This document shows, in pieces, positions 1 through 64,000 of a stretch of DNA of 64,000 bases. A model generated the notes under the pieces. The model worked only from the letters and a program-made list of their open reading frames with translations, made no database searches and was not told the origin of the DNA. The stretch is from positions 124,001 to 188,000 of the forward strand of contig NZ_FOSK01000011.1 of the NCBI RefSeq assembly GCF_900114245.1, given 5' to 3'. Within the stretch, counting starts at the first letter, position 1. The number at the start of each line of letters is the position of its first letter. The position numbers and the translations under genes are program-made. The DNA is from Pseudovibrio ascidiaceicola. Lineage in GTDB: Bacteria; Pseudomonadota; Alphaproteobacteria; Rhizobiales; Stappiaceae.

Positions 1-831
1 GGGCTTGGGCTTGTCGCTGCCATCTTCTTGCAGGTGCGCTTTGGTTTACGTCCGCTAACTGAACTTCAGGAGAGTCTTGGTCGCGTTCGTCAGGGAAAAG
101 AGGAAGAAGTTCAGGAAGATCTGCCCAAAGAGCTGAAACCGCTTGCTGTTGAACTCAATGCTCTCATCCATTCAAACAGAGAAGTCGTGGAACACTCCAG
201 AACTCAGGTGGGAAATCTTGCTCATGCCCTGAAAACGCCTCTGTCTGTTATTACCAACGAGGCTAGAAGTTCAGATGAACCGCTCGCCCTGAAGGTTTCG
301 GAGCAAGCGGATCTTATGAGAGGGCAAGTTCAGCACTATCTGGAAAAAGCACGGATGGCGGCTCAGCGCCGGGTGATCGGAGTGTCGTGTGAGGCCGCTC
401 CTGTCGTGTCGCGCATGGCACGCGCTATGGAAAAAATCCATCGCGACAAAGAGCCAGAGATCACGGTTGATATGGATGAGACTCTTTTGTTCCGCGGGGA
501 ACAACAAGATCTGGAAGAAATCCTTGGGAACTTGTTGGATAACGCCTGCAAATGGTGTGATAAAAAAGTGTCAGTGACGCTGAAAAACAACAATTCCTCT
601 GCGTCACTCATCGCTTTGATCGTAGAAGACGATGGTCCTGGACTGGGTGCTGAAGAGAAAAAACGTGCACTGCGCAGAGGGCAAAGATTGGATGAAACTG
701 TCCCCGGAACGGGGTTAGGTTTATCCATAATTGTTGACATTGCAGGTATTTACGGTGGTTCATTTGAACTTGGCGATAGCGAGTTAGGTGGATTGAAGGC
801 AACGGTGATCTTGCCGTCTCTGACAATCTGA
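1..831 (+). CDS. feuQ: Two-component sensor histidine kinase, FeuQ/PhoQ-like (5' end cut by window)
   Basis: The reading frame is open to the left edge, so only the C-terminal 276 residues are present. They begin with the end of a membrane helix, then a HAMP-like linker, a dimerisation/phosphoacceptor region with the H-box HALKTPL (His codon 223-225), an N-box (EILGNLLDNACKW), a G1 box (VEDDGPGL) and a G2 box (GTGLGLSII). This is a HisKA plus HATPase_c kinase of the PhoQ/FeuQ style. The HALKTPL form of the H-box is typical of PhoQ-like kinases. The symbol rests on gene order: in rhizobia feuPQ lies just upstream of the cytochrome c maturation genes, as here. The cognate regulator would lie upstream, outside the window. 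The kinase assignment is sure; the name feuQ is inference. Confidence 0.85.
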   Translation, partial: GLGLVAAIFLQVRFGLRPLTELQESLGRVRQGKEEEVQEDLPKELKPLAVELNALIHSNREVVEHSRTQVGNLAHALKTPLSVITNEARSSDEPLALKVSEQADLMRGQVQHYLEKARMAAQRRVIGVSCEAAPVVSRMARAMEKIHRDKEPEITVDMDETLLFRGEQQDLEEILGNLLDNACKWCDKKVSVTLKNNNSSASLIALIVEDDGPGLGAEEKKRALRRGQRLDETVPGTGLGLSIIVDIAGIYGGSFELGDSELGGLKATVILPSLTI

Positions 832-1028
832 TCTGTTTTGGGGCAGGGGTTGCATCTGTTTCAAACAGTACTGATAGTAAGTGTAACTGTGTTTTAAGGG
901 GTTGCTCCACGAAAGTGTTTTCAAGCTAATGACGCTGCTTTGGTTTGAGGCCTTACTGGAAGACCTTGGAAGGGACGAAAGTGCCTTTCCGGAAAACGGA
1001 TAAGTCGCAGAAGCGACAAAGAGGATGC

Positions 1029-1487
1029 ATGTTGGTGCGAAACTGGAAAAAACTGATGGTCTTACCTGTCGTTGTTGGCGGTTTAGCCAGCTGTGCGACA
1101 TCCGATCATGTCACCAGTGCTCAAACCGATGCGTCTTCCTCATCGATTTTCGGTTTCTGGTCTTCTGACAGTGAGCAAAACGCGGCCGCCCAGGCTGCAA
1201 TCGACAGCGCCACAGAAGGCGAGTTGAAGCAGCTGCTCAGAAGCGGTGATCTCGACACTGTCTATAAAGCACAGAGCAAAGCGTTGAATGCGTCTGATGC
1301 AGGCAACAAAGTTGTCTGGCGCAACCGATTCTCTGGTGCACAAGGCACAGCTAAGTCTGGTCCCGTTTATTACGTGAATGATCGTCGCTGCCGTGATTTC
1401 CAGCATACCATCGCATATGATGAGAAAACTCAGGTGATCAAAGGCGCAGCATGTAAGGACGGTGAGCGCTGGGCAGCGTTGAACTAA
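1029..1487 (+). CDS. Small lipoprotein with surface-antigen-like C-terminus
   Basis: I chose the ATG at 1029 because AGAGG precedes it and the product then begins with a short basic segment, a hydrophobic stretch and the lipobox LASC (Cys22). This fits a 152-residue lipoprotein processed by signal peptidase II. An in-frame start at 945 would add 28 residues that bury the signal. The C-terminal half (YYVNDRRCRDFQHTIAY, then GAACKDGERW) resembles the end of Rickettsia 17-kDa-type surface antigens, with two Cys in the usual places. The glycine-zipper part of that family is absent. It sits about 200 bases after the kinase, and a short GTCGC/GCGAC hairpin (1004-1017) lies just before the ribosome site. 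The lipoprotein call is good; the role is unknown. Confidence 0.7.
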   Translation: MLVRNWKKLMVLPVVVGGLASCATSDHVTSAQTDASSSSIFGFWSSDSEQNAAAQAAIDSATEGELKQLLRSGDLDTVYKAQSKALNASDAGNKVVWRNRFSGAQGTAKSGPVYYVNDRRCRDFQHTIAYDEKTQVIKGAACKDGERWAALN

Positions 1488-1653
1488 CCTGAAATCCCTT
1501 GCTATAAGCAGTTTTTACTGAAGGAAACGCATCTTTCGCATGCGGAAAGGGACGCTTGTCAAGATTTGATTAAGCAATTCCGCCGATAGTTTTGATCAAC
1601 AAATACAATTTTAGCAGTTGTCGTCTGCTGCGTGTTGTGAGGGTTGAGCGTGT

Positions 1654-3162
1654 ATGAGTTCAACCAGTGTAAAGCTGAGTACCAGAGAGATTTGGATGCA
1701 CGAGGTCAACCATAAAGCATTGCAAATGGAGAAGGTGTTAGGAGCCTTGTCTCAATCTGCTTTGCGGATGTTGGAACGGTCCGTCGATGATACCGTGCAA
1801 AGCGGAACCTCGGTGCCCAATGCCGAACTCATGCTGCTCACTATCCGCCGGCTCCTTGGTGAAGCCTCCTATATACCTGAGAATAAGCTGTCCCTGGATA
1901 CTCCACTCAAGCGCGCAATTCTCAGCCCCCTCCAACCGTTCCTCATTCAAATGCCGCTGAGCACGCCGCAACAAGGTCGGATCGATTCAGCCGTAATGGA
2001 TACACTCTGGGCCTACATGCGCCAGGTTCTTCTCTCTAATGAGTTCACCGAGGCCGTAGAGGCTTTGGAAGAGCTATGTCAGCAACAAGATTTGCCCACA
2101 ACGCACGAAACCATCCAGAAAGCACTTTATACATGTGCTGAAGGTCTTCGCCTGCGTTTGGTTGCAGCTGCTAAGAAAGAGCTGGAAGCAGCGGATCAAG
2201 ACATTCAGATAAAGACAAAGCTTCGCCGCAAGGTCGGAGGCCACGTCAATTTTGATTTCCTACGGGATGTCCTGGTGATCTTGGAAAGAGCGCCTGCATG
2301 GGAAAAGGTGATGGCAAACACTCCACCTTTTGCAGAAGACATCCTGTCCATGTCTTCCGGTAAAGACTTGCACAACATGCGCGCCCATATGGAGCAGCAT
2401 AGAACTGAGGCCAATTATCTTGCAGCGCTCTCGTTCCTCCGTCTGGACGAAGCGCCTGTTGAACTCATCAAACTGGCTCAAGCGCTCGCGGTTGTCCCTG
2501 CCCTGAAAGATGTTACGGGCACGCCTTATGCGGCCTTCATAGAGTTTGCTTTGTCTTCTTTGGAGCAGAGCGTTTCTGTTGTTGAAGGCTGGCGTATGGA
2601 AGAGGAGGCCATTGTCGGACTTCCGGAAGCAGCCAACGCCTGTCTGCTGCATTTTGAGGAACTGGAAGACCTTGAAGGCTTCAGTGCTTGTGGTCAATGG
2701 AATCAACGCGCCGTACAGCTCAAAAACCGTTTGTGCGTTCTGCTACGTGATGAGCTGCGCAACCTCCCGGCTCAACTGGAGGAGGCAATTGCCTCCGAAA
2801 CAAAGCCTGACATTGCAGATTTGCAGGGTGGTTATCGGTTGGACCAGATTCAGCGTGCCTATCACAAATGTTTGAGGGGATTAAAACTCGCCAAGTTAGC
2901 GTCGCAATATGCAGGTGTGCTTGGGTTGAACGAGTTACAAATCTCAACCAGAGATCATGTCGAACGTTTCATTGATCGCAACTCCGAGAAGCTTTTGACA
3001 GCTCCCAAAGACGAGCAAAACGAGACCGAAAACCTTCCGAATTATGGCGAAATTTCGAGAAAATTGAGCCGTTTAATCTCGATGAGTGAGATCTCTTTAG
3101 AGCCGGAAGACACTGCGAACCTCATCCGCAGGCAGAAGACTTATCTGAAAGATGCCGCCTAA
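1654..3162 (+). CDS. Unrecognised 502-residue helical protein
   Basis: I do not recognise this protein. It begins MSSTSVKLSTREIWMHEV. It has no signal peptide and no obvious membrane segment, and it is rich in Leu, Ala and Glu with predicted long helices throughout, so it is probably cytoplasmic. There are no catalytic motifs I can name. It has normal base composition and codon use for the window and is full of acidic/basic helical repeats, for example around residues 110-180 and 330-420. It lies between the lipoprotein and ccmI, with about 140 bases to ccmI, so it is not tightly coupled to either. The coding call rests on the long uninterrupted frame and its composition. Confidence 0.75.
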   Translation: MSSTSVKLSTREIWMHEVNHKALQMEKVLGALSQSALRMLERSVDDTVQSGTSVPNAELMLLTIRRLLGEASYIPENKLSLDTPLKRAILSPLQPFLIQMPLSTPQQGRIDSAVMDTLWAYMRQVLLSNEFTEAVEALEELCQQQDLPTTHETIQKALYTCAEGLRLRLVAAAKKELEAADQDIQIKTKLRRKVGGHVNFDFLRDVLVILERAPAWEKVMANTPPFAEDILSMSSGKDLHNMRAHMEQHRTEANYLAALSFLRLDEAPVELIKLAQALAVVPALKDVTGTPYAAFIEFALSSLEQSVSVVEGWRMEEEAIVGLPEAANACLLHFEELEDLEGFSACGQWNQRAVQLKNRLCVLLRDELRNLPAQLEEAIASETKPDIADLQGGYRLDQIQRAYHKCLRGLKLAKLASQYAGVLGLNELQISTRDHVERFIDRNSEKLLTAPKDEQNETENLPNYGEISRKLSRLISMSEISLEPEDTANLIRRQKTYLKDAA

Positions 3163-3300
3163 CCCCCTAGTAGTGCATGCGTCTTTTAGAAAATAAGTGC
3201 AACTTCATAGGTATTTTGTGGGTATATGGCTTGTGCGACTGCCCGTCGCAGGGGGGGAACTGTTGCCTTTCACATTTAGAACCTGTCTATTTAAGCCACT

Positions 3301-4461
3301 ATGACATTCTGGTTAGTTCTCGCAATTTTGACGGCGGCGGTCGCATTGGCCGTACTCGTTCCATTGGCTCGCTCTCCCAAGGTTAGTCCTGATGAGCGCA
3401 ATGATGAAGCTGTGTTTCGCGCCCAGCTCGAAGAAATACAAAAAGATCTTGAGCGCGGTGTAATCGCGCCGGACATGGCAGAAGCCGCCAAAATTGAAGT
3501 GTCGCGTCGCTTGTTGGCCGCGCACAAGCAAAACCAGGGAGACCACCAGTCAGCTCCCTCTAAAATGCGCGTGCGCATTGTGCAGCTGACAGCGGTTGTT
3601 TTGGTGCCTCTGGCAGCGCTAGGTATGTATTTACAATACGGTTCTCCGGAAATCCCTGACCAGCCAAGAGCCGAGCGCTTGGCTGAAACAGCAGGGCAGG
3701 CCGATCTTGAAGTGCTGATTGCCAGGACTGAGGATCACCTCAAAGAGAATCCGAACGACGGACAGGGTTGGGCTGTAATCGCACCTGTTTACATGCGTAC
3801 CAGCCAATTTGATAAGGCCCGCCGCGCCTATGCGCAGGCGTTGAGCCAGTTCCCTGAAAATCTCGATTTTATGGTTGGTTGGGCTGAAGCAAGCATTTTC
3901 GTAAATGAAGGACAAGTGTCCGATGAAGTTGAAAAGGTTTTGCGCAGGATCAATCTTGCTAAGCCTGAAATGCTGCAACCCTACTACTATCTGGCAATGG
4001 CTATGGGCCAGAAGGGCCAGATAAACGAAGCGCTGGCTGCCTGGAATGCTCTGCTGAAGACTGCAGATCAAAATGCACCTTGGGTGGATGCTGCAAAGGC
4101 ACAGCGTGATGAACTGATCGCACGAGGCGCCGTTGTATCTGGTGAGGCTGCGGCAATCCCGGCACTTGGACAGCCTGCAGGACCTTCTGCTGATGAAGTT
4201 GAAGCAGCAGCTGAGATGAGTGCGGAAGATCGCAATGAAATGATCAACCAGATGGTTGTTCAACTGGATGAACGCCTTAAGGAACAAGGTGGTTCTGTTT
4301 CCGAGTGGGGACGCCTGATACAGGCCCGCATTATTCTCGGGGAGCAAGTGGAGGCCGCAAAAGCAGTCGCCCGCGCAAAGCAAAACCTCAAGGACGATGC
4401 AGCTGCACTGGAACAGATCAACCAACTGGCCACGAGCCTGAATTTGAGCCCTGCCGAATAA
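3301..4461 (+). CDS. ccmI: Cytochrome c maturation protein CcmI (CycH)
   Basis: CcmI is the membrane-anchored chaperone that presents apocytochrome c to the CcmF/CcmH haem ligation complex. The 386-residue product has the family layout: a first membrane helix at residues 3-22, a cytoplasmic loop with a coiled-coil-like stretch (AQLEEIQKDLERG), a second helix at about 93-112, and a periplasmic TPR-type C-terminal domain with repeats around residues 140-260. It is the first gene of the ccmI-E-F-H set, in the order known as cycHJKL in rhizobia. The stop codon sits in the loop of a perfect 7-bp hairpin (4449-4468). Confidence 0.93.
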   Translation: MTFWLVLAILTAAVALAVLVPLARSPKVSPDERNDEAVFRAQLEEIQKDLERGVIAPDMAEAAKIEVSRRLLAAHKQNQGDHQSAPSKMRVRIVQLTAVVLVPLAALGMYLQYGSPEIPDQPRAERLAETAGQADLEVLIARTEDHLKENPNDGQGWAVIAPVYMRTSQFDKARRAYAQALSQFPENLDFMVGWAEASIFVNEGQVSDEVEKVLRRINLAKPEMLQPYYYLAMAMGQKGQINEALAAWNALLKTADQNAPWVDAAKAQRDELIARGAVVSGEAAAIPALGQPAGPSADEVEAAAEMSAEDRNEMINQMVVQLDERLKEQGGSVSEWGRLIQARIILGEQVEAAKAVARAKQNLKDDAAALEQINQLATSLNLSPAE

Positions 4462-4468
4462 GGCAGGG
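4449..4468 (+). terminator. Hairpin enclosing the ccmI stop codon
   Basis: CCCTGCC and GGCAGGG form a perfect 7-bp stem whose 6-base loop contains the TAA stop of ccmI. No T-run follows, so it is more likely an mRNA-stabilising or attenuating structure between ccmI and ccmE than a full terminator. Confidence 0.35.
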
Positions 4469-4471
4469 GTT

Positions 4472-4517
4472 GCATATCTCTGATGAATGCCAAGCGGTTT
4501 TCGGAAATAAGATATGC
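4472..4517. repeat. Palindromic extragenic repeat, degenerate copy
   Basis: Outer arms GCATATCT and AGATATGC pair perfectly around a core that contains GCGGTTTTCGGAAA. This resembles one half of the extragenic palindrome common in Brucella and rhizobia (CCCGAAAAGTGG ... GGTTTTCGG ... ATCATGC). It fills the ccmI-ccmE gap. A second, better core copy is at 53684-53727. Confidence 0.45.
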
Positions 4518-4616
4518 CTAGGACAAAGAAATAGAGCTTCTTTTGATGTTCTATTGAGCTGCAGAATACAAACGCCGTAAGGCATTAGTTGGCAACGTAT
4601 CTACGGAACTGCGAGT

Positions 4617-5090
4617 ATGACACGTAAACAAAAAAGACTCGGGCTTATTGGTCTTGCGGGATTGGTGCTGGGGTCGGCTGTCGGCTTGGTTCTTTATGGA
4701 CTCTCCAGCAGCGTGACCTATTTCCAGAGTCCAAGTGACATCGCTGAACAGCAAGTCGAAGTTGGGCAACGCATCCGTCTTGGCGGTTTGGTTGAAGATG
4801 ACTCTCTCGATAAGAGCCAAGGCTCCGTGATCCTCTTCCGTGTAACCGATCAGGCAGAAGCTATTCCGGTTTCTTACAAGGGCATCTTGCCTGACCTGTT
4901 CCGTGAAGGGCAGGGCATCATTGCCGAAGGCCACATGAACGAGAAGGGTGTCTTTATTGCAGACACCGTTCTGGCCAAGCATGATGAAAGCTATATGCCG
5001 AAAGAGGTCTACGAGACCTTGAAGGAAGATGGCCACTGGATGGAAGAGGAACAGGCCGCCTCCGCAGAGCAAAGCACCAAAGTAAACTAA
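4617..5090 (+). CDS. ccmE: Haem chaperone CcmE (CycJ)
   Basis: CcmE is the periplasmic haem chaperone that binds haem covalently and hands it to CcmF. The 157-residue protein has an N-terminal basic segment, one membrane anchor (about residues 8-28), an OB-fold domain and the haem-attachment motif KHDESYMP, with His122 and Tyr126. The C-terminal tail is acidic and flexible, as is usual. It is separated from ccmI by about 155 bases holding a palindromic repeat, and from ccmF by 70 bases with a hairpin. Confidence 0.96.
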   Translation: MTRKQKRLGLIGLAGLVLGSAVGLVLYGLSSSVTYFQSPSDIAEQQVEVGQRIRLGGLVEDDSLDKSQGSVILFRVTDQAEAIPVSYKGILPDLFREGQGIIAEGHMNEKGVFIADTVLAKHDESYMPKEVYETLKEDGHWMEEEQAASAEQSTKVN

Positions 5091-5101
5091 AAAGTAAAAT
5101 C

Positions 5102-5128
5102 AACCGGCTCTGCCCAAAAGGGCCGGTT
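5102..5128 (+). terminator. Intercistronic hairpin between ccmE and ccmF
   Basis: AACCGGC and GCCGGTT form a perfect 7-bp stem. No T-run follows, so partial termination or mRNA stabilisation is more likely than full termination. Confidence 0.35.
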
Positions 5129-5160
5129 ATCCAGCGCCAAATGGATACTAGGATATCGTA

Positions 5161-7176
5161 ATGATAATTGAACTTGGCCACTATGCACTCATTCTAGCAT
5201 TGGTAGTCGCGGCTGTTCAGTCGGTCTTTCCAGTGTGGGGTGCAGTGAAATCAGACCACCGTCTGATGGGGATGGCACCTGGCCTTGCCGTACTTATGTT
5301 CCTTTTGACTTGCGTTGCCTTCGCCGCATTGACCTGGGCATACCTGAACTCAGACTTCTCGCTTCTGAATACCTACCAGAACTCCCATAGTGACAAGCCG
5401 CTGGTCTATAAGATCTCCGGTGTGTGGGGCAACCACGAAGGTTCTATTCTTCTCTGGGTGCTTATTCTGGTGTTGTTCGGTGCGTTGGTTGCAGTGTTTT
5501 CACGCAACATTCCGCAGCGCCTCCGGGCTGCTACTCTTGGCGCTCAGGGCTGGGTTTCCTTTGCATTCCTGCTCTTCGTCATTGTTGCCTCTAACCCATT
5601 CACCCGTATCAGTCCTGCTCCATTGCAAGGCTCGGGCCTTAACCCAATGCTGCAGGATGTCGGCTTGGCGATCCATCCGCCAATTCTTTACATTGGTTAC
5701 GTTGGCTTCTCCATCGTGTTCGCGTTTGCGGCAGCAGCACTCATTCTTGGCAAACTGGATGCTGCATGGGCGCGTTGGGTACGTCCTTGGATCCTCGTAA
5801 GCTGGATCTTCCTGACCCTCGGCATCGCAATGGGCTCTTACTGGGCTTACTACGAACTCGGCTGGGGTGGCTGGTGGTTCTGGGATCCGGTCGAAAACGC
5901 ATCCTTCATGCCATGGCTCACCGGTACGGCTCTGCTGCACTCTGCAATCGTAATGGAACGTCGGGATGCTCTGAAGGTTTGGACTGTCTTCCTCGCGCTG
6001 CTGACATTTTCCTTGTCGCTGCTGGGTACCTTCCTCGTCCGTTCTGGTGTTCTCACCTCCGTGCACGCATTCGCAGTTGATCCGGCACGTGGTCTCTTTA
6101 TCCTTGCGATCCTGCTGATCTTTGTCGGTGGATCACTCACACTGTTTGCATGGCGCGCACCATTGCTTCGTCAAGGTGGCCTGTTTGCACCAATCAGCCG
6201 CGAAGGTTCACTGGTGCTGAACAACCTGTTCCTGACAACAGCTTGTGCTGCAGTGTTCGTTGGTACGCTTTACCCACTCGTTCTGGAAGCCTTCTCTGGC
6301 GACAAGATCTCCGTGGGTGCGCCATTCTTCAACCTGACATTCGGCCCAATCATGGTGCCAGTGTTGATCCTGATGCCATTTGGCCAGCTTTTGGCATGGA
6401 AGCGTGGTGATGCGTGGGGTGTTGCCCAACGATTGACCTCGGCTTTTGTGATCGCAATGCTCGCGACTTTCGGTCTGATCTGGTTCATGGGCGTTAGCAC
6501 AACAAGCATTATGACAGCGCTCGGCTTCGGCTTGGCATTCTGGGCAATCTTTGGCTCCCTCTGGGAAATCATTGAACGTTCCCAGCTGTTCAAAATTAGC
6601 TTTGGTCGTTCCATGGCCCGTATCAAAGGCTTTACACCAACTGTCTGGTCTACTGTTCTGGGCCATGCTGGTCTTGGGATTACGGTTCTTGGTATTGTGA
6701 CAACAATGGCGTTTGAATCTGAACGCGTTGAAGTGATGCGCCCAGGCGAAACGCTGGAACAGAACGGTTACAATGTGACCTATGAGAAGAGCTGGACCCA
6801 AAATGGTCCGAACTATCAGGAGATGGTCTCCCAGTATACTCTTCGCAAAGGTGGCAATGTCGTCGGTATCATGGAACCATCCAAGCGTGCTTATAATGCT
6901 AGTGGAATGCCAATGAGTGAAACATCCATTGCGACCTTCGGTTTCTCGCAGGTGTACTTTGCGACGGGTGACTCTGACGCAAATGGTGGTATTGTTACCC
7001 GCATCTACTTCAAACCGCTGATCACACTGATCTGGATTGGTACTCTGCTTATGTCTCTGGGTGGTTGTATTGCCCTCTTTGATCGTCGCCTGCGTGTTGG
7101 TGCTCCTGTTTCAGCCCGCAAGCGCAAAGGCGTAGCAGGCGGTGTTGCTACAGCAACCCCAACTCCGGCGGAGTAA
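5161..7176 (+). CDS. ccmF: Haem lyase subunit CcmF (CycK)
   Basis: CcmF is the large polytopic membrane protein that takes haem from CcmE and attaches it to apocytochrome c. The 671-residue product is of normal length and very hydrophobic, and carries the WWD signature at residues 235-252 (WGGWWFWDPVENASFMPW). The flanking conserved histidines are H173 (IHPP) and H260 (LLHS). The large periplasmic loop lies near the C-terminus (about 520-615), before a last helix and a short basic tail. Its stop codon shares one base with the ccmH start, so the two are translationally coupled. Confidence 0.97.
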   Translation: MIIELGHYALILALVVAAVQSVFPVWGAVKSDHRLMGMAPGLAVLMFLLTCVAFAALTWAYLNSDFSLLNTYQNSHSDKPLVYKISGVWGNHEGSILLWVLILVLFGALVAVFSRNIPQRLRAATLGAQGWVSFAFLLFVIVASNPFTRISPAPLQGSGLNPMLQDVGLAIHPPILYIGYVGFSIVFAFAAAALILGKLDAAWARWVRPWILVSWIFLTLGIAMGSYWAYYELGWGGWWFWDPVENASFMPWLTGTALLHSAIVMERRDALKVWTVFLALLTFSLSLLGTFLVRSGVLTSVHAFAVDPARGLFILAILLIFVGGSLTLFAWRAPLLRQGGLFAPISREGSLVLNNLFLTTACAAVFVGTLYPLVLEAFSGDKISVGAPFFNLTFGPIMVPVLILMPFGQLLAWKRGDAWGVAQRLTSAFVIAMLATFGLIWFMGVSTTSIMTALGFGLAFWAIFGSLWEIIERSQLFKISFGRSMARIKGFTPTVWSTVLGHAGLGITVLGIVTTMAFESERVEVMRPGETLEQNGYNVTYEKSWTQNGPNYQEMVSQYTLRKGGNVVGIMEPSKRAYNASGMPMSETSIATFGFSQVYFATGDSDANGGIVTRIYFKPLITLIWIGTLLMSLGGCIALFDRRLRVGAPVSARKRKGVAGGVATATPTPAE

Positions 7177-7664
7177 TGACCATGAAGATGAAGTTCGTAC
7201 TGGTATTGATCTCTTCTGTTCTTCTGGGAACTCCAGCTACTTATGCAGTCAACCCGGATGAAGTCTTGAAGGATCCTGTTCTGGAAGAACGTGCACGCGA
7301 AATTTCCAAGGAAGTGCGCTGTGTGGTCTGTCAGAACCAGTCCATCGATGACTCCAACGCTAAACTTGCGAAGGATCTGCGCCTGCTGGTGCGGGAGCGA
7401 CTGGTAGAAGGGGACAGTGACAAGGAAGTCATGGACTATCTTGTTGACCGCTATGGTGAGTTTGTCCTTCTCAAGCCACGCTTTGCGTTCCACACCCTGT
7501 TTTTATGGGGCGGCGGACCTCTTGCATTGCTGCTGGGCGGCTTTTTCCTGTGGCGTACATCGCGAAAGAAAAAGCATGCGCCGCTGAAGAGCAGTACAGC
7601 GGGCGTCAAGCCGCTCTCGGATGAAGAGCAGGCCGAACTCGACAAGCTCATATCTTCTAAATAA
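7176..7664 (+). CDS. ccmH: Cytochrome c maturation thiol-reductase CcmH (CycL)
   Basis: CcmH keeps the haem-binding cysteines of apocytochrome c reduced. The 162-residue protein has a signal peptide, then the redox motif RCVVCQNQ (Cys49, Cys52) and a conserved helical bundle ([20 protein letters not shown]), followed by a membrane helix at about residues 108-130 and a basic cytoplasmic tail. The ATG at 7176 overlaps the ccmF stop by one base. A hairpin (7676-7704) follows the gene and probably ends the ccm operon. Confidence 0.95.
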
Positions 7665-7675
7665 GACTGATTACA

Positions 7676-7704
7676 GAGCCTCGCAGACACAGTTTGCGGG
7701 GCTC
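7676..7704 (+). terminator. Probable terminator of the ccm operon
   Basis: GAGCCTCGCA and TGCGGGGCTC form a 10-bp stem with one mismatch or wobble, 12 bases after the ccmH stop. The following run is only weakly T-rich (ACGTTTAAT). Confidence 0.5.
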
Positions 7705-7831
7705 ACGTTTAATCACATCTTCTTGCAACCAGTTGAATTGTAAACGCGCCTGTAAGCGCGCACTAGATACCTGTCTCTTAATATATATTCCGAATGTGCC
7801 AGCTGCGCAGGAAACGACAGGAACAGTTCAA

Positions 7832-8599
7832 ATGGCAAACGATCCCATTAAGTTGGAATTTGAAGGCTCTCAGGGAGCGCATCTTGCAGCGCGTCTGGAC
7901 ACACCAGACGGTGAACCAATGGCCTATGCCCTGTTCGCCCATTGCTTCACTTGTTCCAAGGATCTTTCAGCAGCACGACGCATTGCATCTGCTCTGACCA
8001 AAGACGGGATTGCTGTTCTGCGCTTTGACTTTACCGGTCTTGGCAACAGCGGTGGTGATTTTGCATCCACCAACTTTTCATCCAACCTTCAGGACCTTGT
8101 TCGCGCCGCTGATTACCTGCGAGAGCATTATGAAGCACCAAAGCTGCTTGTAGGGCATTCTTTGGGTGGTGCAGCCGTGCTTGCAGCAGCCTCAGAGGTC
8201 CCCGAGGTAAAAGCAGTTGCCACAATTGGTGCACCAGCCTCAGCAGATCATGTGATTCATAACTTCGGGGCTTCACTCGATGAGATAAAAGAAAAGGGCG
8301 AAGCAACCGTCCAGCTAGGTGAACGACCGTTTAAGATTAAACGTCAGTTTATCGAAGATCTTGAAGCGCAGGACGTTCGGTCGCGCGTTGCTGTGTTGAA
8401 AAAGGCGGTGCTGGTTCTTCATTCTCCGATTGATGCCACGGTTGGTATCGAGAATGCTGCTCAAATCTTTGAAGCAGCGAAGCATCCGAAATCATTTGTG
8501 TCTTTGGATGATGCCGATCATCTGCTGTTTAAATACAAAGATGCAGACTATGCAGCACGTGTGATTGCAGCATGGGCAAGCCGCTACACGCAGGGCTAA
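7832..8599 (+). CDS. Alpha/beta hydrolase (serine hydrolase fold)
   Basis: I chose the ATG at 7832 (product [12 protein letters not shown]), giving 255 residues; the frame runs further upstream but those codons look non-coding and contain the ccmH terminator. The nucleophile elbow is GHSLGG (Ser110), with likely acid Asp201 (SPIDATV) and His230 (ADHLL), so a full catalytic triad is visible. It resembles the hydrolase half of the alpha/beta hydrolase-OsmC fusion proteins, without the OsmC part. There is no signal peptide. The substrate is unknown. It sits between ccmH and degP, which are adjacent in the rhizobial order I know. Confidence 0.85.
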
Positions 8600-8747
8600 C
8601 AAAAGCGAGGTGGGAGCAACTACGAAGTTTTCCCATCATTACAGAAGATTAATGTGGCAGATAGGTGTTTGTAAGGTTCGCTCTGGCATAGTCATTCTCA
8701 ACGAAATGCAAAAGCCCCGTTTCCCCAGTTGGGCTGAGATTGACTAA

Positions 8748-10313
8748 ATGGAGTTGAGCCAAATGAAGTTGACCAAGAACGCAAGTTCCAACGTTGTTTC
8801 CCTGTCTGCTGCAAAACCCACTTCCAAACGTCGTTCCCGTCTTCTTAATGGCACTATGGCGCTGGCAATTGCAGGTGCAATGGTTGCTCCGCTGACACTT
8901 GTTCCAGCAACTGCTCAAGCCGAGCCTGTTCGCGTAAATGCGCCGGCAATGCCAAGCTTTGTTGGTTTGGTCGAAGCCGTTCAGCCAACAGTTGTTTCCG
9001 TTCGTGTTCGCTCTGAGGTTAAAGAGAATGATCGTCTGGCGGGCATTCCTCCAATGTTCCGCGATATGCCGGATGATCACCCACTGCAGAAGTTCTTCCG
9101 AGAGTTTGGCGGTCCAGGTGGTGAGCAAAAAAAGAAAGCTCCACCACGCAAGCGCTTCGATCAATCTCAGGGGTCCGGCTTCTTCATCTCTGATGATGGC
9201 TATGTAGTAACCAACGAACATGTGGTCGAAGGTGGAACTGAGTTCACAATTGTAACCAGTGAAGGCGAAGAACTGGAAGCCTCATTGGTTGGTTCCGACA
9301 AGCGTTCTGATCTGGCTCTTCTGAAAGTGGAAAGCGAAGAAAAGTTTGAATACGTCGCCTTTACAGATGATGCACCACTGGTTGGTGAATGGGTCGTCGC
9401 AGTTGGCAACCCGTTCGGTCTGGGTGGCACTGTAACGGCGGGTATCGTCTCCGCTCGTGGTCGTGACATCGGCGCAGGCATCTATGATGACTTCCTCCAG
9501 ATTGATGCTTCTGTAAACCGTGGTAACTCCGGTGGTCCTGCATTCAACGTGAAGGGCGAAGTTGTTGGCGTGAACTCCGCAATTGTGTCTCCGAGCGGTG
9601 GCAACGTGGGCATCGCATTTGCCATCCCGGCACAGACTGCGAAAAAGATCATCTCTGACCTGAAAGAAGACGGCGCAGTAACCCGCGGCTGGCTTGGCGT
9701 TCAAATCCAGCCTGTTACCAAGGACATCGCTGAATCCCTCGGTCTGGAAAACGAAAACGGCACGCTGGTTGCCGAAGTTCAGGGTGATACCCCTGCAAAA
9801 GCTGCTGGCTTCCAGGCTGGTGACATCATCCTCAAGGTAGATGGTGAAGAAGTGAATGGGCCGCGTGAACTGGCAAAGGTCATCGCTGGGTACTCACCAA
9901 ACACCGAAGTGGAAATTGAATACTGGCGCAATGGCGAAATCGACACCGCGACTGTAAAGCTTGGCACTATTCCTGAAGAGAAAAAACAAGCCTCAGCCAG
10001 CAAAAGCAAGGATGCGAATACCGCATTGGTAGACAGCCTTGGCCTGGAACTGGCAACTGCTGAACAGGCAGGTGTTGATGAAGAAGGCGTTGTTGTCACC
10101 AAGGTAGATCCGGATGGACCTGCTGCTGACAAAGGCCTCGCACCGGGTGCGATCATCACCGAAGTTGCAGGTGTTAAAGTTGAAACACCAACCGATGTTG
10201 CAGAACAGGTTGAAACAGCACGAGAACAAGGACGCAAGGCAGTTCTGCTGCGTGTCACCCGTGGTGAAAACACACTCTTTGTAGCGATCCCGCTGGAGAA
10301 GGGTGAGGAATAA
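8748..10313 (+). CDS. degP: Periplasmic serine protease/chaperone DegP (HtrA family)
   Basis: This is a protein-quality-control protease of the periplasm. The layout is a long N-region with signal peptide (to about residue 59, ATAQA), a trypsin-like domain with triad His158 (TNEHVV), Asp188 (RSDLALL) and Ser261 (NRGNSGGPAF), then two PDZ domains (about 305-395 and 420-515). The short loop before the catalytic domain is like DegQ/MucD. A second ATG at 8763 has a better ribosome site (GGAG, 9 bases upstream) and may be the true start; it removes only five residues. Its position before a two-component pair and glnE matches the rhizobial degP locus. Confidence 0.95.
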   Translation: MELSQMKLTKNASSNVVSLSAAKPTSKRRSRLLNGTMALAIAGAMVAPLTLVPATAQAEPVRVNAPAMPSFVGLVEAVQPTVVSVRVRSEVKENDRLAGIPPMFRDMPDDHPLQKFFREFGGPGGEQKKKAPPRKRFDQSQGSGFFISDDGYVVTNEHVVEGGTEFTIVTSEGEELEASLVGSDKRSDLALLKVESEEKFEYVAFTDDAPLVGEWVVAVGNPFGLGGTVTAGIVSARGRDIGAGIYDDFLQIDASVNRGNSGGPAFNVKGEVVGVNSAIVSPSGGNVGIAFAIPAQTAKKIISDLKEDGAVTRGWLGVQIQPVTKDIAESLGLENENGTLVAEVQGDTPAKAAGFQAGDIILKVDGEEVNGPRELAKVIAGYSPNTEVEIEYWRNGEIDTATVKLGTIPEEKKQASASKSKDANTALVDSLGLELATAEQAGVDEEGVVVTKVDPDGPAADKGLAPGAIITEVAGVKVETPTDVAEQVETAREQGRKAVLLRVTRGENTLFVAIPLEKGEE

Positions 10314-10330
10314 GCCACTTACAAGAATGC

Positions 10331-10360
10331 GGATCACGAGAAACGCCCCTCTCGTGATCC
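10331..10360 (+). terminator. Hairpin downstream of degP
   Basis: GGATCACGAG and CTCGTGATCC form a perfect 10-bp stem with a 10-base loop, 17 bases after the degP stop. No T-run follows. Confidence 0.5.
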
Positions 10361-10514
10361 CCTATCGAAGCACCAAGGATACTCTCACACGTGTTTCGGT
10401 TGTTTGAGGGGCTGATAGCAAGGGTAGCCCTCTACTTGATGTCAGCTCCAAAAACCAATGCTGGAAGAAAAGGCAGGGACCTTATCATCTGCCAACTTCA
10501 CCTATAAAACTTAT

Positions 10515-10556
10515 GCAAATGCTGGCGGTTACCCCCAACAGCATTTGCTTTTTTTT
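10515..10556 (+). terminator. Strong rho-independent terminator
   Basis: GCAAATGCTG and CAGCATTTGC form a perfect 10-bp stem followed at once by eight T residues. It separates degP transcription from the downstream two-component operon. Confidence 0.9.
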
Positions 10557-10612
10557 ATCGTTTCCCGTCAATGTGAGGAAACGAACAATGCCTTGCTCTG
10601 GGAAATGAAAAA

Positions 10613-11293
10613 ATGAGAATCTTGATTATTGAAGATGATCGGGAAGCGGCAGACTATCTGCTCAAAGCACTGAAGGAAGCAGGGCACTCTCCTGATCACG
10701 CAGACAATGGCGAAGACGGACTTGAGCTGGCAATCTCCAACACGTGGGATGTGCTCGTCGTTGATCGCATGCTGCCAAAACGAGATGGTCTTTCCATCAT
10801 CGAAACATTGCGCGCCTCTGGCGATGAAACGCCAGTTCTGATCCTCTCGGCGCTCTCGCAAGTAGACGATCGCGTCACCGGCCTGCGTGCAGGTGGAGAT
10901 GACTACCTCTCAAAACCCTACGCCTTTTCTGAGCTGCTCGCCCGCGTTGAAGTGCTGAGCCGCCGTAAAGCTGGCCCACAAGTGGAAACCAAGCTGCAGG
11001 TTGCCAACCTGGTGTTGGATCGCCTCGCTCACTCCGTTGCCCGAGCAGGGCAGGAGATCGTGTTGCAGCCCCGTGAGTTCCGCCTTCTTGAGTACCTCAT
11101 GAAGCATGCCGGACAGGTGGTGACCCGCACCATGTTGCTGGAAAACGTCTGGGACTATCATTTCGATCCGCAGACCAACGTGATTGACGTCCACATCTCA
11201 AGGCTTCGGTCAAAGATCGACAAAGGGTTCGACTTCCCGTTGCTTCATACTGTTCGTGGTGCAGGATATTCCATCCGTGACAGCTCTAACTAG
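10613..11293 (+). CDS. OmpR/PhoB-family response regulator
   Basis: The 226-residue protein has a receiver domain (residues 1-115) with acidic pocket E7/D8/D9, phosphorylation site Asp51 (VVDRMLP), and Lys101 (SKPYAF). The C-terminal winged-helix DNA-binding domain (about 130-222) has the usual LQPREFRLLEYLM and VDVHISRLR signatures. Its 3' end overlaps the kinase start by 17 bases, which indicates a coupled two-component pair. The stimulus is unknown; position next to degP suggests envelope stress, but that is inference. Confidence 0.94.
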   Translation: MRILIIEDDREAADYLLKALKEAGHSPDHADNGEDGLELAISNTWDVLVVDRMLPKRDGLSIIETLRASGDETPVLILSALSQVDDRVTGLRAGGDDYLSKPYAFSELLARVEVLSRRKAGPQVETKLQVANLVLDRLAHSVARAGQEIVLQPREFRLLEYLMKHAGQVVTRTMLLENVWDYHFDPQTNVIDVHISRLRSKIDKGFDFPLLHTVRGAGYSIRDSSN

Positions 11294-12773
11294 GATCCTC
11301 TCAACCACAGCCTTCAAGCTGGCTGCAATCTACCTGACGTCGTTTACGGCGCTCTCTGTGTTTCTGTTCATCTTCATCTCGCAGAACACCGATGACCTGA
11401 TGAACAAACAGGTGGTGCAGACGGTTGATGCAGAAATTCAGGGCCTTGCCGAACAATATGCCCAAAACGGCATCAACGGGCTTGTTGTCGGTGTAGAGCG
11501 TCGGGTCCGAAGCCCGAACTCAAACCTCTACCTCATTCTGGATTACTCCGGAAACGTCATTACAGGCAACATCGCTTACCTGCCTGAGAAAGTCCTCTCA
11601 GTCTCCGATGGTCGAATCCAGTTTGTCTCCTACACTCCACTGGGGTTTGCTGAAACGGACCAGAACAAAGCCAAGGCGATCGTCCGCATCTTTGAATTGC
11701 CGGGCAACTTCAAGCTGCTGGTAGGGCGTGATCTGGAAGATCAGGTCCATCTGAAAAGCTTGCTGGGTGACGCTTTGACCCTCTGGCTGGTCGGAATGGT
11801 TGTTCTAGCCGGCATCACATGGTTCTTCCTCAACCGCCGTATTCTGAAACGCATCGACAACCTTTCCATGAGCTCACGCCAGATTATGGAAGGTGATCTT
11901 GCTGGACGCCTTGATGTGACTGGAAACGGTGATGAGTTCGACCGTCTGGCAAGCAACCTTAACGTGATGCTGGATCGCATTGAAGAACTGATGAAGGGCC
12001 TCAAGGAAGTCTCCGACAATATTGCTCATGATCTAAAAACACCACTCACACGCATGCGTGGGCGTGTGGAAGCTGCGTTGCGGCAAAACTTGAGTGAAGA
12101 TGAGGGCAGGGAATGTCTTGAAGAGACACTGGTTGAGACCGACGAGCTGATCAACACCTTTAACGCACTGCTGCGCATCGCACGTGTAGAAGCTGGTTCC
12201 ACCGGAGCTGAGCTGCAATCAATCAAGCTGGGCAACATCGTCAAGGACGTGTGCGAACTTTATGAGCCCGTTGCCGAAGATGATGGTGTCGAGTTCTCTG
12301 TCTCACTGGAAGATGAGCCCGTCATCGAAGGTGACCGGGAGTTATTGGCGCAAGCTCTCGCAAACTTGATAGAAAATGCTCTCAAATACGGTCGCCCAAC
12401 CGAAGAGAATGTCAAACCCACAATCAAAGTCGTACTGTCTGGAAATGATGAGCAGGCTATACTCAGTATAGAAGATAATGGTGCTGGTATTGCTGCTGCT
12501 GATCGTGAGCGGGTGTGTAATCGGTTTGTTCGGCTTGATAGCTCTCGCCATGCACCGGGTTCTGGACTTGGATTGTCACTTATCAAGGCGGTGGTAACTC
12601 TCCATCATGGAGAATTGCAGCTAACATCAGCTGGCACAGCAGATGATTCTGAAAGTGATGAGCAATCTGGCCTACGTGCCCGGATTGTTCTGCCCTTAAA
12701 CAGAGGGCAAAGAGGTGAGGGAGAGGGCAACGAAGCATGGGACAAGGCTCGGAAGAAGAACGCCACCAGCTAA
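11277..12773 (+). CDS. Two-component sensor histidine kinase, partner of the upstream regulator
   Basis: I chose the GTG at 11277 because AGGAT lies about 8 bases upstream and the product starts shortly before the first membrane helix (about residues 14-36); the frame further upstream only shadows the regulator gene. The 498-residue kinase has a periplasmic sensor region, a second helix at about 168-186, a HAMP domain, the H-box with His251 (SDNIAHDLKTPLTR), an N-box (ALANLIENALKYG), G1 (IEDNGAGI) and G2 (GSGLGLSLI). It overlaps the regulator upstream and glnE downstream (37 bases), so all three genes form one coupled unit. Confidence 0.93.
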   Translation: MTALTRILSTTAFKLAAIYLTSFTALSVFLFIFISQNTDDLMNKQVVQTVDAEIQGLAEQYAQNGINGLVVGVERRVRSPNSNLYLILDYSGNVITGNIAYLPEKVLSVSDGRIQFVSYTPLGFAETDQNKAKAIVRIFELPGNFKLLVGRDLEDQVHLKSLLGDALTLWLVGMVVLAGITWFFLNRRILKRIDNLSMSSRQIMEGDLAGRLDVTGNGDEFDRLASNLNVMLDRIEELMKGLKEVSDNIAHDLKTPLTRMRGRVEAALRQNLSEDEGRECLEETLVETDELINTFNALLRIARVEAGSTGAELQSIKLGNIVKDVCELYEPVAEDDGVEFSVSLEDEPVIEGDRELLAQALANLIENALKYGRPTEENVKPTIKVVLSGNDEQAILSIEDNGAGIAAADRERVCNRFVRLDSSRHAPGSGLGLSLIKAVVTLHHGELQLTSAGTADDSESDEQSGLRARIVLPLNRGQRGEGEGNEAWDKARKKNATS

Positions 12774-15766
12774 AAAGCAGCATTCTGAAGCGCGAACATC
12801 GAGAAGGAGCTCTTGCCCCTTTATTTGAGCGCTTGGAACGCCAACCCATCTGTGAAGATGAAGATCTGGGTGATCGGCACCTGAAAGATCTTATTGAAAA
12901 GCTGGAACGTAAGGATCTCATTTCTGAGTTTGAACAGCTCTGTCAGGGCGCGCCTCATCTGCGCAGCTTTATCAAAGGCTTTATGGTCAATGCGCCGTTC
13001 TTGCGCGAGACCATGCTGCGCGATGTTCAGCGCTTCCTGCGTATTCTGAACACGCCTCCGGAAGAGACCATTGCGATCCTTCTGCAGGACTGCCTGAATG
13101 CCCGCCCTGAAAGCGAAGCGGCGCTTATGCAGTCGCTACGTCTGGCAAAACAAGAAATGGCTCTCACGGTTGCGCTAGCGGATATTGCAGGCGCATGGCC
13201 GCTGGAAAATGTAACGGGTGCTCTCACCAAGTTTGCAGATGCATCATTGACCGCCTGCCTACGCTTCTGCCTTCGCGAACTCGAAGCTAGAGGCAAATTT
13301 ATTCCGGTTGATCATGAAGAACCAGAGAAAGAGGCTGGCTTCTTCATTCTGGCCATGGGCAAGCATGGCGCTGGTGAGCTCAATTACTCCTCTGATATCG
13401 ACTTGATCGTTCTCTACGATCCGGAGCGCAGTCGCCTGATTGGTGGTGCTGAAGCGCCAGTTGAGTTTGTCCGCATCACCCGCCGTCTGGTGAAGCTCAT
13501 GAACGAGCGTACCGGGGACGGATATGTGTTCAGAACTGACTTGCGCTTGCGGCCCGATCCAGGAGCAACGCCACTGGCAATCTCTGTTCCTGCAGCGCTG
13601 GTCTACTATGAAAGCTTGGGCCAGAATTGGGAGCGTGCCGCGCTTATCAAAGCACGTCCATGTGCAGGTGATATTGAAGCGGGTGAGATCTTCCTTGAAG
13701 AGATCCGGCCATTCGTCTGGCGCAAATATCTGGATTATGCCGCCATCTCAGATGTGCACTCCATCAAACGCCAGATCCATGCCCACAAAGGCTTCAGCAA
13801 AATCACAGTTGCTGGTCATAACGTAAAGCTGGGACGAGGCGGCATTCGTGAAGTTGAGTTTTTCGCGCAGACCCAACAGCTGATCGCAGGTGGCCGCAAC
13901 CCGCAACTACGCGACCGGCGAACACTGATCACACTGGAAAGACTGGCTGACTGTGGCTGGATCGACCAATCTGCTGCAGAAGATATGGAAGAAGCCTATC
14001 GCTATCTGCGCGAGGTTGAGCATCGCATCCAGATGATTAACGATGAGCAGACCCACATCCTGCCTAAGGATGAAGAGGCATTGGCACGTGTCTATCATCT
14101 TATGGGCATTCGAGGCCGGTCCGAGTTTGCTGATATGATCCGCTCTAAGTTTGAGTTGGTGCAAAAGCATTACTCTGGCTTGTTTGAGCATGAGCCAGAT
14201 CTGGCAACCAACCTCGGCAATCTGGTTTTCACAGGAGATGATGAGGACCCCAATACGCTGGAGACTCTCAGTCAACTAGGCTTCCAAAGGCCCGTTGATG
14301 CAATCCGCACCATCCGTCAGTGGCACTACGGCAGATATCCGGCGGTCCGTGCGCCAAAATCTCGTGAACGGTTGACTGAGTTCACCCCAATCCTGCTGGA
14401 TGCATTGGCCCGAACTGAGAATGCAGATAAGGCGCTGCTAACATTCGACTCCTTCCTCTCCAAGCTGCCTATGGGAGTGCAACTCTTCGGGTTGCTTAAG
14501 TCCAACCCGCATCTGTTCAACTTGCTGACGATGGTTATGGGCAATGCACCGCGTATGGCCGAGATCGTCTCCAAACGCGTCCACGTTCTGGATGCGCTGC
14601 TTGATCCGGCATTCTTTGGTGGGGCACCTTCCGCAGAGCAGATTGAGACCGCCCTTGCTGTCACGCTCGATCAAGCAGGATACTATGAAGAAGCGCTCGA
14701 CCGGGCACGTATCTTTGTACAGGAGCAACAATTCTTGCTCGGTCTGCGTTTGATCACAGGAACGATCACAGCAGCTGAATTAGGGCAGGGGCTTTCAACA
14801 CTTGCAGACGCAGTGCTCTGTCAATTGCTGCCACGTGTTCAGCAAGAGCTGGAAGACGCCCACGGCAAAATTCCGGGTGCTGAACTTGCACTTGTCGCCA
14901 TGGGCAAACTGGGTGGACAGGAAATCACCTGTGCTTCGGATCTGGACCTGATCCTGCTCTATGATTTCCCTGAGGATGTGGTGCAGAGTGATGGCAAGCG
15001 CCCGTTGGCCCCAAGCCAGTACTATAGTCGCCTCACACAGCGCCTTGTTTCCGCGCTGACTGCGCCGACGGCAGAAGGCGTCCTCTACGAGGTCGATTTC
15101 CGTTTGCGTCCCTCAGGCAACTCTGGGCCGCTTGCAACACGGTTTGCCTCCTTCAAGGACTATCAGTCCAACGATGCCTGGACGTGGGAGCATATGGCCC
15201 TGACACGTGCCCGTGTCATCACCAGCTCAAGTCTTGAGTTCGCTCAGCAGATCGACTGTGCAGTCTCTCAGTTGTTGCAGGACAAGCGAGACGTTGAAAA
15301 ACTGGCCCGGGATGTCAGCGATATGCGTGCGCGCATCCAGAAAGAAAAGCCGGCAAAAAGCCCATGGCAGATCAAAGGCATTCCGGGTGGTTTGATCGAT
15401 ATTGAATTCATCGCCCAGTTCTTGCAATTGGCTCACGGTGTCGAGCACCCCGAAGTCCTGCAGGCGCGGACAGAAGATGCATTGCTTAAGGCGCGTGACT
15501 TTGGCGTGCTGAGTGAAGAGGATGCCGATACGCTCATCCCGGCCCTGCGAAACTATGAAGATCTGACACAGATCCTGAAACTCGCCCAGACAGGCCACTT
15601 TGATCCCAAAACAGCACCAGGTGGATTGCTTGATCTTCTCGTAAATGCGGGTGGTGAACCTGATTTTGAGCGCCTGACCATCTACATGCAGGAGCAACAA
15701 ATCATGGTGCGTAGAACCTTCGAGCATCTGATCGGCAAGGTCGAAGAAGCTGAAAAAACCAGCTGA
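12737..15766 (+). CDS. glnE: Bifunctional glutamine synthetase adenylyltransferase/adenylyl-removase
   Basis: GlnE adds AMP to glutamine synthetase when nitrogen is plentiful and removes it when nitrogen is scarce. The 1009-residue protein has two nucleotidyltransferase domains: the N-terminal deadenylylating one with SSDIDLIVLYD (Asp220, Asp222) and the C-terminal adenylylating one with ASDLDLILLYD (about residues 733-743), each followed by a helical regulatory domain. Length is normal for alphaproteobacteria. AGAGGG precedes the ATG at 12737, inside the end of the kinase gene, giving a 37-base overlap. A strong terminator follows at 15789. Confidence 0.97.
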   Translation: MGQGSEEERHQLKSSILKREHREGALAPLFERLERQPICEDEDLGDRHLKDLIEKLERKDLISEFEQLCQGAPHLRSFIKGFMVNAPFLRETMLRDVQRFLRILNTPPEETIAILLQDCLNARPESEAALMQSLRLAKQEMALTVALADIAGAWPLENVTGALTKFADASLTACLRFCLRELEARGKFIPVDHEEPEKEAGFFILAMGKHGAGELNYSSDIDLIVLYDPERSRLIGGAEAPVEFVRITRRLVKLMNERTGDGYVFRTDLRLRPDPGATPLAISVPAALVYYESLGQNWERAALIKARPCAGDIEAGEIFLEEIRPFVWRKYLDYAAISDVHSIKRQIHAHKGFSKITVAGHNVKLGRGGIREVEFFAQTQQLIAGGRNPQLRDRRTLITLERLADCGWIDQSAAEDMEEAYRYLREVEHRIQMINDEQTHILPKDEEALARVYHLMGIRGRSEFADMIRSKFELVQKHYSGLFEHEPDLATNLGNLVFTGDDEDPNTLETLSQLGFQRPVDAIRTIRQWHYGRYPAVRAPKSRERLTEFTPILLDALARTENADKALLTFDSFLSKLPMGVQLFGLLKSNPHLFNLLTMVMGNAPRMAEIVSKRVHVLDALLDPAFFGGAPSAEQIETALAVTLDQAGYYEEALDRARIFVQEQQFLLGLRLITGTITAAELGQGLSTLADAVLCQLLPRVQQELEDAHGKIPGAELALVAMGKLGGQEITCASDLDLILLYDFPEDVVQSDGKRPLAPSQYYSRLTQRLVSALTAPTAEGVLYEVDFRLRPSGNSGPLATRFASFKDYQSNDAWTWEHMALTRARVITSSSLEFAQQIDCAVSQLLQDKRDVEKLARDVSDMRARIQKEKPAKSPWQIKGIPGGLIDIEFIAQFLQLAHGVEHPEVLQARTEDALLKARDFGVLSEEDADTLIPALRNYEDLTQILKLAQTGHFDPKTAPGGLLDLLVNAGGEPDFERLTIYMQEQQIMVRRTFEHLIGKVEEAEKTS

Positions 15767-15788
15767 CCTTTTCAAAATGAGACAACAA

Positions 15789-15815
15789 AAAAGGCCGCTC
15801 AGAAAGCGGCCTTTT
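15789..15815 (+). terminator. glnE terminator
   Basis: AAAAGGCCGCT and AGCGGCCTTTT form a perfect 11-bp stem with a 5-base loop, 23 bases after the glnE stop. The stem itself ends in four T residues. Confidence 0.9.
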
Positions 15816-16022
15816 CCTTCTGGTGATCTGGATTGACTTTAGCTGAAGTATTTTCATCATGATATGCAATTTTAGATTGGTGTATAGCCATTTTACGCCT
15901 TAAAATCTAACAATACCCGAAGGATAGTCTTGAATAAGAAGCTTATAAGTTTTCATTCATAGTAATCTCAATTTGATTAATTATTGTGATAATTAGCCTA
16001 TATAAATCTAAGGAGATTCGAA

Positions 16023-16763
16023 GTGAAAAAAATTCTGATTGCTACTCTGCTTTCTACATGTATGTCATCAGCAGCACTTGCTGGTGATTTTTTTGTAGAA
16101 GCGGGCGTCGGAGGCTCATTTGGTAAGTTTGATGGGCCAGAGTTTTATAATCCCGATGGGGCTTCCAGCTCAAACCTGCAGAGCAAAGCGAGCGGAGATT
16201 ATATACTTCTCGAAAATGTAGACGATACTGACGCTAGTTTTGCTGGCTCTGTTGCTCTTGGTTACCATGTGACAGATAACTTTTTTACGAAATTATCTTT
16301 TCATAGCTTTGGTTCTCTAGAGGCATCAGGTGGAGCGCGCTTTGGTGCTTCTGCTCCAGGGGATAACTACGAGCAGGTTCTAAAAACTGATGCTTATGGC
16401 GTCTTTTTAGGTGGTGGCTATCAGTTCTCTGTAACTGAGCAGTTCTTTGTAGAACCCAATGCTGAGATTGGTGTGGCTATAATAAAATCTAAAGGAACTC
16501 AAGGGGCGAATTTAGATCTGAGCTCACGTTTCCCTAAAGAGACAAGAACAAACCTGGCGTTTGGTGCAGGTGTTAACTTAGGTTATAACTTAACCGAAAA
16601 TCTGACTTTGCTTACTGGTGCAAATTATTATTGGTTGGGCAAAGCTGACACTGGCAAAACAAAAGATCCTGAAGCTTCAGCAATGGGTATGAATGTTAAT
16701 GAGCAGCTTCAGTCAGATCTGAGCACCATTACCGCGAAAGTTGGATTAAGATACAGCTTTTAA
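16023..16763 (+). CDS. Outer-membrane beta-barrel protein
   Basis: The GTG start at 16023 has a strong ribosome site (AAGGAG, 7 bases upstream). The 246-residue product starts with a clear signal peptide (to ALAG, about residue 21), then alternating polar/hydrophobic strands with Gly and aromatic residues, and ends VGLRYSF with the C-terminal Phe typical of outer-membrane insertion. It resembles small eight-stranded OmpW/Omp25-like porins in style, but I cannot name a family. The gene and its 200-base upstream region are noticeably richer in A and T than the neighbours, which suggests recent acquisition or a strongly expressed surface protein. Confidence 0.8.
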   Translation: MKKILIATLLSTCMSSAALAGDFFVEAGVGGSFGKFDGPEFYNPDGASSSNLQSKASGDYILLENVDDTDASFAGSVALGYHVTDNFFTKLSFHSFGSLEASGGARFGASAPGDNYEQVLKTDAYGVFLGGGYQFSVTEQFFVEPNAEIGVAIIKSKGTQGANLDLSSRFPKETRTNLAFGAGVNLGYNLTENLTLLTGANYYWLGKADTGKTKDPEASAMGMNVNEQLQSDLSTITAKVGLRYSF

Positions 16764-16773
16764 AAATTTTGTG

Positions 16774-16799
16774 TGCGGTTGGGTTTTGGCCCAGCCGCA
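16774..16799. terminator. Bidirectional terminator between convergent genes
   Basis: TGCGGTTGGG and CCCAGCCGCA pair over 10 bp with one G-T wobble. It lies between the barrel gene (plus) and the kinase gene (minus); on the minus strand it is followed by an A/T-rich run with five T residues. Confidence 0.65.
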
Positions 16800-16817
16800 T
16801 ATTGTGACTGTAAACGG

Positions 16818-19205
16818 TTAAGCAGCATTCAGATTGTTGATGCCTGTCAGGCGGCCCTTGTCGCGTCCCTTTGCTTTCAGTGGCAGCTTGATTGTCACCT
16901 CGGTGCCAGTGCCAACTTCGGAAGCGATTTCCATATATCCGCCATGCAGCTCGCTGAGAGATCTTGCAATCGCGAGACCAAGACCGGAACCTTTGTGCGT
17001 CTTGGTGAACTGGTTCTCCACCTGAACAAATGGCTTGGCAAGCCGGTCGATATCTTTCTTGGAGATGCCGATTCCGTTGTCAGAGATCTTGAGTTCTGCA
17101 AAGGCACCAACCTTACGAGCAGAGACCCGAACCTCACCATTGTCTGGTGTAAATTTGATAGAGTTTGCAAGCAAGTTGAGCAAAATCTGTTTAACAGCGC
17201 GGCGGTCAGCCTGCAGATGCATGTGAGGCAGATTTTCGCTGACAACCTTGATGTTTTTCTCAGCAGCAGTTGCAGAGATAATCCGGGCTGCATCCTGAAC
17301 AATCTGCTGGATCTGAACATCTTCGACAGACAATTCAATCCGGCCTGCTTCAATTTTGGACATATCCAGAATGTCGTTGATCACGTTCAGCAGGTAATTC
17401 CCGGAGGAATGAATGTCCTTGCAGTATTCTTTGTACTTGTCAGAACCAAGATCACCAAACATGCCTTGATCCATGATCTCAGAGAAGCCAATGATCGCGT
17501 TCAGCGGTGTTCTCAACTCGTGGGAGATGTTGGCAAGGAATTCAGACTTTGCCTGGTTTGCATCTTCCGCGCGGGTTTTCTCATCTGCATACTTTTCGGT
17601 CAGTTCGACTAGCTGTTGAGCCTGTAGCTCAAGCTTCTGACGAGACTGACGCAAGTCGGCAATGGTCGCCATATGACCGCGCTCAGACTCAAGTAATTTC
17701 TCTTCTTTACGTTTCAGTTCTGTAATGTCGGTGCCAACGGAAACGAAGCCACCATCTTTGGTACGGCGTTCCGATACCTGCAACCAGCGGCCACCCTCCA
17801 TCTCAACCTTGTAGGAACTCCCCATATCGCTGTCGATGTGGTCGCCTTCCTCAGGCTCGGAAATAATCGGTTGGCTCGCAGAGGACATAACAGTGGCGTA
17901 AGGCGTACCTGACTGTACAACATGGTCTGGCAACTGGTGCAGCTTGCGGTAGTTGGAGTTACACATCACCAGATGGTTGTCAGCATCCCACAAGACAAAG
18001 GCCTCGGAGATGTTTTCAATCGCATCACGCAGGCGTAGATCCGCGGTACGGCTCTGTTCCGCCAAACGCTTCTGCTCAGTTACATCCATACAGATGCCGA
18101 TCAGATGAGGTTCGTTGGTGCCTGCATCGGTTTGAACTTCAGCGCGAACACGTAGCCAGACCCAGGAACCGTCAATGTGACGCATGCGCCATTGACGATC
18201 CACATTGCTCTTACCGGTGTCCAGCAGGCTCTTTGCAAGATCATACAGATCAACGTCATCCGCATGGGTTAGCGACTGGATTTCTGCAAAGCCCATAATA
18301 TCATTGCGCGGATCCATGCCCAGCATCTCATAGAGCGAGGCGGACCAGAACACGCGGCCACGAGAAAGATCCCAGTCAAACAGACCACAGCGACCACGGT
18401 TAAGGGCGGCGTCTATGCGAGAGCGCGTCGCCGAGTAAATGCCATCTGCCTGCTGCGCTCGGGTTGCCTGCGCAAAATAAGCGTAGATGATGACCAGCAG
18501 CACCATGGAGGTTGCGACGAAGATCGTGACATTGGCGGAAAGTTCAGCGCGCCAAGAGGAGAAGATCGCGTTTTCTGGCTGCATGATAGCAACCATGCCA
18601 AGTTTGTTAGGTAAATGATGAACCGTTGCGCGGGTTGCGTCCTTGGTGCCCTCATTGAGCGTTAAAACGCCAGCGCGCTTTCCAAAGAATGTCATCGGCT
18701 GAGTGTCACCGAGGAAACTGGTGATCTTCAGCCCTTCCATATTGGGACGGGTTGGAGCGCTGGCAACAATGGTGCCGTTCGGATCAGTCAATAGAATCTG
18801 GCGGCTTTGGCTGGTGGCCCGCGGGGGAAGGGCCTCAGAAAGTGCACGCTGCAAAGCAGAAGTCAGGCCGGCGGAGCCTTTTTCTTGCTCAGAAATTTCA
18901 ATGCTGGCGGTCAGGGCAGTTGCAATAAGTGTGAGATCGTCTTGAGCTTTTTGGCTGACATTCTCATAATTGTAAGCAATCTCAAGTCCGCGGAAAATAG
19001 CGGTACACGCAATGAACACGATGCAAAGAGCAGGAATAATTCTGCGCATCATTGGTTCCGTGGTTAAGAGACGTTGGTAGGCTGGTTGAGCGAGCAACTT
19101 AATATGTCCGGTCAGAGCGTCTTTTTTGCCTGTCCGTTTGGTCGAACTCAAGAATCGTCGAGCGGTCGCGCCCCCCGCAAAGGCTCGTGCCATGAATGCC
19201 CCCAT
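16818..19205 (-). CDS. Membrane sensor histidine kinase with two PAS domains
   Basis: The 795-residue protein has a membrane helix at about residues 54-72, a periplasmic sensor segment of about 150 residues, a second helix (about 225-243), a PAS/PAC domain near 265-375 (GLFDWDLSRGRVFWS, then GICMDVTEQKRLAEQ), a second PAS near 385-495 (AFVLWDADNHLVMCN), a coiled coil, and HisKA/HATPase_c domains with His562 (NISHELRTPLNAI), N-box (LLNLLANSIKFT), G1 (ISDNGIGI) and G2 (GSGLGLAI). There is no receiver domain, so it must signal through a separate protein. An internal ATG at 19193 is an alternative start. It sits between glnE and pepN and may be an orphan kinase. Confidence 0.93.
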   Translation of the reverse strand: MGAFMARAFAGGATARRFLSSTKRTGKKDALTGHIKLLAQPAYQRLLTTEPMMRRIIPALCIVFIACTAIFRGLEIAYNYENVSQKAQDDLTLIATALTASIEISEQEKGSAGLTSALQRALSEALPPRATSQSRQILLTDPNGTIVASAPTRPNMEGLKITSFLGDTQPMTFFGKRAGVLTLNEGTKDATRATVHHLPNKLGMVAIMQPENAIFSSWRAELSANVTIFVATSMVLLVIIYAYFAQATRAQQADGIYSATRSRIDAALNRGRCGLFDWDLSRGRVFWSASLYEMLGMDPRNDIMGFAEIQSLTHADDVDLYDLAKSLLDTGKSNVDRQWRMRHIDGSWVWLRVRAEVQTDAGTNEPHLIGICMDVTEQKRLAEQSRTADLRLRDAIENISEAFVLWDADNHLVMCNSNYRKLHQLPDHVVQSGTPYATVMSSASQPIISEPEEGDHIDSDMGSSYKVEMEGGRWLQVSERRTKDGGFVSVGTDITELKRKEEKLLESERGHMATIADLRQSRQKLELQAQQLVELTEKYADEKTRAEDANQAKSEFLANISHELRTPLNAIIGFSEIMDQGMFGDLGSDKYKEYCKDIHSSGNYLLNVINDILDMSKIEAGRIELSVEDVQIQQIVQDAARIISATAAEKNIKVVSENLPHMHLQADRRAVKQILLNLLANSIKFTPDNGEVRVSARKVGAFAELKISDNGIGISKKDIDRLAKPFVQVENQFTKTHKGSGLGLAIARSLSELHGGYMEIASEVGTGTEVTIKLPLKAKGRDKGRLTGINNLNAA

Positions 19206-19299
19206 GTGTCAGATTCCGCCGTAAATAACTCGGGTTGCAATTCACCCGAATCACATTCATTTGAATCTATCCGAATCAACTTGTCCAGAGTCTCGACAC

Positions 19300-19342
19300 A
19301 AAAAAATGGTTAACGGCAGCACTTTTTGCTGCCGTTAATTTT
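19300..19342 (-). terminator. pepN terminator
   Basis: TTAACGGCAGCA and TGCTGCCGTTAA form a perfect 12-bp stem. On the minus strand, three bases after the stem, there is a run of seven T residues. It lies about 45 bases after the pepN stop. Confidence 0.9.
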
Positions 19343-19385
19343 CATAGGACTCTCAGAGACTTCGTAGGATGCAAAGTAGACTGTC

Positions 19386-22022
19386 TTAGTCTAGGCACAG
19401 TTCAACTATTTCTTTGACGTCAGTAGAGAGTTGCTGGTCAGCTTCAAGAATTCGCTTTAAAGCGGCTTCTGCCTTTACTCTGCGATCTGCATTCATATTC
19501 TTCCAGGTGCCAAAGCTTTTGACCATTCTGGAAGCAACCTGAGGGTTAGTCTTGTCCAATTGCAACGTGATGTCAGCAAGATAATCATATCCTGAGCCAT
19601 CAGCTGCATGGAAACCTCTTGTATTGCCACCCAGGAAGCCACCAATAAGCGCATAGATACGGTTTGGATTATCCCAAGAAAATGCAGAGTGTTCTGTAAG
19701 AGTACGTAGGGCGCCAATGGTGTCTTTGCTTGGTGCACTAGCCGCAACACCCAGCCATTTATCCATGGCAAGAGCAGTACCGTTGTGGCGTTCCTCAAAG
19801 GAAGCCATCGCTTCTTGTGCTCCTGCCAGCTCGAACTTAACTAGACAGTTCAGGGCGCTGATCCGGTCAGTCATATTATCAGCAGCATCAAAATGCGCTT
19901 TAGCCAGAGCAGCGCTGCCTTCACCTGCACTTGCTGCTATGTAAGTCAAACAACGCAGCTTCAGTGCACGCTTCCCAGCAGATAGAGCATCCGGGCTAAA
20001 CGTTGCAGGCATCTCCAATGCATCATAGATACGTTTGAAAGTATCATAGAGTGCAACGCCGATCTCTTTGGAAAACGCATCACGTGCATTGCCGATCGCA
20101 TCTGTGTCGACATCTTTGCCGATTTCAAGCGCGATTGCCTGCTCGCTAGGCAACATCAGGCCAAAACCACGGAATGCATGATCAAGGTTCTCATCCGCTG
20201 CCATGTGACCGAGCGCTTCAATAAAGGCGTCCTTGCCTGTCGGCTCTGAACCGTTGGTCAGCTCAATAAGCAGCTCAGTCATCAACGTCTGAGCGGCCTG
20301 CCAGCGATTGAACGGGTCGATGTCGTGGCGCATCAGGAAGATCTGATCTTCACGGGGCAAGCCTGTTTCCAATTTAACTGGAGCAGAGAACTCGCGCAGC
20401 AGGGAAGGAACTGGTCTACTGCCAATACCATGGAAGATAACGGTTTGTTTGTTGTCGCTTAGGCACAGCAAGTCGCCATCGACTTGAGCACCTTCGGCAC
20501 TGGAATAAGCGAGATCGTCCCCATTCGGGCCAACCAGGCCAAAGCGAATAGGAATGAAGAATGGTTTCTTTTGGTCTTGTCCAGGTGTTGGAGCATTAAT
20601 CTGCTCAAGATCCAAAGTGAAAGTCTTTGCGGCCTCGTCGTAAGAGCCCTTTGCTTTCACAACTGGCGTACCGGACTGGTGGTACCACAGGCTGAAATGA
20701 GATAAATCGATCTGGTTGGCATCTTCAAAGCATTTGATGAAGTCCTCAATGGTTGAGGCATCTCCGTCATGTCGCTCGAAATAAAGGTCCATCCCTTTTC
20801 TGAAGTTGTCCGCACCAAGAATAGTCTTGATCATACGAACAAGTTCAGCGCCTTTGTCATAGACAGTCGCTGTATAGAAGTTGTTGATCTCTTTGTATTC
20901 TGTTGGGCGGACTGGATGTGAAAGTGGCCCCTGATCCTCAGGAAACTGGCGGGATTTCAAGCGGATCACATCTGCAATGCGCTTCACAGGGCGGGAACGT
21001 TCATCAGAAGAGAATTCCTGATCGCGGAATACTGTGAGGCCTTCCTTCAGGCAGAGCTGGAACCATTCGCGGCATGTGATGCGGTTGCCAGTCCAGTTGT
21101 GGAAGTATTCGTGGGCAACAACGGTCTCAATACCCTCATAGTCTGAGTCCGTAGCTGTGTCGCTATCTGCCAGAATGTATTTGTCGTTGAAGATGTTGAG
21201 GCCCTTGTTCTCCATCGCGCCCATGTTAAACGCAGAAACAGCAACAATATTGAACACATCCAAATCGTACTCGCGGCCAAACACTTTCTCGTCCCAACGC
21301 ATTGAACGGATCAAGCTGTCCATGGACCAGTCTGCGCGTTCCTCATTGCCCTTTTCGACAAAGATGTTCAGATCGACTGGTGTACCGGAAGCCGTGGTGT
21401 ACTTCTCTGAAATGCAGGCAAGGTCGCCAGCAACGAGCGCAAACAAATAAGCTGGCTTCGGGTGCGGGTCATGCCACACTGCAAAATGACGATCAGTTCC
21501 TTCAATGTCACCTGAGGCCTGCGGATTGCCATTACCCAGCAAGATCGGACTAGATGCTTTGTCAGCTTCAATACGTGTGGTGAATACGGAAAGCACATCC
21601 GGGCGGTCATAGTAATAAGTGATCCGGCGGAAACCCTCTGCCTCACACTGAGTGCAGTAGATGCCCTGAGAAAGGTAAAGCCCCTCCAGCTTGGTATTTG
21701 TGGTTGGGTTCACCTTGGTGACAACTTCCAACTGGAAGCGATCAGCAGGTGGTGCATGAACCACCAACTTCTTTGGGGTGGCTTCATAGTCACTCTCCGC
21801 CAGAGCCGCACCATCGATTGCGACGGAAGTAAGTGTGAGATCATCTCCATCAAGCTCAAGAGCAGTTCCTGCTTCGGCGCCTTCGCGTTTGGAGAGGGTT
21901 AGGGTGGAGATCACCTCGGTTGCTTCCGGTTGAAGCTTGAAGACCAGAGAAACATTCTCAATGACGTAGGGTGTTTCTTTGTAGTCTTGCAGTTTGATGA
22001 GCTGAGCTGTCTCAGAGCGCAT
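19386..22022 (-). CDS. pepN: Aminopeptidase N (M1 family)
   Basis: This is a zinc metallo-aminopeptidase that removes N-terminal residues from peptides in the cytoplasm. The 878-residue length is normal for the bacterial PepN group. The exopeptidase motif GAMEN is at residues 268-272, and the zinc site is HEYFHNWTGNR (His304, Glu305, His308) with Glu327 (LKEGLT) as third ligand. The C-terminal DUF3458/ARM-type helical domains fill residues 440-878. The ATG at 22022 fits the family start. There is no signal peptide. It is followed by a strong terminator and appears to be a single-gene unit. Confidence 0.97.
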   Translation of the reverse strand: MRSETAQLIKLQDYKETPYVIENVSLVFKLQPEATEVISTLTLSKREGAEAGTALELDGDDLTLTSVAIDGAALAESDYEATPKKLVVHAPPADRFQLEVVTKVNPTTNTKLEGLYLSQGIYCTQCEAEGFRRITYYYDRPDVLSVFTTRIEADKASSPILLGNGNPQASGDIEGTDRHFAVWHDPHPKPAYLFALVAGDLACISEKYTTASGTPVDLNIFVEKGNEERADWSMDSLIRSMRWDEKVFGREYDLDVFNIVAVSAFNMGAMENKGLNIFNDKYILADSDTATDSDYEGIETVVAHEYFHNWTGNRITCREWFQLCLKEGLTVFRDQEFSSDERSRPVKRIADVIRLKSRQFPEDQGPLSHPVRPTEYKEINNFYTATVYDKGAELVRMIKTILGADNFRKGMDLYFERHDGDASTIEDFIKCFEDANQIDLSHFSLWYHQSGTPVVKAKGSYDEAAKTFTLDLEQINAPTPGQDQKKPFFIPIRFGLVGPNGDDLAYSSAEGAQVDGDLLCLSDNKQTVIFHGIGSRPVPSLLREFSAPVKLETGLPREDQIFLMRHDIDPFNRWQAAQTLMTELLIELTNGSEPTGKDAFIEALGHMAADENLDHAFRGFGLMLPSEQAIALEIGKDVDTDAIGNARDAFSKEIGVALYDTFKRIYDALEMPATFSPDALSAGKRALKLRCLTYIAASAGEGSAALAKAHFDAADNMTDRISALNCLVKFELAGAQEAMASFEERHNGTALAMDKWLGVAASAPSKDTIGALRTLTEHSAFSWDNPNRIYALIGGFLGGNTRGFHAADGSGYDYLADITLQLDKTNPQVASRMVKSFGTWKNMNADRRVKAEAALKRILEADQQLSTDVKEIVELCLD

Positions 22023-22291
22023 ACCGGTTCTCCCAAGAGGTGTTGAAGCAGCTTTATCGCCCCTTGGCGTAGCGCTTCCAAATTTTTATGTAGATCGGCG
22101 GTACCGTTGAAAACGGTTCCGGTCAAATACAGGGAATGAAAACCTCATCACTTTTGCACCCAAAAATCAAATTATCAAGCAAGGGAAGGACTGGAAGGAG
22201 GTCATGACAGATCCTCGTAAGCACTATCCCGAAAAAACAGGTAGCACTGGGCTCTTGAAACCGATCTATACAAAAAGCTGAGGTTGCTTCC

Positions 22292-23467
22292 GTGACGGCT
22301 CCCCTGGAAAACATAAAAGTATTGGAACTGGCGCGTATTCTGGCAGGCCCATGGATTGGACAAACCCTCGCAGATTTGGGGGCGGATGTCATCAAGGTAG
22401 AAAGCCCGCGCGGTGACGATACCCGAACCTGGGGCCCTCCGTTTATTGAGGAGGAAGGTGGCAGCAAAAGTGCGGCCTACTTCCACGCTTGTAACCGTGG
22501 TAAGCGATCCATTGCAGCCGACTTTTCAAAGCGGGAAGACCTTGAACTGATTTATGATCTGGTACGCCAAAGTGACGTGCTGATCGAAAACTTCAAGGTT
22601 GGCGGATTGGCCAAGTTCGGCCTTGACTATGACAGTCTCAAGAAGATCAATCCAAAGCTGATCTATTGTTCTGTGACTGGGTTTGGTCAGGATGGTCCGT
22701 ATGCCCACCGTGCAGGGTACGATTTCATGATCCAGGGCATGGGTGGAATTATGGACCTGACTGGCTCTAAAGGCGGCGAGCCACAAAAAGTAGGTGTTGC
22801 ATTCGCCGATATCTTCACGGGTCTTTACGGCGTCATCGGTATTCAGGCAGCTCTGCGCCGTCGTGATCTGACCGGTGAAGGTGAATGGATCGACATGGCT
22901 TTGCTGGATGCTCAGGTCGGTGTTTTAGCCAATCAAGCGATGAATTATCTGAGCAGCGGCAATGTCCCCAGCCGTATGGGGAATGCTCATCCAAACATTG
23001 TTCCATATCAGGTCTTCGAAGTGAAAGACGGTCATCTCATTGTGGCAGTTGGCAACGACACCCAGTTTGCGAACTTCTGCAGGATTCTCGGGCAGGAAGA
23101 ACTATCTGAGGACGAACGTTATGCCACCAACCCATCTCGGGTGAAGCACCGTGAAGAATTAACAGAAAAGCTTCAGGCACTGGTTCTGAACTTCAACCGA
23201 GATGAACTCCTGTCAAAAATGGAAGAACGTGGCGTTCCGGCAGGTCCGATCAATACAGTTGGCGATGTTTTACAGGATCCTCAAATTGAACATCGGCAAA
23301 TAAAGGTCAACTTGCCAACAACCTCTAAGGATCAAGGCGAGCAAACCTATGTGCGCACGCCAATTCAATTTACTAATTCTAAGCTGAAACTAGAGAAGGG
23401 TGCACCAGCTCTCGATGAACATAGAAATGAGATATTGAGAGAATTAGGCAAAGAAGCAGTAGAATAA
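22292..23467 (+). CDS. Class III (CaiB/BaiF family) CoA-transferase
   Basis: Family members move CoA between carboxylic acids. The 391-residue protein begins at a GTG with GAGG 8 bases upstream. It shows the family features LELARILAGPW at the N-terminus, ADVIKVESPRGDD, RGKRSIAADF, and the likely catalytic Asp173 in VAFADIFTGLYG. The substrate cannot be told from sequence; such proteins are common in carnitine, mesaconate, oxalate and bile-acid routes and many are unassigned. It is followed after 81 bases by a cyclase gene on the same strand. Confidence 0.92.
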   Translation: MTAPLENIKVLELARILAGPWIGQTLADLGADVIKVESPRGDDTRTWGPPFIEEEGGSKSAAYFHACNRGKRSIAADFSKREDLELIYDLVRQSDVLIENFKVGGLAKFGLDYDSLKKINPKLIYCSVTGFGQDGPYAHRAGYDFMIQGMGGIMDLTGSKGGEPQKVGVAFADIFTGLYGVIGIQAALRRRDLTGEGEWIDMALLDAQVGVLANQAMNYLSSGNVPSRMGNAHPNIVPYQVFEVKDGHLIVAVGNDTQFANFCRILGQEELSEDERYATNPSRVKHREELTEKLQALVLNFNRDELLSKMEERGVPAGPINTVGDVLQDPQIEHRQIKVNLPTTSKDQGEQTYVRTPIQFTNSKLKLEKGAPALDEHRNEILRELGKEAVE

Positions 23468-23548
23468 AGACTAGCGACACCATGTGCAGGAAGGCAGTTT
23501 GACCCTCGGTCCGGGGAGTGGTTTAACGGGCTGGCATTCCTCACACAG

Positions 23549-25426
23549 GTGGGTCACGGTTTGAAGCTTTGGAATAGGATCAGACGTAAAGCAATCGGCA
23601 TTCGGCGATGCTATTACAAGCTATCACTGACATGGCTAGTGAGTTTGACCTTCGTGACTGTAGTGACGTTGTGCGGCGGTATTGTGCTGTACATGTCGGT
23701 TCATACCAACCTGAAGAATACCCGGAGCCTTATCGAAAAAGCTTCGATTATGTCCACCGAGGCAATCAACAACGCCTTAGGTGCCTACATGACTCCGGCA
23801 TTCTCCTCGGTACACGCAATCAAAGTTTATGCGGAAGAACAGCCAACAGCGCAAAATGCGATCTTTCGTGCACGCCAGACTTTTCGCGGTGTTTTGTTCG
23901 GCGTAAAAAGTGTCGAAGGCTTGGTGTTGTCATTGCCCAACGGAACTGTCTGGGGCTTACGTCACGCCGAAAATCGGCAAGATCTGGTCTCATTCCACCC
24001 AGAACAAGATCTGTTTGAATTCTCCAAAATGCAAAGCATTGATGCGCAAACCGATGAAGACCCATTCTGGGGGGACTTCTACGCATCTGGTGAAGATCCT
24101 TTTGCGACGGCCACAAGCGCAATTGAGTTCGATGGAGAGACGATCGGCTACGTTTCCGCAATCATCACGATGAAGGGAGTTGGCTCGGTCCTCGCCTCTT
24201 CGAATGAGGATGGTCTTGGAAATGAAATTGGCGAAGAGGATGTCACTCGATTTATCCTGACCGACAAAAATCGAGTGCTCGCATACTCCTCACCAACCAA
24301 TGAGCTACAGCAACACAATCTCCTGGCTCATGTTGAAGAATTTGGGGATCCCGTTCTTGCTAAGTTCGAGGGGAGTAAAGCTCAGCCTTTTAGCCAGCGT
24401 GCGCGCAAACGTGGCGTGGAACTGCATCTGATTTATGACGGTGAGGACATGTATGTTCTTGTCTCACAAAAGCTTGTTTCACCGGATGGTGAAGTCTACT
24501 ACGTCGGGGAATACCAGCTGGCAAACTCGCGCTATGATGAATTCACTCGCCTGATCAATTCGGTCTTTGCAGGCGTAGCTGTTGTATTCCTGTCCGCACT
24601 TGTCGCGATCTTCTTTGCGCGGCGTTTATCCTCTCCGTTGAAAGGTATCGCTGCACGCGCTCAAAAGTTCGGTGCTCTGGAGTTTGAGCATCTCGAACCG
24701 TTGCCGCGCAGTCACATTCGTGAAGTGGATCAGATCACGTCCGCAATGAATGCCAGCACCAGTGGCTTGCAGGCGATGAGTAGGTATATCCCGAAGTCGC
24801 TCTATTCTAAATTGATGGCTATGGGCATCGACCGGGCGGCCAAAGCGAAAGAAGCTGAACTGACAATCCTGTTTACGGACATCGAAGGCTTCACGTCGAT
24901 CTCCGAACATAGAAGCGCAGGTGAAGTCGCTGGTCTGCTTAATGACCACTTCAAATTGCTGGTATCTGCTGTCGAAGCTCATCAGGGTACAGTCGATAAA
25001 TTTGTCGGTGATGGGATGCTCGCTTTCTGGGGTGCTCCAAATGAGATGGAAGACCATGCCCGACGTGCGATCTCGGCTGCAGAAGATATGGTCAGAGCTA
25101 TCCAGCAGGCCAATGAAGCTGCGCCCGAGAATGCTTTGAACGTTCGGATTGCCATTCACACAGGCCCAGTAATTGTTGGCAATGTGGGGGCCGTAGAGCG
25201 TTGGAATTACACCATTGTTGGCGATGCCGTGAATGTGTGCAGTCGCCTGCAAGGCCTTGGCGGCACCATCTCCTCCGTTAAAGGAGCATGTGTGGTGTTG
25301 AGTGGTGAAACTGTCGAGAAAGCGGGCAGACCAGAAAATGTAACCCATCGTGGAAGCCATGATATTCGTGGCCGGAAGGGTAAGGTCGAGGTTTGGCAGC
25401 TCAACTCGACCATATGCGACGACTAA
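23549..25426 (+). CDS. Membrane class III adenylate/guanylate cyclase with periplasmic sensor domain
   Basis: The 625-residue protein has two membrane helices (about residues 28-52 and 332-355) around a periplasmic region of about 280 residues of Cache-like type, then a HAMP-like linker, and a class III cyclase domain (about 435-605). Metal-binding motifs LFTDIEGFTSI and KFVGDGMLAFWG and the GDAVNVCSRLQ motif, with catalytic Asn and Arg, are all intact, so it should make cAMP (or cGMP). The GTG start at 23549 has only a weak ribosome site, so a later start near 23561 is possible. The layout suggests an environmental ligand sensor. A strongly folded region (25500-25539) lies downstream. Confidence 0.92.
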   Translation: MGHGLKLWNRIRRKAIGIRRCYYKLSLTWLVSLTFVTVVTLCGGIVLYMSVHTNLKNTRSLIEKASIMSTEAINNALGAYMTPAFSSVHAIKVYAEEQPTAQNAIFRARQTFRGVLFGVKSVEGLVLSLPNGTVWGLRHAENRQDLVSFHPEQDLFEFSKMQSIDAQTDEDPFWGDFYASGEDPFATATSAIEFDGETIGYVSAIITMKGVGSVLASSNEDGLGNEIGEEDVTRFILTDKNRVLAYSSPTNELQQHNLLAHVEEFGDPVLAKFEGSKAQPFSQRARKRGVELHLIYDGEDMYVLVSQKLVSPDGEVYYVGEYQLANSRYDEFTRLINSVFAGVAVVFLSALVAIFFARRLSSPLKGIAARAQKFGALEFEHLEPLPRSHIREVDQITSAMNASTSGLQAMSRYIPKSLYSKLMAMGIDRAAKAKEAELTILFTDIEGFTSISEHRSAGEVAGLLNDHFKLLVSAVEAHQGTVDKFVGDGMLAFWGAPNEMEDHARRAISAAEDMVRAIQQANEAAPENALNVRIAIHTGPVIVGNVGAVERWNYTIVGDAVNVCSRLQGLGGTISSVKGACVVLSGETVEKAGRPENVTHRGSHDIRGRKGKVEVWQLNSTICDD

Positions 25427-25499
25427 GAATCCCGGCATTGTCTTCTAGTTTAATTTAAGTGTGCTGCGTAACCCAACCTCATTGAAAGAAAGCCCTGTT

Positions 25500-25539
25500 C
25501 TAGTGTGGAAGCCGCGAAAGGTTTTCTCGCGTGCACTAG
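25500..25539 (+). other. Nested hairpin in the leader of the first ABC transporter operon
   Basis: CTAGTG/CACTAG forms an outer stem and CGCGA/TCGCG an inner stem. The structure ends 27 bases before the GTG of the ATPase gene, with the GAGGAAGGG ribosome site just after it. There is no T-run, so it is more likely a leader or processing structure than a terminator. Confidence 0.4.
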
Positions 25540-25566
25540 CAACAGATCAGTGAGGAAGGGACGCAC

Positions 25567-27468
25567 GTGAACCTGCTTGACGTCAAAGGGTTGTCAGTAG
25601 AGTTTCATGGAGATGAAGGGCATCACCAAGTTGTCCGCGATGTGTCTTTTAGTGTCCCGGAAAACAAGTGCGTCGCTTTGGTAGGTGAGTCAGGGTCTGG
25701 TAAGACCGTGATTTCCAGAGCAGTGATGGGTATACTTCCTGCAAAATCTCGTATCACTGCCGGGCAGATCTTGTTCCGAGACAATCGTAAAAACGGTGAG
25801 CAAATAGATATTGCAAAGCTGCCTCCAGCTGGGCCTGCCATGCGTGCTATTCGTGGTGATCAGATTGCGATGATCTTTCAAGAGCCAATGGTCTCGCTCT
25901 CTCCGCTGCACACGATTGGAGATCAGATCAGCGAAGCGGCAAAACTCCACCGCTTTGTTGGATCAAAAGAAGCGCAGGAACTGACCAAGGATATGCTTCG
26001 TTTGGTTCATTTTCCTGAGCCTGAGCGAGCAATCCGTGCTTATCCATTTGAGCTCTCTGGCGGCTTACGGCAACGGGCACTCATCGCAATGGCGATGATC
26101 TGCCGGCCCACACTTCTTATCGCAGATGAACCGACCACTGCATTAGATGTCACCATTCAGGCCGAAATTCTGAAGCTGATAAAGGAAGTGCAGGCCGAGC
26201 TGAACATGACGCTGCTTATGATCACGCATGACTTTGGTGTGGTCACAAACATGGCCGATGAAGTTGTCGTGGTTTACAACGGTGAGGTCATGGAAAAAGG
26301 CAGTGTTGAAGACCTTTTCCTAACCCCGCAACATCCTTATCTGAAGGCTCTGCTCAACGCGGTTCCATCGCTTTCCATGGAACCGGATGAGCGTCTTGTT
26401 CCAATCCGCCCAATCAAACCACGCACTCATCACTCCGATTTGCAGCCACAACCGGTTGGTAAGACACATGCGTTTCGAGGAACAGCCCTCATAGAGCTTG
26501 AGGGAGTTTGTAAGAACTTCACATTCAAGAACCTGCGTGGCAAAAAACGCAGAGGTATGACAACAGCGCTCGACAACGTATCTTTGACGGTCCGCAGAGG
26601 TGAATGCCTTGGCATTGTTGGAGAGTCTGGTTCCGGAAAGACCACTGCGTCTCTTGCAATGCTGCGAGCCTTTCCTCTGACACGTGGCAAGATCTCCTAC
26701 ACCACAGAGGATGGACCACGCGACATTCAGGGCTTCTCTGAAAAAGAGCTATTCCAATACCGTAAGAAGGCTCAAATTATTTTTCAAGACCCGTTCTCTT
26801 CGCTAAACCCACGCCGAACACTCAACGAGATCTTGCAGGAACCACTCGTCATACATCGAATGGGCGACAGTTTGAGTCAGGGCGCCCGTATTCGAGAGCT
26901 GATCGACCTCGTTGGCCTGTCGCCGAGGTATCTACGCCGCTACCCACACTCCTTCTCCGGTGGTCAACGTCAACGTATTGGGATTGCAAGAGCGCTGGCG
27001 CTAAACCCGGAGTTCTTGATTTGCGATGAGCCGACATCAGCGCTTGATGTGTCTGTACAGGCACAGATCCTGAACCTGCTCAAAGACCTGAAAGACGAGC
27101 TGGGCCTCACTTATGTTTTCGTCAGCCACAACCTTGCTGTGGTTGACTACATTTCCGATCGCGTTGCAGTCATGTGCAAAGGCAAGGTTGTTGAAGTCGG
27201 ACCAACGCGGCAGATCATAGACAATCCCATTCACCCCTATACGCGCGCACTCCTCAAAGCGGTACCGGAACCCTCATTAGATCACAAACTGGATTTCTCT
27301 TCTCTGGCAGGAACGGCAAGCTCAGACCCGACACAATGGCCGTCACCCTACCGGATGCGCTACACGACCGTTCCATATTTGGTTGAAATAGAAACAGACC
27401 ATTGGGTGTGTGCTCCGGGTATGGAGAGCATGCGTGATATTGTTGGTTTGGGAGGCAGCCACATATGA
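25567..27468 (+). CDS. Oligopeptide-type ABC transporter, double ATP-binding protein (YejF/DppDF-like)
   Basis: The 633-residue protein is a fusion of two ATPase domains that energise uptake. The N-terminal domain has Walker A GESGSGKTVISRA, signature LSGGLRQRALIAMA, and Walker B/D-loop [13 protein letters not shown]. The C-terminal domain has [28 protein letters not shown] and LICDEPTSALDVS. Each domain ends with the oligopeptide/dipeptide C-terminal region (HPYLKALL and HPYTRALLKAVPEP). The GTG at 25567 is preceded by GAGGAAGGG. The gene overlaps the binding-protein gene by four bases (ATGA), the start of a four-gene operon. Confidence 0.95.
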   Translation: MNLLDVKGLSVEFHGDEGHHQVVRDVSFSVPENKCVALVGESGSGKTVISRAVMGILPAKSRITAGQILFRDNRKNGEQIDIAKLPPAGPAMRAIRGDQIAMIFQEPMVSLSPLHTIGDQISEAAKLHRFVGSKEAQELTKDMLRLVHFPEPERAIRAYPFELSGGLRQRALIAMAMICRPTLLIADEPTTALDVTIQAEILKLIKEVQAELNMTLLMITHDFGVVTNMADEVVVVYNGEVMEKGSVEDLFLTPQHPYLKALLNAVPSLSMEPDERLVPIRPIKPRTHHSDLQPQPVGKTHAFRGTALIELEGVCKNFTFKNLRGKKRRGMTTALDNVSLTVRRGECLGIVGESGSGKTTASLAMLRAFPLTRGKISYTTEDGPRDIQGFSEKELFQYRKKAQIIFQDPFSSLNPRRTLNEILQEPLVIHRMGDSLSQGARIRELIDLVGLSPRYLRRYPHSFSGGQRQRIGIARALALNPEFLICDEPTSALDVSVQAQILNLLKDLKDELGLTYVFVSHNLAVVDYISDRVAVMCKGKVVEVGPTRQIIDNPIHPYTRALLKAVPEPSLDHKLDFSSLAGTASSDPTQWPSPYRMRYTTVPYLVEIETDHWVCAPGMESMRDIVGLGGSHI

Positions 27469-29381
27469 CAAGACTTAGCCTCCTTACTTCCACGATCATG
27501 TTTATCAGCCTAGCAGTACCCACTGCCTCGATGGCTCTGATCCTCAAGGAAACACCGGGGATTCCACCGGGCCTGCCATCCGTGGTGGATCGTGTGCCCA
27601 AAGAACCACTGGTGACGTACCCCGATGATATTGGCCGTGTAATCGGCGTGCAGGGCGGTGCGCTGCATACGCTTATCTCACGGCCTAAAGACGTTCGCCT
27701 GATCAATGTGTGGGGTTATGCACGGCTGGTCGGGTACAATGAAAATCTCGAGCTAAATCCAGATATCTTGGAAAGCGTAGATAATCACTACGATAAGGTC
27801 TTCACTCTAAATCTGCGTGAAGGCCATAAATGGTCTGACGGCAGTTCCTTCAATTCAGAAGATTTTAGGTTCTGGTTTGAAGATGTTGCCTTAAATGAGG
27901 AACTTAACCCCATCGGTCTGCCGGGGTTCATGTTGGTGGATGGAGAAGGCCCCGAGTTCTCAGTTATCGATGAGACCACAGTTCGCTTTGAGTGGCATGA
28001 GCCAAACCCTTTGTTTTTACAGGAACTTGCAAAAGCGCGCCCGCCGTTCATTTACCGGCCAGCGGCCTATATGAAGCAGTTCCATGAAGAATACGGAAAC
28101 CCGGAGTTTATCCGCCAGATTGCCCGTATCGAGAAAGTGCGTGGGTGGGCACCTTTATTCAACCGTATGGACGACATGTACGGGGCATCCAATCCGCATA
28201 TTCCTACATTACAGCCATGGGTGCCACGTAACACCTCGGGTGACCGCCGAGCAGTCATGGAACGAAATCCGTTTTTTCACCGGGTAGACAGTGCAGGCCA
28301 GCAACTTCCTTACATCGACCGCATCATTATGGATGTGGTCGATGGAAAACTCATCCCAGCAAAAACGCTGGCAGGCGAGAGTGATCTGCAAGCGCGTGGA
28401 CTAGGCTTCTCTGATATTTCCGTGCTTAAACGCGGTGAGCAAACACAGGATTACGACACGCGACTTTGGCTCAACTCAAAAGGCTCTGAGATTTCGATCC
28501 TGCCTAATCTCAGTGTTAAAGACCCGGCATGGCGCAAACTCATGCAAGATCGTAGATTTCGCCACGCGCTTTCATTGGGCATTGATCGCGAACTCATAAA
28601 CAAAGTGCTCTATTTTGGTTTAGGTCGAGCGGGCAACGACACTGTTCTCAACATTTCTCCGCTGTATCAGCCAGATTTTCAAACGGCCTGGGCGGAGTTT
28701 AATCCAGATCTTGCCAACCAGTTGCTGGATGATATCGGACTGACAGACAGACGAGGAGACGGCGTTCGCTTGTTGGAAGACGGGCGCCCACTGCAACTCA
28801 TCATTGAAATCACAGGTGAGAGTACTGAACAGGATGATGCGCTGGAACTTGTCGCCGAAACATGGAAGGAGATCGGCGTCTCTGCCTTCATCCGACCAAG
28901 CCAGCGCGATACGATCCGGGCCCGTGCCCTTTCTGGCGCTTTAATGATGTCGGTTTGGTCCGGTTTTGAAAATGGCGTGCCAACAGCAGATATGCCGCCT
29001 ATAGACTATGCTCCCACGCGTGAAGACTTTCTCTCATGGGCTCCCTGGGGCAATTATTATGAAAGTGACGGCCATGCAGGTGTGAAACCTGACTGGCCCC
29101 CAGCAATCCGCTTGGTGGAGCTCTTCGACCAATGGCTGGTGAGCAGTAGTTTTGAAGAACGAGACATGATCTGGGAGCAAATCTTGCAGATCCACGCGGA
29201 TGAGACAATTCATATTGGTCTGGTTAACGCAGTCCGACACCCGGTTGTTGTTAAAGGATTATTGAACGTACCTGAAATGGGCATTTATGGTTGGGATCCT
29301 GGAGCACAGTTCGGCATCCACCGTATGGATCTCTTCTTCTTTGAAGACCTCTTGCCTGATGAAGATGATCTGTCTCGTTGA
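27465..29381 (+). CDS. ABC transporter periplasmic solute-binding protein, family 5
   Basis: The 638-residue protein has a signal peptide (to about residue 25) and the family 5 extracellular solute-binding fold, with the typical LREGHKWSDGSSFNSEDFRFW segment at about residues 110-130 and the RRFRHALSLGIDRELIN-like segment near 365-380. It is long for the family and has the YejA-like acidic C-terminus. The most likely substrates are peptides or similar amphipathic compounds. It overlaps the ATPase gene by four bases. A 125-base gap with long-range inverted repeats separates it from the first permease. Confidence 0.92.
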   Translation: MTRLSLLTSTIMFISLAVPTASMALILKETPGIPPGLPSVVDRVPKEPLVTYPDDIGRVIGVQGGALHTLISRPKDVRLINVWGYARLVGYNENLELNPDILESVDNHYDKVFTLNLREGHKWSDGSSFNSEDFRFWFEDVALNEELNPIGLPGFMLVDGEGPEFSVIDETTVRFEWHEPNPLFLQELAKARPPFIYRPAAYMKQFHEEYGNPEFIRQIARIEKVRGWAPLFNRMDDMYGASNPHIPTLQPWVPRNTSGDRRAVMERNPFFHRVDSAGQQLPYIDRIIMDVVDGKLIPAKTLAGESDLQARGLGFSDISVLKRGEQTQDYDTRLWLNSKGSEISILPNLSVKDPAWRKLMQDRRFRHALSLGIDRELINKVLYFGLGRAGNDTVLNISPLYQPDFQTAWAEFNPDLANQLLDDIGLTDRRGDGVRLLEDGRPLQLIIEITGESTEQDDALELVAETWKEIGVSAFIRPSQRDTIRARALSGALMMSVWSGFENGVPTADMPPIDYAPTREDFLSWAPWGNYYESDGHAGVKPDWPPAIRLVELFDQWLVSSSFEERDMIWEQILQIHADETIHIGLVNAVRHPVVVKGLLNVPEMGIYGWDPGAQFGIHRMDLFFFEDLLPDEDDLSR

Positions 29382-29494
29382 TTTTCTCACTTGCCTTAAG
29401 CGCGGACTAATAGGGCTTCTCAAACCTGATTAGATTTTCTCAGAGAAAGCCAAGAGAGCTCCTTTAGACTTCTCCCACGAGTGGTGTGAGAAAA
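29382..29494 (+). other. Gap with a long-range inverted repeat between binding protein and permease
   Basis: TTTTCTCAC directly after the stop codon (29382-29390) is the exact complement of GTGAGAAAA (29486-29494), just ahead of the permease ribosome site. Pairing would form a closed intercistronic structure of the kind that can set the high binding-protein to permease ratio. This role is inference. Confidence 0.3.
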
Positions 29495-29507
29495 GAAAGG
29501 GAAGCGG

Positions 29508-30536
29508 GTGCTCAATTACATCCTGCGGCGACTGTTGGTGATGATACCAACGCTTGCTGCCATCAGTTTCCTGATTTTTTTCATCATCGAATTGCCAGAA
29601 GGGGACTATATCTCCAATCAGATCTCCATGCTCCGCTCAACCGGAGAAAGTGCTTCCATTGGCAGATTGGAGTTTCTGCGCAAAGAGTTTGCTCTCGATC
29701 GGCCATTTGTGGAACGCTACGGCATATGGGTAGGGCTCTGGCCCGGACCCAATGGATTTGATGGGTTAATTCAGGGCAATTGGGGATGGTCCTTTGAGTA
29801 TGACCAACCAGTTGGCGAAGTGGTCGGTCCAACATTACCGCTCACAGTAGCGCTCAATCTGGCCACAGTCCTTTTTATTTACTGTGTTGCCTTTCCCATC
29901 GGCATTTACTCCGCAACGCACCAGTATTCGGTCGGAGATTACACCTTTACGCTTATTGGGTATCTCGGCCTCGCAACCCCGAACTTCCTCTTGGCATTGG
30001 TTTTAATGTACCTGGCGAACAGTTGGTTCGGGCTGACGGTAGGCGGCATCATGGAGGAGCACTACATCGGCGAGCCCATGAGTGGTGGCAAAGTTCTGTC
30101 TATTGTGGCGCATTTGATTGTTCCGGTGATCGTCATCGGAACATCTGGCACTGCTGCGATGATCCGTCGACTACGCGCCAATCTATTGGACGAAATCTAC
30201 AAGCAATACGTCACCACTGCCCGTTCCAAAGGAATGCGAGAAAGCAAACTCCTCGTCAAATACCCCCTTCGTGTCGCACTCAACCCCTTCATCGCAGATA
30301 TAGGCAACCTTATCCCTTCGCTTGTGTCAGGTTCGGTTATTGTTTCTGTCGTTCTCAATCTTCCCACTGTCGGTCCTGTCCTTCTTGGGGCGCTTCAATC
30401 GCAGGACCAGTTTCTTGCAGGGTTTATTCTCCTCTTCGTCTCCATCCTCACATTGATTGGCATGTTGGTCTCTGATGTCTTGCTTGGTTATCTGGATCCA
30501 CGAATTCGCCTTGGAAAAGAAGGGGCGAGACAATGA
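29508..30536 (+). CDS. ABC transporter permease, DppB/OppB type
   Basis: The 342-residue inner-membrane protein begins at a GTG with AAAGGGAAGCG upstream. It has the N-terminal helix of the DppB family (YILRRLLVMIPTLAAISFLIFF), a periplasmic loop (residues 30-100), five further helices and the cytoplasmic EAA-type loop (YVTTARSKGMRESKLLVKYPL) that contacts the ATPase. It overlaps the next permease by four bases. It forms the transport channel with the downstream DppC-type subunit. Confidence 0.95.
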   Translation: MLNYILRRLLVMIPTLAAISFLIFFIIELPEGDYISNQISMLRSTGESASIGRLEFLRKEFALDRPFVERYGIWVGLWPGPNGFDGLIQGNWGWSFEYDQPVGEVVGPTLPLTVALNLATVLFIYCVAFPIGIYSATHQYSVGDYTFTLIGYLGLATPNFLLALVLMYLANSWFGLTVGGIMEEHYIGEPMSGGKVLSIVAHLIVPVIVIGTSGTAAMIRRLRANLLDEIYKQYVTTARSKGMRESKLLVKYPLRVALNPFIADIGNLIPSLVSGSVIVSVVLNLPTVGPVLLGALQSQDQFLAGFILLFVSILTLIGMLVSDVLLGYLDPRIRLGKEGARQ

Positions 30537-31705
30537 GCCCGGGCGAACGTGGAGAGGACAAAGCAGAGCACTACGTCAACCCTAAGGGCTTTGATCCTAA
30601 AGATGTTGAGATACTAACCCGAGAGCAAGAGAGATATTATCAGGCTCCTCAATGGAAGATCATCTGGTGGAAATTCCGCAAGCACAAACTGGCAGTTCTC
30701 TCCGCGATCATCCTCTTCTTTTTCTACTTGTGCGTCCCTTTTGCCGAAATCATTGCACCGTATCCGGTGGCAAAACGAAACGTAGACTTCCTCTTTGCCC
30801 CACCACAAGCCATCCACCTGTTCCATGAAGGCAAACTGGTAGGACCCTTTGTGTATGGCCTAAATCCTTCAGTTGATCTGGAAAATCTGAAGTGGGTCTA
30901 TGAGACAGACACCACAAAAGTCCAAAAAATCCGGTTCTTCTGTAAAGGAGAACCCTACAAGTTCTGGGGGCTGTTTCCCGCAAGCTTTCACGTCATTTGC
31001 CCCGCGAAAGACGGCACGCTTTTCATCGCAGGAACGGACAGATTGGGGCGAGATCAATACTCTGGGCTCGTCTATGGAGCACGGCTGTCTCTTACAATTG
31101 GCCTTGTCGGAGTAAGCATATCCATGGTGCTTGGCGTCTTGTTGGGCGGACTTGCTGGCTTCTTCGGTGGGTGGATCGATAGCTCAATTCAACGCGTTAT
31201 AGAAATTATGCGCTCGCTGCCAGAACTCCCGCTCTGGATGGCTCTGTCTGCGGCCTTGCCGATAACATGGTCGCCGGTTTGGATTTACTTTGGCCTGACC
31301 GTCATTCTGGGTCTGCTGGACTGGCCGGGCTTAGCGCGTGCTGTCAGATCAAAATTGCTCTCACTGCGAGAAGAAGAATATGCCAAGGCCGCGGCGCTCA
31401 TGGGTGCTAGCCCTAGTCGTATTATTGTCAAACATCTGCTCCCCGGCTTTACAAGCCATCTGGTTGCTTCTGCAACGCTTTCTGTACCTGCGATGATACT
31501 CGGTGAAACGGCACTTTCTTTCTTGAATCTTGGATTGAGAAGGCCTGCGGTCTCATGGGGTGTTCTTCTCAATGAAGCTCAGAATATTTCTGTCGTTACC
31601 ATTTATCCGTGGTTGATGGCGCCGGTTATTCCGATCATCATTGTCGTGCTTGCCTTCAACTTCATGGGCGACGGGCTGCGCGATGCAGCTGATCCTTACA
31701 AGTAG
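30533..31705 (+). CDS. ABC transporter permease, DppC/OppC (YejE-like) type
   Basis: The 390-residue protein is longer than usual DppC subunits because of an N-terminal cytoplasmic extension and a periplasmic insertion of about 90 residues between the first two helices (around residues 82-165). The rest is standard, with GTDRLGRDQYSGLVYGARLSL before helix 2 and the EAA loop EEEYAKAAALMGASPSRIIVK near residue 290. YejE proteins have the same extra periplasmic segment. Four-base overlap with the previous permease makes it the last transporter gene; a methyltransferase follows after 17 bases. Confidence 0.94.
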   Translation: MSPGERGEDKAEHYVNPKGFDPKDVEILTREQERYYQAPQWKIIWWKFRKHKLAVLSAIILFFFYLCVPFAEIIAPYPVAKRNVDFLFAPPQAIHLFHEGKLVGPFVYGLNPSVDLENLKWVYETDTTKVQKIRFFCKGEPYKFWGLFPASFHVICPAKDGTLFIAGTDRLGRDQYSGLVYGARLSLTIGLVGVSISMVLGVLLGGLAGFFGGWIDSSIQRVIEIMRSLPELPLWMALSAALPITWSPVWIYFGLTVILGLLDWPGLARAVRSKLLSLREEEYAKAAALMGASPSRIIVKHLLPGFTSHLVASATLSVPAMILGETALSFLNLGLRRPAVSWGVLLNEAQNISVVTIYPWLMAPVIPIIIVVLAFNFMGDGLRDAADPYK

Positions 31706-31722
31706 CTGGAGTTTCACAGATA

Positions 31723-32307
31723 ATGGAAGAACTCTCAGATGATTGGGATCGTCAGTACGAGGCAGGCCGTTGGCATTTTCTGAATGATATCAAAGAAGCA
31801 GCTCGCTACGGAATCCTCTCCGCGTGGCTAGGGCAGACAGGAACCACGCGGGCAGTACTTGATGTCGGCTGTGGTGAAGCAATTTTGTATCACTATCTCA
31901 AATCATCAGGCCTGCAACGATACTGTGGTGTAGACCTCTCAGAAATTGCTCTAGGCAACGCTAATGTGGCAGAGGAATGTGTGCAGCTTGTGCAGTCTGA
32001 CCTTGAGAGTTTCAACGTTAAAACGGCGGATAAATTTTCAGCAATTGTCTTCAATGAAGTGCTCTATTTCTGCGAGGAACCAGAGTTACAGCTCAACCGT
32101 TACGCAAAATTTCTTGAAGACAATGGCGTTATCGCAATCTCCATGTACACACCTGCACGAGAAAAATCGGGAGCAAACAGATCTATCCAGAAGGTTTGGA
32201 GTGAAACAGACAAATCTGACCACTGGAAGGTGCTAGATGATTTGGAGCTGAAGTCATGTTCAAAGAATGTCGGTTGGAAACTCCGGCTCGTCAGACCTGT
32301 CCGTTAG
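31723..32307 (+). CDS. Small SAM-dependent methyltransferase (NodS-like)
   Basis: The 194-residue protein has SAM motif I VLDVGCGEAILY (residues 45-56) and the acidic motif II CGVDLSEIAL, followed by IVFNEVLYFCEEP in motif IV position. In size and motifs it resembles NodS-type methyltransferases that methylate amino-sugar or small-molecule substrates, but the substrate here is unknown. It follows the permease by 17 bases on the same strand, so it may belong to that operon. Its 3' end overlaps the 3' end of the convergent deacetylase gene by 17 bases, so it also borders the glycan gene cluster. Confidence 0.85.
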   Translation: MEELSDDWDRQYEAGRWHFLNDIKEAARYGILSAWLGQTGTTRAVLDVGCGEAILYHYLKSSGLQRYCGVDLSEIALGNANVAEECVQLVQSDLESFNVKTADKFSAIVFNEVLYFCEEPELQLNRYAKFLEDNGVIAISMYTPAREKSGANRSIQKVWSETDKSDHWKVLDDLELKSCSKNVGWKLRLVRPVR

Positions 32308-33142
32308 CCAAAGTAAAATCGCGTTTTGCCTCATCCAGAAGGTCTTGAGAACTAAGCCACCTAACTGCGGGGTGAGCAGAGGTGAGCTTGAAAAATACCT
32401 CCAAAAATTCAGAGCACCCCTCACCGTGGTCAAGGTGATGTGTCAGTAATCCAATCGGCTCACTTGTATTGGTTCGCCGTCGGCAAAGCTGCAGGTCTAG
32501 CCGTCTACGAGCTGCATCCCAACCGATAAAGCGCTTGTTTTTCTTCCATTTAATGATGTCGATATGGCTTTGGAGACGTGGAAGGCGAAAATGATTGATC
32601 CAGGTGAATGCGGATAATCCGTAGTCTCCTTGTTGCCTGAGAAGTTGCACTGCACGCGGTGCAATCCGGTTCCACGGAGGCACAAATAAAGGCACAAAGT
32701 GCTTTCCAAATAAATTTTGTAGGATCACCCGACCTTCTGCTAATTCTTTTGCCATCTCTTTTGATGTTCGTCGCCACCCAAACTCACTGGCCTTCTCGCC
32801 GTACGATTTCATCTGATAATTCTTGTGTTGCCAACCATGATGAACGATATGAACCTCTTGCGCCGTGACAAGACGCTGGGCGAGTGCTTCTGTCGCAAAT
32901 TTTGGAATAACGGCAAGCGAAAGCGGAATACCGAACTGGCCAGAGAACGCAAGTAGCTCTTCAAGTGCAGGTGTTGGCGAAACAGCGTCATCATCCCGCC
33001 ACCAGAACTTCACTGTAAGGCCGCGCTCTTCGAACCAATTGAGGTGCTGGCTGAGGTGCTGTTCAAATGCCTCTTGATCGTTGCCAGCAATATATCCTGT
33101 CTCCGGAACAGACTTAATGACAGGGGCAGAACTAGAGATCAC
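32291..33142 (-). CDS. Polysaccharide deacetylase-like protein (CE4-type fold)
   Basis: I chose the GTG at 33142 because AAAGGAA lies about 8 bases upstream and the start then overlaps the preceding glycosyltransferase by 11 bases, as is usual in this operon. This gives 283 residues. The likely metal site is a WWRDDD motif (Asp50-52) and HGWQH in HHGWQHKNY (His spacing as in the CE4 HxxxH motif). A segment with FVPPWNRIAP fits the family substrate-binding arm. Members remove acetyl groups from amino-sugar polymers or related glycans. It is the last gene of the glycan operon and overlaps the convergent methyltransferase by 17 bases. Confidence 0.8.
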   Translation of the reverse strand: MISSSAPVIKSVPETGYIAGNDQEAFEQHLSQHLNWFEERGLTVKFWWRDDDAVSPTPALEELLAFSGQFGIPLSLAVIPKFATEALAQRLVTAQEVHIVHHGWQHKNYQMKSYGEKASEFGWRRTSKEMAKELAEGRVILQNLFGKHFVPLFVPPWNRIAPRAVQLLRQQGDYGLSAFTWINHFRLPRLQSHIDIIKWKKNKRFIGWDAARRRLDLQLCRRRTNTSEPIGLLTHHLDHGEGCSEFLEVFFKLTSAHPAVRWLSSQDLLDEAKRDFTLANGQV

Positions 33143-34334
33143 GAGAAACGTTCCTTTCCCAGATAATTCCGAGCGCGTGATCCATCGGCGTTTCCATGCC
33201 AAGATCTGCGGCCAGCACCTGAGCTGAAATCTCCGCCCCATTGAGTGCCACATGTAAATCTGGGGCGGGAAGGGAGAGTGCTTTTTGTGCTGCTTGTGCA
33301 AGCGTATTAGCACTAAGCACTTTTTCGGGAACGGCGACGGCTCGATGATGTTTCATAAGGCTGAGTGCGCGTTGTGTCTGTTCGGTCTCAGCTTCTTGCG
33401 CAAAAGGAACAAGAACGGATGGAATGCCTGCGCGTAGAATATCGACAACCGTGTTGTAACCAGCTTGAGAAATGGAAAGTTTGGCGTTCTTTAGAAGCGC
33501 GGGGAAGTCTTTGCGAGCTCGCTCAATAATGAGCTGTGATGAGGAGTGTTTGGAAAGCTGGCGGAACTCAGCGTCGGGAACGTCCTGTCCAACGAGCACG
33601 CGCCACCGGTGACTGATGTTGGGCGACATATGGTTGGGAGCAGAAAGCGCGGCCCGTAACAAAGCAGAACCGACAGCCCCACCTCCACATGAAACGATAA
33701 TTTCGTCCACCCCGTCAGTTGACGTTGCAGATGTTGTACGGTCATCACTGATGTAACCCGTGTAGCGGATATGTGAGTTCACCTTGTTGGAGAATGGAAA
33801 ACTCTCGTCAAACGTAATGAGTTGCGGGTCTGAATGGACAAGGATCCGGTCATAAAAGGCAGAGGCTTGTGAAGCCATCCATTCTTCTTTCCAAAGCTCG
33901 TCCTTGCGCACCAGAATATCACGCACGGAGCAAACGACCCACGGTGGGGTGAGCTTGCTACCAGCGCACTCAAGAAGACGCGTCATCTCAGCTGCAAACA
34001 TCCTGCGCCCAAACGGGTAGGTTTCCGTGATCAGCAGGTCAAAATGCTCGGAGGAAAAAGCAGAAAGCGTAGCCGTGATGCGCTTTTCCCACCAGGCTTC
34101 ATCAATCGGGTTATTATGTTCGTCCAGCAAAACATCAAACTTCGCGCTGGCAGCACGCACAGCAGGTAACCGGACAACAGAAAGGCCATCGCAATTAAGC
34201 GTGTCAGGAATACGGTTCCCAGTTGCCAGTGTCACTGCAATGCCTTGACGAACCAGCGCCTTGGCGAGCGCCACAGCCCGAACGATATGGCCCGAGCCAA
34301 GCAAATGCTGAACATGGATGAAGGCTTTCATCAT
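33132..34334 (-). CDS. MurG-like glycosyltransferase (COG4671 type)
   Basis: The 400-residue protein has an N-terminal GT-B Rossmann domain with the HLLGSGHIVRAVALAKAL segment, which resembles the MurG/COG4671 GxGHxxRAxxL motif, and a C-terminal domain with a glycine-rich loop (IIVSCGGGAVGSALLRAAL) and a donor-site segment (LSISQAGYNTVVDILRAGIPSVLVPF) typical of UDP-sugar transferases. There is no signal peptide; it should act at the cytoplasmic face. The acceptor and sugar are unknown. It overlaps both neighbours (4 and 11 bases) in the five-gene operon. It is a distant paralogue of the gene at 36702. Confidence 0.85.
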   Translation of the reverse strand: MMKAFIHVQHLLGSGHIVRAVALAKALVRQGIAVTLATGNRIPDTLNCDGLSVVRLPAVRAASAKFDVLLDEHNNPIDEAWWEKRITATLSAFSSEHFDLLITETYPFGRRMFAAEMTRLLECAGSKLTPPWVVCSVRDILVRKDELWKEEWMASQASAFYDRILVHSDPQLITFDESFPFSNKVNSHIRYTGYISDDRTTSATSTDGVDEIIVSCGGGAVGSALLRAALSAPNHMSPNISHRWRVLVGQDVPDAEFRQLSKHSSSQLIIERARKDFPALLKNAKLSISQAGYNTVVDILRAGIPSVLVPFAQEAETEQTQRALSLMKHHRAVAVPEKVLSANTLAQAAQKALSLPAPDLHVALNGAEISAQVLAADLGMETPMDHALGIIWERNVSRDL

Positions 34335-35461
34335 CGGCCTCCGTGAACTCTCCGCTTAAACTGGTGATGTTCAAGAGCAGCATTGAGCACCCTGTCCAGC
34401 CCTCTTGCTCCAGCTTCAAGACTATGGTTTTTGTGAATGTTCTCTATGGCTGCAAGGCCCATATTCTCGCGCTTGTGTGTGTTTTTTATGAGAGACATTA
34501 GGTTCTGAGCCAAAGCAGAGGCGTCGCCTTCATCTGAAAGCAATCCACTGGTGCCTTCCTCCACGATGTCAGGCACACCAAACACCCGCCCGCCAACCAC
34601 CGGTAGACCGCAGGATTGAGCTTCCAGAAACACAAAGCCGAAGGCCTCACGAATGGCAGGCCAAACAAAAATGTCGTGAGACCGATAGAGACGCGGCATT
34701 TCCTGCCATGGAATAAGCCCGACAAACTCGGTGCGTTCCCGATCAAACAGCGGTTCAATCTCGCCTCGTGCCGGTCCGTCTCCGGCAATGGTCAGTCGCC
34801 ATGGCAGATCAGCAATTTGCTTGAGAGCAGCAGCTAGCACCATGTACGAAAACTGCTTGTCTCCTTCACGCATCATGCCTGCGCAAAGCAGTCGGATCTT
34901 TCCATCAGCCGAGCCCTTGGTGACACTGTGACTGACTTCAAATTTTGCCGTCTCCAAAAACGGAGGCAAAACCGTGAGAACGTCTTCATTCAAGACTTCC
35001 TTCAGGCATTGAGCATCAGATTTCGTCAGAGCGACGACTTGGCTGGCCTGAGCAAGAGCTGCATCAGCTGCATTGAACCCAAGAGCCCAATTGCCTGCCT
35101 GTCGTTTGGGCGCACGGCTGGCTTCCACGACCACATAAGGAATGTTGAACTTGGCGCAGAGATAGGGCCCAATCCAATCAGGTGCCTTGTGATAGAGATG
35201 ATACGTGAGAAATACATCGGGCACGTCACTGTGTTCAATCCAGCGCTCGGCGATTGCTTTCGCCTCTGCAAGCGCAAGCTCTTTCACGTCGCGTGTCACG
35301 TCCTCACCACCTTCAGCGCGCCAGCTGCGAAAAGTGGAGGCAATCTCAACCTCGTGCCCCGCCAAATGCAATGCTCGTACGATCAATCGCCCCATGGTTC
35401 GGTCTCCCGAAGGCACAGGGTGGTCAATAGGCTTCATGGGCGCTGTAAAGGCGACTTTCAT
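34331..35461 (-). CDS. Family 4 glycosyltransferase
   Basis: The 376-residue protein starts MKVAFTAPMKPIDHP with the glycine-containing N-terminal acceptor domain and carries the GT4 donor-domain motif EAFGFVFLEAQSCGLPVV near residue 275. The E-x7-E catalytic/nucleotide-sugar motif is intact (EAFGFVFLE). A segment IRLLCAGMMREGDKQF starts the C-terminal Rossmann domain. It is a cytoplasmic GT-B enzyme using an activated sugar. It overlaps its upstream neighbour by one base and its downstream neighbour by four, so it is translationally coupled within the operon. Confidence 0.88.
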   Translation of the reverse strand: MKVAFTAPMKPIDHPVPSGDRTMGRLIVRALHLAGHEVEIASTFRSWRAEGGEDVTRDVKELALAEAKAIAERWIEHSDVPDVFLTYHLYHKAPDWIGPYLCAKFNIPYVVVEASRAPKRQAGNWALGFNAADAALAQASQVVALTKSDAQCLKEVLNEDVLTVLPPFLETAKFEVSHSVTKGSADGKIRLLCAGMMREGDKQFSYMVLAAALKQIADLPWRLTIAGDGPARGEIEPLFDRERTEFVGLIPWQEMPRLYRSHDIFVWPAIREAFGFVFLEAQSCGLPVVGGRVFGVPDIVEEGTSGLLSDEGDASALAQNLMSLIKNTHKRENMGLAAIENIHKNHSLEAGARGLDRVLNAALEHHQFKRRVHGGR

Positions 35462-36699
35462 CAGCAGGGCTCCAAACTTCTCGAGAACTTCTCCTCCAGA
35501 AAATCCAAACCGGGCGAGGCACTGAACCGGCGATGAACGCTTTCAAATGCATTGGTTCCAATGCGCTCTCGCTCAGAAGGGTGTGTGATCAGAAGCTGCA
35601 GTGCCTCTGATAAGGCTGAGATGTCTTCAGCAGGGCAAAGAAGGCCAGTTTCATTACTTTCAATGATCTCAGGAAGAGCAGATACCTCTGTTGAAATACA
35701 CGGCAACGCCATAGCTTGTGCTTCCATCACCACGTTCGGTAGACCGTCCCGGTCACCTGACTTTGAGACACGGCAGGCAAGAGCGAAAATATCGGCGTTT
35801 CCCATCTCTTCCAACACCAGCTTCCTCGGTTGGGCTCCCAGCCACGATATACGGTCATCCAAACCAAGTTGCACACCAAGGTCCTTGAGTGAACATGACA
35901 GCTCACCTCCACCAATGTGGGTGAAGTGCCAGTTCAGGTCCTTTGGAAGTTTGCTGAAAGCGTGCAGCAAGTTGTCATAACCCTTCTTGTCTACCAGTCG
36001 CCCGACGGAGATAATCCGAACGCCATCTGCTCCTGTTCCATCCCGTAACGTGGCAGGACGGGGAGCCTCAGGAAATCCGCAAAAATCGAGACCATGATAA
36101 ACAAGACTGATTTTGTCAGGTTCCTTGCAAAGTGAACGCAGATAAACAAGGTTTGCTTTGGTGCAGGTTACTCCCCAGGCAGCATCAGTAAGTTTTGCCT
36201 CAAGCTCCCATCGCTCCGTGGTCCATATGTCTTTTGCATGGGCGGAAAACGACCAGCGACGATCAGAAAGCAAAGCTGCATAGCGTGCAACCGTGCAAGG
36301 ACTGTGGAGGTAGTGCGTGTGTATCCAAATCACATCCTCTGGCAACTCATGAGCCATCACGCAAGCTTGCCCCCATCGGCGGAAGCGTTCAGCATTTTTT
36401 TTGTGTTTCAGATCGTTCTCAAAGCATGCTCTGGCGGATGCGTATGTCGGTTGTTTTTTCGCCCATGCCATAGCTTTCTGGACACGAGGAGGATCATCCT
36501 TGAGATACTCGGTAAGGTAAAGCACATCGGAAGTGATCTTTTCGTGGACGTCATGCACATAGGGATCATAAGGGTGACGCAGCGCAACAATGAGCTGACC
36601 TATCCCACGCTCCTGTAGGCCATAAATCTCTTGGGCAATAAAGGTCTCGGAAAGACGGGGATACCCTTTAACAACCACAGCAATGCGTCCAGCTTCCAT
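35461..36699 (-). CDS. Family 4 glycosyltransferase
   Basis: The 412-residue protein resembles the colanic-acid/exopolysaccharide type of GT4 enzymes (N-terminal KGYPRLSETFIAQEI, a marker of the WcaL/EpsD-like group). The C-terminal donor domain has the segment ISVGRLVDKKGYDNLL and the motif DGLPNVVMEAQAMALPCIST, with an EAQA... type donor site in which the first Glu of E-x7-E is replaced by Asp (D-G-L-P-N-V-V-M-E). Such a change is common in this subgroup. It begins two bases after the upstream transferase gene. Role: adding a hexose to a lipid-linked or nucleotide-linked glycan is likely, by family. Confidence 0.88.
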   Translation of the reverse strand: MEAGRIAVVVKGYPRLSETFIAQEIYGLQERGIGQLIVALRHPYDPYVHDVHEKITSDVLYLTEYLKDDPPRVQKAMAWAKKQPTYASARACFENDLKHKKNAERFRRWGQACVMAHELPEDVIWIHTHYLHSPCTVARYAALLSDRRWSFSAHAKDIWTTERWELEAKLTDAAWGVTCTKANLVYLRSLCKEPDKISLVYHGLDFCGFPEAPRPATLRDGTGADGVRIISVGRLVDKKGYDNLLHAFSKLPKDLNWHFTHIGGGELSCSLKDLGVQLGLDDRISWLGAQPRKLVLEEMGNADIFALACRVSKSGDRDGLPNVVMEAQAMALPCISTEVSALPEIIESNETGLLCPAEDISALSEALQLLITHPSERERIGTNAFESVHRRFSASPGLDFLEEKFSRSLEPC

Positions 36700-36701
36700 C
36701 G

Positions 36702-37943
36702 TTACCCCGCATTATATGTGAGTTTGACATCGCCACGTGAACCAAGACGTTGTGATAGCTGCTGCTCACGCATGCCAAGAATCTCAGCAGTTCGCAGATT
36801 GATAATATCCAATCCGCCCAGATAGTTTTCTGAATGGGCGTGAGATGGCGGTGCGATAAACGGAAGGTTCGCCAATGCTTTCACCATCAGCTCAACACTT
36901 GGGTATGAGTCAATCGGAAGCATCTGCGCAAGGCCCAGTCGCTGGGCTTGCTCTGCTCGAATAGCCTGCTCTCTGCGTGGCACCACACGTGGAACCAGAA
37001 GGGCTGGATTATCAAAGGAGAGGATCTCGCAAAACGTGTTGTATCCCCCCATGCCGATCACTGCAGTTGCATTGGCCATGTAAGGTTCAATTTCGGGGGT
37101 AAATCGCAGGATCTCAACATCCCGTAAATGAGATGCACGCGTTGAAAACGCTTCCACATCTGCCTTGCTCATGAAGGGGCCAAGGACAATGAGAGCTGGG
37201 AATAAGGGGCGCAAACGTGCCTCATAGGCCCGTATGACCCAATCGACAAGCTCAACACCGTCACCGCCACCGCCCGGGGTCACCAATACATAAGGGGCAC
37301 CATCAAAGGGCGCTGTGAAATCCTGAGCTGAACTTGGCATTGACCGGCGCAGGTAGCCAGTAAAGAGTGTCTTTTCAATCACAGACTGGTCAAAGCCAAG
37401 CCCATCCAATGGATTGTTCATCACTGAAGGGCCGTAAACCCAGATCTCATCATAAAGATCATTAAGGGCAGGGTAGGCGCGTTTGCGAAGCCACTCCTCC
37501 TTCAGAACGTGCGGGTCATCCATCACGTCACGAAGACCCAAAACCAGCCGCGTTTTTTGCCCCTTGAGGTATTGAAGCGAAGGCAAAACTTCGCCGCGCA
37601 GCCCAAGTGGCTCCTTATCGACGATGAAGATGTCAGGCTTAAACACCTTGGCTGTGTGCTCGATGATCGAAGATCGGATGGCGATCGTCTCGTTGATATC
37701 AAGCTGTAGCGACAGCGAAGTGTATTCACCACTGCGTAGTTTGATCACGCCCGGAATACGGACAAAGTCGACCCGAGAGCGAAACTCAAAACTACCAATG
37801 ATGGGAGATCCTGAAAGGATGAGGACGGACATTTCCGGGAAGGAGCCAACCAAAGATTGTGCGATTGTGCGGCACCGCCGCAGATGGCCCAATCCAAAGG
37901 TGTCATGGCTATAAATCAGAATTTTTGGCGTCATTACCGTCAT
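36702..37943 (-). CDS. MurG-like glycosyltransferase (COG4671 type), first gene of the glycan operon
   Basis: I chose the ATG at 37943 (MTVMTPKILIYSHD), with AAGAAG just upstream, giving 413 residues. The frame is open to 38012, but that extension is basic and lacks the fold. The N-terminal domain has YSHDTFGLGHLRRCRTIAQSL, the characteristic GLGHxRR motif, and the C-terminal domain has LVTPGGGGDGVELVDWVI and AVIGMGGYNTFCEILSF. It matches the COG4671 predicted glycosyltransferase group. It is the promoter-proximal gene of a run of five genes on the minus strand and lies divergent from the ABC transporter-like gene at 38191. Confidence 0.87.
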   Translation of the reverse strand: MTVMTPKILIYSHDTFGLGHLRRCRTIAQSLVGSFPEMSVLILSGSPIIGSFEFRSRVDFVRIPGVIKLRSGEYTSLSLQLDINETIAIRSSIIEHTAKVFKPDIFIVDKEPLGLRGEVLPSLQYLKGQKTRLVLGLRDVMDDPHVLKEEWLRKRAYPALNDLYDEIWVYGPSVMNNPLDGLGFDQSVIEKTLFTGYLRRSMPSSAQDFTAPFDGAPYVLVTPGGGGDGVELVDWVIRAYEARLRPLFPALIVLGPFMSKADVEAFSTRASHLRDVEILRFTPEIEPYMANATAVIGMGGYNTFCEILSFDNPALLVPRVVPRREQAIRAEQAQRLGLAQMLPIDSYPSVELMVKALANLPFIAPPSHAHSENYLGGLDIINLRTAEILGMREQQLSQRLGSRGDVKLTYNAG

Positions 37944-38190
37944 GCGCTTCTTATTCCATCTGCTGCGCATAAACCTCAGCATCAGATCAGTTTGGCGGAG
38001 GAGGGCCACCAATCAACGGTCAAACCTGCTTTGTTGCGTTTAAACGCCAAAGTAGTACCCCCATAAATCCAAGGGATCTGGCGGGTTTATGCCGTTTTTT
38101 AAGATCTTGAAGCGTAAGATTCCCTTGCGTCAGTTAGAGCGTAAATCGCATCGCCTTAGTTTGGGTTAGCCTGATCTGAGCTTAATCGGA
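37944..38190. other. Divergent intergenic control region
   Basis: These 247 bases separate the first glycosyltransferase gene (minus) from the ABC transporter-like gene (plus) and must hold both promoters. I see no coding capacity, no strong terminator and no confident promoter. A short GATCT/AGATC inverted repeat flanks a T-rich stretch near 38080-38107. Confidence 0.4.
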
Positions 38191-40788
38191 GTGGACATGG
38201 AAAAATCGCTTTTCCAATTCATCTGGAAGAACTCATCCCGCTATCAAGTGGCGATTCTTCTAGTCACCATATTGTCCTATCCGGTGAGTTACATCCTGCT
38301 GGATCTACCTAAGACAATTACCAATGAAGCAATTCAGGGTAGCAATTTCCCAGTAGAACTTTTCGGAGTGCAACTCGGGCAGATTCAGTATCTGGCGGTG
38401 CTGTGTATTTTGTTTTTGGTTCTTGTTGTTGTTAGCAACTGCATCAAACTCTACCTCAATGTCTACAAGGGTAGACTGGGTGAGAGGATGCTACGCCAGT
38501 TGCGGTTTGAGCTGTTTCAGCGCGTACTTCGCTTCCGCCTGCCTCACTTTAAGAAGGTCAGCTCCGGCGAGATCATACCAATGATTACCGCCGAGGTCGA
38601 GGATGTTGGTGGTTTTGTTGGCGAGGCCTTCGCTTTGCCTGCCTATCAGGGCGGCATGCTAGTCGTTCAGGTCGGCTTTATTTTCATGCAGGACCCGCTG
38701 CTTGGGCTGGCCGCAATCTCCCTTTACCCGGTGCAGGGATACATCATTCCCAAGCTTCAGCAGAAGGTGGTTCGCCTGTCTCGCCAGCGTGTGAAGAATG
38801 TGCGCGTGATCGCTGACAAGGTTGGAGAGAGCATCTCCGGTATCTCCGAGATTCATAGCAACGACACCTCGGCGTGGCACTCGGCAGACCTCTCAGATAG
38901 GCTTTATCGGAACTTCCGCATCCGCTTTGATATCTACAATCGCAAGTATTTCATCAAGTTCGTCAATAACTTCATGAACCAACTGACGCCGTTTTTCTTC
39001 TACTTTATCGGTGGCTATCTGGTCATCAAAGGACAGCTCAGCATCGGTGCGCTGATCGCGGTGATTGCAGCCTACAAGGATCTGGCAGGTCCATGGAAAG
39101 AGCTGTTGGCCTACTACCAGATGACGGCGGATGTTTCAGTCAAATACCAGACGGTGGTTGAGAACTTCGATCCACCTGATCTTTACGACAAACAACGCCT
39201 GCTTGATGATGAATCTCTGGTACTCAAAGGCCCTCTCACATTAGACAAACTCGGGCTTTCAGGAGTAGGGACCGGGCAGGAAGTACATGGCGTTTCACTT
39301 AAGGTTGAACCGGGTAAACCACTAGCCATATCTGGTGTGGACGGTTCTGGGCGTGCTGAACTATTGCAGATGGCAGCTGGATTGCTGAGCCCCACGTCAG
39401 GGTCGGTCAGCGTCAACCAAACCAGTTTTGAGAACATGTCGGAGTCCACGCTAGGCCGGCAGATCGCTTATGTTGGTGGACACTTGCATGTCTGGACTGG
39501 GACAATTCGTGATAATCTGTTCTATGGGTTGCGTCACCGACCTCAGGAAAAGGTCGAGTACGAAGGCAGTGATTTGAGAAAGCGGCAGCGCCAGTTGAAA
39601 GAAGCTGCAATGACGCTAAACCCATATTTTGATTTGAAAGCGCGTTGGGAAGATTACGAGTTGGCCGATGCCGGTTCCATGCAGGAGTTGGAAGACAAGG
39701 CCCTCGAGCTTTGTAAACTCGCAGGTTTCTCGCGTGATCTTTATCTTTTGGGTGTCGAGACAGTTATAAACCCAACCGAGACAGAAGAACTCAATGGCGG
39801 CCTCATGCCCAAACTGGTTGAGGCGCGCAAAGCTTTGCGTGAGAAAATCCAGAATGATGTGAAACTCCAGAACCTCGTCGAGTTCTGGGACCCAGAAAAA
39901 TTCAACATGTCCGCCAATTTGGCGCAAAACCTGTTCTTTGCTAGCCCCAAAGAACACTTCATGACCATTGAGCATGTCCCGAATGACCCGCAGATTTCAG
40001 CTTTTCTAAAAGAGACCGGCTTCGATGTTCTCCTGACGGACATCGGACTGCAAATTGCGAAGACCATGGTCGAGCTGTTTGCTGATGTGAGTGCAGACAG
40101 TGAGTTGTTGAACAGGTACTCCTTCATTAGCCGTGAGGATCTGCCGGAATTCGCCCGCATAGTGAATGAGCAAAAAGGCGAACAGCGGCGTAAACGGCTC
40201 AAAGATGTAGACCGGGCTCGTTTGATTGCATTGGCACTCAAACTCATCCCTGCCAAACACCGTCTTGGTGTTCTGGATGATGATATGCGCGATAAGGTCG
40301 TCGCAGCGCGAGCAAAATTCATGGAAACAGTGGGCAGAGACAATGAGCGGTTCGAGTTCTTCGATCCAGACACCTATCTCACCACGCTGAGCATCGAGGA
40401 CAATCTGGTCTTCGGTCATGCAAGGTTGGATCGCAGAGATGCCCGACAGAAAATACAACAAGTCCTGCAAGAGCTTGTGCGAGAGCGAGACCTGATCGGC
40501 CCAATCCGCCGTGCTGCCTTTGACTATCAGGTGGGCGTTGCTGGGGCGAAGTTATCCTCCCATCAGCGCAGATTGATCTGTTTGGTTCGTGCTCTGTTGA
40601 AAAATGCGCACATCTACGTTCTGGATGAGACTGCAAACAGCGTGAGCGAAACGGATAAGACCCTGCGCGAAGACCTCAGGAAGCTCATGTCTGATAAAAT
40701 TCTCATGTTTGGAGTAAGTAATGAAAGCGTTGCTGAGGAGTTTTCTACGACGGTTCACCTAGAAAATGGGAGGGTTATCGAAAGATAG
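38191..40788 (+). CDS. ABC exporter-like protein with degenerate, internally expanded ATPase domain
   Basis: The 865-residue protein starts with a six-helix ABC exporter membrane domain (residues 1-320). The ATPase domain is abnormal. Walker A reads GVDGSGRA (382-389), with the usual Lys replaced by Arg and the following Ser/Thr by Ala. The Q-loop Gln is absent (YVGGHLHVW). A weak signature LNGGL sits at 534-538. About 250 extra residues follow before the last helical subdomain, in which the signature is LSSHQ (788-792), Walker B is IYVLDE (808-813, Asp812 and Glu813 kept) and the H-loop His is missing (SNES). The xNLxF motif recurs at 441-445, 580-583 and 738-741, which suggests duplication of the helical subdomain. 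ATP hydrolysis is doubtful. It is divergent from the glycan operon. Confidence 0.85.
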   Translation: MDMEKSLFQFIWKNSSRYQVAILLVTILSYPVSYILLDLPKTITNEAIQGSNFPVELFGVQLGQIQYLAVLCILFLVLVVVSNCIKLYLNVYKGRLGERMLRQLRFELFQRVLRFRLPHFKKVSSGEIIPMITAEVEDVGGFVGEAFALPAYQGGMLVVQVGFIFMQDPLLGLAAISLYPVQGYIIPKLQQKVVRLSRQRVKNVRVIADKVGESISGISEIHSNDTSAWHSADLSDRLYRNFRIRFDIYNRKYFIKFVNNFMNQLTPFFFYFIGGYLVIKGQLSIGALIAVIAAYKDLAGPWKELLAYYQMTADVSVKYQTVVENFDPPDLYDKQRLLDDESLVLKGPLTLDKLGLSGVGTGQEVHGVSLKVEPGKPLAISGVDGSGRAELLQMAAGLLSPTSGSVSVNQTSFENMSESTLGRQIAYVGGHLHVWTGTIRDNLFYGLRHRPQEKVEYEGSDLRKRQRQLKEAAMTLNPYFDLKARWEDYELADAGSMQELEDKALELCKLAGFSRDLYLLGVETVINPTETEELNGGLMPKLVEARKALREKIQNDVKLQNLVEFWDPEKFNMSANLAQNLFFASPKEHFMTIEHVPNDPQISAFLKETGFDVLLTDIGLQIAKTMVELFADVSADSELLNRYSFISREDLPEFARIVNEQKGEQRRKRLKDVDRARLIALALKLIPAKHRLGVLDDDMRDKVVAARAKFMETVGRDNERFEFFDPDTYLTTLSIEDNLVFGHARLDRRDARQKIQQVLQELVRERDLIGPIRRAAFDYQVGVAGAKLSSHQRRLICLVRALLKNAHIYVLDETANSVSETDKTLREDLRKLMSDKILMFGVSNESVAEEFSTTVHLENGRVIER

Positions 40789-40822
40789 TCTTGGGAACTA
40801 TGGTGAAACAAAGGCGAGATGA

Positions 40823-40838
40823 TGTGAGCTGTAACACA
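40823..40838. promoter_or_regulatory. CRP-like palindrome upstream of the cyclic-nucleotide-binding gene
   Basis: TGTGAGCTGTAACACA matches the CRP consensus TGTGA-N6-TCACA at 9 of 10 half-site positions. It lies 50 bases before the GTG of the cyclic-nucleotide-binding gene. About two such matches are expected by chance in a window of this size, so confidence is low. Confidence 0.3.
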
Positions 40839-40888
40839 GTTTGCTGGGAGAACTTCAGCTATGCTCATCAAGTTATTGGGAGTGAAAT

Positions 40889-41329
40889 GTGACTATTGAT
40901 GCAGAAGTCCAAGCTTTAAGCCGAGTCCCTCTCTTTCAGGGGTTGGAACCAAGCAAACTGCGTCTTCTTGCGTTCATCAGTGATCGCATGGAGTTTCAGG
41001 ATGGAGAGCATTTGTGCCATCAGGGAGATGATGGTGACAGTGCATTTGTTGTCCTTTCCGGTGAAGTTGCTGTGTTTGTTGATGAAAATGAGGTTGCACG
41101 GGTCGGTCAATATGCCATCATTGGCGAAATTGCGATCCTGTGTGATGTCCCAAGAACAGCGACCTTACGGTCAGTGGGGACAACTCACATTTTGGCAATA
41201 TCAAAAGACGATTTTTTGAAGCTCATCGCAGAGTTTCCGAAAGTTTCACTCGAGATTATGCGTGTATTGGCGTTGCGATTGGAAAAAACGACCAGAGAAC
41301 TTGCGCAGGCACGCCCTGCGTCCACTTGA
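40889..41329 (+). CDS. Stand-alone cyclic-nucleotide-binding domain protein
   Basis: The 146-residue protein is a single cNMP-binding domain with no DNA-binding helix-turn-helix and no catalytic domain. The beta-roll starts at about residue 10 (SRVPLFQGLEPSKL). The phosphate-binding cassette GEIAILCDVPRTATL (residues 79-93) keeps Gly79, Glu80 and Arg89, so cAMP or cGMP binding is plausible. The C-terminal helix ends in a short polar tail. It starts with GTG preceded by GGGAG and lies 100 bases after the ABC-like gene and 13 bases before the metallohydrolase. It probably acts as a regulatory subunit for a neighbour. Confidence 0.87.
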   Translation: MTIDAEVQALSRVPLFQGLEPSKLRLLAFISDRMEFQDGEHLCHQGDDGDSAFVVLSGEVAVFVDENEVARVGQYAIIGEIAILCDVPRTATLRSVGTTHILAISKDDFLKLIAEFPKVSLEIMRVLALRLEKTTRELAQARPAST

Positions 41330-41342
41330 AAGGCCGGATTAC

Positions 41343-42164
41343 TTGAACGAGTTTTCGCTTAAAATTTGGGGTGTTCGCGGTTCAACAGCTGCAGCTGGTC
41401 CCGAAACTCTTAGATATGGCGGAGAAACAACCTGCTTCGAAGTTCGGGCGGGGGATGTTCTGTTGATGGTTGATTGTGGTTCTGGCGCTCGGAACCTTGG
41501 CAGCGAAATGATGAAGGGTAAAAACCGAGATATCGACCTGCTCTTCACCCACACGCATCTGGATCATATCTGCGGTCTTCCTTTCTTCGAACCTGCCTAT
41601 GACCCAAGCTTCCGTATTAATGCCATGGCCGGCCATTTTAATGACCCGTGTGATTTGAAGGACATTATCTGTCGGATCATGTCACCCCCTATTTTCCCGG
41701 TAGGGGCGAACACGCTAAGTGCTGTTTCCTTTAAAAGTTTCAAGGCAGGGGACACCCTGAAGAAAGACAATGGGCTGATAATCAAAACTGTTGCGCTAAA
41801 CCATCCTGGCGGTGCCTGTGGCTACCGGATGGAGTTCAATGGTAAGTCCATGTGCATTATCACAGATCACGAAATGGGGAGCGAATCTCACGATGCAGCT
41901 GTCCTAGAGTTTATCCGTGATGCAGATGTTGTGATCCAGGATGGGATGTACACCTGTGCCGAATACCCTAAGTATAAGGGTTGGGGACATTCCACATGGG
42001 AGCATGTGGTCGGAATATGCCAGCGCGCCAACGTGAAAACGCCCGTGATTTTTCATCACGATCCGCGTCGCACGGATGATGAACTGGACGAGATAGGTTT
42101 GGCTGCCCAGCAGATGCATCCACGAGCAATCGTGGCCTCTGAAGGGATGGTGTTCAAACCTTAA
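41343..42164 (+). CDS. Metallo-beta-lactamase-fold hydrolase
   Basis: I chose the TTG at 41343 (product starts LNEFSLKIWGVRGS), with AAAGG about 9 bases upstream; earlier codons overlap the binding-domain gene. This gives 273 residues. The metal site is THTHLDH (His70, His72, Asp74, His75), with His154 (LNHPGG), Asp175 (ITDHE) and His238/239 (FHHDP) as further ligands, so both metal sites look complete. The GVRGS...RYGGETTC opening matches a group of MBL-fold enzymes related to RNase Z, PhnP and class II cyclic phosphodiesterases. Between a cNMP-binding gene and a cyclase gene, cyclic-nucleotide phosphodiesterase is an attractive but unproven role. Confidence 0.85.
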   Translation: MNEFSLKIWGVRGSTAAAGPETLRYGGETTCFEVRAGDVLLMVDCGSGARNLGSEMMKGKNRDIDLLFTHTHLDHICGLPFFEPAYDPSFRINAMAGHFNDPCDLKDIICRIMSPPIFPVGANTLSAVSFKSFKAGDTLKKDNGLIIKTVALNHPGGACGYRMEFNGKSMCIITDHEMGSESHDAAVLEFIRDADVVIQDGMYTCAEYPKYKGWGHSTWEHVVGICQRANVKTPVIFHHDPRRTDDELDEIGLAAQQMHPRAIVASEGMVFKP

Positions 42165-42250
42165 GTTCATTCACCCGTCGCTCGCAACAGATCTGATGAA
42201 ACTGCGAGCAAACCAGCAACACCTGTTGAATGGTGTGACGGGAGACAAGT

Positions 42251-43720
42251 GTGGCAGTTGGAAGTGGTCCAGAAAATTCCGATCCTTCAAAAAAGCGTGG
42301 ATCTGAGAAAAAGCCGGATGTGGACTTGAGCGAAAAGTTCCATGGCATCTCTTACCAGAAGAAAGCTGAACCTAACTTCTACCAGCAGCTGAAGCGCGGT
42401 GTTTTAGGGCCAAAAGCTCCGGAAGGGGACTTGCCTTTACGTGTACGTAGTGAAGTAGCGCGTCAGGAAGCGGCTTCTGAGCGACTGATTGGCATTGTCC
42501 AGCTCGGCGTCATCATCTTCTTCGCGGTTCTCTATGCCCTCGCTCCGAGGGCTGAAGGCACAATGGGTTTCAACTTCGTTCCCATCGCCTTTTCTTGTTA
42601 TCTTGTCTTTACGCTCATTCGAATTTACGTCTCTTTCAGGACCATACTGCCGGTCTGGTATCTGGTCTTGTCCATCATGGCAGATGTGGCACTTTTGGTT
42701 GGGCTGATATTCTCCTTCCACATCCAATACGCCCAGCACCCCACCTTCTATCTCAAAGCCCCGACCTTGATGTACTTGTTCCTGTTCATCGCTTTGAGAG
42801 CGCTCCGCTTTGATCCTCGGTATGTAATCCTCACTGGGGTCTTCGGCGCCCTGGGCTGGTTGGGGTTGGTGTTCTACGCTCTGACGTATCAGGGTGGCTC
42901 GACGCTCATCACTCGAAACTACATTGAGTATCTAACAGGCGAAGCGGTTCTCATCGGAGCCGAGCTGGACAAGTTGATCATCATTCTGTCAGTGACAGCG
43001 CTTCTTGCCCTTTCAATCTTTAGAGCTCGCCGTACCTTCTTCTCAGCCATTCGCCAAAAGAATGCGGTGAAAGACTTGAGCCGCTTTTTTACGCCGGAAG
43101 TTGCAAGTTCCATTGTGGAATCTGAAAGCAGGCTCATGGCTGGAACAGGAGAAATCCGGGACGTTGCCATCCTTCTTGTAGACATCCGGTCTTTCACAAA
43201 AACTGCCGCCAAATTGCCGCCAGAGACCACCATGCGTGTTCTGAGTCTCTATCAAAAGAAGGCTGCAAAGGCGATTTTGGGAGAGGGAGGCAAGATCGAC
43301 AAGTTCCTCGGTGATGGTATCCTCGCAACCTTTGGCGCTGTGTCAGACAGCGAAACATATGCGGCCGATGCGCTGCGTGCAGGTGTCGAGCTGGCTCACA
43401 TTCTGGAGGAAGAGTGCGCTGATCTTGAAGCCGCAGGCTGGCCCACAAAGTTTGAAGTTGGTGTAGGTGTGGCAGCAGGACCCGTCAGTGTTGGAGTTGT
43501 TGGAGTACGGGACCGATTGGAGTTCACGGTGATTGGTGACGCTGTAAACCGCGCAGCAAAGCTGGAAGCTGCCAACAAGGTTCAGGGCACCCGGTTCCTG
43601 ACGGATGGTGCAAGTTATTCCATGGCCCTACGACAAGGGTATAAGGGAAACATGATAGATTTAAAGTCTGAGTGTGTTGCGGGAATCAATGGAAAAGTAG
43701 ACCTTGTGGCTTTGGCGTGA
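42251..43720 (+). CDS. Six-helix membrane class III nucleotide cyclase
   Basis: The 489-residue protein has a basic N-terminal tail (about 75 residues), six membrane helices between residues 80 and 258, and a class III cyclase domain from about 300 to 485. Metal-binding aspartates are Asp311 (LLVDIRSFTK) and Asp355 (KFLGDGILATFG). Purine-binding Asp430 and catalytic Asn433 lie in GDAVNRAAKLE. The usual Arg four residues after the Asn is Lys437 here, a variant known in some proteobacterial cyclases. It starts with GTG and lies 86 bases after the metallohydrolase, on the same strand. Product is probably cAMP; cGMP cannot be excluded. The membrane part may sense a lipid or ion. Confidence 0.92.
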   Translation: MAVGSGPENSDPSKKRGSEKKPDVDLSEKFHGISYQKKAEPNFYQQLKRGVLGPKAPEGDLPLRVRSEVARQEAASERLIGIVQLGVIIFFAVLYALAPRAEGTMGFNFVPIAFSCYLVFTLIRIYVSFRTILPVWYLVLSIMADVALLVGLIFSFHIQYAQHPTFYLKAPTLMYLFLFIALRALRFDPRYVILTGVFGALGWLGLVFYALTYQGGSTLITRNYIEYLTGEAVLIGAELDKLIIILSVTALLALSIFRARRTFFSAIRQKNAVKDLSRFFTPEVASSIVESESRLMAGTGEIRDVAILLVDIRSFTKTAAKLPPETTMRVLSLYQKKAAKAILGEGGKIDKFLGDGILATFGAVSDSETYAADALRAGVELAHILEEECADLEAAGWPTKFEVGVGVAAGPVSVGVVGVRDRLEFTVIGDAVNRAAKLEAANKVQGTRFLTDGASYSMALRQGYKGNMIDLKSECVAGINGKVDLVALA

Positions 43721-43831
43721 GAATGATTTTCTCATGCCGACCCGCAATCCAGCATTTTGCTGCTTTCAAAGAATTTTGGCGGGAGCTTTGAAAGACAGCG
43801 GGGCAAACAAAATGAATCGGGATGGGATTCC

Positions 43832-44599
43832 ATGCAACTTAATAAAGAAATTGCAGCCGTTGTAACCGGCGGCTCATCAGGTCTTGGCGCGGCAACCGCA
43901 CGGAAATTGGCTGGCCATGGCGTGAAAGTAACTCTTTTCGACGTAAATGAAGAAGCAGGTAACGCACTGGCACAAGAAATTGGTGCTCAGTTTGTAAAAG
44001 TTGACGTCACAAGCGATGACAGCGTGAAAGCTGGTCTGGATGCAGCTGAAGCAGCGCACGGCCCAACACGCATTCTCGTCAATTGTGCAGGTATCGCACC
44101 TGTTGCAAAAACCACCTCTCGTGGCGAACCGCACCCAATGGATATGTTCCAGACGGTCATTAACGTAAATCTCGTTGGCACGTTCCGCTGTATGTCATTT
44201 GCTGGAACACGCATGGCAAGTCTTGATCCACTGACAGAAGACGGTGAGCGCGGCGTGATCATCTCCACTGCATCTGTGGCGGCATTTGATGGTCAGATTG
44301 GCCAGGCAGCTTACGCGGCGTCCAAAGGCGGCATCGCTGCTTTAACACTGCCTGTTGCACGTGATCTGTCTAAGTCTGGCATTCGTGTAATGACTGTTGC
44401 ACCGGGTATCTTCGAAACTCCAATGCTTCGTGGTCTCTCTCAGGAAGTCCAGGACTCACTTGGTCAGCAGGTGCCGTTCCCGTCTCGTTTGGGTCGCGGT
44501 GATGAATACGCGCAGCTGGTGGAAGCAATTTGCACCAACCCAATGCTGAACGGTGAAACCATCCGCTTGGATGGCGCAATCCGTATGGCTCCGCGCTAA
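43832..44599 (+). CDS. Short-chain dehydrogenase/reductase (HSD10-like)
   Basis: I chose the ATG at 43832 (MQLNKEIAAVVTGG), which has a GGGA ribosome-site-like stretch just upstream; codons before it look non-coding. The 255-residue protein has the NAD(P) motif TGGSSGLG (residues 12-19), NCAGIAP, and the triad Ser148, Tyr161, Lys165 (YAASKGG). Asp38 after the second strand (LFDVNE) favours NAD. The sequence pattern resembles 3-hydroxyacyl-CoA dehydrogenase type 2 (HSD17B10-like) used in short or branched-chain acyl-CoA oxidation. It is followed by a strong hairpin terminator and stands apart from the FAD oxidoreductase pair. Confidence 0.9.
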   Translation: MQLNKEIAAVVTGGSSGLGAATARKLAGHGVKVTLFDVNEEAGNALAQEIGAQFVKVDVTSDDSVKAGLDAAEAAHGPTRILVNCAGIAPVAKTTSRGEPHPMDMFQTVINVNLVGTFRCMSFAGTRMASLDPLTEDGERGVIISTASVAAFDGQIGQAAYAASKGGIAALTLPVARDLSKSGIRVMTVAPGIFETPMLRGLSQEVQDSLGQQVPFPSRLGRGDEYAQLVEAICTNPMLNGETIRLDGAIRMAPR

Positions 44600-44610
44600 G
44601 CAATGTTCTG

Positions 44611-44635
44611 GCCTGAGAGCATTGGGCTCTCAGGC
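44611..44635 (+). terminator. SDR gene terminator
   Basis: GCCTGAGAGC and GCTCTCAGGC form a perfect 10-bp stem with a 5-base loop, 11 bases after the stop. A short T-run (TGGTTTC) follows. Confidence 0.7.
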
Positions 44636-44743
44636 TGGTTTCAGGTTGAGAAACAGCCAGACCTACCAATATGGTCTAATCCAAAGGTCGACTAAGTGCT
44701 TAGGCACTCCCTCGTGCAGTGATATCTTAGTCCTGCTAAGTTC

Positions 44744-44769
44744 ATCGGATTGTAGTTTACAGATCCGAT
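44744..44769 (+). other. Hairpin just upstream of the first FAD oxidoreductase
   Basis: ATCGGATTGTA pairs with TACAGATCCGAT as an 11-bp stem with one bulge. It ends just before the GAGG ribosome site of the oxidoreductase gene. The whole 44600-44783 gap also has repeated CTAAG-like elements. I do not recognise a known riboswitch. Confidence 0.35.
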
Positions 44770-44783
44770 TCCTAGAGGCCTTC

Positions 44784-46124
44784 ATGGCGACCTATACCAG
44801 CTCCACTCCCCAACAGTTTTTCGGCGACCTTCCAGAACAGACTGACGTTCTGATCATTGGCGGTGGCGTGATTGGCACCTGCACAGCTTATTGGCTGGCA
44901 CAAAAGGGTGTGAATGTGACACTCTGCGAAAAAGGCCGCGTTGCTGGTGAGCAGTCGAGCCGCAACTGGGGTTGGGTTCGTCAGCAAGGCAGGGATGCTG
45001 CAGAACTTCCCATATCCATGGAAAGCAGCAGGCTCTGGCAGCAGCTGATGAAGGAGACCGGTAAGGATCTCGGGTTTCGCCAGGAGGGTGTTTATTATCT
45101 GGCAGAAAAAGAAGAGGACCTCAAAAACTACGAGGACTTTCTTGAACTTGCCAAACAGCATCAACTTGACACCAAACTCCTCAGTAAAGACGAAATCTAC
45201 GCCAAAATTCCGGGGCGTGACGGCAAATGGATTGGCGGCATGGTCACACCAAGCGATGGCCGCGCTGAACCATGGATAGCTGTACCTGCGATTGGCCGGG
45301 CGGCTGAACGGAACGGTGCTGTCATTGTTGAAGACTGTGCAGTACGCACGCTGGAATTCGAAGGTGGCAAGCTCACCGGTGCTGTGACCGAGAAAGGTGC
45401 GATCAAAGCAAACCGCGTCTTGATCGCCGCGGGTGCGTGGTCCTCACTCTTTGCGCAAAATCTCGGCGTGTCCATGCCTCAGCTGTGCGTACGGGCAACT
45501 GTAGCTGCGACCAAGGCTGTACCTGATCTTTTCAATGGCAACGCAGCAGACGGCACATTTGCGTTCCGTAAAAGAGTAGATGGCGGCTACACGCTTGCGG
45601 TCAGTGATATTCATGACCACTACATCGGTAAAGACTCATTTCGTCATCTCTTCAAGTGGCTTCCTGCTGTGAAAGCATCCTTCAAAGGCATTTCTTTTGG
45701 CATGAACCCACCCAAAAACTATCCAGATTCATGGGCACATAAACGCCATTGGTCTGGAGATGAGATCACACCGTTTGAAACATGTCGTGTGCTAAACCCT
45801 GATCCAAGCCCGAAAGCTCTCAAACGCATTCAGGCTCGTCTGGTTGACCGCTTCCCACAGCTCAAAGGGCTGCAAATGGAAGAAAGCTGGGCTGGAATGA
45901 TTGATGCAATGCCGGATTTTGTTCCGATCATGGATGAAGTTCCAACGCAAAAGGGCGTGTTTATCGCAACAGGTTTTTCCGGGCATGGGTTCGGTATAGG
46001 GCCAGCTGCTGGGCGCATCATGGCAGATTTGCTCATGGATAAACCCGCGCGCTACGACCTGACGCGCTTCCGTTATTCGCGGTTTTCCGATGGCTCTAAG
46101 ATCGAGCTCGGACCCTTTATCTAA
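44784..46124 (+). CDS. FAD-dependent oxidoreductase (DAO family), tandem copy 1
   Basis: I chose the ATG at 44784 (MATYTSSTPQQFFGD) with GAGG upstream, giving 446 residues. The Rossmann FAD motif is VLIIGGGVIGTCTAYWLAQ (residues 22-40), followed by a conserved NWGWVRQQGRD segment. The C-terminal end has the DAO-family GFSGHGFGIGPAAGR motif. Substrates of this family are amino acids and related amines. There is no signal peptide. It is followed 18 bases later by a close paralogue, so the two form an operon; they share most motifs and even the N-terminal segment STPQQFxGxxPxxTD, which points to a gene duplication. Confidence 0.9.
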   Translation: MATYTSSTPQQFFGDLPEQTDVLIIGGGVIGTCTAYWLAQKGVNVTLCEKGRVAGEQSSRNWGWVRQQGRDAAELPISMESSRLWQQLMKETGKDLGFRQEGVYYLAEKEEDLKNYEDFLELAKQHQLDTKLLSKDEIYAKIPGRDGKWIGGMVTPSDGRAEPWIAVPAIGRAAERNGAVIVEDCAVRTLEFEGGKLTGAVTEKGAIKANRVLIAAGAWSSLFAQNLGVSMPQLCVRATVAATKAVPDLFNGNAADGTFAFRKRVDGGYTLAVSDIHDHYIGKDSFRHLFKWLPAVKASFKGISFGMNPPKNYPDSWAHKRHWSGDEITPFETCRVLNPDPSPKALKRIQARLVDRFPQLKGLQMEESWAGMIDAMPDFVPIMDEVPTQKGVFIATGFSGHGFGIGPAAGRIMADLLMDKPARYDLTRFRYSRFSDGSKIELGPFI

Positions 46125-46142
46125 CCTCCTTGAGTAAGTGAC

Positions 46143-47444
46143 GTGATTTATTCAGAAAATACACCGCAGCAGTTCCATGGAGAACAGCCGCAGGAAACTG
46201 ACGTGCTCATCATCGGCGGCGGCATCATTGGTGTTTGCACTGCGTATTACCTTGCTAAGAAGGGCGTAAGCGTCACCCTTTGCGAAAAGGGGCGTGTTGC
46301 AGGCGAGCAGTCCAGCCGCAATTGGGGCTGGATCCGCCAGCAAGGACGTGATGAACCGGAGATCCCGCTCTCGATTGAAGCACGCTGCCTATGGGCCGAG
46401 CTCAGCAAAGAGACAGAGGAGGACCTCGGCTACAGCGCGACTGGCGTCTACTACCTTGCTGAGAAGCATGAGGACTTGGAAAATTTCGAGAAGTTCGTCG
46501 AGCTTGGCCGGAAATATGATCTCGATACCTGCATGATCTCAAGAGCGCAGGTTCATGAAGACATCAAAGGTAAAGATGGGCGTTGGATTGGCGGAATGCA
46601 TACTGCCAGTGATGGTCGGGCTGAACCCGGACAAGCAACACTCGGCATTGCAAAAGCTGCAGAGCGTCTTGGAGCTGTCATCTGCGAAAACACTGCTGTT
46701 CGTACATTGGTAAAATCTGGCGGTGAAGTCGTTGGTGCTGTCACAGAGCAGGGCGAGATCAAGGCGGGGCAGGTAATGCTGGCAGGTGGGGCATGGTCTT
46801 CTCTATTCGCCGCCAATGCAGGTATTAAACTGCCTCAGCTTTCCGTGGAGCTGACTGTTGCAGCAACGCAAGTCGTGCCGGATGTCTTCCCGGCAAATGC
46901 CTCAGACAACACCTTCGCCATGCGCCGTCGTCAGGATGGTGGCTACACGCTGGCACTCAAGAACAACCAGACCCACCATATCGGTCTGGATTCTTTTAAG
47001 TTCTTGAAAGAATGGCTGCCCAACATGGCCGAAAACTTAAAAGGCACCAGCATCAAGCCGTGGTCTCCCAAAAACTACCCTGACCACTGGATGCAAAAAC
47101 GGCGCTGGACCGGAGCGGACATAACGCCATTTGAAGCCATGCGCGTTCTTAACTCCAAGCCTGATCAGAAAGAGCTGAGAGCTTTAACCGAGGCTCTTGT
47201 CGATCGCTTCCCTCAGCTCAAAGGAACGAAACTGCAATCCGCCTGGGGCGGTCTCATTGATGCTATGCCAGACTTTCTGCCTGTAATCGATAGAGCACCA
47301 AATCAGAACAACCTGCATATCGTGACTGGTTTCTCTGGTCATGGATTTGGTATTGGACCATCCATCGGACGCCTAATGGCAGACGTGCTCATGGGAAAAA
47401 ATGCAGGTCATGATCTCTCCAGTTTTGCCTTTAACCGGTTCTAA
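46143..47444 (+). CDS. FAD-dependent oxidoreductase (DAO family), tandem copy 2
   Basis: The 433-residue paralogue of the preceding protein begins at a GTG 18 bases after the upstream stop. The FAD motif is GGGIIGVCTAYYLAKK (from residue 25) and the NWGWIRQQGRD and GFSGHGFGIGPSIGR motifs match those of copy 1. The proteins differ mainly in the middle domain (residues 70-330) and in the C-terminus, which is 12 residues shorter here, so substrate preference may have diverged. Whether both are active or they form a hetero-oligomer cannot be told. A terminator with five T residues follows at 47514. Confidence 0.88.
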   Translation: MIYSENTPQQFHGEQPQETDVLIIGGGIIGVCTAYYLAKKGVSVTLCEKGRVAGEQSSRNWGWIRQQGRDEPEIPLSIEARCLWAELSKETEEDLGYSATGVYYLAEKHEDLENFEKFVELGRKYDLDTCMISRAQVHEDIKGKDGRWIGGMHTASDGRAEPGQATLGIAKAAERLGAVICENTAVRTLVKSGGEVVGAVTEQGEIKAGQVMLAGGAWSSLFAANAGIKLPQLSVELTVAATQVVPDVFPANASDNTFAMRRRQDGGYTLALKNNQTHHIGLDSFKFLKEWLPNMAENLKGTSIKPWSPKNYPDHWMQKRRWTGADITPFEAMRVLNSKPDQKELRALTEALVDRFPQLKGTKLQSAWGGLIDAMPDFLPVIDRAPNQNNLHIVTGFSGHGFGIGPSIGRLMADVLMGKNAGHDLSSFAFNRF

Positions 47445-47513
47445 AAACAGCAAGACTTGAGCCTCTGACAGGTGACACCCGAGAAATGCTCAAGCGATCA
47501 GAAGGGGAGAGGC

Positions 47514-47534
47514 GTACCCGCGGGTACTCTTTTT
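47514..47534 (+). terminator. Terminator of the oxidoreductase operon
   Basis: GTACCCGCGGGTAC is a perfect 14-base palindrome, able to form a short stem with a CGCG loop, followed by TCTTTTT. Confidence 0.65.
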
Positions 47535-47635
47535 CTCATTAGTGGTGTAAGCTGAAGAAAAGTTGCCAAATTAGTCCGATAAAACTAACTATACCGCAAC
47601 GCGTAAAAAACATATTCGCCAGACTGGGGTTTTCG

Positions 47636-49483
47636 ATGCCAAACTATCGTTCGCGCACTTCCACACACGGCCGCAACATGGCAGGCGCCAGAGGCCTGTG
47701 GCGGGCAACCGGTGTTAAAGAAAATGACTTCGGCAAGCCAATTATTGCTGTCGTCAACTCCTTCACGCAGTTCGTGCCTGGCCACGTGCATTTGAAAGAC
47801 CTCGGCCAACTCGTCGCTCGCGAAATTGAGCAGGCTGGTGGTATCGCAAAAGAGTTCAACACCATTGCAGTCGATGACGGCATCGCAATGGGCCACGATG
47901 GCATGCTCTACTCCTTGCCATCTCGCGAGTTGATTGCCGACTCCGTAGAGTACATGGTCAACGCACATTGTGCAGATGCCATGGTCTGTATTTCCAACTG
48001 TGACAAGATCACTCCAGGCATGTTGATGGCGTCTTTACGCCTGAACATTCCAACTGTGTTTGTGTCCGGTGGACCGATGGAAGCTGGCAAAGTAACGCTC
48101 GCAAACGGTGAAAAACGCAAAGTTGACCTTGTCGACGCAATGATCGCGGCAGCTGATGACAACGTTTCTGACAGCGACGTTGAAAGCATCGAGCGCAGCG
48201 CATGCCCGACGTGTGGGTCCTGTTCTGGCATGTTCACCGCAAACTCCATGAACTGTCTGACAGAAGCTCTGGGCCTTTCCCTTCCGGGCAATGGCTCCAC
48301 TCTGGCAACGCATTCTGACCGTAAACGCCTGTTCATCGAAGCTGGTCACCTGATCGTCGATCTGGCAAAACGCTATTACGAACAGGAAGATGAGAGCGCA
48401 CTGCCGCGTAACATTGCAAACTTCAAGGCCTTTGAAAACGCAATGATTATGGACATCGCGATGGGTGGTTCCACCAACACCGTTCTGCACTTGCTGGCTG
48501 CAGCGCAGGAAGGTGAGGTGGACTTCACCATGGAAGACATTGACCGCCTGTCTCGCATCGTACCAGTGCTGTGTAAGGTGGCTCCATCGGTTGCCAACGT
48601 TCACATGGAAGACATTCACCGCGCAGGTGGCATCCTCGGCATTTTGGGCGAGCTGGATCGCGCAGGCCTCATCGATACCTCAGTAAAATCAGTACATGCC
48701 AAAGACTTGGCTGACGCACTTGAGCGCTGGGATATTAAACGCACAGACAGCACTAGCGTACGAGAGTTCTTCTCAGCCGCACCTGGCGGTGTGCCAACGC
48801 AGGTCGCCTTCTCTCAGAGCTCCCGCTATGCTGAAGGCGTAGATGAAGACCGTGAAAACGGCGTTATCCGTTCTAAAGAACATGCCTTCTCACAGGATGG
48901 CGGACTGGCAGTGCTCTACGGTAATCTGGCAGAAGATGGCTGTATCGTTAAGACAGCTGGCGTAGACGAGAGCATTCTCTCATTCTCTGGCCCAGCACGC
49001 ATCTTTGAATCTCAGGATACCGCAGTAAGTGCGATCCTGACTGGTAAAGTGAAAGAAGGCGACATCGTCCTCATTCGCTACGAAGGCCCTCGTGGTGGTC
49101 CCGGAATGCAGGAAATGCTGTATCCAACCAGCTATCTCAAGTCCAAAGGCCTCGGCAAAGCCTGTGCGCTCATCACAGATGGCCGCTTCTCTGGTGGCTC
49201 CTCCGGCTTGTCCATTGGTCATGTCTCTCCAGAAGCGGCAGAAGGCGGCAACATCGGTCTGTTGGAAGAAGGCGATATGATTGATATCGACATTCCAAAC
49301 CGTAAGATCGAGATGCGTGTTTCTGATGAAGAACTTGCCTCCCGTCGCTCTGCTATGGAAGCAAAAGGCAATGATGCATGGAAGCCTGTTGAGACGCGTA
49401 AGCGCAAGGTTACCACCGCGCTGAAGGCCTACGCTGCCATGACAACCAGCGCAGCCAAAGGCGCAGTTCGTAAAGTCGACTAA
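47636..49483 (+). CDS. ilvD: Dihydroxy-acid dehydratase
   Basis: IlvD makes the 2-oxo acids of valine, leucine and isoleucine synthesis from dihydroxy acids. The 615-residue protein has the iron-sulphur cluster cysteines Cys122 (NCDKITPGM) and the [11 protein letters not shown] motif (Cys190, Cys193, Cys196), and the metal/substrate Asp81 in [11 protein letters not shown]. Length and motifs match the E. coli-type enzyme with an oxygen-labile 4Fe-4S cluster. The ATG at 47636 matches the family start ([17 protein letters not shown]). It is a single-gene unit with a strong downstream terminator; no leader peptide is evident upstream. Confidence 0.97.
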
Positions 49484-49507
49484 GCCTCAGGTTCAATAAG
49501 ACGTTTA

Positions 49508-49540
49508 AAAGCCCCGTGGAGACCATCTCTACGGGGCTTT
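49508..49540. terminator. Bidirectional terminator between ilvD and the peroxiredoxin gene
   Basis: AAAGCCCCGTGGAGA and TCTCTACGGGGCTTT pair over 15 bp with one wobble, loop CCA. It serves the convergent ilvD (plus) and peroxiredoxin (minus) genes. Confidence 0.85.
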
Positions 49541-49567
49541 CTATTGTAAGGAGCATGTTTTGAGTGT

Positions 49568-50218
49568 TTAGCTCGGCGCACTCACATATCGCAGATAGGG
49601 TAGGACTGTTTTCACAGAGCCAAATTTGACTTCCGCGTCCTCAGTACTCACAGCTGGAGGTACGATCACATCTTCACCAATAGTCCAGTCAGCAGGCGTT
49701 GCAACACCCTTAGCAGACATTTGAAGTCCATCCAGAGCACGCAGGATTTCTGCAAAATTTCGCCCGACGGTCATAGGGTAGGTCATCATCAGTTTCACTT
49801 GCTTGTCCGGCCCAATGATAAAGACAGAACGAACTGTTGCTGAATCAGCAGGTGTGCGGCCATCAGGAAGCACATATTCAGCAGGAAGCATGTCGAAGGC
49901 CTTGGCCATTTCAAGGCCAGCATCGGCTACAATCGCAAAGTCTGGCTTTGCACCGCCGACGGACTCAATATCGACTTTCCACTTCTTGTGGTCTTCCACG
50001 CCATCAACTGAAACGCCAAGGACTTTGGTGTTGCGCTTGGCCCATTCATTACCAAGCTGGGCCACAGCGCCGAATTCAGTCGTACAAACAGGTGTAAAAT
50101 CCTTAGGGTGAGAGAAAATGATCGCCCAACTGTCTCCAACCCAATCGTGCAGACTTATCTCTCCATGATCAGTGGGAACAGTCAAATTAGGGATCGTGTC
50201 GTTTATGCGTAAAACCAT
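49568..50218 (-). CDS. 1-Cys peroxiredoxin (Prx6 type)
   Basis: The 216-residue protein reduces hydrogen peroxide and organic hydroperoxides. The active-site Cys45 is in FTPVCTTEFG, preceded by SHPKD as usual for the Prx6 group. It has no second cysteine, so it must be recycled by an external thiol or thioredoxin-like partner. Length and C-terminal extension match Prx6-type proteins. It is transcribed from a gap shared divergently with the SRPBCC gene; no OxyR site was identified with confidence. Confidence 0.95.
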   Translation of the reverse strand: MVLRINDTIPNLTVPTDHGEISLHDWVGDSWAIIFSHPKDFTPVCTTEFGAVAQLGNEWAKRNTKVLGVSVDGVEDHKKWKVDIESVGGAKPDFAIVADAGLEMAKAFDMLPAEYVLPDGRTPADSATVRSVFIIGPDKQVKLMMTYPMTVGRNFAEILRALDGLQMSAKGVATPADWTIGEDVIVPPAVSTEDAEVKFGSVKTVLPYLRYVSAPS

Positions 50219-50477
50219 GATTTGTCCTCGTCTGATATGGCACTAAGACTGAGATAAGACTGCAATATGCCTTTTTTCGGCCTACCAACATCTTCGTTCA
50301 GATTAGCTTTCAGCGAAACAATAAAAGCAAAATGTGGGAACATGCCATCTTTAATTTTTGAAGCAAGAGGTTCTAATCTGTGCCGAAACGTGACGGTGTA
50401 AAAGTTTGAGCTTCTGACTCGACAGTTTGTGGATATAAATCTGTCTTATGAAATCACTGAGCAACAGGAGTAGGGGT

Positions 50478-50939
50478 ATGATCACACCAGTGGTGAAAAC
50501 GATTAGGGTGGACTGTAGTCCGGAAAGAGCCTTCGAGGTTTTTACTGGTGATTTCAGTAAATGGTGGCCAATCCAGACCCATTCTGTCACCGCAATGAAT
50601 GGCGGTGAACTCCCCGAGATCTTTTGTGAGCGGCAAGAAGGCGGCAAGCTATATGAAGTTGCAAAGGACGGCACACGCCATGATTGGGGAACGCTCAAAA
50701 TTTATCAGCCTGCCAAAGCCCTTTCGATCCTTTGGCACATCAATAACCCGGAGAGCATGGCAACCTGTGTAGATGTGACGTTTGAGAAGGACGGTGAAGG
50801 CACCAGAGTGGTTTTGAGCCATCACGATTGGGAAAAGCTTGGCGAAATTGGCTCCACAATGCGTGAAAGCTATAACAATGGCTGGATCAGCGTGTTTGAG
50901 GTGCATTTCAAAAACGCGTGTAACTCCAGTCTCGCTTAG
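50478..50939 (+). CDS. SRPBCC (AHSA1-like) domain protein
   Basis: I chose the ATG at 50478 because AGGAG precedes it by 7 bases; an upstream in-frame ATG lacks a ribosome site. The 153-residue protein has the AHSA1/START-like pattern, with the opening VVKTIRVDCSPERAFEVFT and WWP, and the closing MRESYNNGWISVFEVHF segment where family members close the hydrophobic pocket with the C-terminal helix. Such proteins bind hydrophobic ligands or are linked to stress responses. The ligand is unknown. It ends at a hairpin shared with the convergent ABC permease gene. Confidence 0.85.
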   Translation: MITPVVKTIRVDCSPERAFEVFTGDFSKWWPIQTHSVTAMNGGELPEIFCERQEGGKLYEVAKDGTRHDWGTLKIYQPAKALSILWHINNPESMATCVDVTFEKDGEGTRVVLSHHDWEKLGEIGSTMRESYNNGWISVFEVHFKNACNSSLA

Positions 50940-50948
50940 AAAGCAAAA

Positions 50949-50973
50949 CCTCGCTGACTATTCTCCAGCGAGG
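50949..50973. terminator. Hairpin between convergent SRPBCC and ABC permease genes
   Basis: CCTCGCTG and CAGCGAGG form a perfect 8-bp stem with a 9-base loop. There is no strong T-run on either side. Confidence 0.55.
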
Positions 50974-50992
50974 CCTGTCTGTTTGCGCGGTC

Positions 50993-51793
50993 TTATCCGC
51001 GCCAGTTCAGTAGGGCCTTTTCGGCCTTACCAATCAGCCAGCTGACGCAGAGCCCCAAGATGGAAAGCATCGCGACGCCGACGATCAACTGATCTGTTGC
51101 GAATAAAGAACCAGCCATCAACACATAAGCGCCAATGCCATATTCTGCGCCGATCATTTCTGCAGCGACCAGTAGAATAATCGCGATACTTGCGGAGATC
51201 CGAGCTCCGGACAAGATCGCAGGTAAGGCTCCAGGCAAAATGATCTTCCGTACGATGGAAAGCCAGCTCATACCGAAGGATTGTCCCATGCGGACCAATC
51301 CACGCTCCACATTATCAACGCCGCCATAAGTGGCGATGACTGTTGGGAAAAATGTACCAAACAGGATTGTCGCAACTTTAGAACCTTCCCCGATCCCAAA
51401 CCAGATGATGAAGAGCGGCAGCAAGGCAATCTTTGGAATTGGGAAAAACGCTGAGGTAAGAGGCAGCAGACTGGATCGTGCCAGTGAGAACAGCCCAATC
51501 AACAACCCCACCAAAATGCCGAGTGCGGTTCCAATACTCCAGCCAAAGACAAGCCGATAAAGACTTGTGCTCACGTGCTTCCAGAATAGACCCGAATTAT
51601 AGAGATCTAAGAAGGCCTGAAACGCTTCTGATGGTGCTGGCAAAACCAGATTGCTGATGATGCCTGTGCGGGAACCAAACTCCCAAAACAGCACTAAAGC
51701 CAGAAATACAAATGGAGCAACAAAACGGATCGGACGTGGCTTGAACCCGCCTCCACGAAACGGAACTTTCTTGCGGTTTACCGGATCAGACAT
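50993..51793 (-). CDS. ABC transporter permease, nitrate/sulfonate/taurine class
   Basis: I chose the ATG at 51793 because GGGAG lies 7 bases upstream and it overlaps the ATPase gene by 8 bases; the frame upstream gives an unlikely extension. The 266-residue protein has six membrane helices and the binding-protein-dependent transport motif MGQSFGMSWLSIVRKIILPGALPAILSG (EAA loop, about residues 170-200). It belongs to the SsuC/TauC/NrtB group. The substrate cannot be told from sequence. It is the last gene of the operon binding protein, ATPase, permease. Confidence 0.92.
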   Translation of the reverse strand: MSDPVNRKKVPFRGGGFKPRPIRFVAPFVFLALVLFWEFGSRTGIISNLVLPAPSEAFQAFLDLYNSGLFWKHVSTSLYRLVFGWSIGTALGILVGLLIGLFSLARSSLLPLTSAFFPIPKIALLPLFIIWFGIGEGSKVATILFGTFFPTVIATYGGVDNVERGLVRMGQSFGMSWLSIVRKIILPGALPAILSGARISASIAIILLVAAEMIGAEYGIGAYVLMAGSLFATDQLIVGVAMLSILGLCVSWLIGKAEKALLNWRG

Positions 51794-52553
51794 CGGCAAG
51801 CTCCCTGTCAGCAGCAAGAGCTTCTTCGCGCATCATGTGCCACAACTGCTGCTGCACCTCCTCAAGCTCAGCGGCACGTTCACGGCGCTCATTTAGCGGG
51901 ATAGAGATCTCTACAACCTCACGAACCTTGCCAGGGCGACGAGACAACACGATGACTTTGTGACCAAGGCGAACAGCTTCTGCAAGATTGTGTGTAACGT
52001 AGCAGGCTGAGAATGCCTCACGGGACCATAAAGCCACCAGATCATCCATCAGAAGTTCTCGTGTCTGGCTGTCCAAAGCTGACAGAGGCTCATCCATAAG
52101 AAGAAAGGCAGGGCTAACTGCCAACGCTCGCGCAATTGCTACACGTTGCTTCATCCCTCCGGAAAGCTGGTGTGGAAGTGCATCATGAAACTCTGAGAGG
52201 TTGGTGCGTGCAAGGACATCATCAATGATCGCCTTGCTCTGCTGTTTAGAGAGCTTGTGGTCCTCAAGCACCAAAGAGATGTTGCCGGCCACAGTGCGCC
52301 AAGGCAACAGCGCGAAGTCCTGAAAAATATAGGTGAGAGGGTTGAGAGACCCTTCTGGTGCCTGGCCTGCAATGTAGGCAGCGCCCTTGCTCGGCTCTTC
52401 GAGACCGCCCATCAGACGCAGCAGCGTAGACTTTCCGCAACCAGATGGTCCGATGATCACGGCAATTTCACCGGGTTCAAAGGTCAGGTTGATATCATTC
52501 AGGACCTCGACAGAGCCGTAGGCATGCGAGAGTTTTTCAATGGAAATTTGCAT
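51786..52553 (-). CDS. ABC transporter ATP-binding protein, nitrate/sulfonate/taurine class
   Basis: I chose the ATG at 52553 (MQISIEKLSHAYG), giving 255 residues; the alternative at 52583 lies in the intercistronic hairpin. Motifs are Walker A GPSGCGKST, Q-loop with YIFQDFALLPW, signature LSGGMKQRVAIARALA, Walker B LLMDEPLSALDS and H-loop YVTHNLAEA. It is a single-domain ATPase of the SsuB/TauB kind. It overlaps the permease gene by 8 bases and follows the binding-protein gene after about 60 bases with a stem-loop. Confidence 0.94.
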   Translation of the reverse strand: MQISIEKLSHAYGSVEVLNDINLTFEPGEIAVIIGPSGCGKSTLLRLMGGLEEPSKGAAYIAGQAPEGSLNPLTYIFQDFALLPWRTVAGNISLVLEDHKLSKQQSKAIIDDVLARTNLSEFHDALPHQLSGGMKQRVAIARALAVSPAFLLMDEPLSALDSQTRELLMDDLVALWSREAFSACYVTHNLAEAVRLGHKVIVLSRRPGKVREVVEISIPLNERRERAAELEEVQQQLWHMMREEALAADRELADV

Positions 52554-52580
52554 GTAATCCAACCGGATTATGGGAAAAGG

Positions 52581-52605
52581 CATTGCCCACTCGCAGCGGG
52601 CAATG
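52581..52605 (-). other. Stem-loop between binding-protein and ATPase genes
   Basis: CATTGCCC and GGGCAATG form a perfect 8-bp stem 12 bases after the binding-protein stop. There is no T-run. Such structures often protect the binding-protein message. Confidence 0.45.
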
Positions 52606-52616
52606 CGTATGTTGGA

Positions 52617-53636
52617 TTAGAAGGTTTCGACGAACTTCACATCAACCAGCTTATCGAGTGTTACGCCTGCTGGTACCAGCTTCTCGCTCTTGAACCAGTT
52701 AAGCTGATCTTCCACACTCGCCATGTTTAGCGCAGCACCTTCGTTAAGACGCATCGCACCATTGCGAATGGATGGAGCAGCTTTCTCATATGGACGATCA
52801 GCATAGACGTACTTATGAATGAGCTTCACCATGTCTTCCGCGGTTGCATCACCTGCGGATTTGTCTACCAGAGCCGCGTTAAAGTCAGCCGCGCCTTTGG
52901 AGTAGGCACCGAGGAAGGTTTTAACCAGCTCAGGATTGTCATTAATGTTCTTCGTAGAAGTGAAGACAGTGGTTACCTGATAATTTGGCACGTAATCAGA
53001 AACTTTACCGATCATCTCCACCTGAGGTGACTTGGCTAAACCCTTTGCGATGTGCGGAACAATAGACCACGCATCAATCTGACCACTCTTCAGTGCCCCA
53101 ATCACTGCGCCAACCTTCTGAAGGGGACGGATCTTGATGTCTTTGCGGTCAAAGCCCTCTTTATCCGCAATCTTATGTGCCATGTAATGGAAGGATGAAC
53201 CTGCTGTCGTCACACCAAAGCTCTTGCCTTTCAGATCAGCTGGTGTCTTCAGGCCTGCATCAAACGCGGCTTTGGAAGCAAGGATCATCTGGCCGTCAAT
53301 GCCAGCTTCTTCCTGCAATGCGCCGCCAACAACTTTCACTGCGCCCTTGTCTGCAAGACTAATCAGGCCACCGGAAATCGCTGTAAGGCCGAAGTCCACA
53401 TCGCCGGAGGCAATTGCAAGCGCCATCGGTTGCGCAGCCTGAAAGAACTTGAACTCAACTTCCAAGCCTGCTTCGTTGAAATAACCCTTTTCAAACGCAA
53501 CAAAATTCGCTGCATGAGAAGTGAAGCGCAAGGCGCCGACCGTGATCTTCTCTGCTGCAGTTGCTGTAGTCGCAAACGTTCCTGTTAGAACCGCTGCGCC
53601 CATCAAAACGCCGCTTAAAATACCGCGTACCTTCAT
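52617..53636 (-). CDS. ABC transporter solute-binding protein, NMT1/SsuA-like
   Basis: I chose the ATG at 53636 with GAGGA upstream; it gives 339 residues and a clean signal peptide (to about residue 28, ATATA). The fold is that of SsuA/TauA/NMT1-type proteins, with ITVGALRFTSHAANFVAFEKG at the start of the mature protein and the central segment KGKSFGVTTAGSSFHYMAHK. The ligand is probably a small organic molecule, such as a sulfonate or a pyrimidine or thiamine precursor, but sequence alone does not decide. It is the first gene of the operon. Confidence 0.9.
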   Translation of the reverse strand: MKVRGILSGVLMGAAVLTGTFATTATAAEKITVGALRFTSHAANFVAFEKGYFNEAGLEVEFKFFQAAQPMALAIASGDVDFGLTAISGGLISLADKGAVKVVGGALQEEAGIDGQMILASKAAFDAGLKTPADLKGKSFGVTTAGSSFHYMAHKIADKEGFDRKDIKIRPLQKVGAVIGALKSGQIDAWSIVPHIAKGLAKSPQVEMIGKVSDYVPNYQVTTVFTSTKNINDNPELVKTFLGAYSKGAADFNAALVDKSAGDATAEDMVKLIHKYVYADRPYEKAAPSIRNGAMRLNEGAALNMASVEDQLNWFKSEKLVPAGVTLDKLVDVKFVETF

Positions 53637-54040
53637 TTTTATCCTCTTAAGTGAACCTTGAGAGCAAACTCTCGTCAATCAAAGCGTATTCCCGAAAAGT
53701 GGCAATTGGTTTTCGGCAAAAACACGCAGGAAAAATCTTTTGCAGCCTCTGGATCTCTATAAAAACAACTGCGCCAATCACTTCAATCGTGCATAGATTA
53801 GTCATATAACGCAACCCGGCGCACATGAGACTTGCAATATTCTCAATCTGAACAGGTTCACTGTCGCTATCTAGCGCATTTATATGCTGCAATTCACCAA
53901 TAATGCGACCAAAAATGCTTCTAGGTTTCGTGCAGATAAACCATCTGTACAAAACTCTAGGGAAAAGGCTGGAAGTGATCGCTCAATCCCAGCCTTTGAT
54001 TTGGTCCAATTGATGAAATCAATTTGGTCAGAGACCAGAT
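53637..54040. other. 404-base gap between trpE(G) end and ABC binding-protein start
   Basis: No gene is visible. The part near 53637 holds the ribosome site and probably the promoter of the binding-protein operon (minus strand). It contains a palindromic repeat at 53684-53727 and a weak hairpin at 54006-54027 (CCAATTGAT with ATCAATTTGG) just after the trpE(G) stop, which may be its terminator though no T-run follows. Confidence 0.5.
53684..53727. repeat. Palindromic extragenic repeat (CCCGAAAAGTGG type)
   Basis: The core CCCGAAAAGTGG plus GGTTTTCGG forms a 7-bp stem (CCGAAAA, 53692-53698, with TTTTCGG, 53710-53716), and GCGT/ACGC arms flank it. This matches the extragenic palindrome common in Brucella, Mesorhizobium and relatives, from my memory of those genomes. 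A degenerate relative is at 4472-4517. Confidence 0.6.
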
Positions 54041-56203
54041 CTAATCTCTAGCAAGAAGCTTGATCATCACATTTTCAATGATCTTGTGACCGCCGTCTTG
54101 ATCTAAGGACATGATGGACTCCGGATGGAACTGAACGGCGCCAATAGGCTCGTTCTTGTGTTCAATTGCCATGATCACGCCGTCTTTGGTTTCTGAAGTC
54201 ACTTCAAAACAATCTGGCAACACATCCCGCTTAGCGAACAAAGAGTGATAACGGCCAACACTGACAGGTGAACTCAGCCCATCAAACAGCTTGGAGCTGT
54301 GACTAAAGGAAACAAGAGATGGCTTCCCATGTACAGGAACATCAAGCTGATCCAACTCACCACCAAATGCTTCGGTCAGCGCCTGCAGACCAAGACACAC
54401 ACCAAAGATTGGGAGCTTGCGAGCACGGGCTCTTTCGATGGTAGCCCGACAGTCAAAGTCCTTCGGAGAACCTGGGCCAGGGGATAGAACGACCAGATCC
54501 GGGTTTACCTGATCAAAGACTTCATCCAGCACCGGACTACGATAGGTGACAACCTCAGCACCTGTCTGCCGGAAGTAATTTGCCAGTGTGTGTACGAAGC
54601 TATCTTCGTGGTCGACAAGCAGAATCTTTTTACCTTTGCCCGGCTTAGCTTTAACAACTTCCTCTTCAGCGGTAAGTGCAAGTCCAGCCTCGCGAACAGC
54701 AGCAATCATGGCAGACGCTTTCAGCTCGGTCTCAGCTTCTTCATCCTCTGGGATACTGTCATAAAGCAGCGTCGCACCAGCACGGATCTGAGCCACACCA
54801 TCCTTGATGCGAACAGTGCGCAGCGTCAGTCCGGTGTTCATGTCACCATTAAACAGCACTGCACCGATTGCGCCGCCATACCATGCACGAGAGCTTTTCT
54901 CATGGTCTTCGATAAACTGCATGGCCCAACGCTTTGGTGCACCAGTAACAGTTACAGCCCATGTATGAGAAAGGAACGCATCCAACGCATCCTTACCATC
55001 AAGCAGAGTGCCTTCAATGTGATCCACGGTATGGATCAGACGGGAATACATCTCGATCTGACGACGACCAATCACACGGACAGACTCTGGAACACAGATG
55101 CGGCTCTTATCGTTCCGGTCCACGTCAGAACACATGGTCAATTCCGCTTCATCCTTGGCAGAGTTCAGCAGCTTGCGGATTTGCGCTTCATCTTCAATCG
55201 CGTTCTTGCCACGGCGGATCGTGCCGGAAATAGGGCAGGTCTCCACACGGCGACCACCAGTCACCCGTACATACATCTCAGGAGAGGCGCCAACCAGATA
55301 CTCGGCGTTGCCTAGGTTGATGAAGAAGGAATAAGGCGAAGGGTTGATCTGCTGCAAACGTCGCGAAACAGCGGATGGCGGGTTTTTGCAAGGTTCATAG
55401 AACACTTGCCCGGGAACGGTCTCAAACAGATCACCGCGCTTGAAGTAATCGACTGCAGATCGCACCAGATCCGCATACTCACCCGGCTCATGGTCTCCAC
55501 GAGCAGGAGTTTCAGTCGCAGCCTTATAGGGCGTCTCTTCACCATCACGTGGCAGACCGTCTGTCGTCTTGGCGTTGTACTCAAAATCGTATTCCAGCAC
55601 ATGGGCCTTGCGGCCGTAGTGGTCAACAATCAGGATTTCATCGGGCAGAAACAACACCATGTCCCGTTGGTCGTCAGGGCGCTGCAGTTTCTGATTAATT
55701 GGCTCAAACTGGAACGTCAGATCATACCCGAACGCGCCATAAAGCCCGAGCTGGTCATCATCACAGGAAAACAGATCAACAAGAGTACGTACCACGGAGA
55801 AGGTTGAGGGCTGGCGGGAGCGCTCTTCCTCTGAAAAGGCTCTGTCTGGCGTCTTGATGGTCAGATCAATGCGATACTCACCTGCATTGAAATCCGCGAT
55901 GTCCTCGTGATCGTCCAATGCGCCTTGAACGGCAGGCATCAACACGCGTCCACGCTCGTTCAAAGCTTGAATGGTAATCTTGCGGTCGTTGGATTCGATC
56001 AGCAGCGGTGGGTTGGCCAGCGCCATATCCCAGCGCGTGTAGCGGCCCGGATATTCGTAGGAAGAGGAAAGCACAGCACCGCGTTGACGGTCCAGTCTGT
56101 CCATCCATTCGCTTGTACCAGCGGCATAATCAGCATTTCGGCTTTTACGGCGGATGATAACGCCGCCTTTGCTCTTATAAGTCCGTTCTGCCGTGATCGG
56201 CAT
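54041..56203 (-). CDS. trpE: Anthranilate synthase, fused TrpE-TrpG
   Basis: The enzyme makes anthranilate from chorismate and glutamine, the first step of tryptophan synthesis. I chose the ATG at 56203 because GGAGG is 7 bases upstream; 720 residues. The N-terminal TrpE domain (about 1-510) has the tryptophan-feedback LLIES segment and the chorismate-binding motifs [10 protein letters not shown] and [11 protein letters not shown]. The C-terminal TrpG amidotransferase (about 530-720) has GPGSPKDF, the catalytic Cys near 602 ([10 protein letters not shown]) and FHPESI near 692. Fused TrpEG with a leader-peptide attenuator is the rhizobial arrangement. Confidence 0.97.
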
Positions 56204-56263
56204 GGTCAATCCTCCGGGTCGTGCACACCTGTTTTTGATGTTTGCGAGGCGGTAGATACAACA

Positions 56264-56291
56264 AAGCCGCCTGCAGAAAATGCGGCGGCTT
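56264..56291 (-). terminator. trp attenuator terminator
   Basis: AAGCCGCC and GGCGGCTT form a perfect 8-bp outer stem, extended inward by GCA/TGC, between the leader peptide and trpE. A moderately T-rich run (TGTTGT) follows on the minus strand. It should form when charged tRNA-Trp lets the ribosome finish the leader peptide. Confidence 0.75.
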
Positions 56292-56331
56292 GGAAATTAC
56301 AGGTCAACAAGACATGCGTGTTCAGCCACCG

Positions 56332-56379
56332 TCACCGGCGCCACCACCACAGCATGTTTTGTGCTTGCATAGTCATCAT
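56332..56379 (-). CDS. trpL: trp leader peptide TrpL (three consecutive Trp codons)
   Basis: The short reading frame reads MMTMQAQNMLWWWRR and stops. Three Trp codons in a row lie 12 bases before the stop, followed by the attenuator at 56264-56291. This is the tryptophan-sensing leader of rhizobial-type trpE(G); Sinorhizobium has a similar 14-residue peptide ending WWWAR. The first ATG (56379) starts exactly 7 bases after a TATGAA -10 box, so the message is probably leaderless, as known in Sinorhizobium. ATG codons at 56376 and 56370 are alternative starts. Confidence 0.85.
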   Translation of the reverse strand: MMTMQAQNMLWWWRR

Positions 56380-56385
56380 GCGATT

Positions 56386-56414
56386 TTCATAACCTAAGGA
56401 GCTCATAGGTGCAA
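56386..56414 (-). promoter_or_regulatory. Promoter of the trpL-trpE(G) transcript
   Basis: A TTGCAC -35-like box (56409-56414) and a TATGAA -10-like box (56386-56391) are spaced by 17 bases. The predicted start lies at the A of the leader ATG (56379). The match to consensus is moderate; the spacing and position are the main support. Confidence 0.55.
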
Positions 56415-56442
56415 CTCCTGAAACAAAATTGCACCCAGCAAT

Positions 56443-56479
56443 GAAAAGAAGAGCCCTTCAACCCATCGTGAAGAGCTCT
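56443..56479 (-). terminator. Terminator downstream of argE
   Basis: AGAGCTCTTCA and TGAAGGGCTCT pair over 11 bp with one wobble, followed on the minus strand by TCTTTTC. It sits 12 bases after the argE stop and shields trpL from read-through. Confidence 0.7.
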
Positions 56480-56490
56480 CCAACCTCAGC

Positions 56491-57645
56491 TTAAGCACAC
56501 GCGTGTTGGATCAGGCGGTCTAGGAAACCGTCGCATTTGTCGAGTTCGGATTGCTTGATGTACTCGTCTGGTTTGTGGGCCTGCTCAATGCTGCCCGGGC
56601 CACACACCACGGTTGGGACTTTCAAGATGGTCTGGATCAAGCCAGCTTCCGTGCCATAAGCAACTTTTGCATGGTCATTGCGGCCTGCCAGTTTCTTCGC
56701 CAGAATGGTCACATCCGCTTCCACTTCTGTATCCAGTCCTGGGATCTCGGAGTAAGGAATGAGCTCGATATTTGCATCTTCCGAAACTTTGCGCATTTCA
56801 GGAAGAAGCTCTTCTGTGGCAAAACGCCTGATCTCGTCCATGCATGCCTGCAGGCTTTCGGTAGGCAAAACGCGGAACTCAAAAATTACTTCGCAGTGTT
56901 CCGGCACAATGTTGAGTGCAGTTCCACCTTTCATGACACCTGTGTGAGCGGTGGAGTACGGTAGATCAAACAGATCATCACTAGGACCTGCTGCCAGTTC
57001 CCGTGCCATCTCTTCCAGTTTTGCTACAAGGCGAGCACCATAGTGCACGGCGTTCACGCCCTGCGGTGCGAGGGAAGAGTGGCAGGAAAGGCCGGTAAAC
57101 ACAGCGCGGTATGAGGCTTTGGATTTATGTGCCACCACAACCTGCATTTCAGTCGGCTCACCAACGAAACAGGCTTCCGCCTGAAACCCTTCGCCAGCCA
57201 ACTTATGAAGCACAGGCTGAACGCCAGTGCAGCCAGTTTCTTCGTCATAAGAGAACATAAGGTGGAACGGCTTGTTCAGCGATGCCTTGAGCATCTCTGG
57301 CACTTTGGCAAGAGAGCACGCAACAAAGCCTTTCATGTCGCAGGAACCGCGACCGTAAAGCAGACCATCTTCTTCGCGAAGGGAGAACGGGTTGCTTGTC
57401 CAGTCTTGTCCTTCGACCGGCACTACATCTGTGTGGCCTGAAAGAATGTAACCATCGGTCCCATCTCCACCGATCGTCGCAAACAGGCTCGCCTTCTCAC
57501 CTGTCTCGTCTGGCAGTATGGAAGAAGAGACCCCCAGATCATTAAGATACTCTTCGATCCACTTGATCAGGGGGAGATTGGTTTTTGCGCTGACCGTGTC
57601 AAAGCTAACCAGCTTTGCAAGGATTTCTTGGCTTGTCATTGTCAT
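56491..57645 (-). CDS. argE: Acetylornithine deacetylase (ArgE/M20 family)
   Basis: The 384-residue protein is an M20 metal-dependent deacetylase. Visible metal-site motifs are SGHTDVVPVEGQDW (His71, Asp73), GRGSCDMKGFVA (Asp103) and DEETGCTG (catalytic Glu near 136). Its pattern matches the ArgE type used in ornithine synthesis by bacteria that lack the ArgJ cycle, but alphaproteobacteria often use ArgJ and keep ArgE paralogues for other N-acyl substrates. It follows the ROK kinase by 72 bases on the same strand, so it may be in the sugar-uptake operon. The specific substrate is uncertain. Confidence 0.85.
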   Translation of the reverse strand: MTMTSQEILAKLVSFDTVSAKTNLPLIKWIEEYLNDLGVSSSILPDETGEKASLFATIGGDGTDGYILSGHTDVVPVEGQDWTSNPFSLREEDGLLYGRGSCDMKGFVACSLAKVPEMLKASLNKPFHLMFSYDEETGCTGVQPVLHKLAGEGFQAEACFVGEPTEMQVVVAHKSKASYRAVFTGLSCHSSLAPQGVNAVHYGARLVAKLEEMARELAAGPSDDLFDLPYSTAHTGVMKGGTALNIVPEHCEVIFEFRVLPTESLQACMDEIRRFATEELLPEMRKVSEDANIELIPYSEIPGLDTEVEADVTILAKKLAGRNDHAKVAYGTEAGLIQTILKVPTVVCGPGSIEQAHKPDEYIKQSELDKCDGFLDRLIQHACA

Positions 57646-57717
57646 GGAAATTTCTTTCAGGAAATCGGAATCGTGAGTTCTGACTATAGAAAGAGAAATC
57701 CATAAGGAAAAGTACGT

Positions 57718-58650
57718 TTACGAGCTTTCGTTGACATGCCGTAGCGTTGTTTCGCCCTTACCCCACAGCCATGCCGCACCGCGCACACCAGAGCTGTCGC
57801 CGTGTTTGGCCTTGCGGATATCAAAATCATAACCATCAGAGAAAATGTAAGGACGCATTGCAGCAGGAAGATCCTTGTAAATCTCTTCCACGTTAGACAT
57901 GCCACCAGCCAGTACAAAGCAGTCAGGATCTAAAATGTTGGCTGCCATCGCCAAGGCACGGCCCAAGCGGCTTACATAACGCTGATACGTGCCCATGGCA
58001 GCTTCATCACCAGAGCGCATCAACTCAATGATCTCGCTGCCCTTAAGAGCCTTTCCAGTGGCATTTTCATAATCCCACTGGAAACCTGTGCCAGAGCACA
58101 AAAGGTCAATCGTACCGTGGTGTCCAGTCCAATTGAGTGGCCCCGGGAACTCGCCTTCTTGCATCCATGGCACTGTGACGTTTCCCCATTCGCCACCAAT
58201 GCCATTCGCACCTTTATGAGGACGTCCATTAATCGCTATGCCTGAACCACAGCCAGTGCCAATGATGACACCGTGAACAACACCGCATCCTGCTCCGGCA
58301 CCGTCAATGGCCTCAGATACTGCCATACAATTGGCGTCGTTCTGAATGCGCACTTCACGGCCAAGGGCATCGCACAGATCTTTGTCGAGAGGTTTCCCGT
58401 TCATCCACGTGGAATTTGCGTTCTTAACCAGTCCGGTACTTGGAGAGATGGACCCAGGAATACCAATGCCTACTGTCCCAACTTCGCCCGTCGCCGCTTC
58501 AGTTGCTGCAACAAGTTCGATAACAGCTTTTACGCAGCCTTGATAATCGTTCTTGGGAGTTGGAACGCGCTTGCGAAACAGTTGTTCACCTTCGTTAGAA
58601 AGTGCCAGCGCTTCAATTTTGGTACCACCCCAGTCAAGTCCAATTCGCAT
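57718..58650 (-). CDS. ROK-family sugar kinase lacking the zinc site
   Basis: The 310-residue protein has the ATP-binding start LDWGGTKIEALAL and the catalytic Asp105 (QNDANC). In the usual Mak/NagK pattern, GEWGH followed by CxCGxxGCxE binds zinc. Here the same region reads GEWGN (Asn157) and NWTGHHGTID (residues 173-182), so the His and all three Cys are replaced together while the following SGTGF motif is kept. The kinase call is good; the loss of the zinc site is clear. Substrate is a hexose or amino sugar by family. It lies 67 bases after the class II aldolase gene. Confidence 0.9.
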   Translation of the reverse strand: MRIGLDWGGTKIEALALSNEGEQLFRKRVPTPKNDYQGCVKAVIELVAATEAATGEVGTVGIGIPGSISPSTGLVKNANSTWMNGKPLDKDLCDALGREVRIQNDANCMAVSEAIDGAGAGCGVVHGVIIGTGCGSGIAINGRPHKGANGIGGEWGNVTVPWMQEGEFPGPLNWTGHHGTIDLLCSGTGFQWDYENATGKALKGSEIIELMRSGDEAAMGTYQRYVSRLGRALAMAANILDPDCFVLAGGMSNVEEIYKDLPAAMRPYIFSDGYDFDIRKAKHGDSSGVRGAAWLWGKGETTLRHVNESS

Positions 58651-58717
58651 GTTCCAATCATTCCCCCGTTACATGCATAAAAGGCCTAAGCCTCTGCATT
58701 TTTTGTTGTCTTCTGGC

Positions 58718-59416
58718 TTAGTCGCGTCGCTGGGGCATTTCAAAAGCACCTGCGTCGTCTCCATCCAATGTATCCAGCTGTTTACCGTAGCTTTTAAATT
58801 TTCTCAAAATCTCTTTCATCTCAGCAGGACAAAGAGGTGCAGGTTCACCCAGAACCAGCGCAGATAAATACTGATCTGCCAATGCTTCCACTTCACCGGC
58901 AAGCCCAAGCGCCTTGTGTAGCGAAGGGCCAAAAGCAATCTGACCATGATGCGCCAAAAGACAGGCAGTCCGGTCTTCAAGCGCATCGATCATTGCTTTA
59001 GAGAGGGCTTTGGTCCCGAACGTTGCGTAGTCTGCACATTTGATCTGATCTCCGCCAGCAACCGCTACCATGTAATGAAAAGCTGGAATGCCTTTATTAT
59101 GAGTTGAAAGCGCAGTCGCTCTGGCTGAATGGCAGTGAACAACAGCCTCTGCATCTTTGTAGTTGCGGTAAATATCCATATGCATACGCCACTCAGATGA
59201 AGGCAGAAAATCTCCAAAATATCCGCCCTCAAGATCCATGAAGACAATCTTTTTCATCTCTAGATCTTCGTAAGGAATGCCAGAAGGCGTAATCAACATG
59301 CCATTGTTATATCGGACGCTTACATTGCCAGAGGTTCCATGTGTCAAACCAGTGCTTTGTAAAGCACGCGCCGTTCTTATTACTTCCCGGCGAAGCTGGT
59401 TCTCAGCTGTTGTCAT
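58718..59416 (-). CDS. Class II aldolase (FucA/AraD type)
   Basis: The 232-residue protein has the family zinc site HCHS (His94, His96) and His156/157 (AHHGQIAFG), with the likely catalytic Glu75 (SSEWRMH) and the phosphate-site segment TSGNVSVRY. Family members split L-fuculose-1-phosphate or related sugar phosphates, or epimerise L-ribulose-5-phosphate. The C-terminus is longer and charged. GGAG precedes the ATG by 7 bases. It lies between the ABC ATPase and the ROK kinase, all on the minus strand with gaps near 70 bases, so a pathway uptake, phosphorylation and aldol cleavage is likely. Confidence 0.92.
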   Translation of the reverse strand: MTTAENQLRREVIRTARALQSTGLTHGTSGNVSVRYNNGMLITPSGIPYEDLEMKKIVFMDLEGGYFGDFLPSSEWRMHMDIYRNYKDAEAVVHCHSARATALSTHNKGIPAFHYMVAVAGGDQIKCADYATFGTKALSKAMIDALEDRTACLLAHHGQIAFGPSLHKALGLAGEVEALADQYLSALVLGEPAPLCPAEMKEILRKFKSYGKQLDTLDGDDAGAFEMPQRRD

Positions 59417-59488
59417 AACATGTCTCCGCTTGCTGTCGCCTAGGCAAATGTAAGGCTAGCCGCACAGGTTTGTTTCAGGCAATAGCGC

Positions 59489-61126
59489 TCAATGCGTGTG
59501 CTTGTTCTCTTTTTCTCTGCGCCTGCGCAAGGCTTCATTGAGGTCTGGCGCAGCAGAGACAAGGATACGTGTGTAAGGGTGTTTGGGATTGGAAAAGACT
59601 TCTCCGGTTGGACCTTCTTCAACAATCCGGCCAGCGTTCATCACAATCACCCGATCAGTAATGGCCTGCACGACAGACAGATCATGTGAAATGAACAGAT
59701 AAGCCATACCCAGCCGATCACGCAAATCTGCAAAGAGATCCAGAATTTGTGCTCTGATGGAAACATCTAGGGCTGAGACGGGCTCATCTGCGACGATCAG
59801 GCTTGGATTGGTGACCAGCGCACGCGCAATTGCGATACGCTGCCTTTGGCCGCCAGAAAATTCGTGCGGATATTTGTTGGCATCTGCGGAAGAAAGCCCC
59901 ACGCTTTCCAAAACCTCATGAACGCGTTTTTTACGTTGAGAACGAGACAGTTCGTTACGCATCAAGTGCAAAGGTTCTCCAACGGTACGTTCAACCGTAT
60001 GCCGTGGATCAAAGCTTCCATAAGGGTCCTGAAACACAGCCTGAATGCCCAGTTGCAAATCCTGACGGTCTTTTCGTGAAACCGAGTAGGGGTCTTTGCC
60101 AAGAAACTGGATATGGCCTGCGTTTGGCGGTGTCAGTCCCAAAATAGTGCGCGCCAGGGTGGACTTGCCACATCCACTTTCACCCACCAGTCCCATGCTC
60201 TGACGCGGCGCAACGTGGAAGGAAACGTGTTGTACGGCCCTGTGCCATTGTCTGCGTGTGAAGATGCTGGCGCGAGGGAGAGGATATTCCCGCAGTACAT
60301 TGCTCACCTTCAAGAGCGGCTGCGTGATCTCGTCAACCGGCTCTTGTCGTGGAACAGGTACGTGATTTGAGGCTTCAAACAGCTTTTTGGAATAGGGATG
60401 AGAAAGATTGTCGAACAGCTCGCAAGTTGGACCTCGCTCAACAATCACTCCATCCTTCATAATCGCAACAGTGTCTGCCATGTCTGCAACAACTGCCAAA
60501 TCATGCGAAATGAGCAACATGGCCATCTGTTCTTTGCGCACGATGTCTTTCAGCAATGTCAGGATCTGCGCCTGAACTGTCACATCAAGTGCTGTGGTCG
60601 GCTCATCTGCAATCAGCACCTTGGGCTTACAGGCAATGGCGATGGCGATGACAACGCGCTGCCTCTGTCCGCCGGAAAGCTGGTGAGGGAAACGATCAAT
60701 CAAACCATATTCAAGACCCAGGCCTACCCGTTCCAGAACATCGATAGTCTGGTCCATTGCTTCTTTGCGCGTAAGACCCTGATGCCAGCGAAGGCCTTCA
60801 GCAACTTGCTCGCCAATGGTGCGGGTTGGATTGAGAGCGGTCAGCGGTTCCTGGAAGACCATAGAGATGTCTTTGCCGCGGACATGGGTCATCTCTGTGT
60901 CCGTAACACGTGTGAGGTTCTTTCCCTCAAACATCAGATCGCCAATCTGATGAGCACCCTCTGGTAATAGCTGCATGGCAGAGAGCGCACTCATGGATTT
61001 GCCAGATCCACTTTCGCCAACAAGACCGAGGATTTTGCCCTGCTCAAGGTCAAAGCTCACATTGCGCAGGATCGGCTTGCCAGAAATGGAAACGCAAAGG
61101 TCAGTGGCGGAAAAGACAGAAGTCAC
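59489..61126 (-). CDS. Peptide/opine-type ABC transporter, double ATP-binding protein
   Basis: The 545-residue protein carries two ATPase domains. The first has [28 protein letters not shown] and [13 protein letters not shown]. The second has [29 protein letters not shown] and [13 protein letters not shown]. Both have the C-terminal oligopeptide extension ([11 protein letters not shown] and [14 protein letters not shown]). It is shorter than the fused ATPase in the first transporter operon (633 residues) because the linkers are shorter. Its start overlaps the upstream permease by four bases. The short His-rich C-terminus (NKHTH) is unremarkable. Confidence 0.95.
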
Positions 61127-62007
61127 GCAACTCGCCTCCGCATCTTGGGGTCCAGCAAATCCCGTAGTCCGTCGCCAAGCAGGTTAAAGCCGAGAACGGA
61201 AAAGATAATCGCAAATCCTGGATAAAGAGCCAGCTGTGGTGCAAAGGCAACCATGGTCTGGGCCTCGTACAACATGCGGCCCCAACTCGCCATGGGTGGT
61301 TGCGTCCCCAAACCAAGATAGGAGAGACCTGCCTCTGAAAGGATTGCAAGAGAAAGCTGGATGGTTGCCTGCACGATCAACAAATTAGCAATGTTCGGAA
61401 TAACGTGTTCCAGAGTGATCAAAAACGAGCTCTTGCCGGAAAGGCGGGCGGCAAGCAAAAACTCGCGTCCCGAAAGAGACAAGGCACCGCCACGAGCGAC
61501 GCGGGCAAAAACCGGAATATTGAAGATGCCAATCGCAATCACAGCGTTGATAGTACCCGGTCCGAAAATAGATGTGATGAGCACGGCAGAGAGCAGAGAA
61601 GGAAATGCGAAAATCAGATCATTGGTGCGCATCACCAGTTCTTCCAGAAAACCCTTTTGGGCCGCAGCCAGAAGTCCCAATGGCACGCCAATCAGCATAC
61701 CGATGCCAACAGCAATCAACGCTACAATGATGGACGTGCGTGCGCCAACCATCAGCATGGAGAAGATATCGCGACCATACTGATCCGTCCCAAACCAGAA
61801 TTCAGAACTCATCGGTTTAAGGCGCTTTGAAACATCCAGAACATCGATCGCATAGGGTGTCCAGAAGACGGAAGTAATCCCTGCGATGAGAATAACGAGA
61901 GCAAGCACTGCTCCGATCACGAAAGAGCGGCTGTGAAGGGCCTTCTTCCAGATGGAGATTTCGTCAAAACTGGCGAGCGACGGATAACTTGGGAGTTCCT
62001 GATTCAT
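61123..62007 (-). CDS. ABC transporter permease, DppC/OppC type
   Basis: The 294-residue protein has an N-terminal cytoplasmic tail, a first helix (about residues 32-54), GTDQYGRDIFSMLMVGARTS before helix 2, and the EAA loop GREFLLAARLSGKSSFLITLE near residue 190. It has normal length, without the large periplasmic insertion seen in the other DppC-type protein of this window. It overlaps both the DppB-type permease and the ATPase gene by four bases each, so the three are coupled. Confidence 0.95.
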   Translation of the reverse strand: MNQELPSYPSLASFDEISIWKKALHSRSFVIGAVLALVILIAGITSVFWTPYAIDVLDVSKRLKPMSSEFWFGTDQYGRDIFSMLMVGARTSIIVALIAVGIGMLIGVPLGLLAAAQKGFLEELVMRTNDLIFAFPSLLSAVLITSIFGPGTINAVIAIGIFNIPVFARVARGGALSLSGREFLLAARLSGKSSFLITLEHVIPNIANLLIVQATIQLSLAILSEAGLSYLGLGTQPPMASWGRMLYEAQTMVAFAPQLALYPGFAIIFSVLGFNLLGDGLRDLLDPKMRRRVA

Positions 62008-62951
62008 GCACGTCGCCTCAGTCTTGGATCAATGGCTGCATAGGCGATGTCGACGAGAAACGTCACAAAGATTGTAAGAGCAACGAGCAGCATGACACTG
62101 CTTTTCACCACGATCAGATCGCGCTGAGTAATACCCTGGAAAATCAAACGCCCTAAGCCTGGCAGGTAGAAGAGGTTCTCAATAATCACCGTACCTGCGA
62201 TCAAGAAAGAGAATTGAAGGCCCAAAATAGTCAGGACCGGAATAAGTGCGTTGCGCACGCCGTGTCTCCAAAGCGTGGCTTTGTTGGAGAGCCCTTTAGC
62301 ACGTGCTGTACGGATATAATCTTCATGCAACACATCCAGCAGGGCTGAGCGCATCACGCGCGCCAGAATACTCGCCTGTGGCAAAGCCAGTGCGATAACA
62401 GGCAACAACAGTGCCTGCAGTGAGCCAAAGAAACTCACATCCCAGCCCGGGAACCCGCCAGATGGCAACACCCGCAGCACGATTGCAAACACGTAAACCA
62501 GCAAGATTGCAATCCAGAAATTTGGAATTGCAATGCCGATCTGGGCAACAGACATAATGCCTGTGTCGATGATCTTGCCATGATAGCGGGCGGAGTAAAC
62601 GCCAATTGGGATGGCTATAACTGTCGAGAGGATTAACGCGCCAGTTGCAAGCGGAAGGCTGACCTGGATGCGTTCGCCGATTAGTTCAGAAACAGGAACC
62701 GAATAGGTGTAACTTACACCAAATTCACCCTTCAGCATGCCCAGTAACCAGTTCACGTAGCGGGTGGATACAGGAGCGTTAAGACCAAGTTCAGCACGCA
62801 AAGCCGCTAATGTGTCTGCCTGAGCATTCAGCCCAAGCATCACCTCAGCCGGATCACCGGGAATAACCTCAAGCACAACGAAGATGACGAGGCTTGCGGC
62901 CAGTAGAGTTGTCAGTAAGCCTATGAGACGAAGGAACGCAAACCAGAGCAT
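62004..62951 (-). CDS. ABC transporter permease, DppB/OppB type
   Basis: I chose the ATG at 62951 (MLWFAFLRLIGLL); a TTG at 62972 would add seven residues. The 315-residue protein has the DppB-family N-terminal helix, the AELGLNAPVSTRYVNWL periplasmic segment, and the EAA loop DYIRTARAKGLSNKATLWRHG near residue 220. It is the channel partner of the DppC-type permease. It overlaps it by four bases. A 197-base gap with a hairpin (63085-63114) separates it from the binding-protein gene. Confidence 0.94.
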   Translation of the reverse strand: MLWFAFLRLIGLLTTLLAASLVIFVVLEVIPGDPAEVMLGLNAQADTLAALRAELGLNAPVSTRYVNWLLGMLKGEFGVSYTYSVPVSELIGERIQVSLPLATGALILSTVIAIPIGVYSARYHGKIIDTGIMSVAQIGIAIPNFWIAILLVYVFAIVLRVLPSGGFPGWDVSFFGSLQALLLPVIALALPQASILARVMRSALLDVLHEDYIRTARAKGLSNKATLWRHGVRNALIPVLTILGLQFSFLIAGTVIIENLFYLPGLGRLIFQGITQRDLIVVKSSVMLLVALTIFVTFLVDIAYAAIDPRLRRRA

Positions 62952-63084
62952 CGGACAAATCCGCAAAACCAATCAAACTTGCGTTGCACAAGCAAATTGC
63001 ACAATGAGAGAAAAGGGTTACCCCTAAAGTAACTGTCAGTTTGGCAACCGCTTAAACCAAATAATTTGGAATAGCAATTGAGAA

Positions 63085-63114
63085 GGACTGCGATTGCGGT
63101 TGCAACCGCAGTCC
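63085..63114 (-). other. Hairpin between binding protein and permease genes
   Basis: GGACTGCG and CGCAGTCC form a perfect 8-bp stem; the loop contains GCGGTTGCAACCGC, which can pair further. No T-run follows on the minus strand. The likely effect is on relative expression of binding protein and permease. Confidence 0.45.
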
Positions 63115-63148
63115 TGTGCAAATATCTACGTGTATTTGCTAGGTGTTT

Positions 63149-64000
63149 TTAGTTATTTGCCCAATAGACCTGTGACAGATCGTTACCCGGTGTCGGGGAG
63201 TTTCGCCAAAGCCCCTTCACATTGGCATTCCACACAGCAGACTTCGCCAGCTGGAACAGGTAGACGTTTACAGCATCCTCGGAGATGACTTGCTGTGCTT
63301 GCTTCAATAGCTCATACCGCTTCTCTTCATCAACAGTCACATTCAGCTCTTCAATCAGTTGCTTGAAGGCATCGCTGTTGTAATTGAAGTAGTATTTATC
63401 GCGTGCATAGATACCAATATCCATTGGCTCAACATGAGAAACGATCGTGAAGTCGTAATTGGTCTCCTTGAAGACCTCGGAAAGCCACTGTGCCCATTCA
63501 ACAGGAATGATCTTCAGGTCAATGCCGACTTTTTTCAGGTCAGAAGCAATCAGCTCACCGCCGCGGCGCGCATAGGTTGGCGGCGGCAGTTTCAGCGTCG
63601 CGCTGAAGCCATCTGGATACCCTGCTTCGGCAAGGAGTTCTTTTGCTTTTACTGGATCGTAAGGGTAAAGCCCTGTCAGATCATTATAAGCTGGATGGTG
63701 CGGAGCAAAGTGCGTTCCAATTGGCGTACCAAGTCCAAACATAGCCCCGTCAATCAATGCTTGCTTATTGACCGCATGCGAGATTGCCTGACGCACGAGC
63801 TTGTTCTTGAGTGGGCCACGGGCGTTGTTCATCGCGAGGATGGTTTCACCCTCAGTCGTGCCAATCGCAACTTCAAAGCGTGGGTCCGCTTGAAACTGTA
63901 CGATAGTTTCAGGAGCAGAAAATGTTGGGAACGCATCCAGATCGCCAGAGATCATAGCAGCAAAGGCGGCATTAGGATCAGAGATGAAACGGAAAGAGGC
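63149..64000 (-). CDS. ABC transporter solute-binding protein, family 5 (N-terminus beyond the window)
   Basis: The frame is open through the right edge, so only the C-terminal 283 residues are present. Typical family 5 segments are KLVRQAISHAVNKQALIDGAMFGLGTP, AGYPDGFSATLKLPPP, and a C-terminal stretch that ends VNVYLFQLAKSAVWNANVKGLWRNSP. This type binds peptides, opines or other compounds for Dpp-like permeases. It is the first gene of the operon and must start outside the window. Co-location with an aldolase and a sugar kinase suggests a sugar-containing ligand. Confidence 0.92.
   Translation of the reverse strand, partial: ASFRFISDPNAAFAAMISGDLDAFPTFSAPETIVQFQADPRFEVAIGTTEGETILAMNNARGPLKNKLVRQAISHAVNKQALIDGAMFGLGTPIGTHFAPHHPAYNDLTGLYPYDPVKAKELLAEAGYPDGFSATLKLPPPTYARRGGELIASDLKKVGIDLKIIPVEWAQWLSEVFKETNYDFTIVSHVEPMDIGIYARDKYYFNYNSDAFKQLIEELNVTVDEEKRYELLKQAQQVISEDAVNVYLFQLAKSAVWNANVKGLWRNSPTPGNDLSQVYWANN

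Follow-up and report, generated by a model that had tools for sequence, protein, structure and literature searches.

A predicted ABC exporter family with degraded ATP sites, a triplicated Q-loop/helical segment and a cyclic-nucleotide-binding partner

Type IV ABC exporters such as MsbA, Sav1866 and PCAT1 are composed of an ABC_membrane transmembrane domain (TMD) and a C-terminal nucleotide-binding domain (NBD) in one chain, and the Q-loop/helical region of the exporter NBD receives the coupling helices of the TMD. The ABCG5/ABCG8 heterodimer belongs to another ABC class, and we know of no repeats in it like those described below. Its degenerate site carries a Walker A Lys to Arg replacement together with signature changes, according to excerpts of a study that also describes ATP binding by the degenerate sites of known exporters (PMC7756269). 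The heterodimeric exporters TM287/288, TmrAB, TAP and MsRv1273c/72c combine one canonical site with a partner subunit, as far as the available text of two sources describes them (PMC7756269; PMC12038006). In Nostoc, excerpts on HetC report an exporter that requires its fused PF00027 domain for function; the protein has an N-terminal cyclic-nucleotide-binding (cNMP) domain, a C39 peptidase domain and an essential catalytic residue, E970, in its ATPase domain, and the cNMP-type domain binds ppGpp in vitro, with no significant protection by cAMP (PMC10986499). Sinorhizobium meliloti MsbA2 is described, in the portion of the source available, as an ABC exporter of an uncharacterised polysaccharide encoded beside glycosyltransferase genes (PMC12239276).

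The protein considered here is encoded in a 64,000-nucleotide stretch of the Pseudovibrio ascidiaceicola genome (contig NZ_FOSK01000011.1, positions 124,001 to 188,000; hereafter the window), in an open reading frame that starts with GTG. Like MsbA, Sav1866 and PCAT1, it has an ABC_membrane TMD and a C-terminal NBD in one chain, with an NBD core Z of about 20, but it has lost catalytic motifs, appears to contain a triplicated Q-loop/helical unit and has a cNMP-binding partner. Like TM287/288, TmrAB, TAP and MsRv1273c/72c, it combines a type IV exporter fold with degenerate ATP-site motifs; unlike these one-site-degenerate heterodimers, it is degraded on both sides of the site, and just 1 of 114 loci of its family has a partner gene nearby. 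Fused members of the family resemble HetC in joining an exporter to a PF00027 domain, whereas the family's cNMP domain is C-terminal or a separate gene, its NBD is degraded, and no peptidase domain was detected by Pfam in the window protein or in three fused members. Walker A Arg and an altered signature recall ABCG5/ABCG8, and the position of an ABC exporter next to glycosyltransferases recalls MsbA2. The S. meliloti relative found here has an importer, a GT4 glycosyltransferase, methyltransferases and a cNMP domain as neighbours and so looks unlike the MsbA2 gene, which we take to be that of an ordinary MsbA-like protein elsewhere on pSymB. None of the systems compared here shows family-wide loss of ATP-site motifs with no partner encoded nearby and, in addition, both triplicated units and a cNMP partner. 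In the records inspected, public annotation gives a plain ABC transporter and nothing more, and no description of the family or the locus was recognised in the accessible text of open-licence PMC papers. The features of the window protein are as follows.

38191..40788, + strand: putative pseudo-ATPase ABC exporter, 865 aa (open reading frame; Pfam ABC_membrane at residues 64-293 and ABC_tran at 366-477)
38191..39165, + strand: transmembrane domain, residues ~1-325, the best conserved part of the family (Pfam, alignment)
39334..39357, + strand: degraded Walker A GVDGSGRA, residues 382-389, with Arg388 at the Lys position (alignment)
39457..39531, + strand: unit 1, Q-loop strand and DNLFYG helix, residues ~423-447 (match to the canonical NBD Q-loop)
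39532..40338, + strand: insert, residues 448-716, with a single Walker A before it and a single signature/Walker B after it
39871..40080, + strand: unit 2, VEFWDPEKF...NLFFA and the next helices, residues ~561-630 (profile match)
40345..40524, + strand: unit 3, FEFFDPDTY...NLVFG and the next helices, residues ~719-778 (profile match)
40552..40566, + strand: degraded signature LSSHQ, residues 788-792 (alignment)
40612..40629, + strand: Walker B IYVLDE, residues 808-813, with Asp812 and Glu813 retained

Both the Pfam matches and the structural model predict a type IV ABC exporter fold. The six-helix TMD typical of this class is recognised by PF00664 (66.5 bits against a cut-off of 28), and the NBD fold C-terminal to it by PF00005 (62.6 bits against a cut-off of 25); the MsbA lipid A flippase model TIGR02203 scores 148.7 bits, below its cut-off of 602. 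The AlphaFold2 model, a monomer built with 18 aligned sequences, adopts the type IV exporter fold with a mean pLDDT of 80.8 and also matches exporters structurally. Across the NBD, confidence lies at about 80-95 apart from stretches near residues 531-540, 631-650 and 661-670, where it drops to 61-75; within the TMD it falls below 50 at residues 136-153 and 297-317. The ComA NBD superposes on model residues 342-865 (221 residues, 2.6 Å, Z 20.2), and superposition on known NBDs places a single NBD core across this entire region. The closest named relatives are Pseudovibrio proteins (93-97% identity).

A preliminary description of the gene, made from its sequence, had proposed that about 250 extra residues split the ATPase domain and that the helical and signature part is duplicated. 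The insert comprises 269 residues (~448-716), and the helical part does recur, in three copies. The repeated segment starts with the Q-loop strand, continues into the ‘ENLxxG’ helix and takes in the helix after it, and its NL-type motifs begin at residues 442 (NLFY), 580 (NLFF) and 738 (NLVF). Profile-profile comparison of regions spanning residues 415-560, 555-715 and 712-815 gave E-values of 1.5e-6 for units 1 and 2, 4.9e-6 for units 1 and 3 and 1.7e-13 for units 2 and 3. The best values in control comparisons were 0.012 for 9 comparisons with reversed profiles, 0.004 for 120 column shuffles and 0.033 for 21 TMD windows, indicating that the likeness among the three units exceeds chance. A canonical NBD profile was derived from exporters encoded in the Pseudovibrio genome itself. 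Unit 1 matches it in the Q-loop/ENI region (E 2e-9), and unit 3 from Q-loop/ENI as far as Walker B, signature included (E 2e-19); the match of unit 2 is weak (probability 21%, E 1e-3). Units 1 and 3 therefore contain a recognisable canonical Q-loop-to-ENI stretch, to which unit 2 is linked mainly via unit 3. In 11 of the 27 genomes matched by an insert-only HMM, a second match (E 1.4e-8 to 5e-4) lies just downstream, at unit 3.

Conservation and the model are in keeping with this arrangement. The Asn of NLxF is retained in 112, 113 and 113 of 113 members in units 1, 2 and 3, respectively, and Gly742 in all 113, so that the repeated NL motif is better kept than every catalytic motif among the NBD motifs counted. 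In the AlphaFold2 model the strand-to-helix spacing is 14 residues in each unit (E425/H439, E563/H577 and E721/H735). The repeat covers ~60-70 residues per unit and does not account for the helices at ~631-714. Folded alone, the insert is modelled with lower confidence (mean 72.9) and its short strands vanish; its fold has no convincing match in the PDB (45 matches at E ≤ 10, best 2.1). This behaviour would fit a segment that forms an integral part of the NBD and is not a domain added to it. As a known domain, the insert matches by sequence just two designed repeat proteins (E 0.005 and 0.07), and we set this candidate aside. Thus, profiles and model together indicate three tandem copies of a Q-loop/helical segment in the stretch from Walker A to Walker B, and the profiles argue that the insert is not an unrelated domain. 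The LNGGL at residue 534, read in the preliminary description as a second signature-like motif, is a chance occurrence, since 105 of 113 rows have a gap where its N-G-G falls; the alignment indicates that the signature is not repeated in the triplication.

The ATP-site motifs of the window protein are where the preliminary description placed them: GVDGSGRA, LSSHQ and the three NL motifs are present, Asp812 and Glu813 are kept, and the Q-loop Gln and H-loop His are gone, with GGHL at residues 429-432 and Ser843 in their respective places. These features were counted in 113 aligned full-length members, comprising the window protein, 17 of 18 named loci and 95 other loci; L048, an orthologue split over two frames, lies outside this alignment and inside the 114-locus counts used below. 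No member retains all seven canonical features together, 16 retain none, and the best-equipped member (L061) retains five (K, T, D, E and H). The Walker A position is Lys in 60 members and Arg in 45 (Lys or Arg in 105 of 113). The Ser/Thr that follows it is mostly lost (retained in 13 of 113), as is the LSGGQ-type signature (2 of 113). Walker A Lys and Ser/Thr occur together, as in GxxGxGK[ST], in five members, the window protein not among them, and the K, S/T, D and E combination in two. Any Gln in Q-loop columns 429-432 is found in 27 of 113 members, the Walker B Asp in 29, the catalytic Glu in 57 and the H-loop His in 32. In a control exporter family, defined as the 30 best matches of one exporter in the same class with its own row included and hence not a random sample, K, S/T, Q, H, D and E are each retained in 30 of 30 rows and the signature positions in 29 or 30. 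The alignment thus indicates that a degraded ATP site is common to the whole family and not confined to the window gene with normal homologues around it. Arg388, whose conservation had been suggested as a check, is not universal; the K/R switch requires 17 changes on the TMD tree (FastTree), so the Walker A Lys position drifts.

The family is widespread and appears to be maintained. In Alphaproteobacteria, 96 of 289 genomes (about a third, including that of the window) have a match below E 1e-70, and across the phylum the insert profile is found in 27 of 349 genomes, namely the window's own and others from its family, order or class. Tblastn matched 344 plasmid records, 262 of them covering at least 80% of the query, with rhizobial replicons among the carriers. 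In pairs with L040 and L041, dN/dS is 0.055-0.090 for the pseudo-NBD and insert versus 0.018-0.037 for the TMD, where the L041 pair has dS above 2 outside the TMD and a third pair, with L043, is saturated there and gives no ratio. These values suggest that the pseudo-NBD is under purifying selection and is not decaying; the low dN/dS and the presence in 96 of 289 class genomes rule out a decaying pseudogene. Mean majority frequency is higher in the TMD (0.64) than in the NBD core (0.55), as it is in 50 of 50 random 30-row subsamples, and the order is reversed in the control family (TMD 0.65, NBD 0.74). One distant family member, L150, sits on a very long branch. The TMD also has relatives that lack an NBD: L151 is 38% identical over 352 residues, and three plasmid-borne TMD-only relatives, from low-coverage records, are 37-43% identical and lie in copper-resistance operons. 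The existence of these proteins indicates that the TMD lineage can do without the motor.

The strongest functional clue, unseen in the preliminary description, is the 146-aa cNMP-binding protein encoded immediately downstream. It matches PF00027 (E 3e-19) and no other Pfam domain, and Pfam detects no helix-turn-helix in it. A cNMP domain lies downstream in the same direction or is fused to the C-terminus of the exporter in 107 of 114 loci. A strict rule (same strand with a start within 3 kb downstream, or fused) accounts for 102 of these, 14 of them fusions, and in five further loci (L075, L076, L093, L128 and L129) the domain is encoded in an overlapping open reading frame in another frame. 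The domain was not found in the remaining seven loci (L107, L110, L112, L117, L122, L123 and L150). Pfam confirmed PF00027 in all three fused members tested, and the exporter-cNMP fusion maps to one change on the tree. The phosphate-cassette Arg is retained in 102 of 102 aligned cNMP loci and the Glu in 93. The ligand is not to be assumed, because the HetC domain, in the excerpts of that study, binds ppGpp without significant protection by cAMP. The remainder of the locus is arranged as follows.

25567..27468, + strand: importer ATPase with two fused NBDs, OppDF/GsiA-like (18/20 upstream stretches)
27465..29381, + strand: importer substrate-binding protein, family 5, PF00496 (17/20 upstream stretches)
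29508..30536, + strand: importer permease, OppB-like (18/20 upstream stretches)
30533..31705, + strand: importer permease, OppC-like (18/20 upstream stretches)
32291..33313, - strand: polysaccharide-deacetylase-like protein, PF01522 (63/114 loci)
33132..34334, - strand: GT28/MurG-like glycosyltransferase, Pfam (78/114 loci, cross-matches included)
34331..35461, - strand: GT4 glycosyltransferase, Pfam (79/114 loci, cross-matches included)
35461..36699, - strand: GT4 glycosyltransferase, Pfam (81/114 loci, cross-matches included)
36702..38012, - strand: GT28-like glycosyltransferase, divergent neighbour, Pfam (82/114 loci, cross-matches included)
40889..41329, + strand: cyclic-nucleotide-binding protein, 146 aa
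41262..42164, + strand: metallo-beta-lactamase-fold hydrolase, Pfam, true start probably later (homologue in fetched flanks of 15/114 loci)
42251..43720, + strand: class III nucleotide cyclase, PF00211

The glycosyltransferase and cyclase counts were made at E 1e-8, include cross-matches between related genes and refer to flanks of mostly 7 kb. At this threshold the cyclase is matched in 18 of 114 loci; among 20 stretches lying further upstream, 6 contain cyclase matches of 287-338 bits. When the 118 loci L038-L155, of which five are TMD-only, are searched by tblastn at 1e-15, the GT28 gene is found in 78, the deacetylase in 61 and the cyclase in 11. The four-gene family-5 importer (25567-31705) also adjoins relatives in S. 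meliloti, R. leguminosarum and Azospirillum records. A Pycsar anti-phage system, in which a cyclase adjoins a cNMP-sensing effector that has a TIR or TM effector domain, was considered and rejected, since the PADLOC Pycsar matches cover the cNMP and cyclase domains only and a cyclase is near in 18 of 114 loci. On the ABC protein itself, PADLOC gives weak MADS model matches (E 2e-4 and 8e-4).

The reading that we favour, with a probability of roughly 55%, is that the protein is a homodimeric pseudo-ATPase of type IV exporter fold in which a scaffold NBD is switched by the cNMP partner and the cargo is an envelope glycan or glycolipid, or a solute linked to the importer. Its basis is the predicted fold, the apparent triplication, the family-wide motif loss under purifying selection, the cNMP partnership and the locus, from which we infer the loss of hydrolysis, the switching, the homodimer and the cargo. 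A Q-loop/helical segment would have been triplicated in an NBD that turned pseudo-ATPase, and this domain would no longer run the ATP-hydrolysis cycle. Its role would instead be that of a scaffold for coupling, by which the highly conserved TMD is held or switched, and the switch would be set by the cNMP-binding protein, supplied by the next-door gene or as a C-terminal fusion. A multiplied Q-loop region in a domain that has probably given up catalysis would fit an NBD that couples the TMD to an input other than ATP, for which the cNMP protein is the obvious candidate. The lost motifs, the subdomain present three times and the cNMP-binding partner together suggest a channel or flippase that is probably operated by a switch and not driven by ATP, and the earlier proposal of a regulated, non-hydrolysing transporter is to this extent probable. 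The cargo may be the product of the adjacent glycosyltransferases or a solute shared with the family-5 importer; naming it a glycolipid or glycan is a guess drawn solely from the gene neighbourhood. A tentative extension, which we would hold at less than even odds, is a cyclic-nucleotide-gated ABC exporter, in which ATP has been dropped as fuel, the triplicated NBD serves as scaffold and the ligand of the cNMP partner opens or closes the transmembrane path, by analogy with a ligand-gated channel or a regulated scramblase.

It is unlikely, in our estimate, that the protein is still an ATP-driven exporter with unusual but working sites, perhaps slow and without the usual Mg ligands, whose repeats elaborate the helical subdomain. 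Lys or Arg at the Walker A position in 105 of 113 members, Asp812 and Glu813 in the window protein and the five features of L061 are what such an exporter might keep, and degenerate sites that bind ATP are described in the excerpts cited above (PMC7756269). Against it stand the rarity of the signature, the Ser/Thr and the Walker B Asp (2, 13 and 29 of 113), the lower conservation of the NBD than of the TMD, and the consideration that a homodimer would have both sites degraded alike. ATP binding or slow hydrolysis may persist in some members, given that Lys is present in 60 of 113, Glu in 57, and five of the seven features in one.

A non-pumping ABC protein has a precedent in the sulfonylurea receptor, a membrane sensor and regulator. 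By this precedent, and with a cNMP partner at the locus and an importer alongside in 18 of 20 upstream stretches, the protein could be a sensor or regulator that transports nothing and instead keeps the importer or the glycosyltransferases informed of cNMP or substrate state; we regard this as rather improbable, because the strongly conserved TMD and the existence of NBD-less relatives, three of them in copper-resistance operons, suggest that the protein does membrane work itself. Least probable is a degenerate half of a heterodimer whose partner, with a working ATP site, is encoded elsewhere: one-site-degenerate heterodimers are well known, as excerpts of two studies describe (PMC7756269; PMC12038006), and the Pseudovibrio genome has 15 other ABC_membrane matches, but just one of the 114 loci has a second exporter half within its fetched flanks (94 of the loci have at least 4 kb on both sides), which also speaks against the asymmetric transporter suggested earlier, and neither composite site would be fully canonical because the chain is degraded on both the Walker and the signature sides.

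The architecture is an unusual and testable variation on the ABC exporter. If ATP is neither needed nor hydrolysed, the family would be a natural experiment on the purpose of an ABC exporter's motor. It would also show how the Q-loop/coupling-helix interface works once it has been multiplied, and it would link cyclic-nucleotide signalling directly to an envelope transporter.

The locus of the pseudo-ATPase ABC exporter is repeatedly accompanied across the class by a four-gene family-5 importer, which was present in 18 of the 20 further upstream stretches checked from Alphaproteobacteria. In the window, the locus is also bracketed by two class III nucleotide cyclases, whose alignment to each other is confined to the catalytic part (28% identity over 189 residues).

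Window 23549–25426, class III nucleotide cyclase
Window 25567–31705, four-gene family-5 importer, Opp/Gsi-like
Window 42251–43720, class III nucleotide cyclase

At window 44553–47444, the products of two neighbouring genes are 60% identical over 431 residues; the genes form a tandem pair and, judged from sequence, encode FAD-oxidoreductase-like proteins. The Sinorhizobium meliloti partner gene (L180, 11809–12273) is annotated as a ‘Crp/Fnr family transcriptional regulator’, and a Pfam scan of its cyclic-nucleotide-binding counterpart in the window found no DNA-binding domain.

Intact copies of the exporter occur in other Pseudovibrio, and the orthologue of Pseudovibrio denitrificans JCM 12308 (L048, 6001–8591) is broken across two frames, either through faulty assembly or because the gene is genuinely disrupted. 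Other loci carry relatives that consist of the TMD only, with no NBD among the ORFs and Pfam scans inspected.

L151–L155, five loci, TMD-only exporter relatives
L183, 11773–13077, TMD-only exporter relative
L184, 9758–10996, TMD-only exporter relative
L185, 7785–8966, TMD-only exporter relative

Copper-resistance genes adjoin these relatives in the three annotated roseobacter records (L183, L184 and L185), where the neighbours code for multicopper oxidases, cupredoxins or a copper P-type ATPase.
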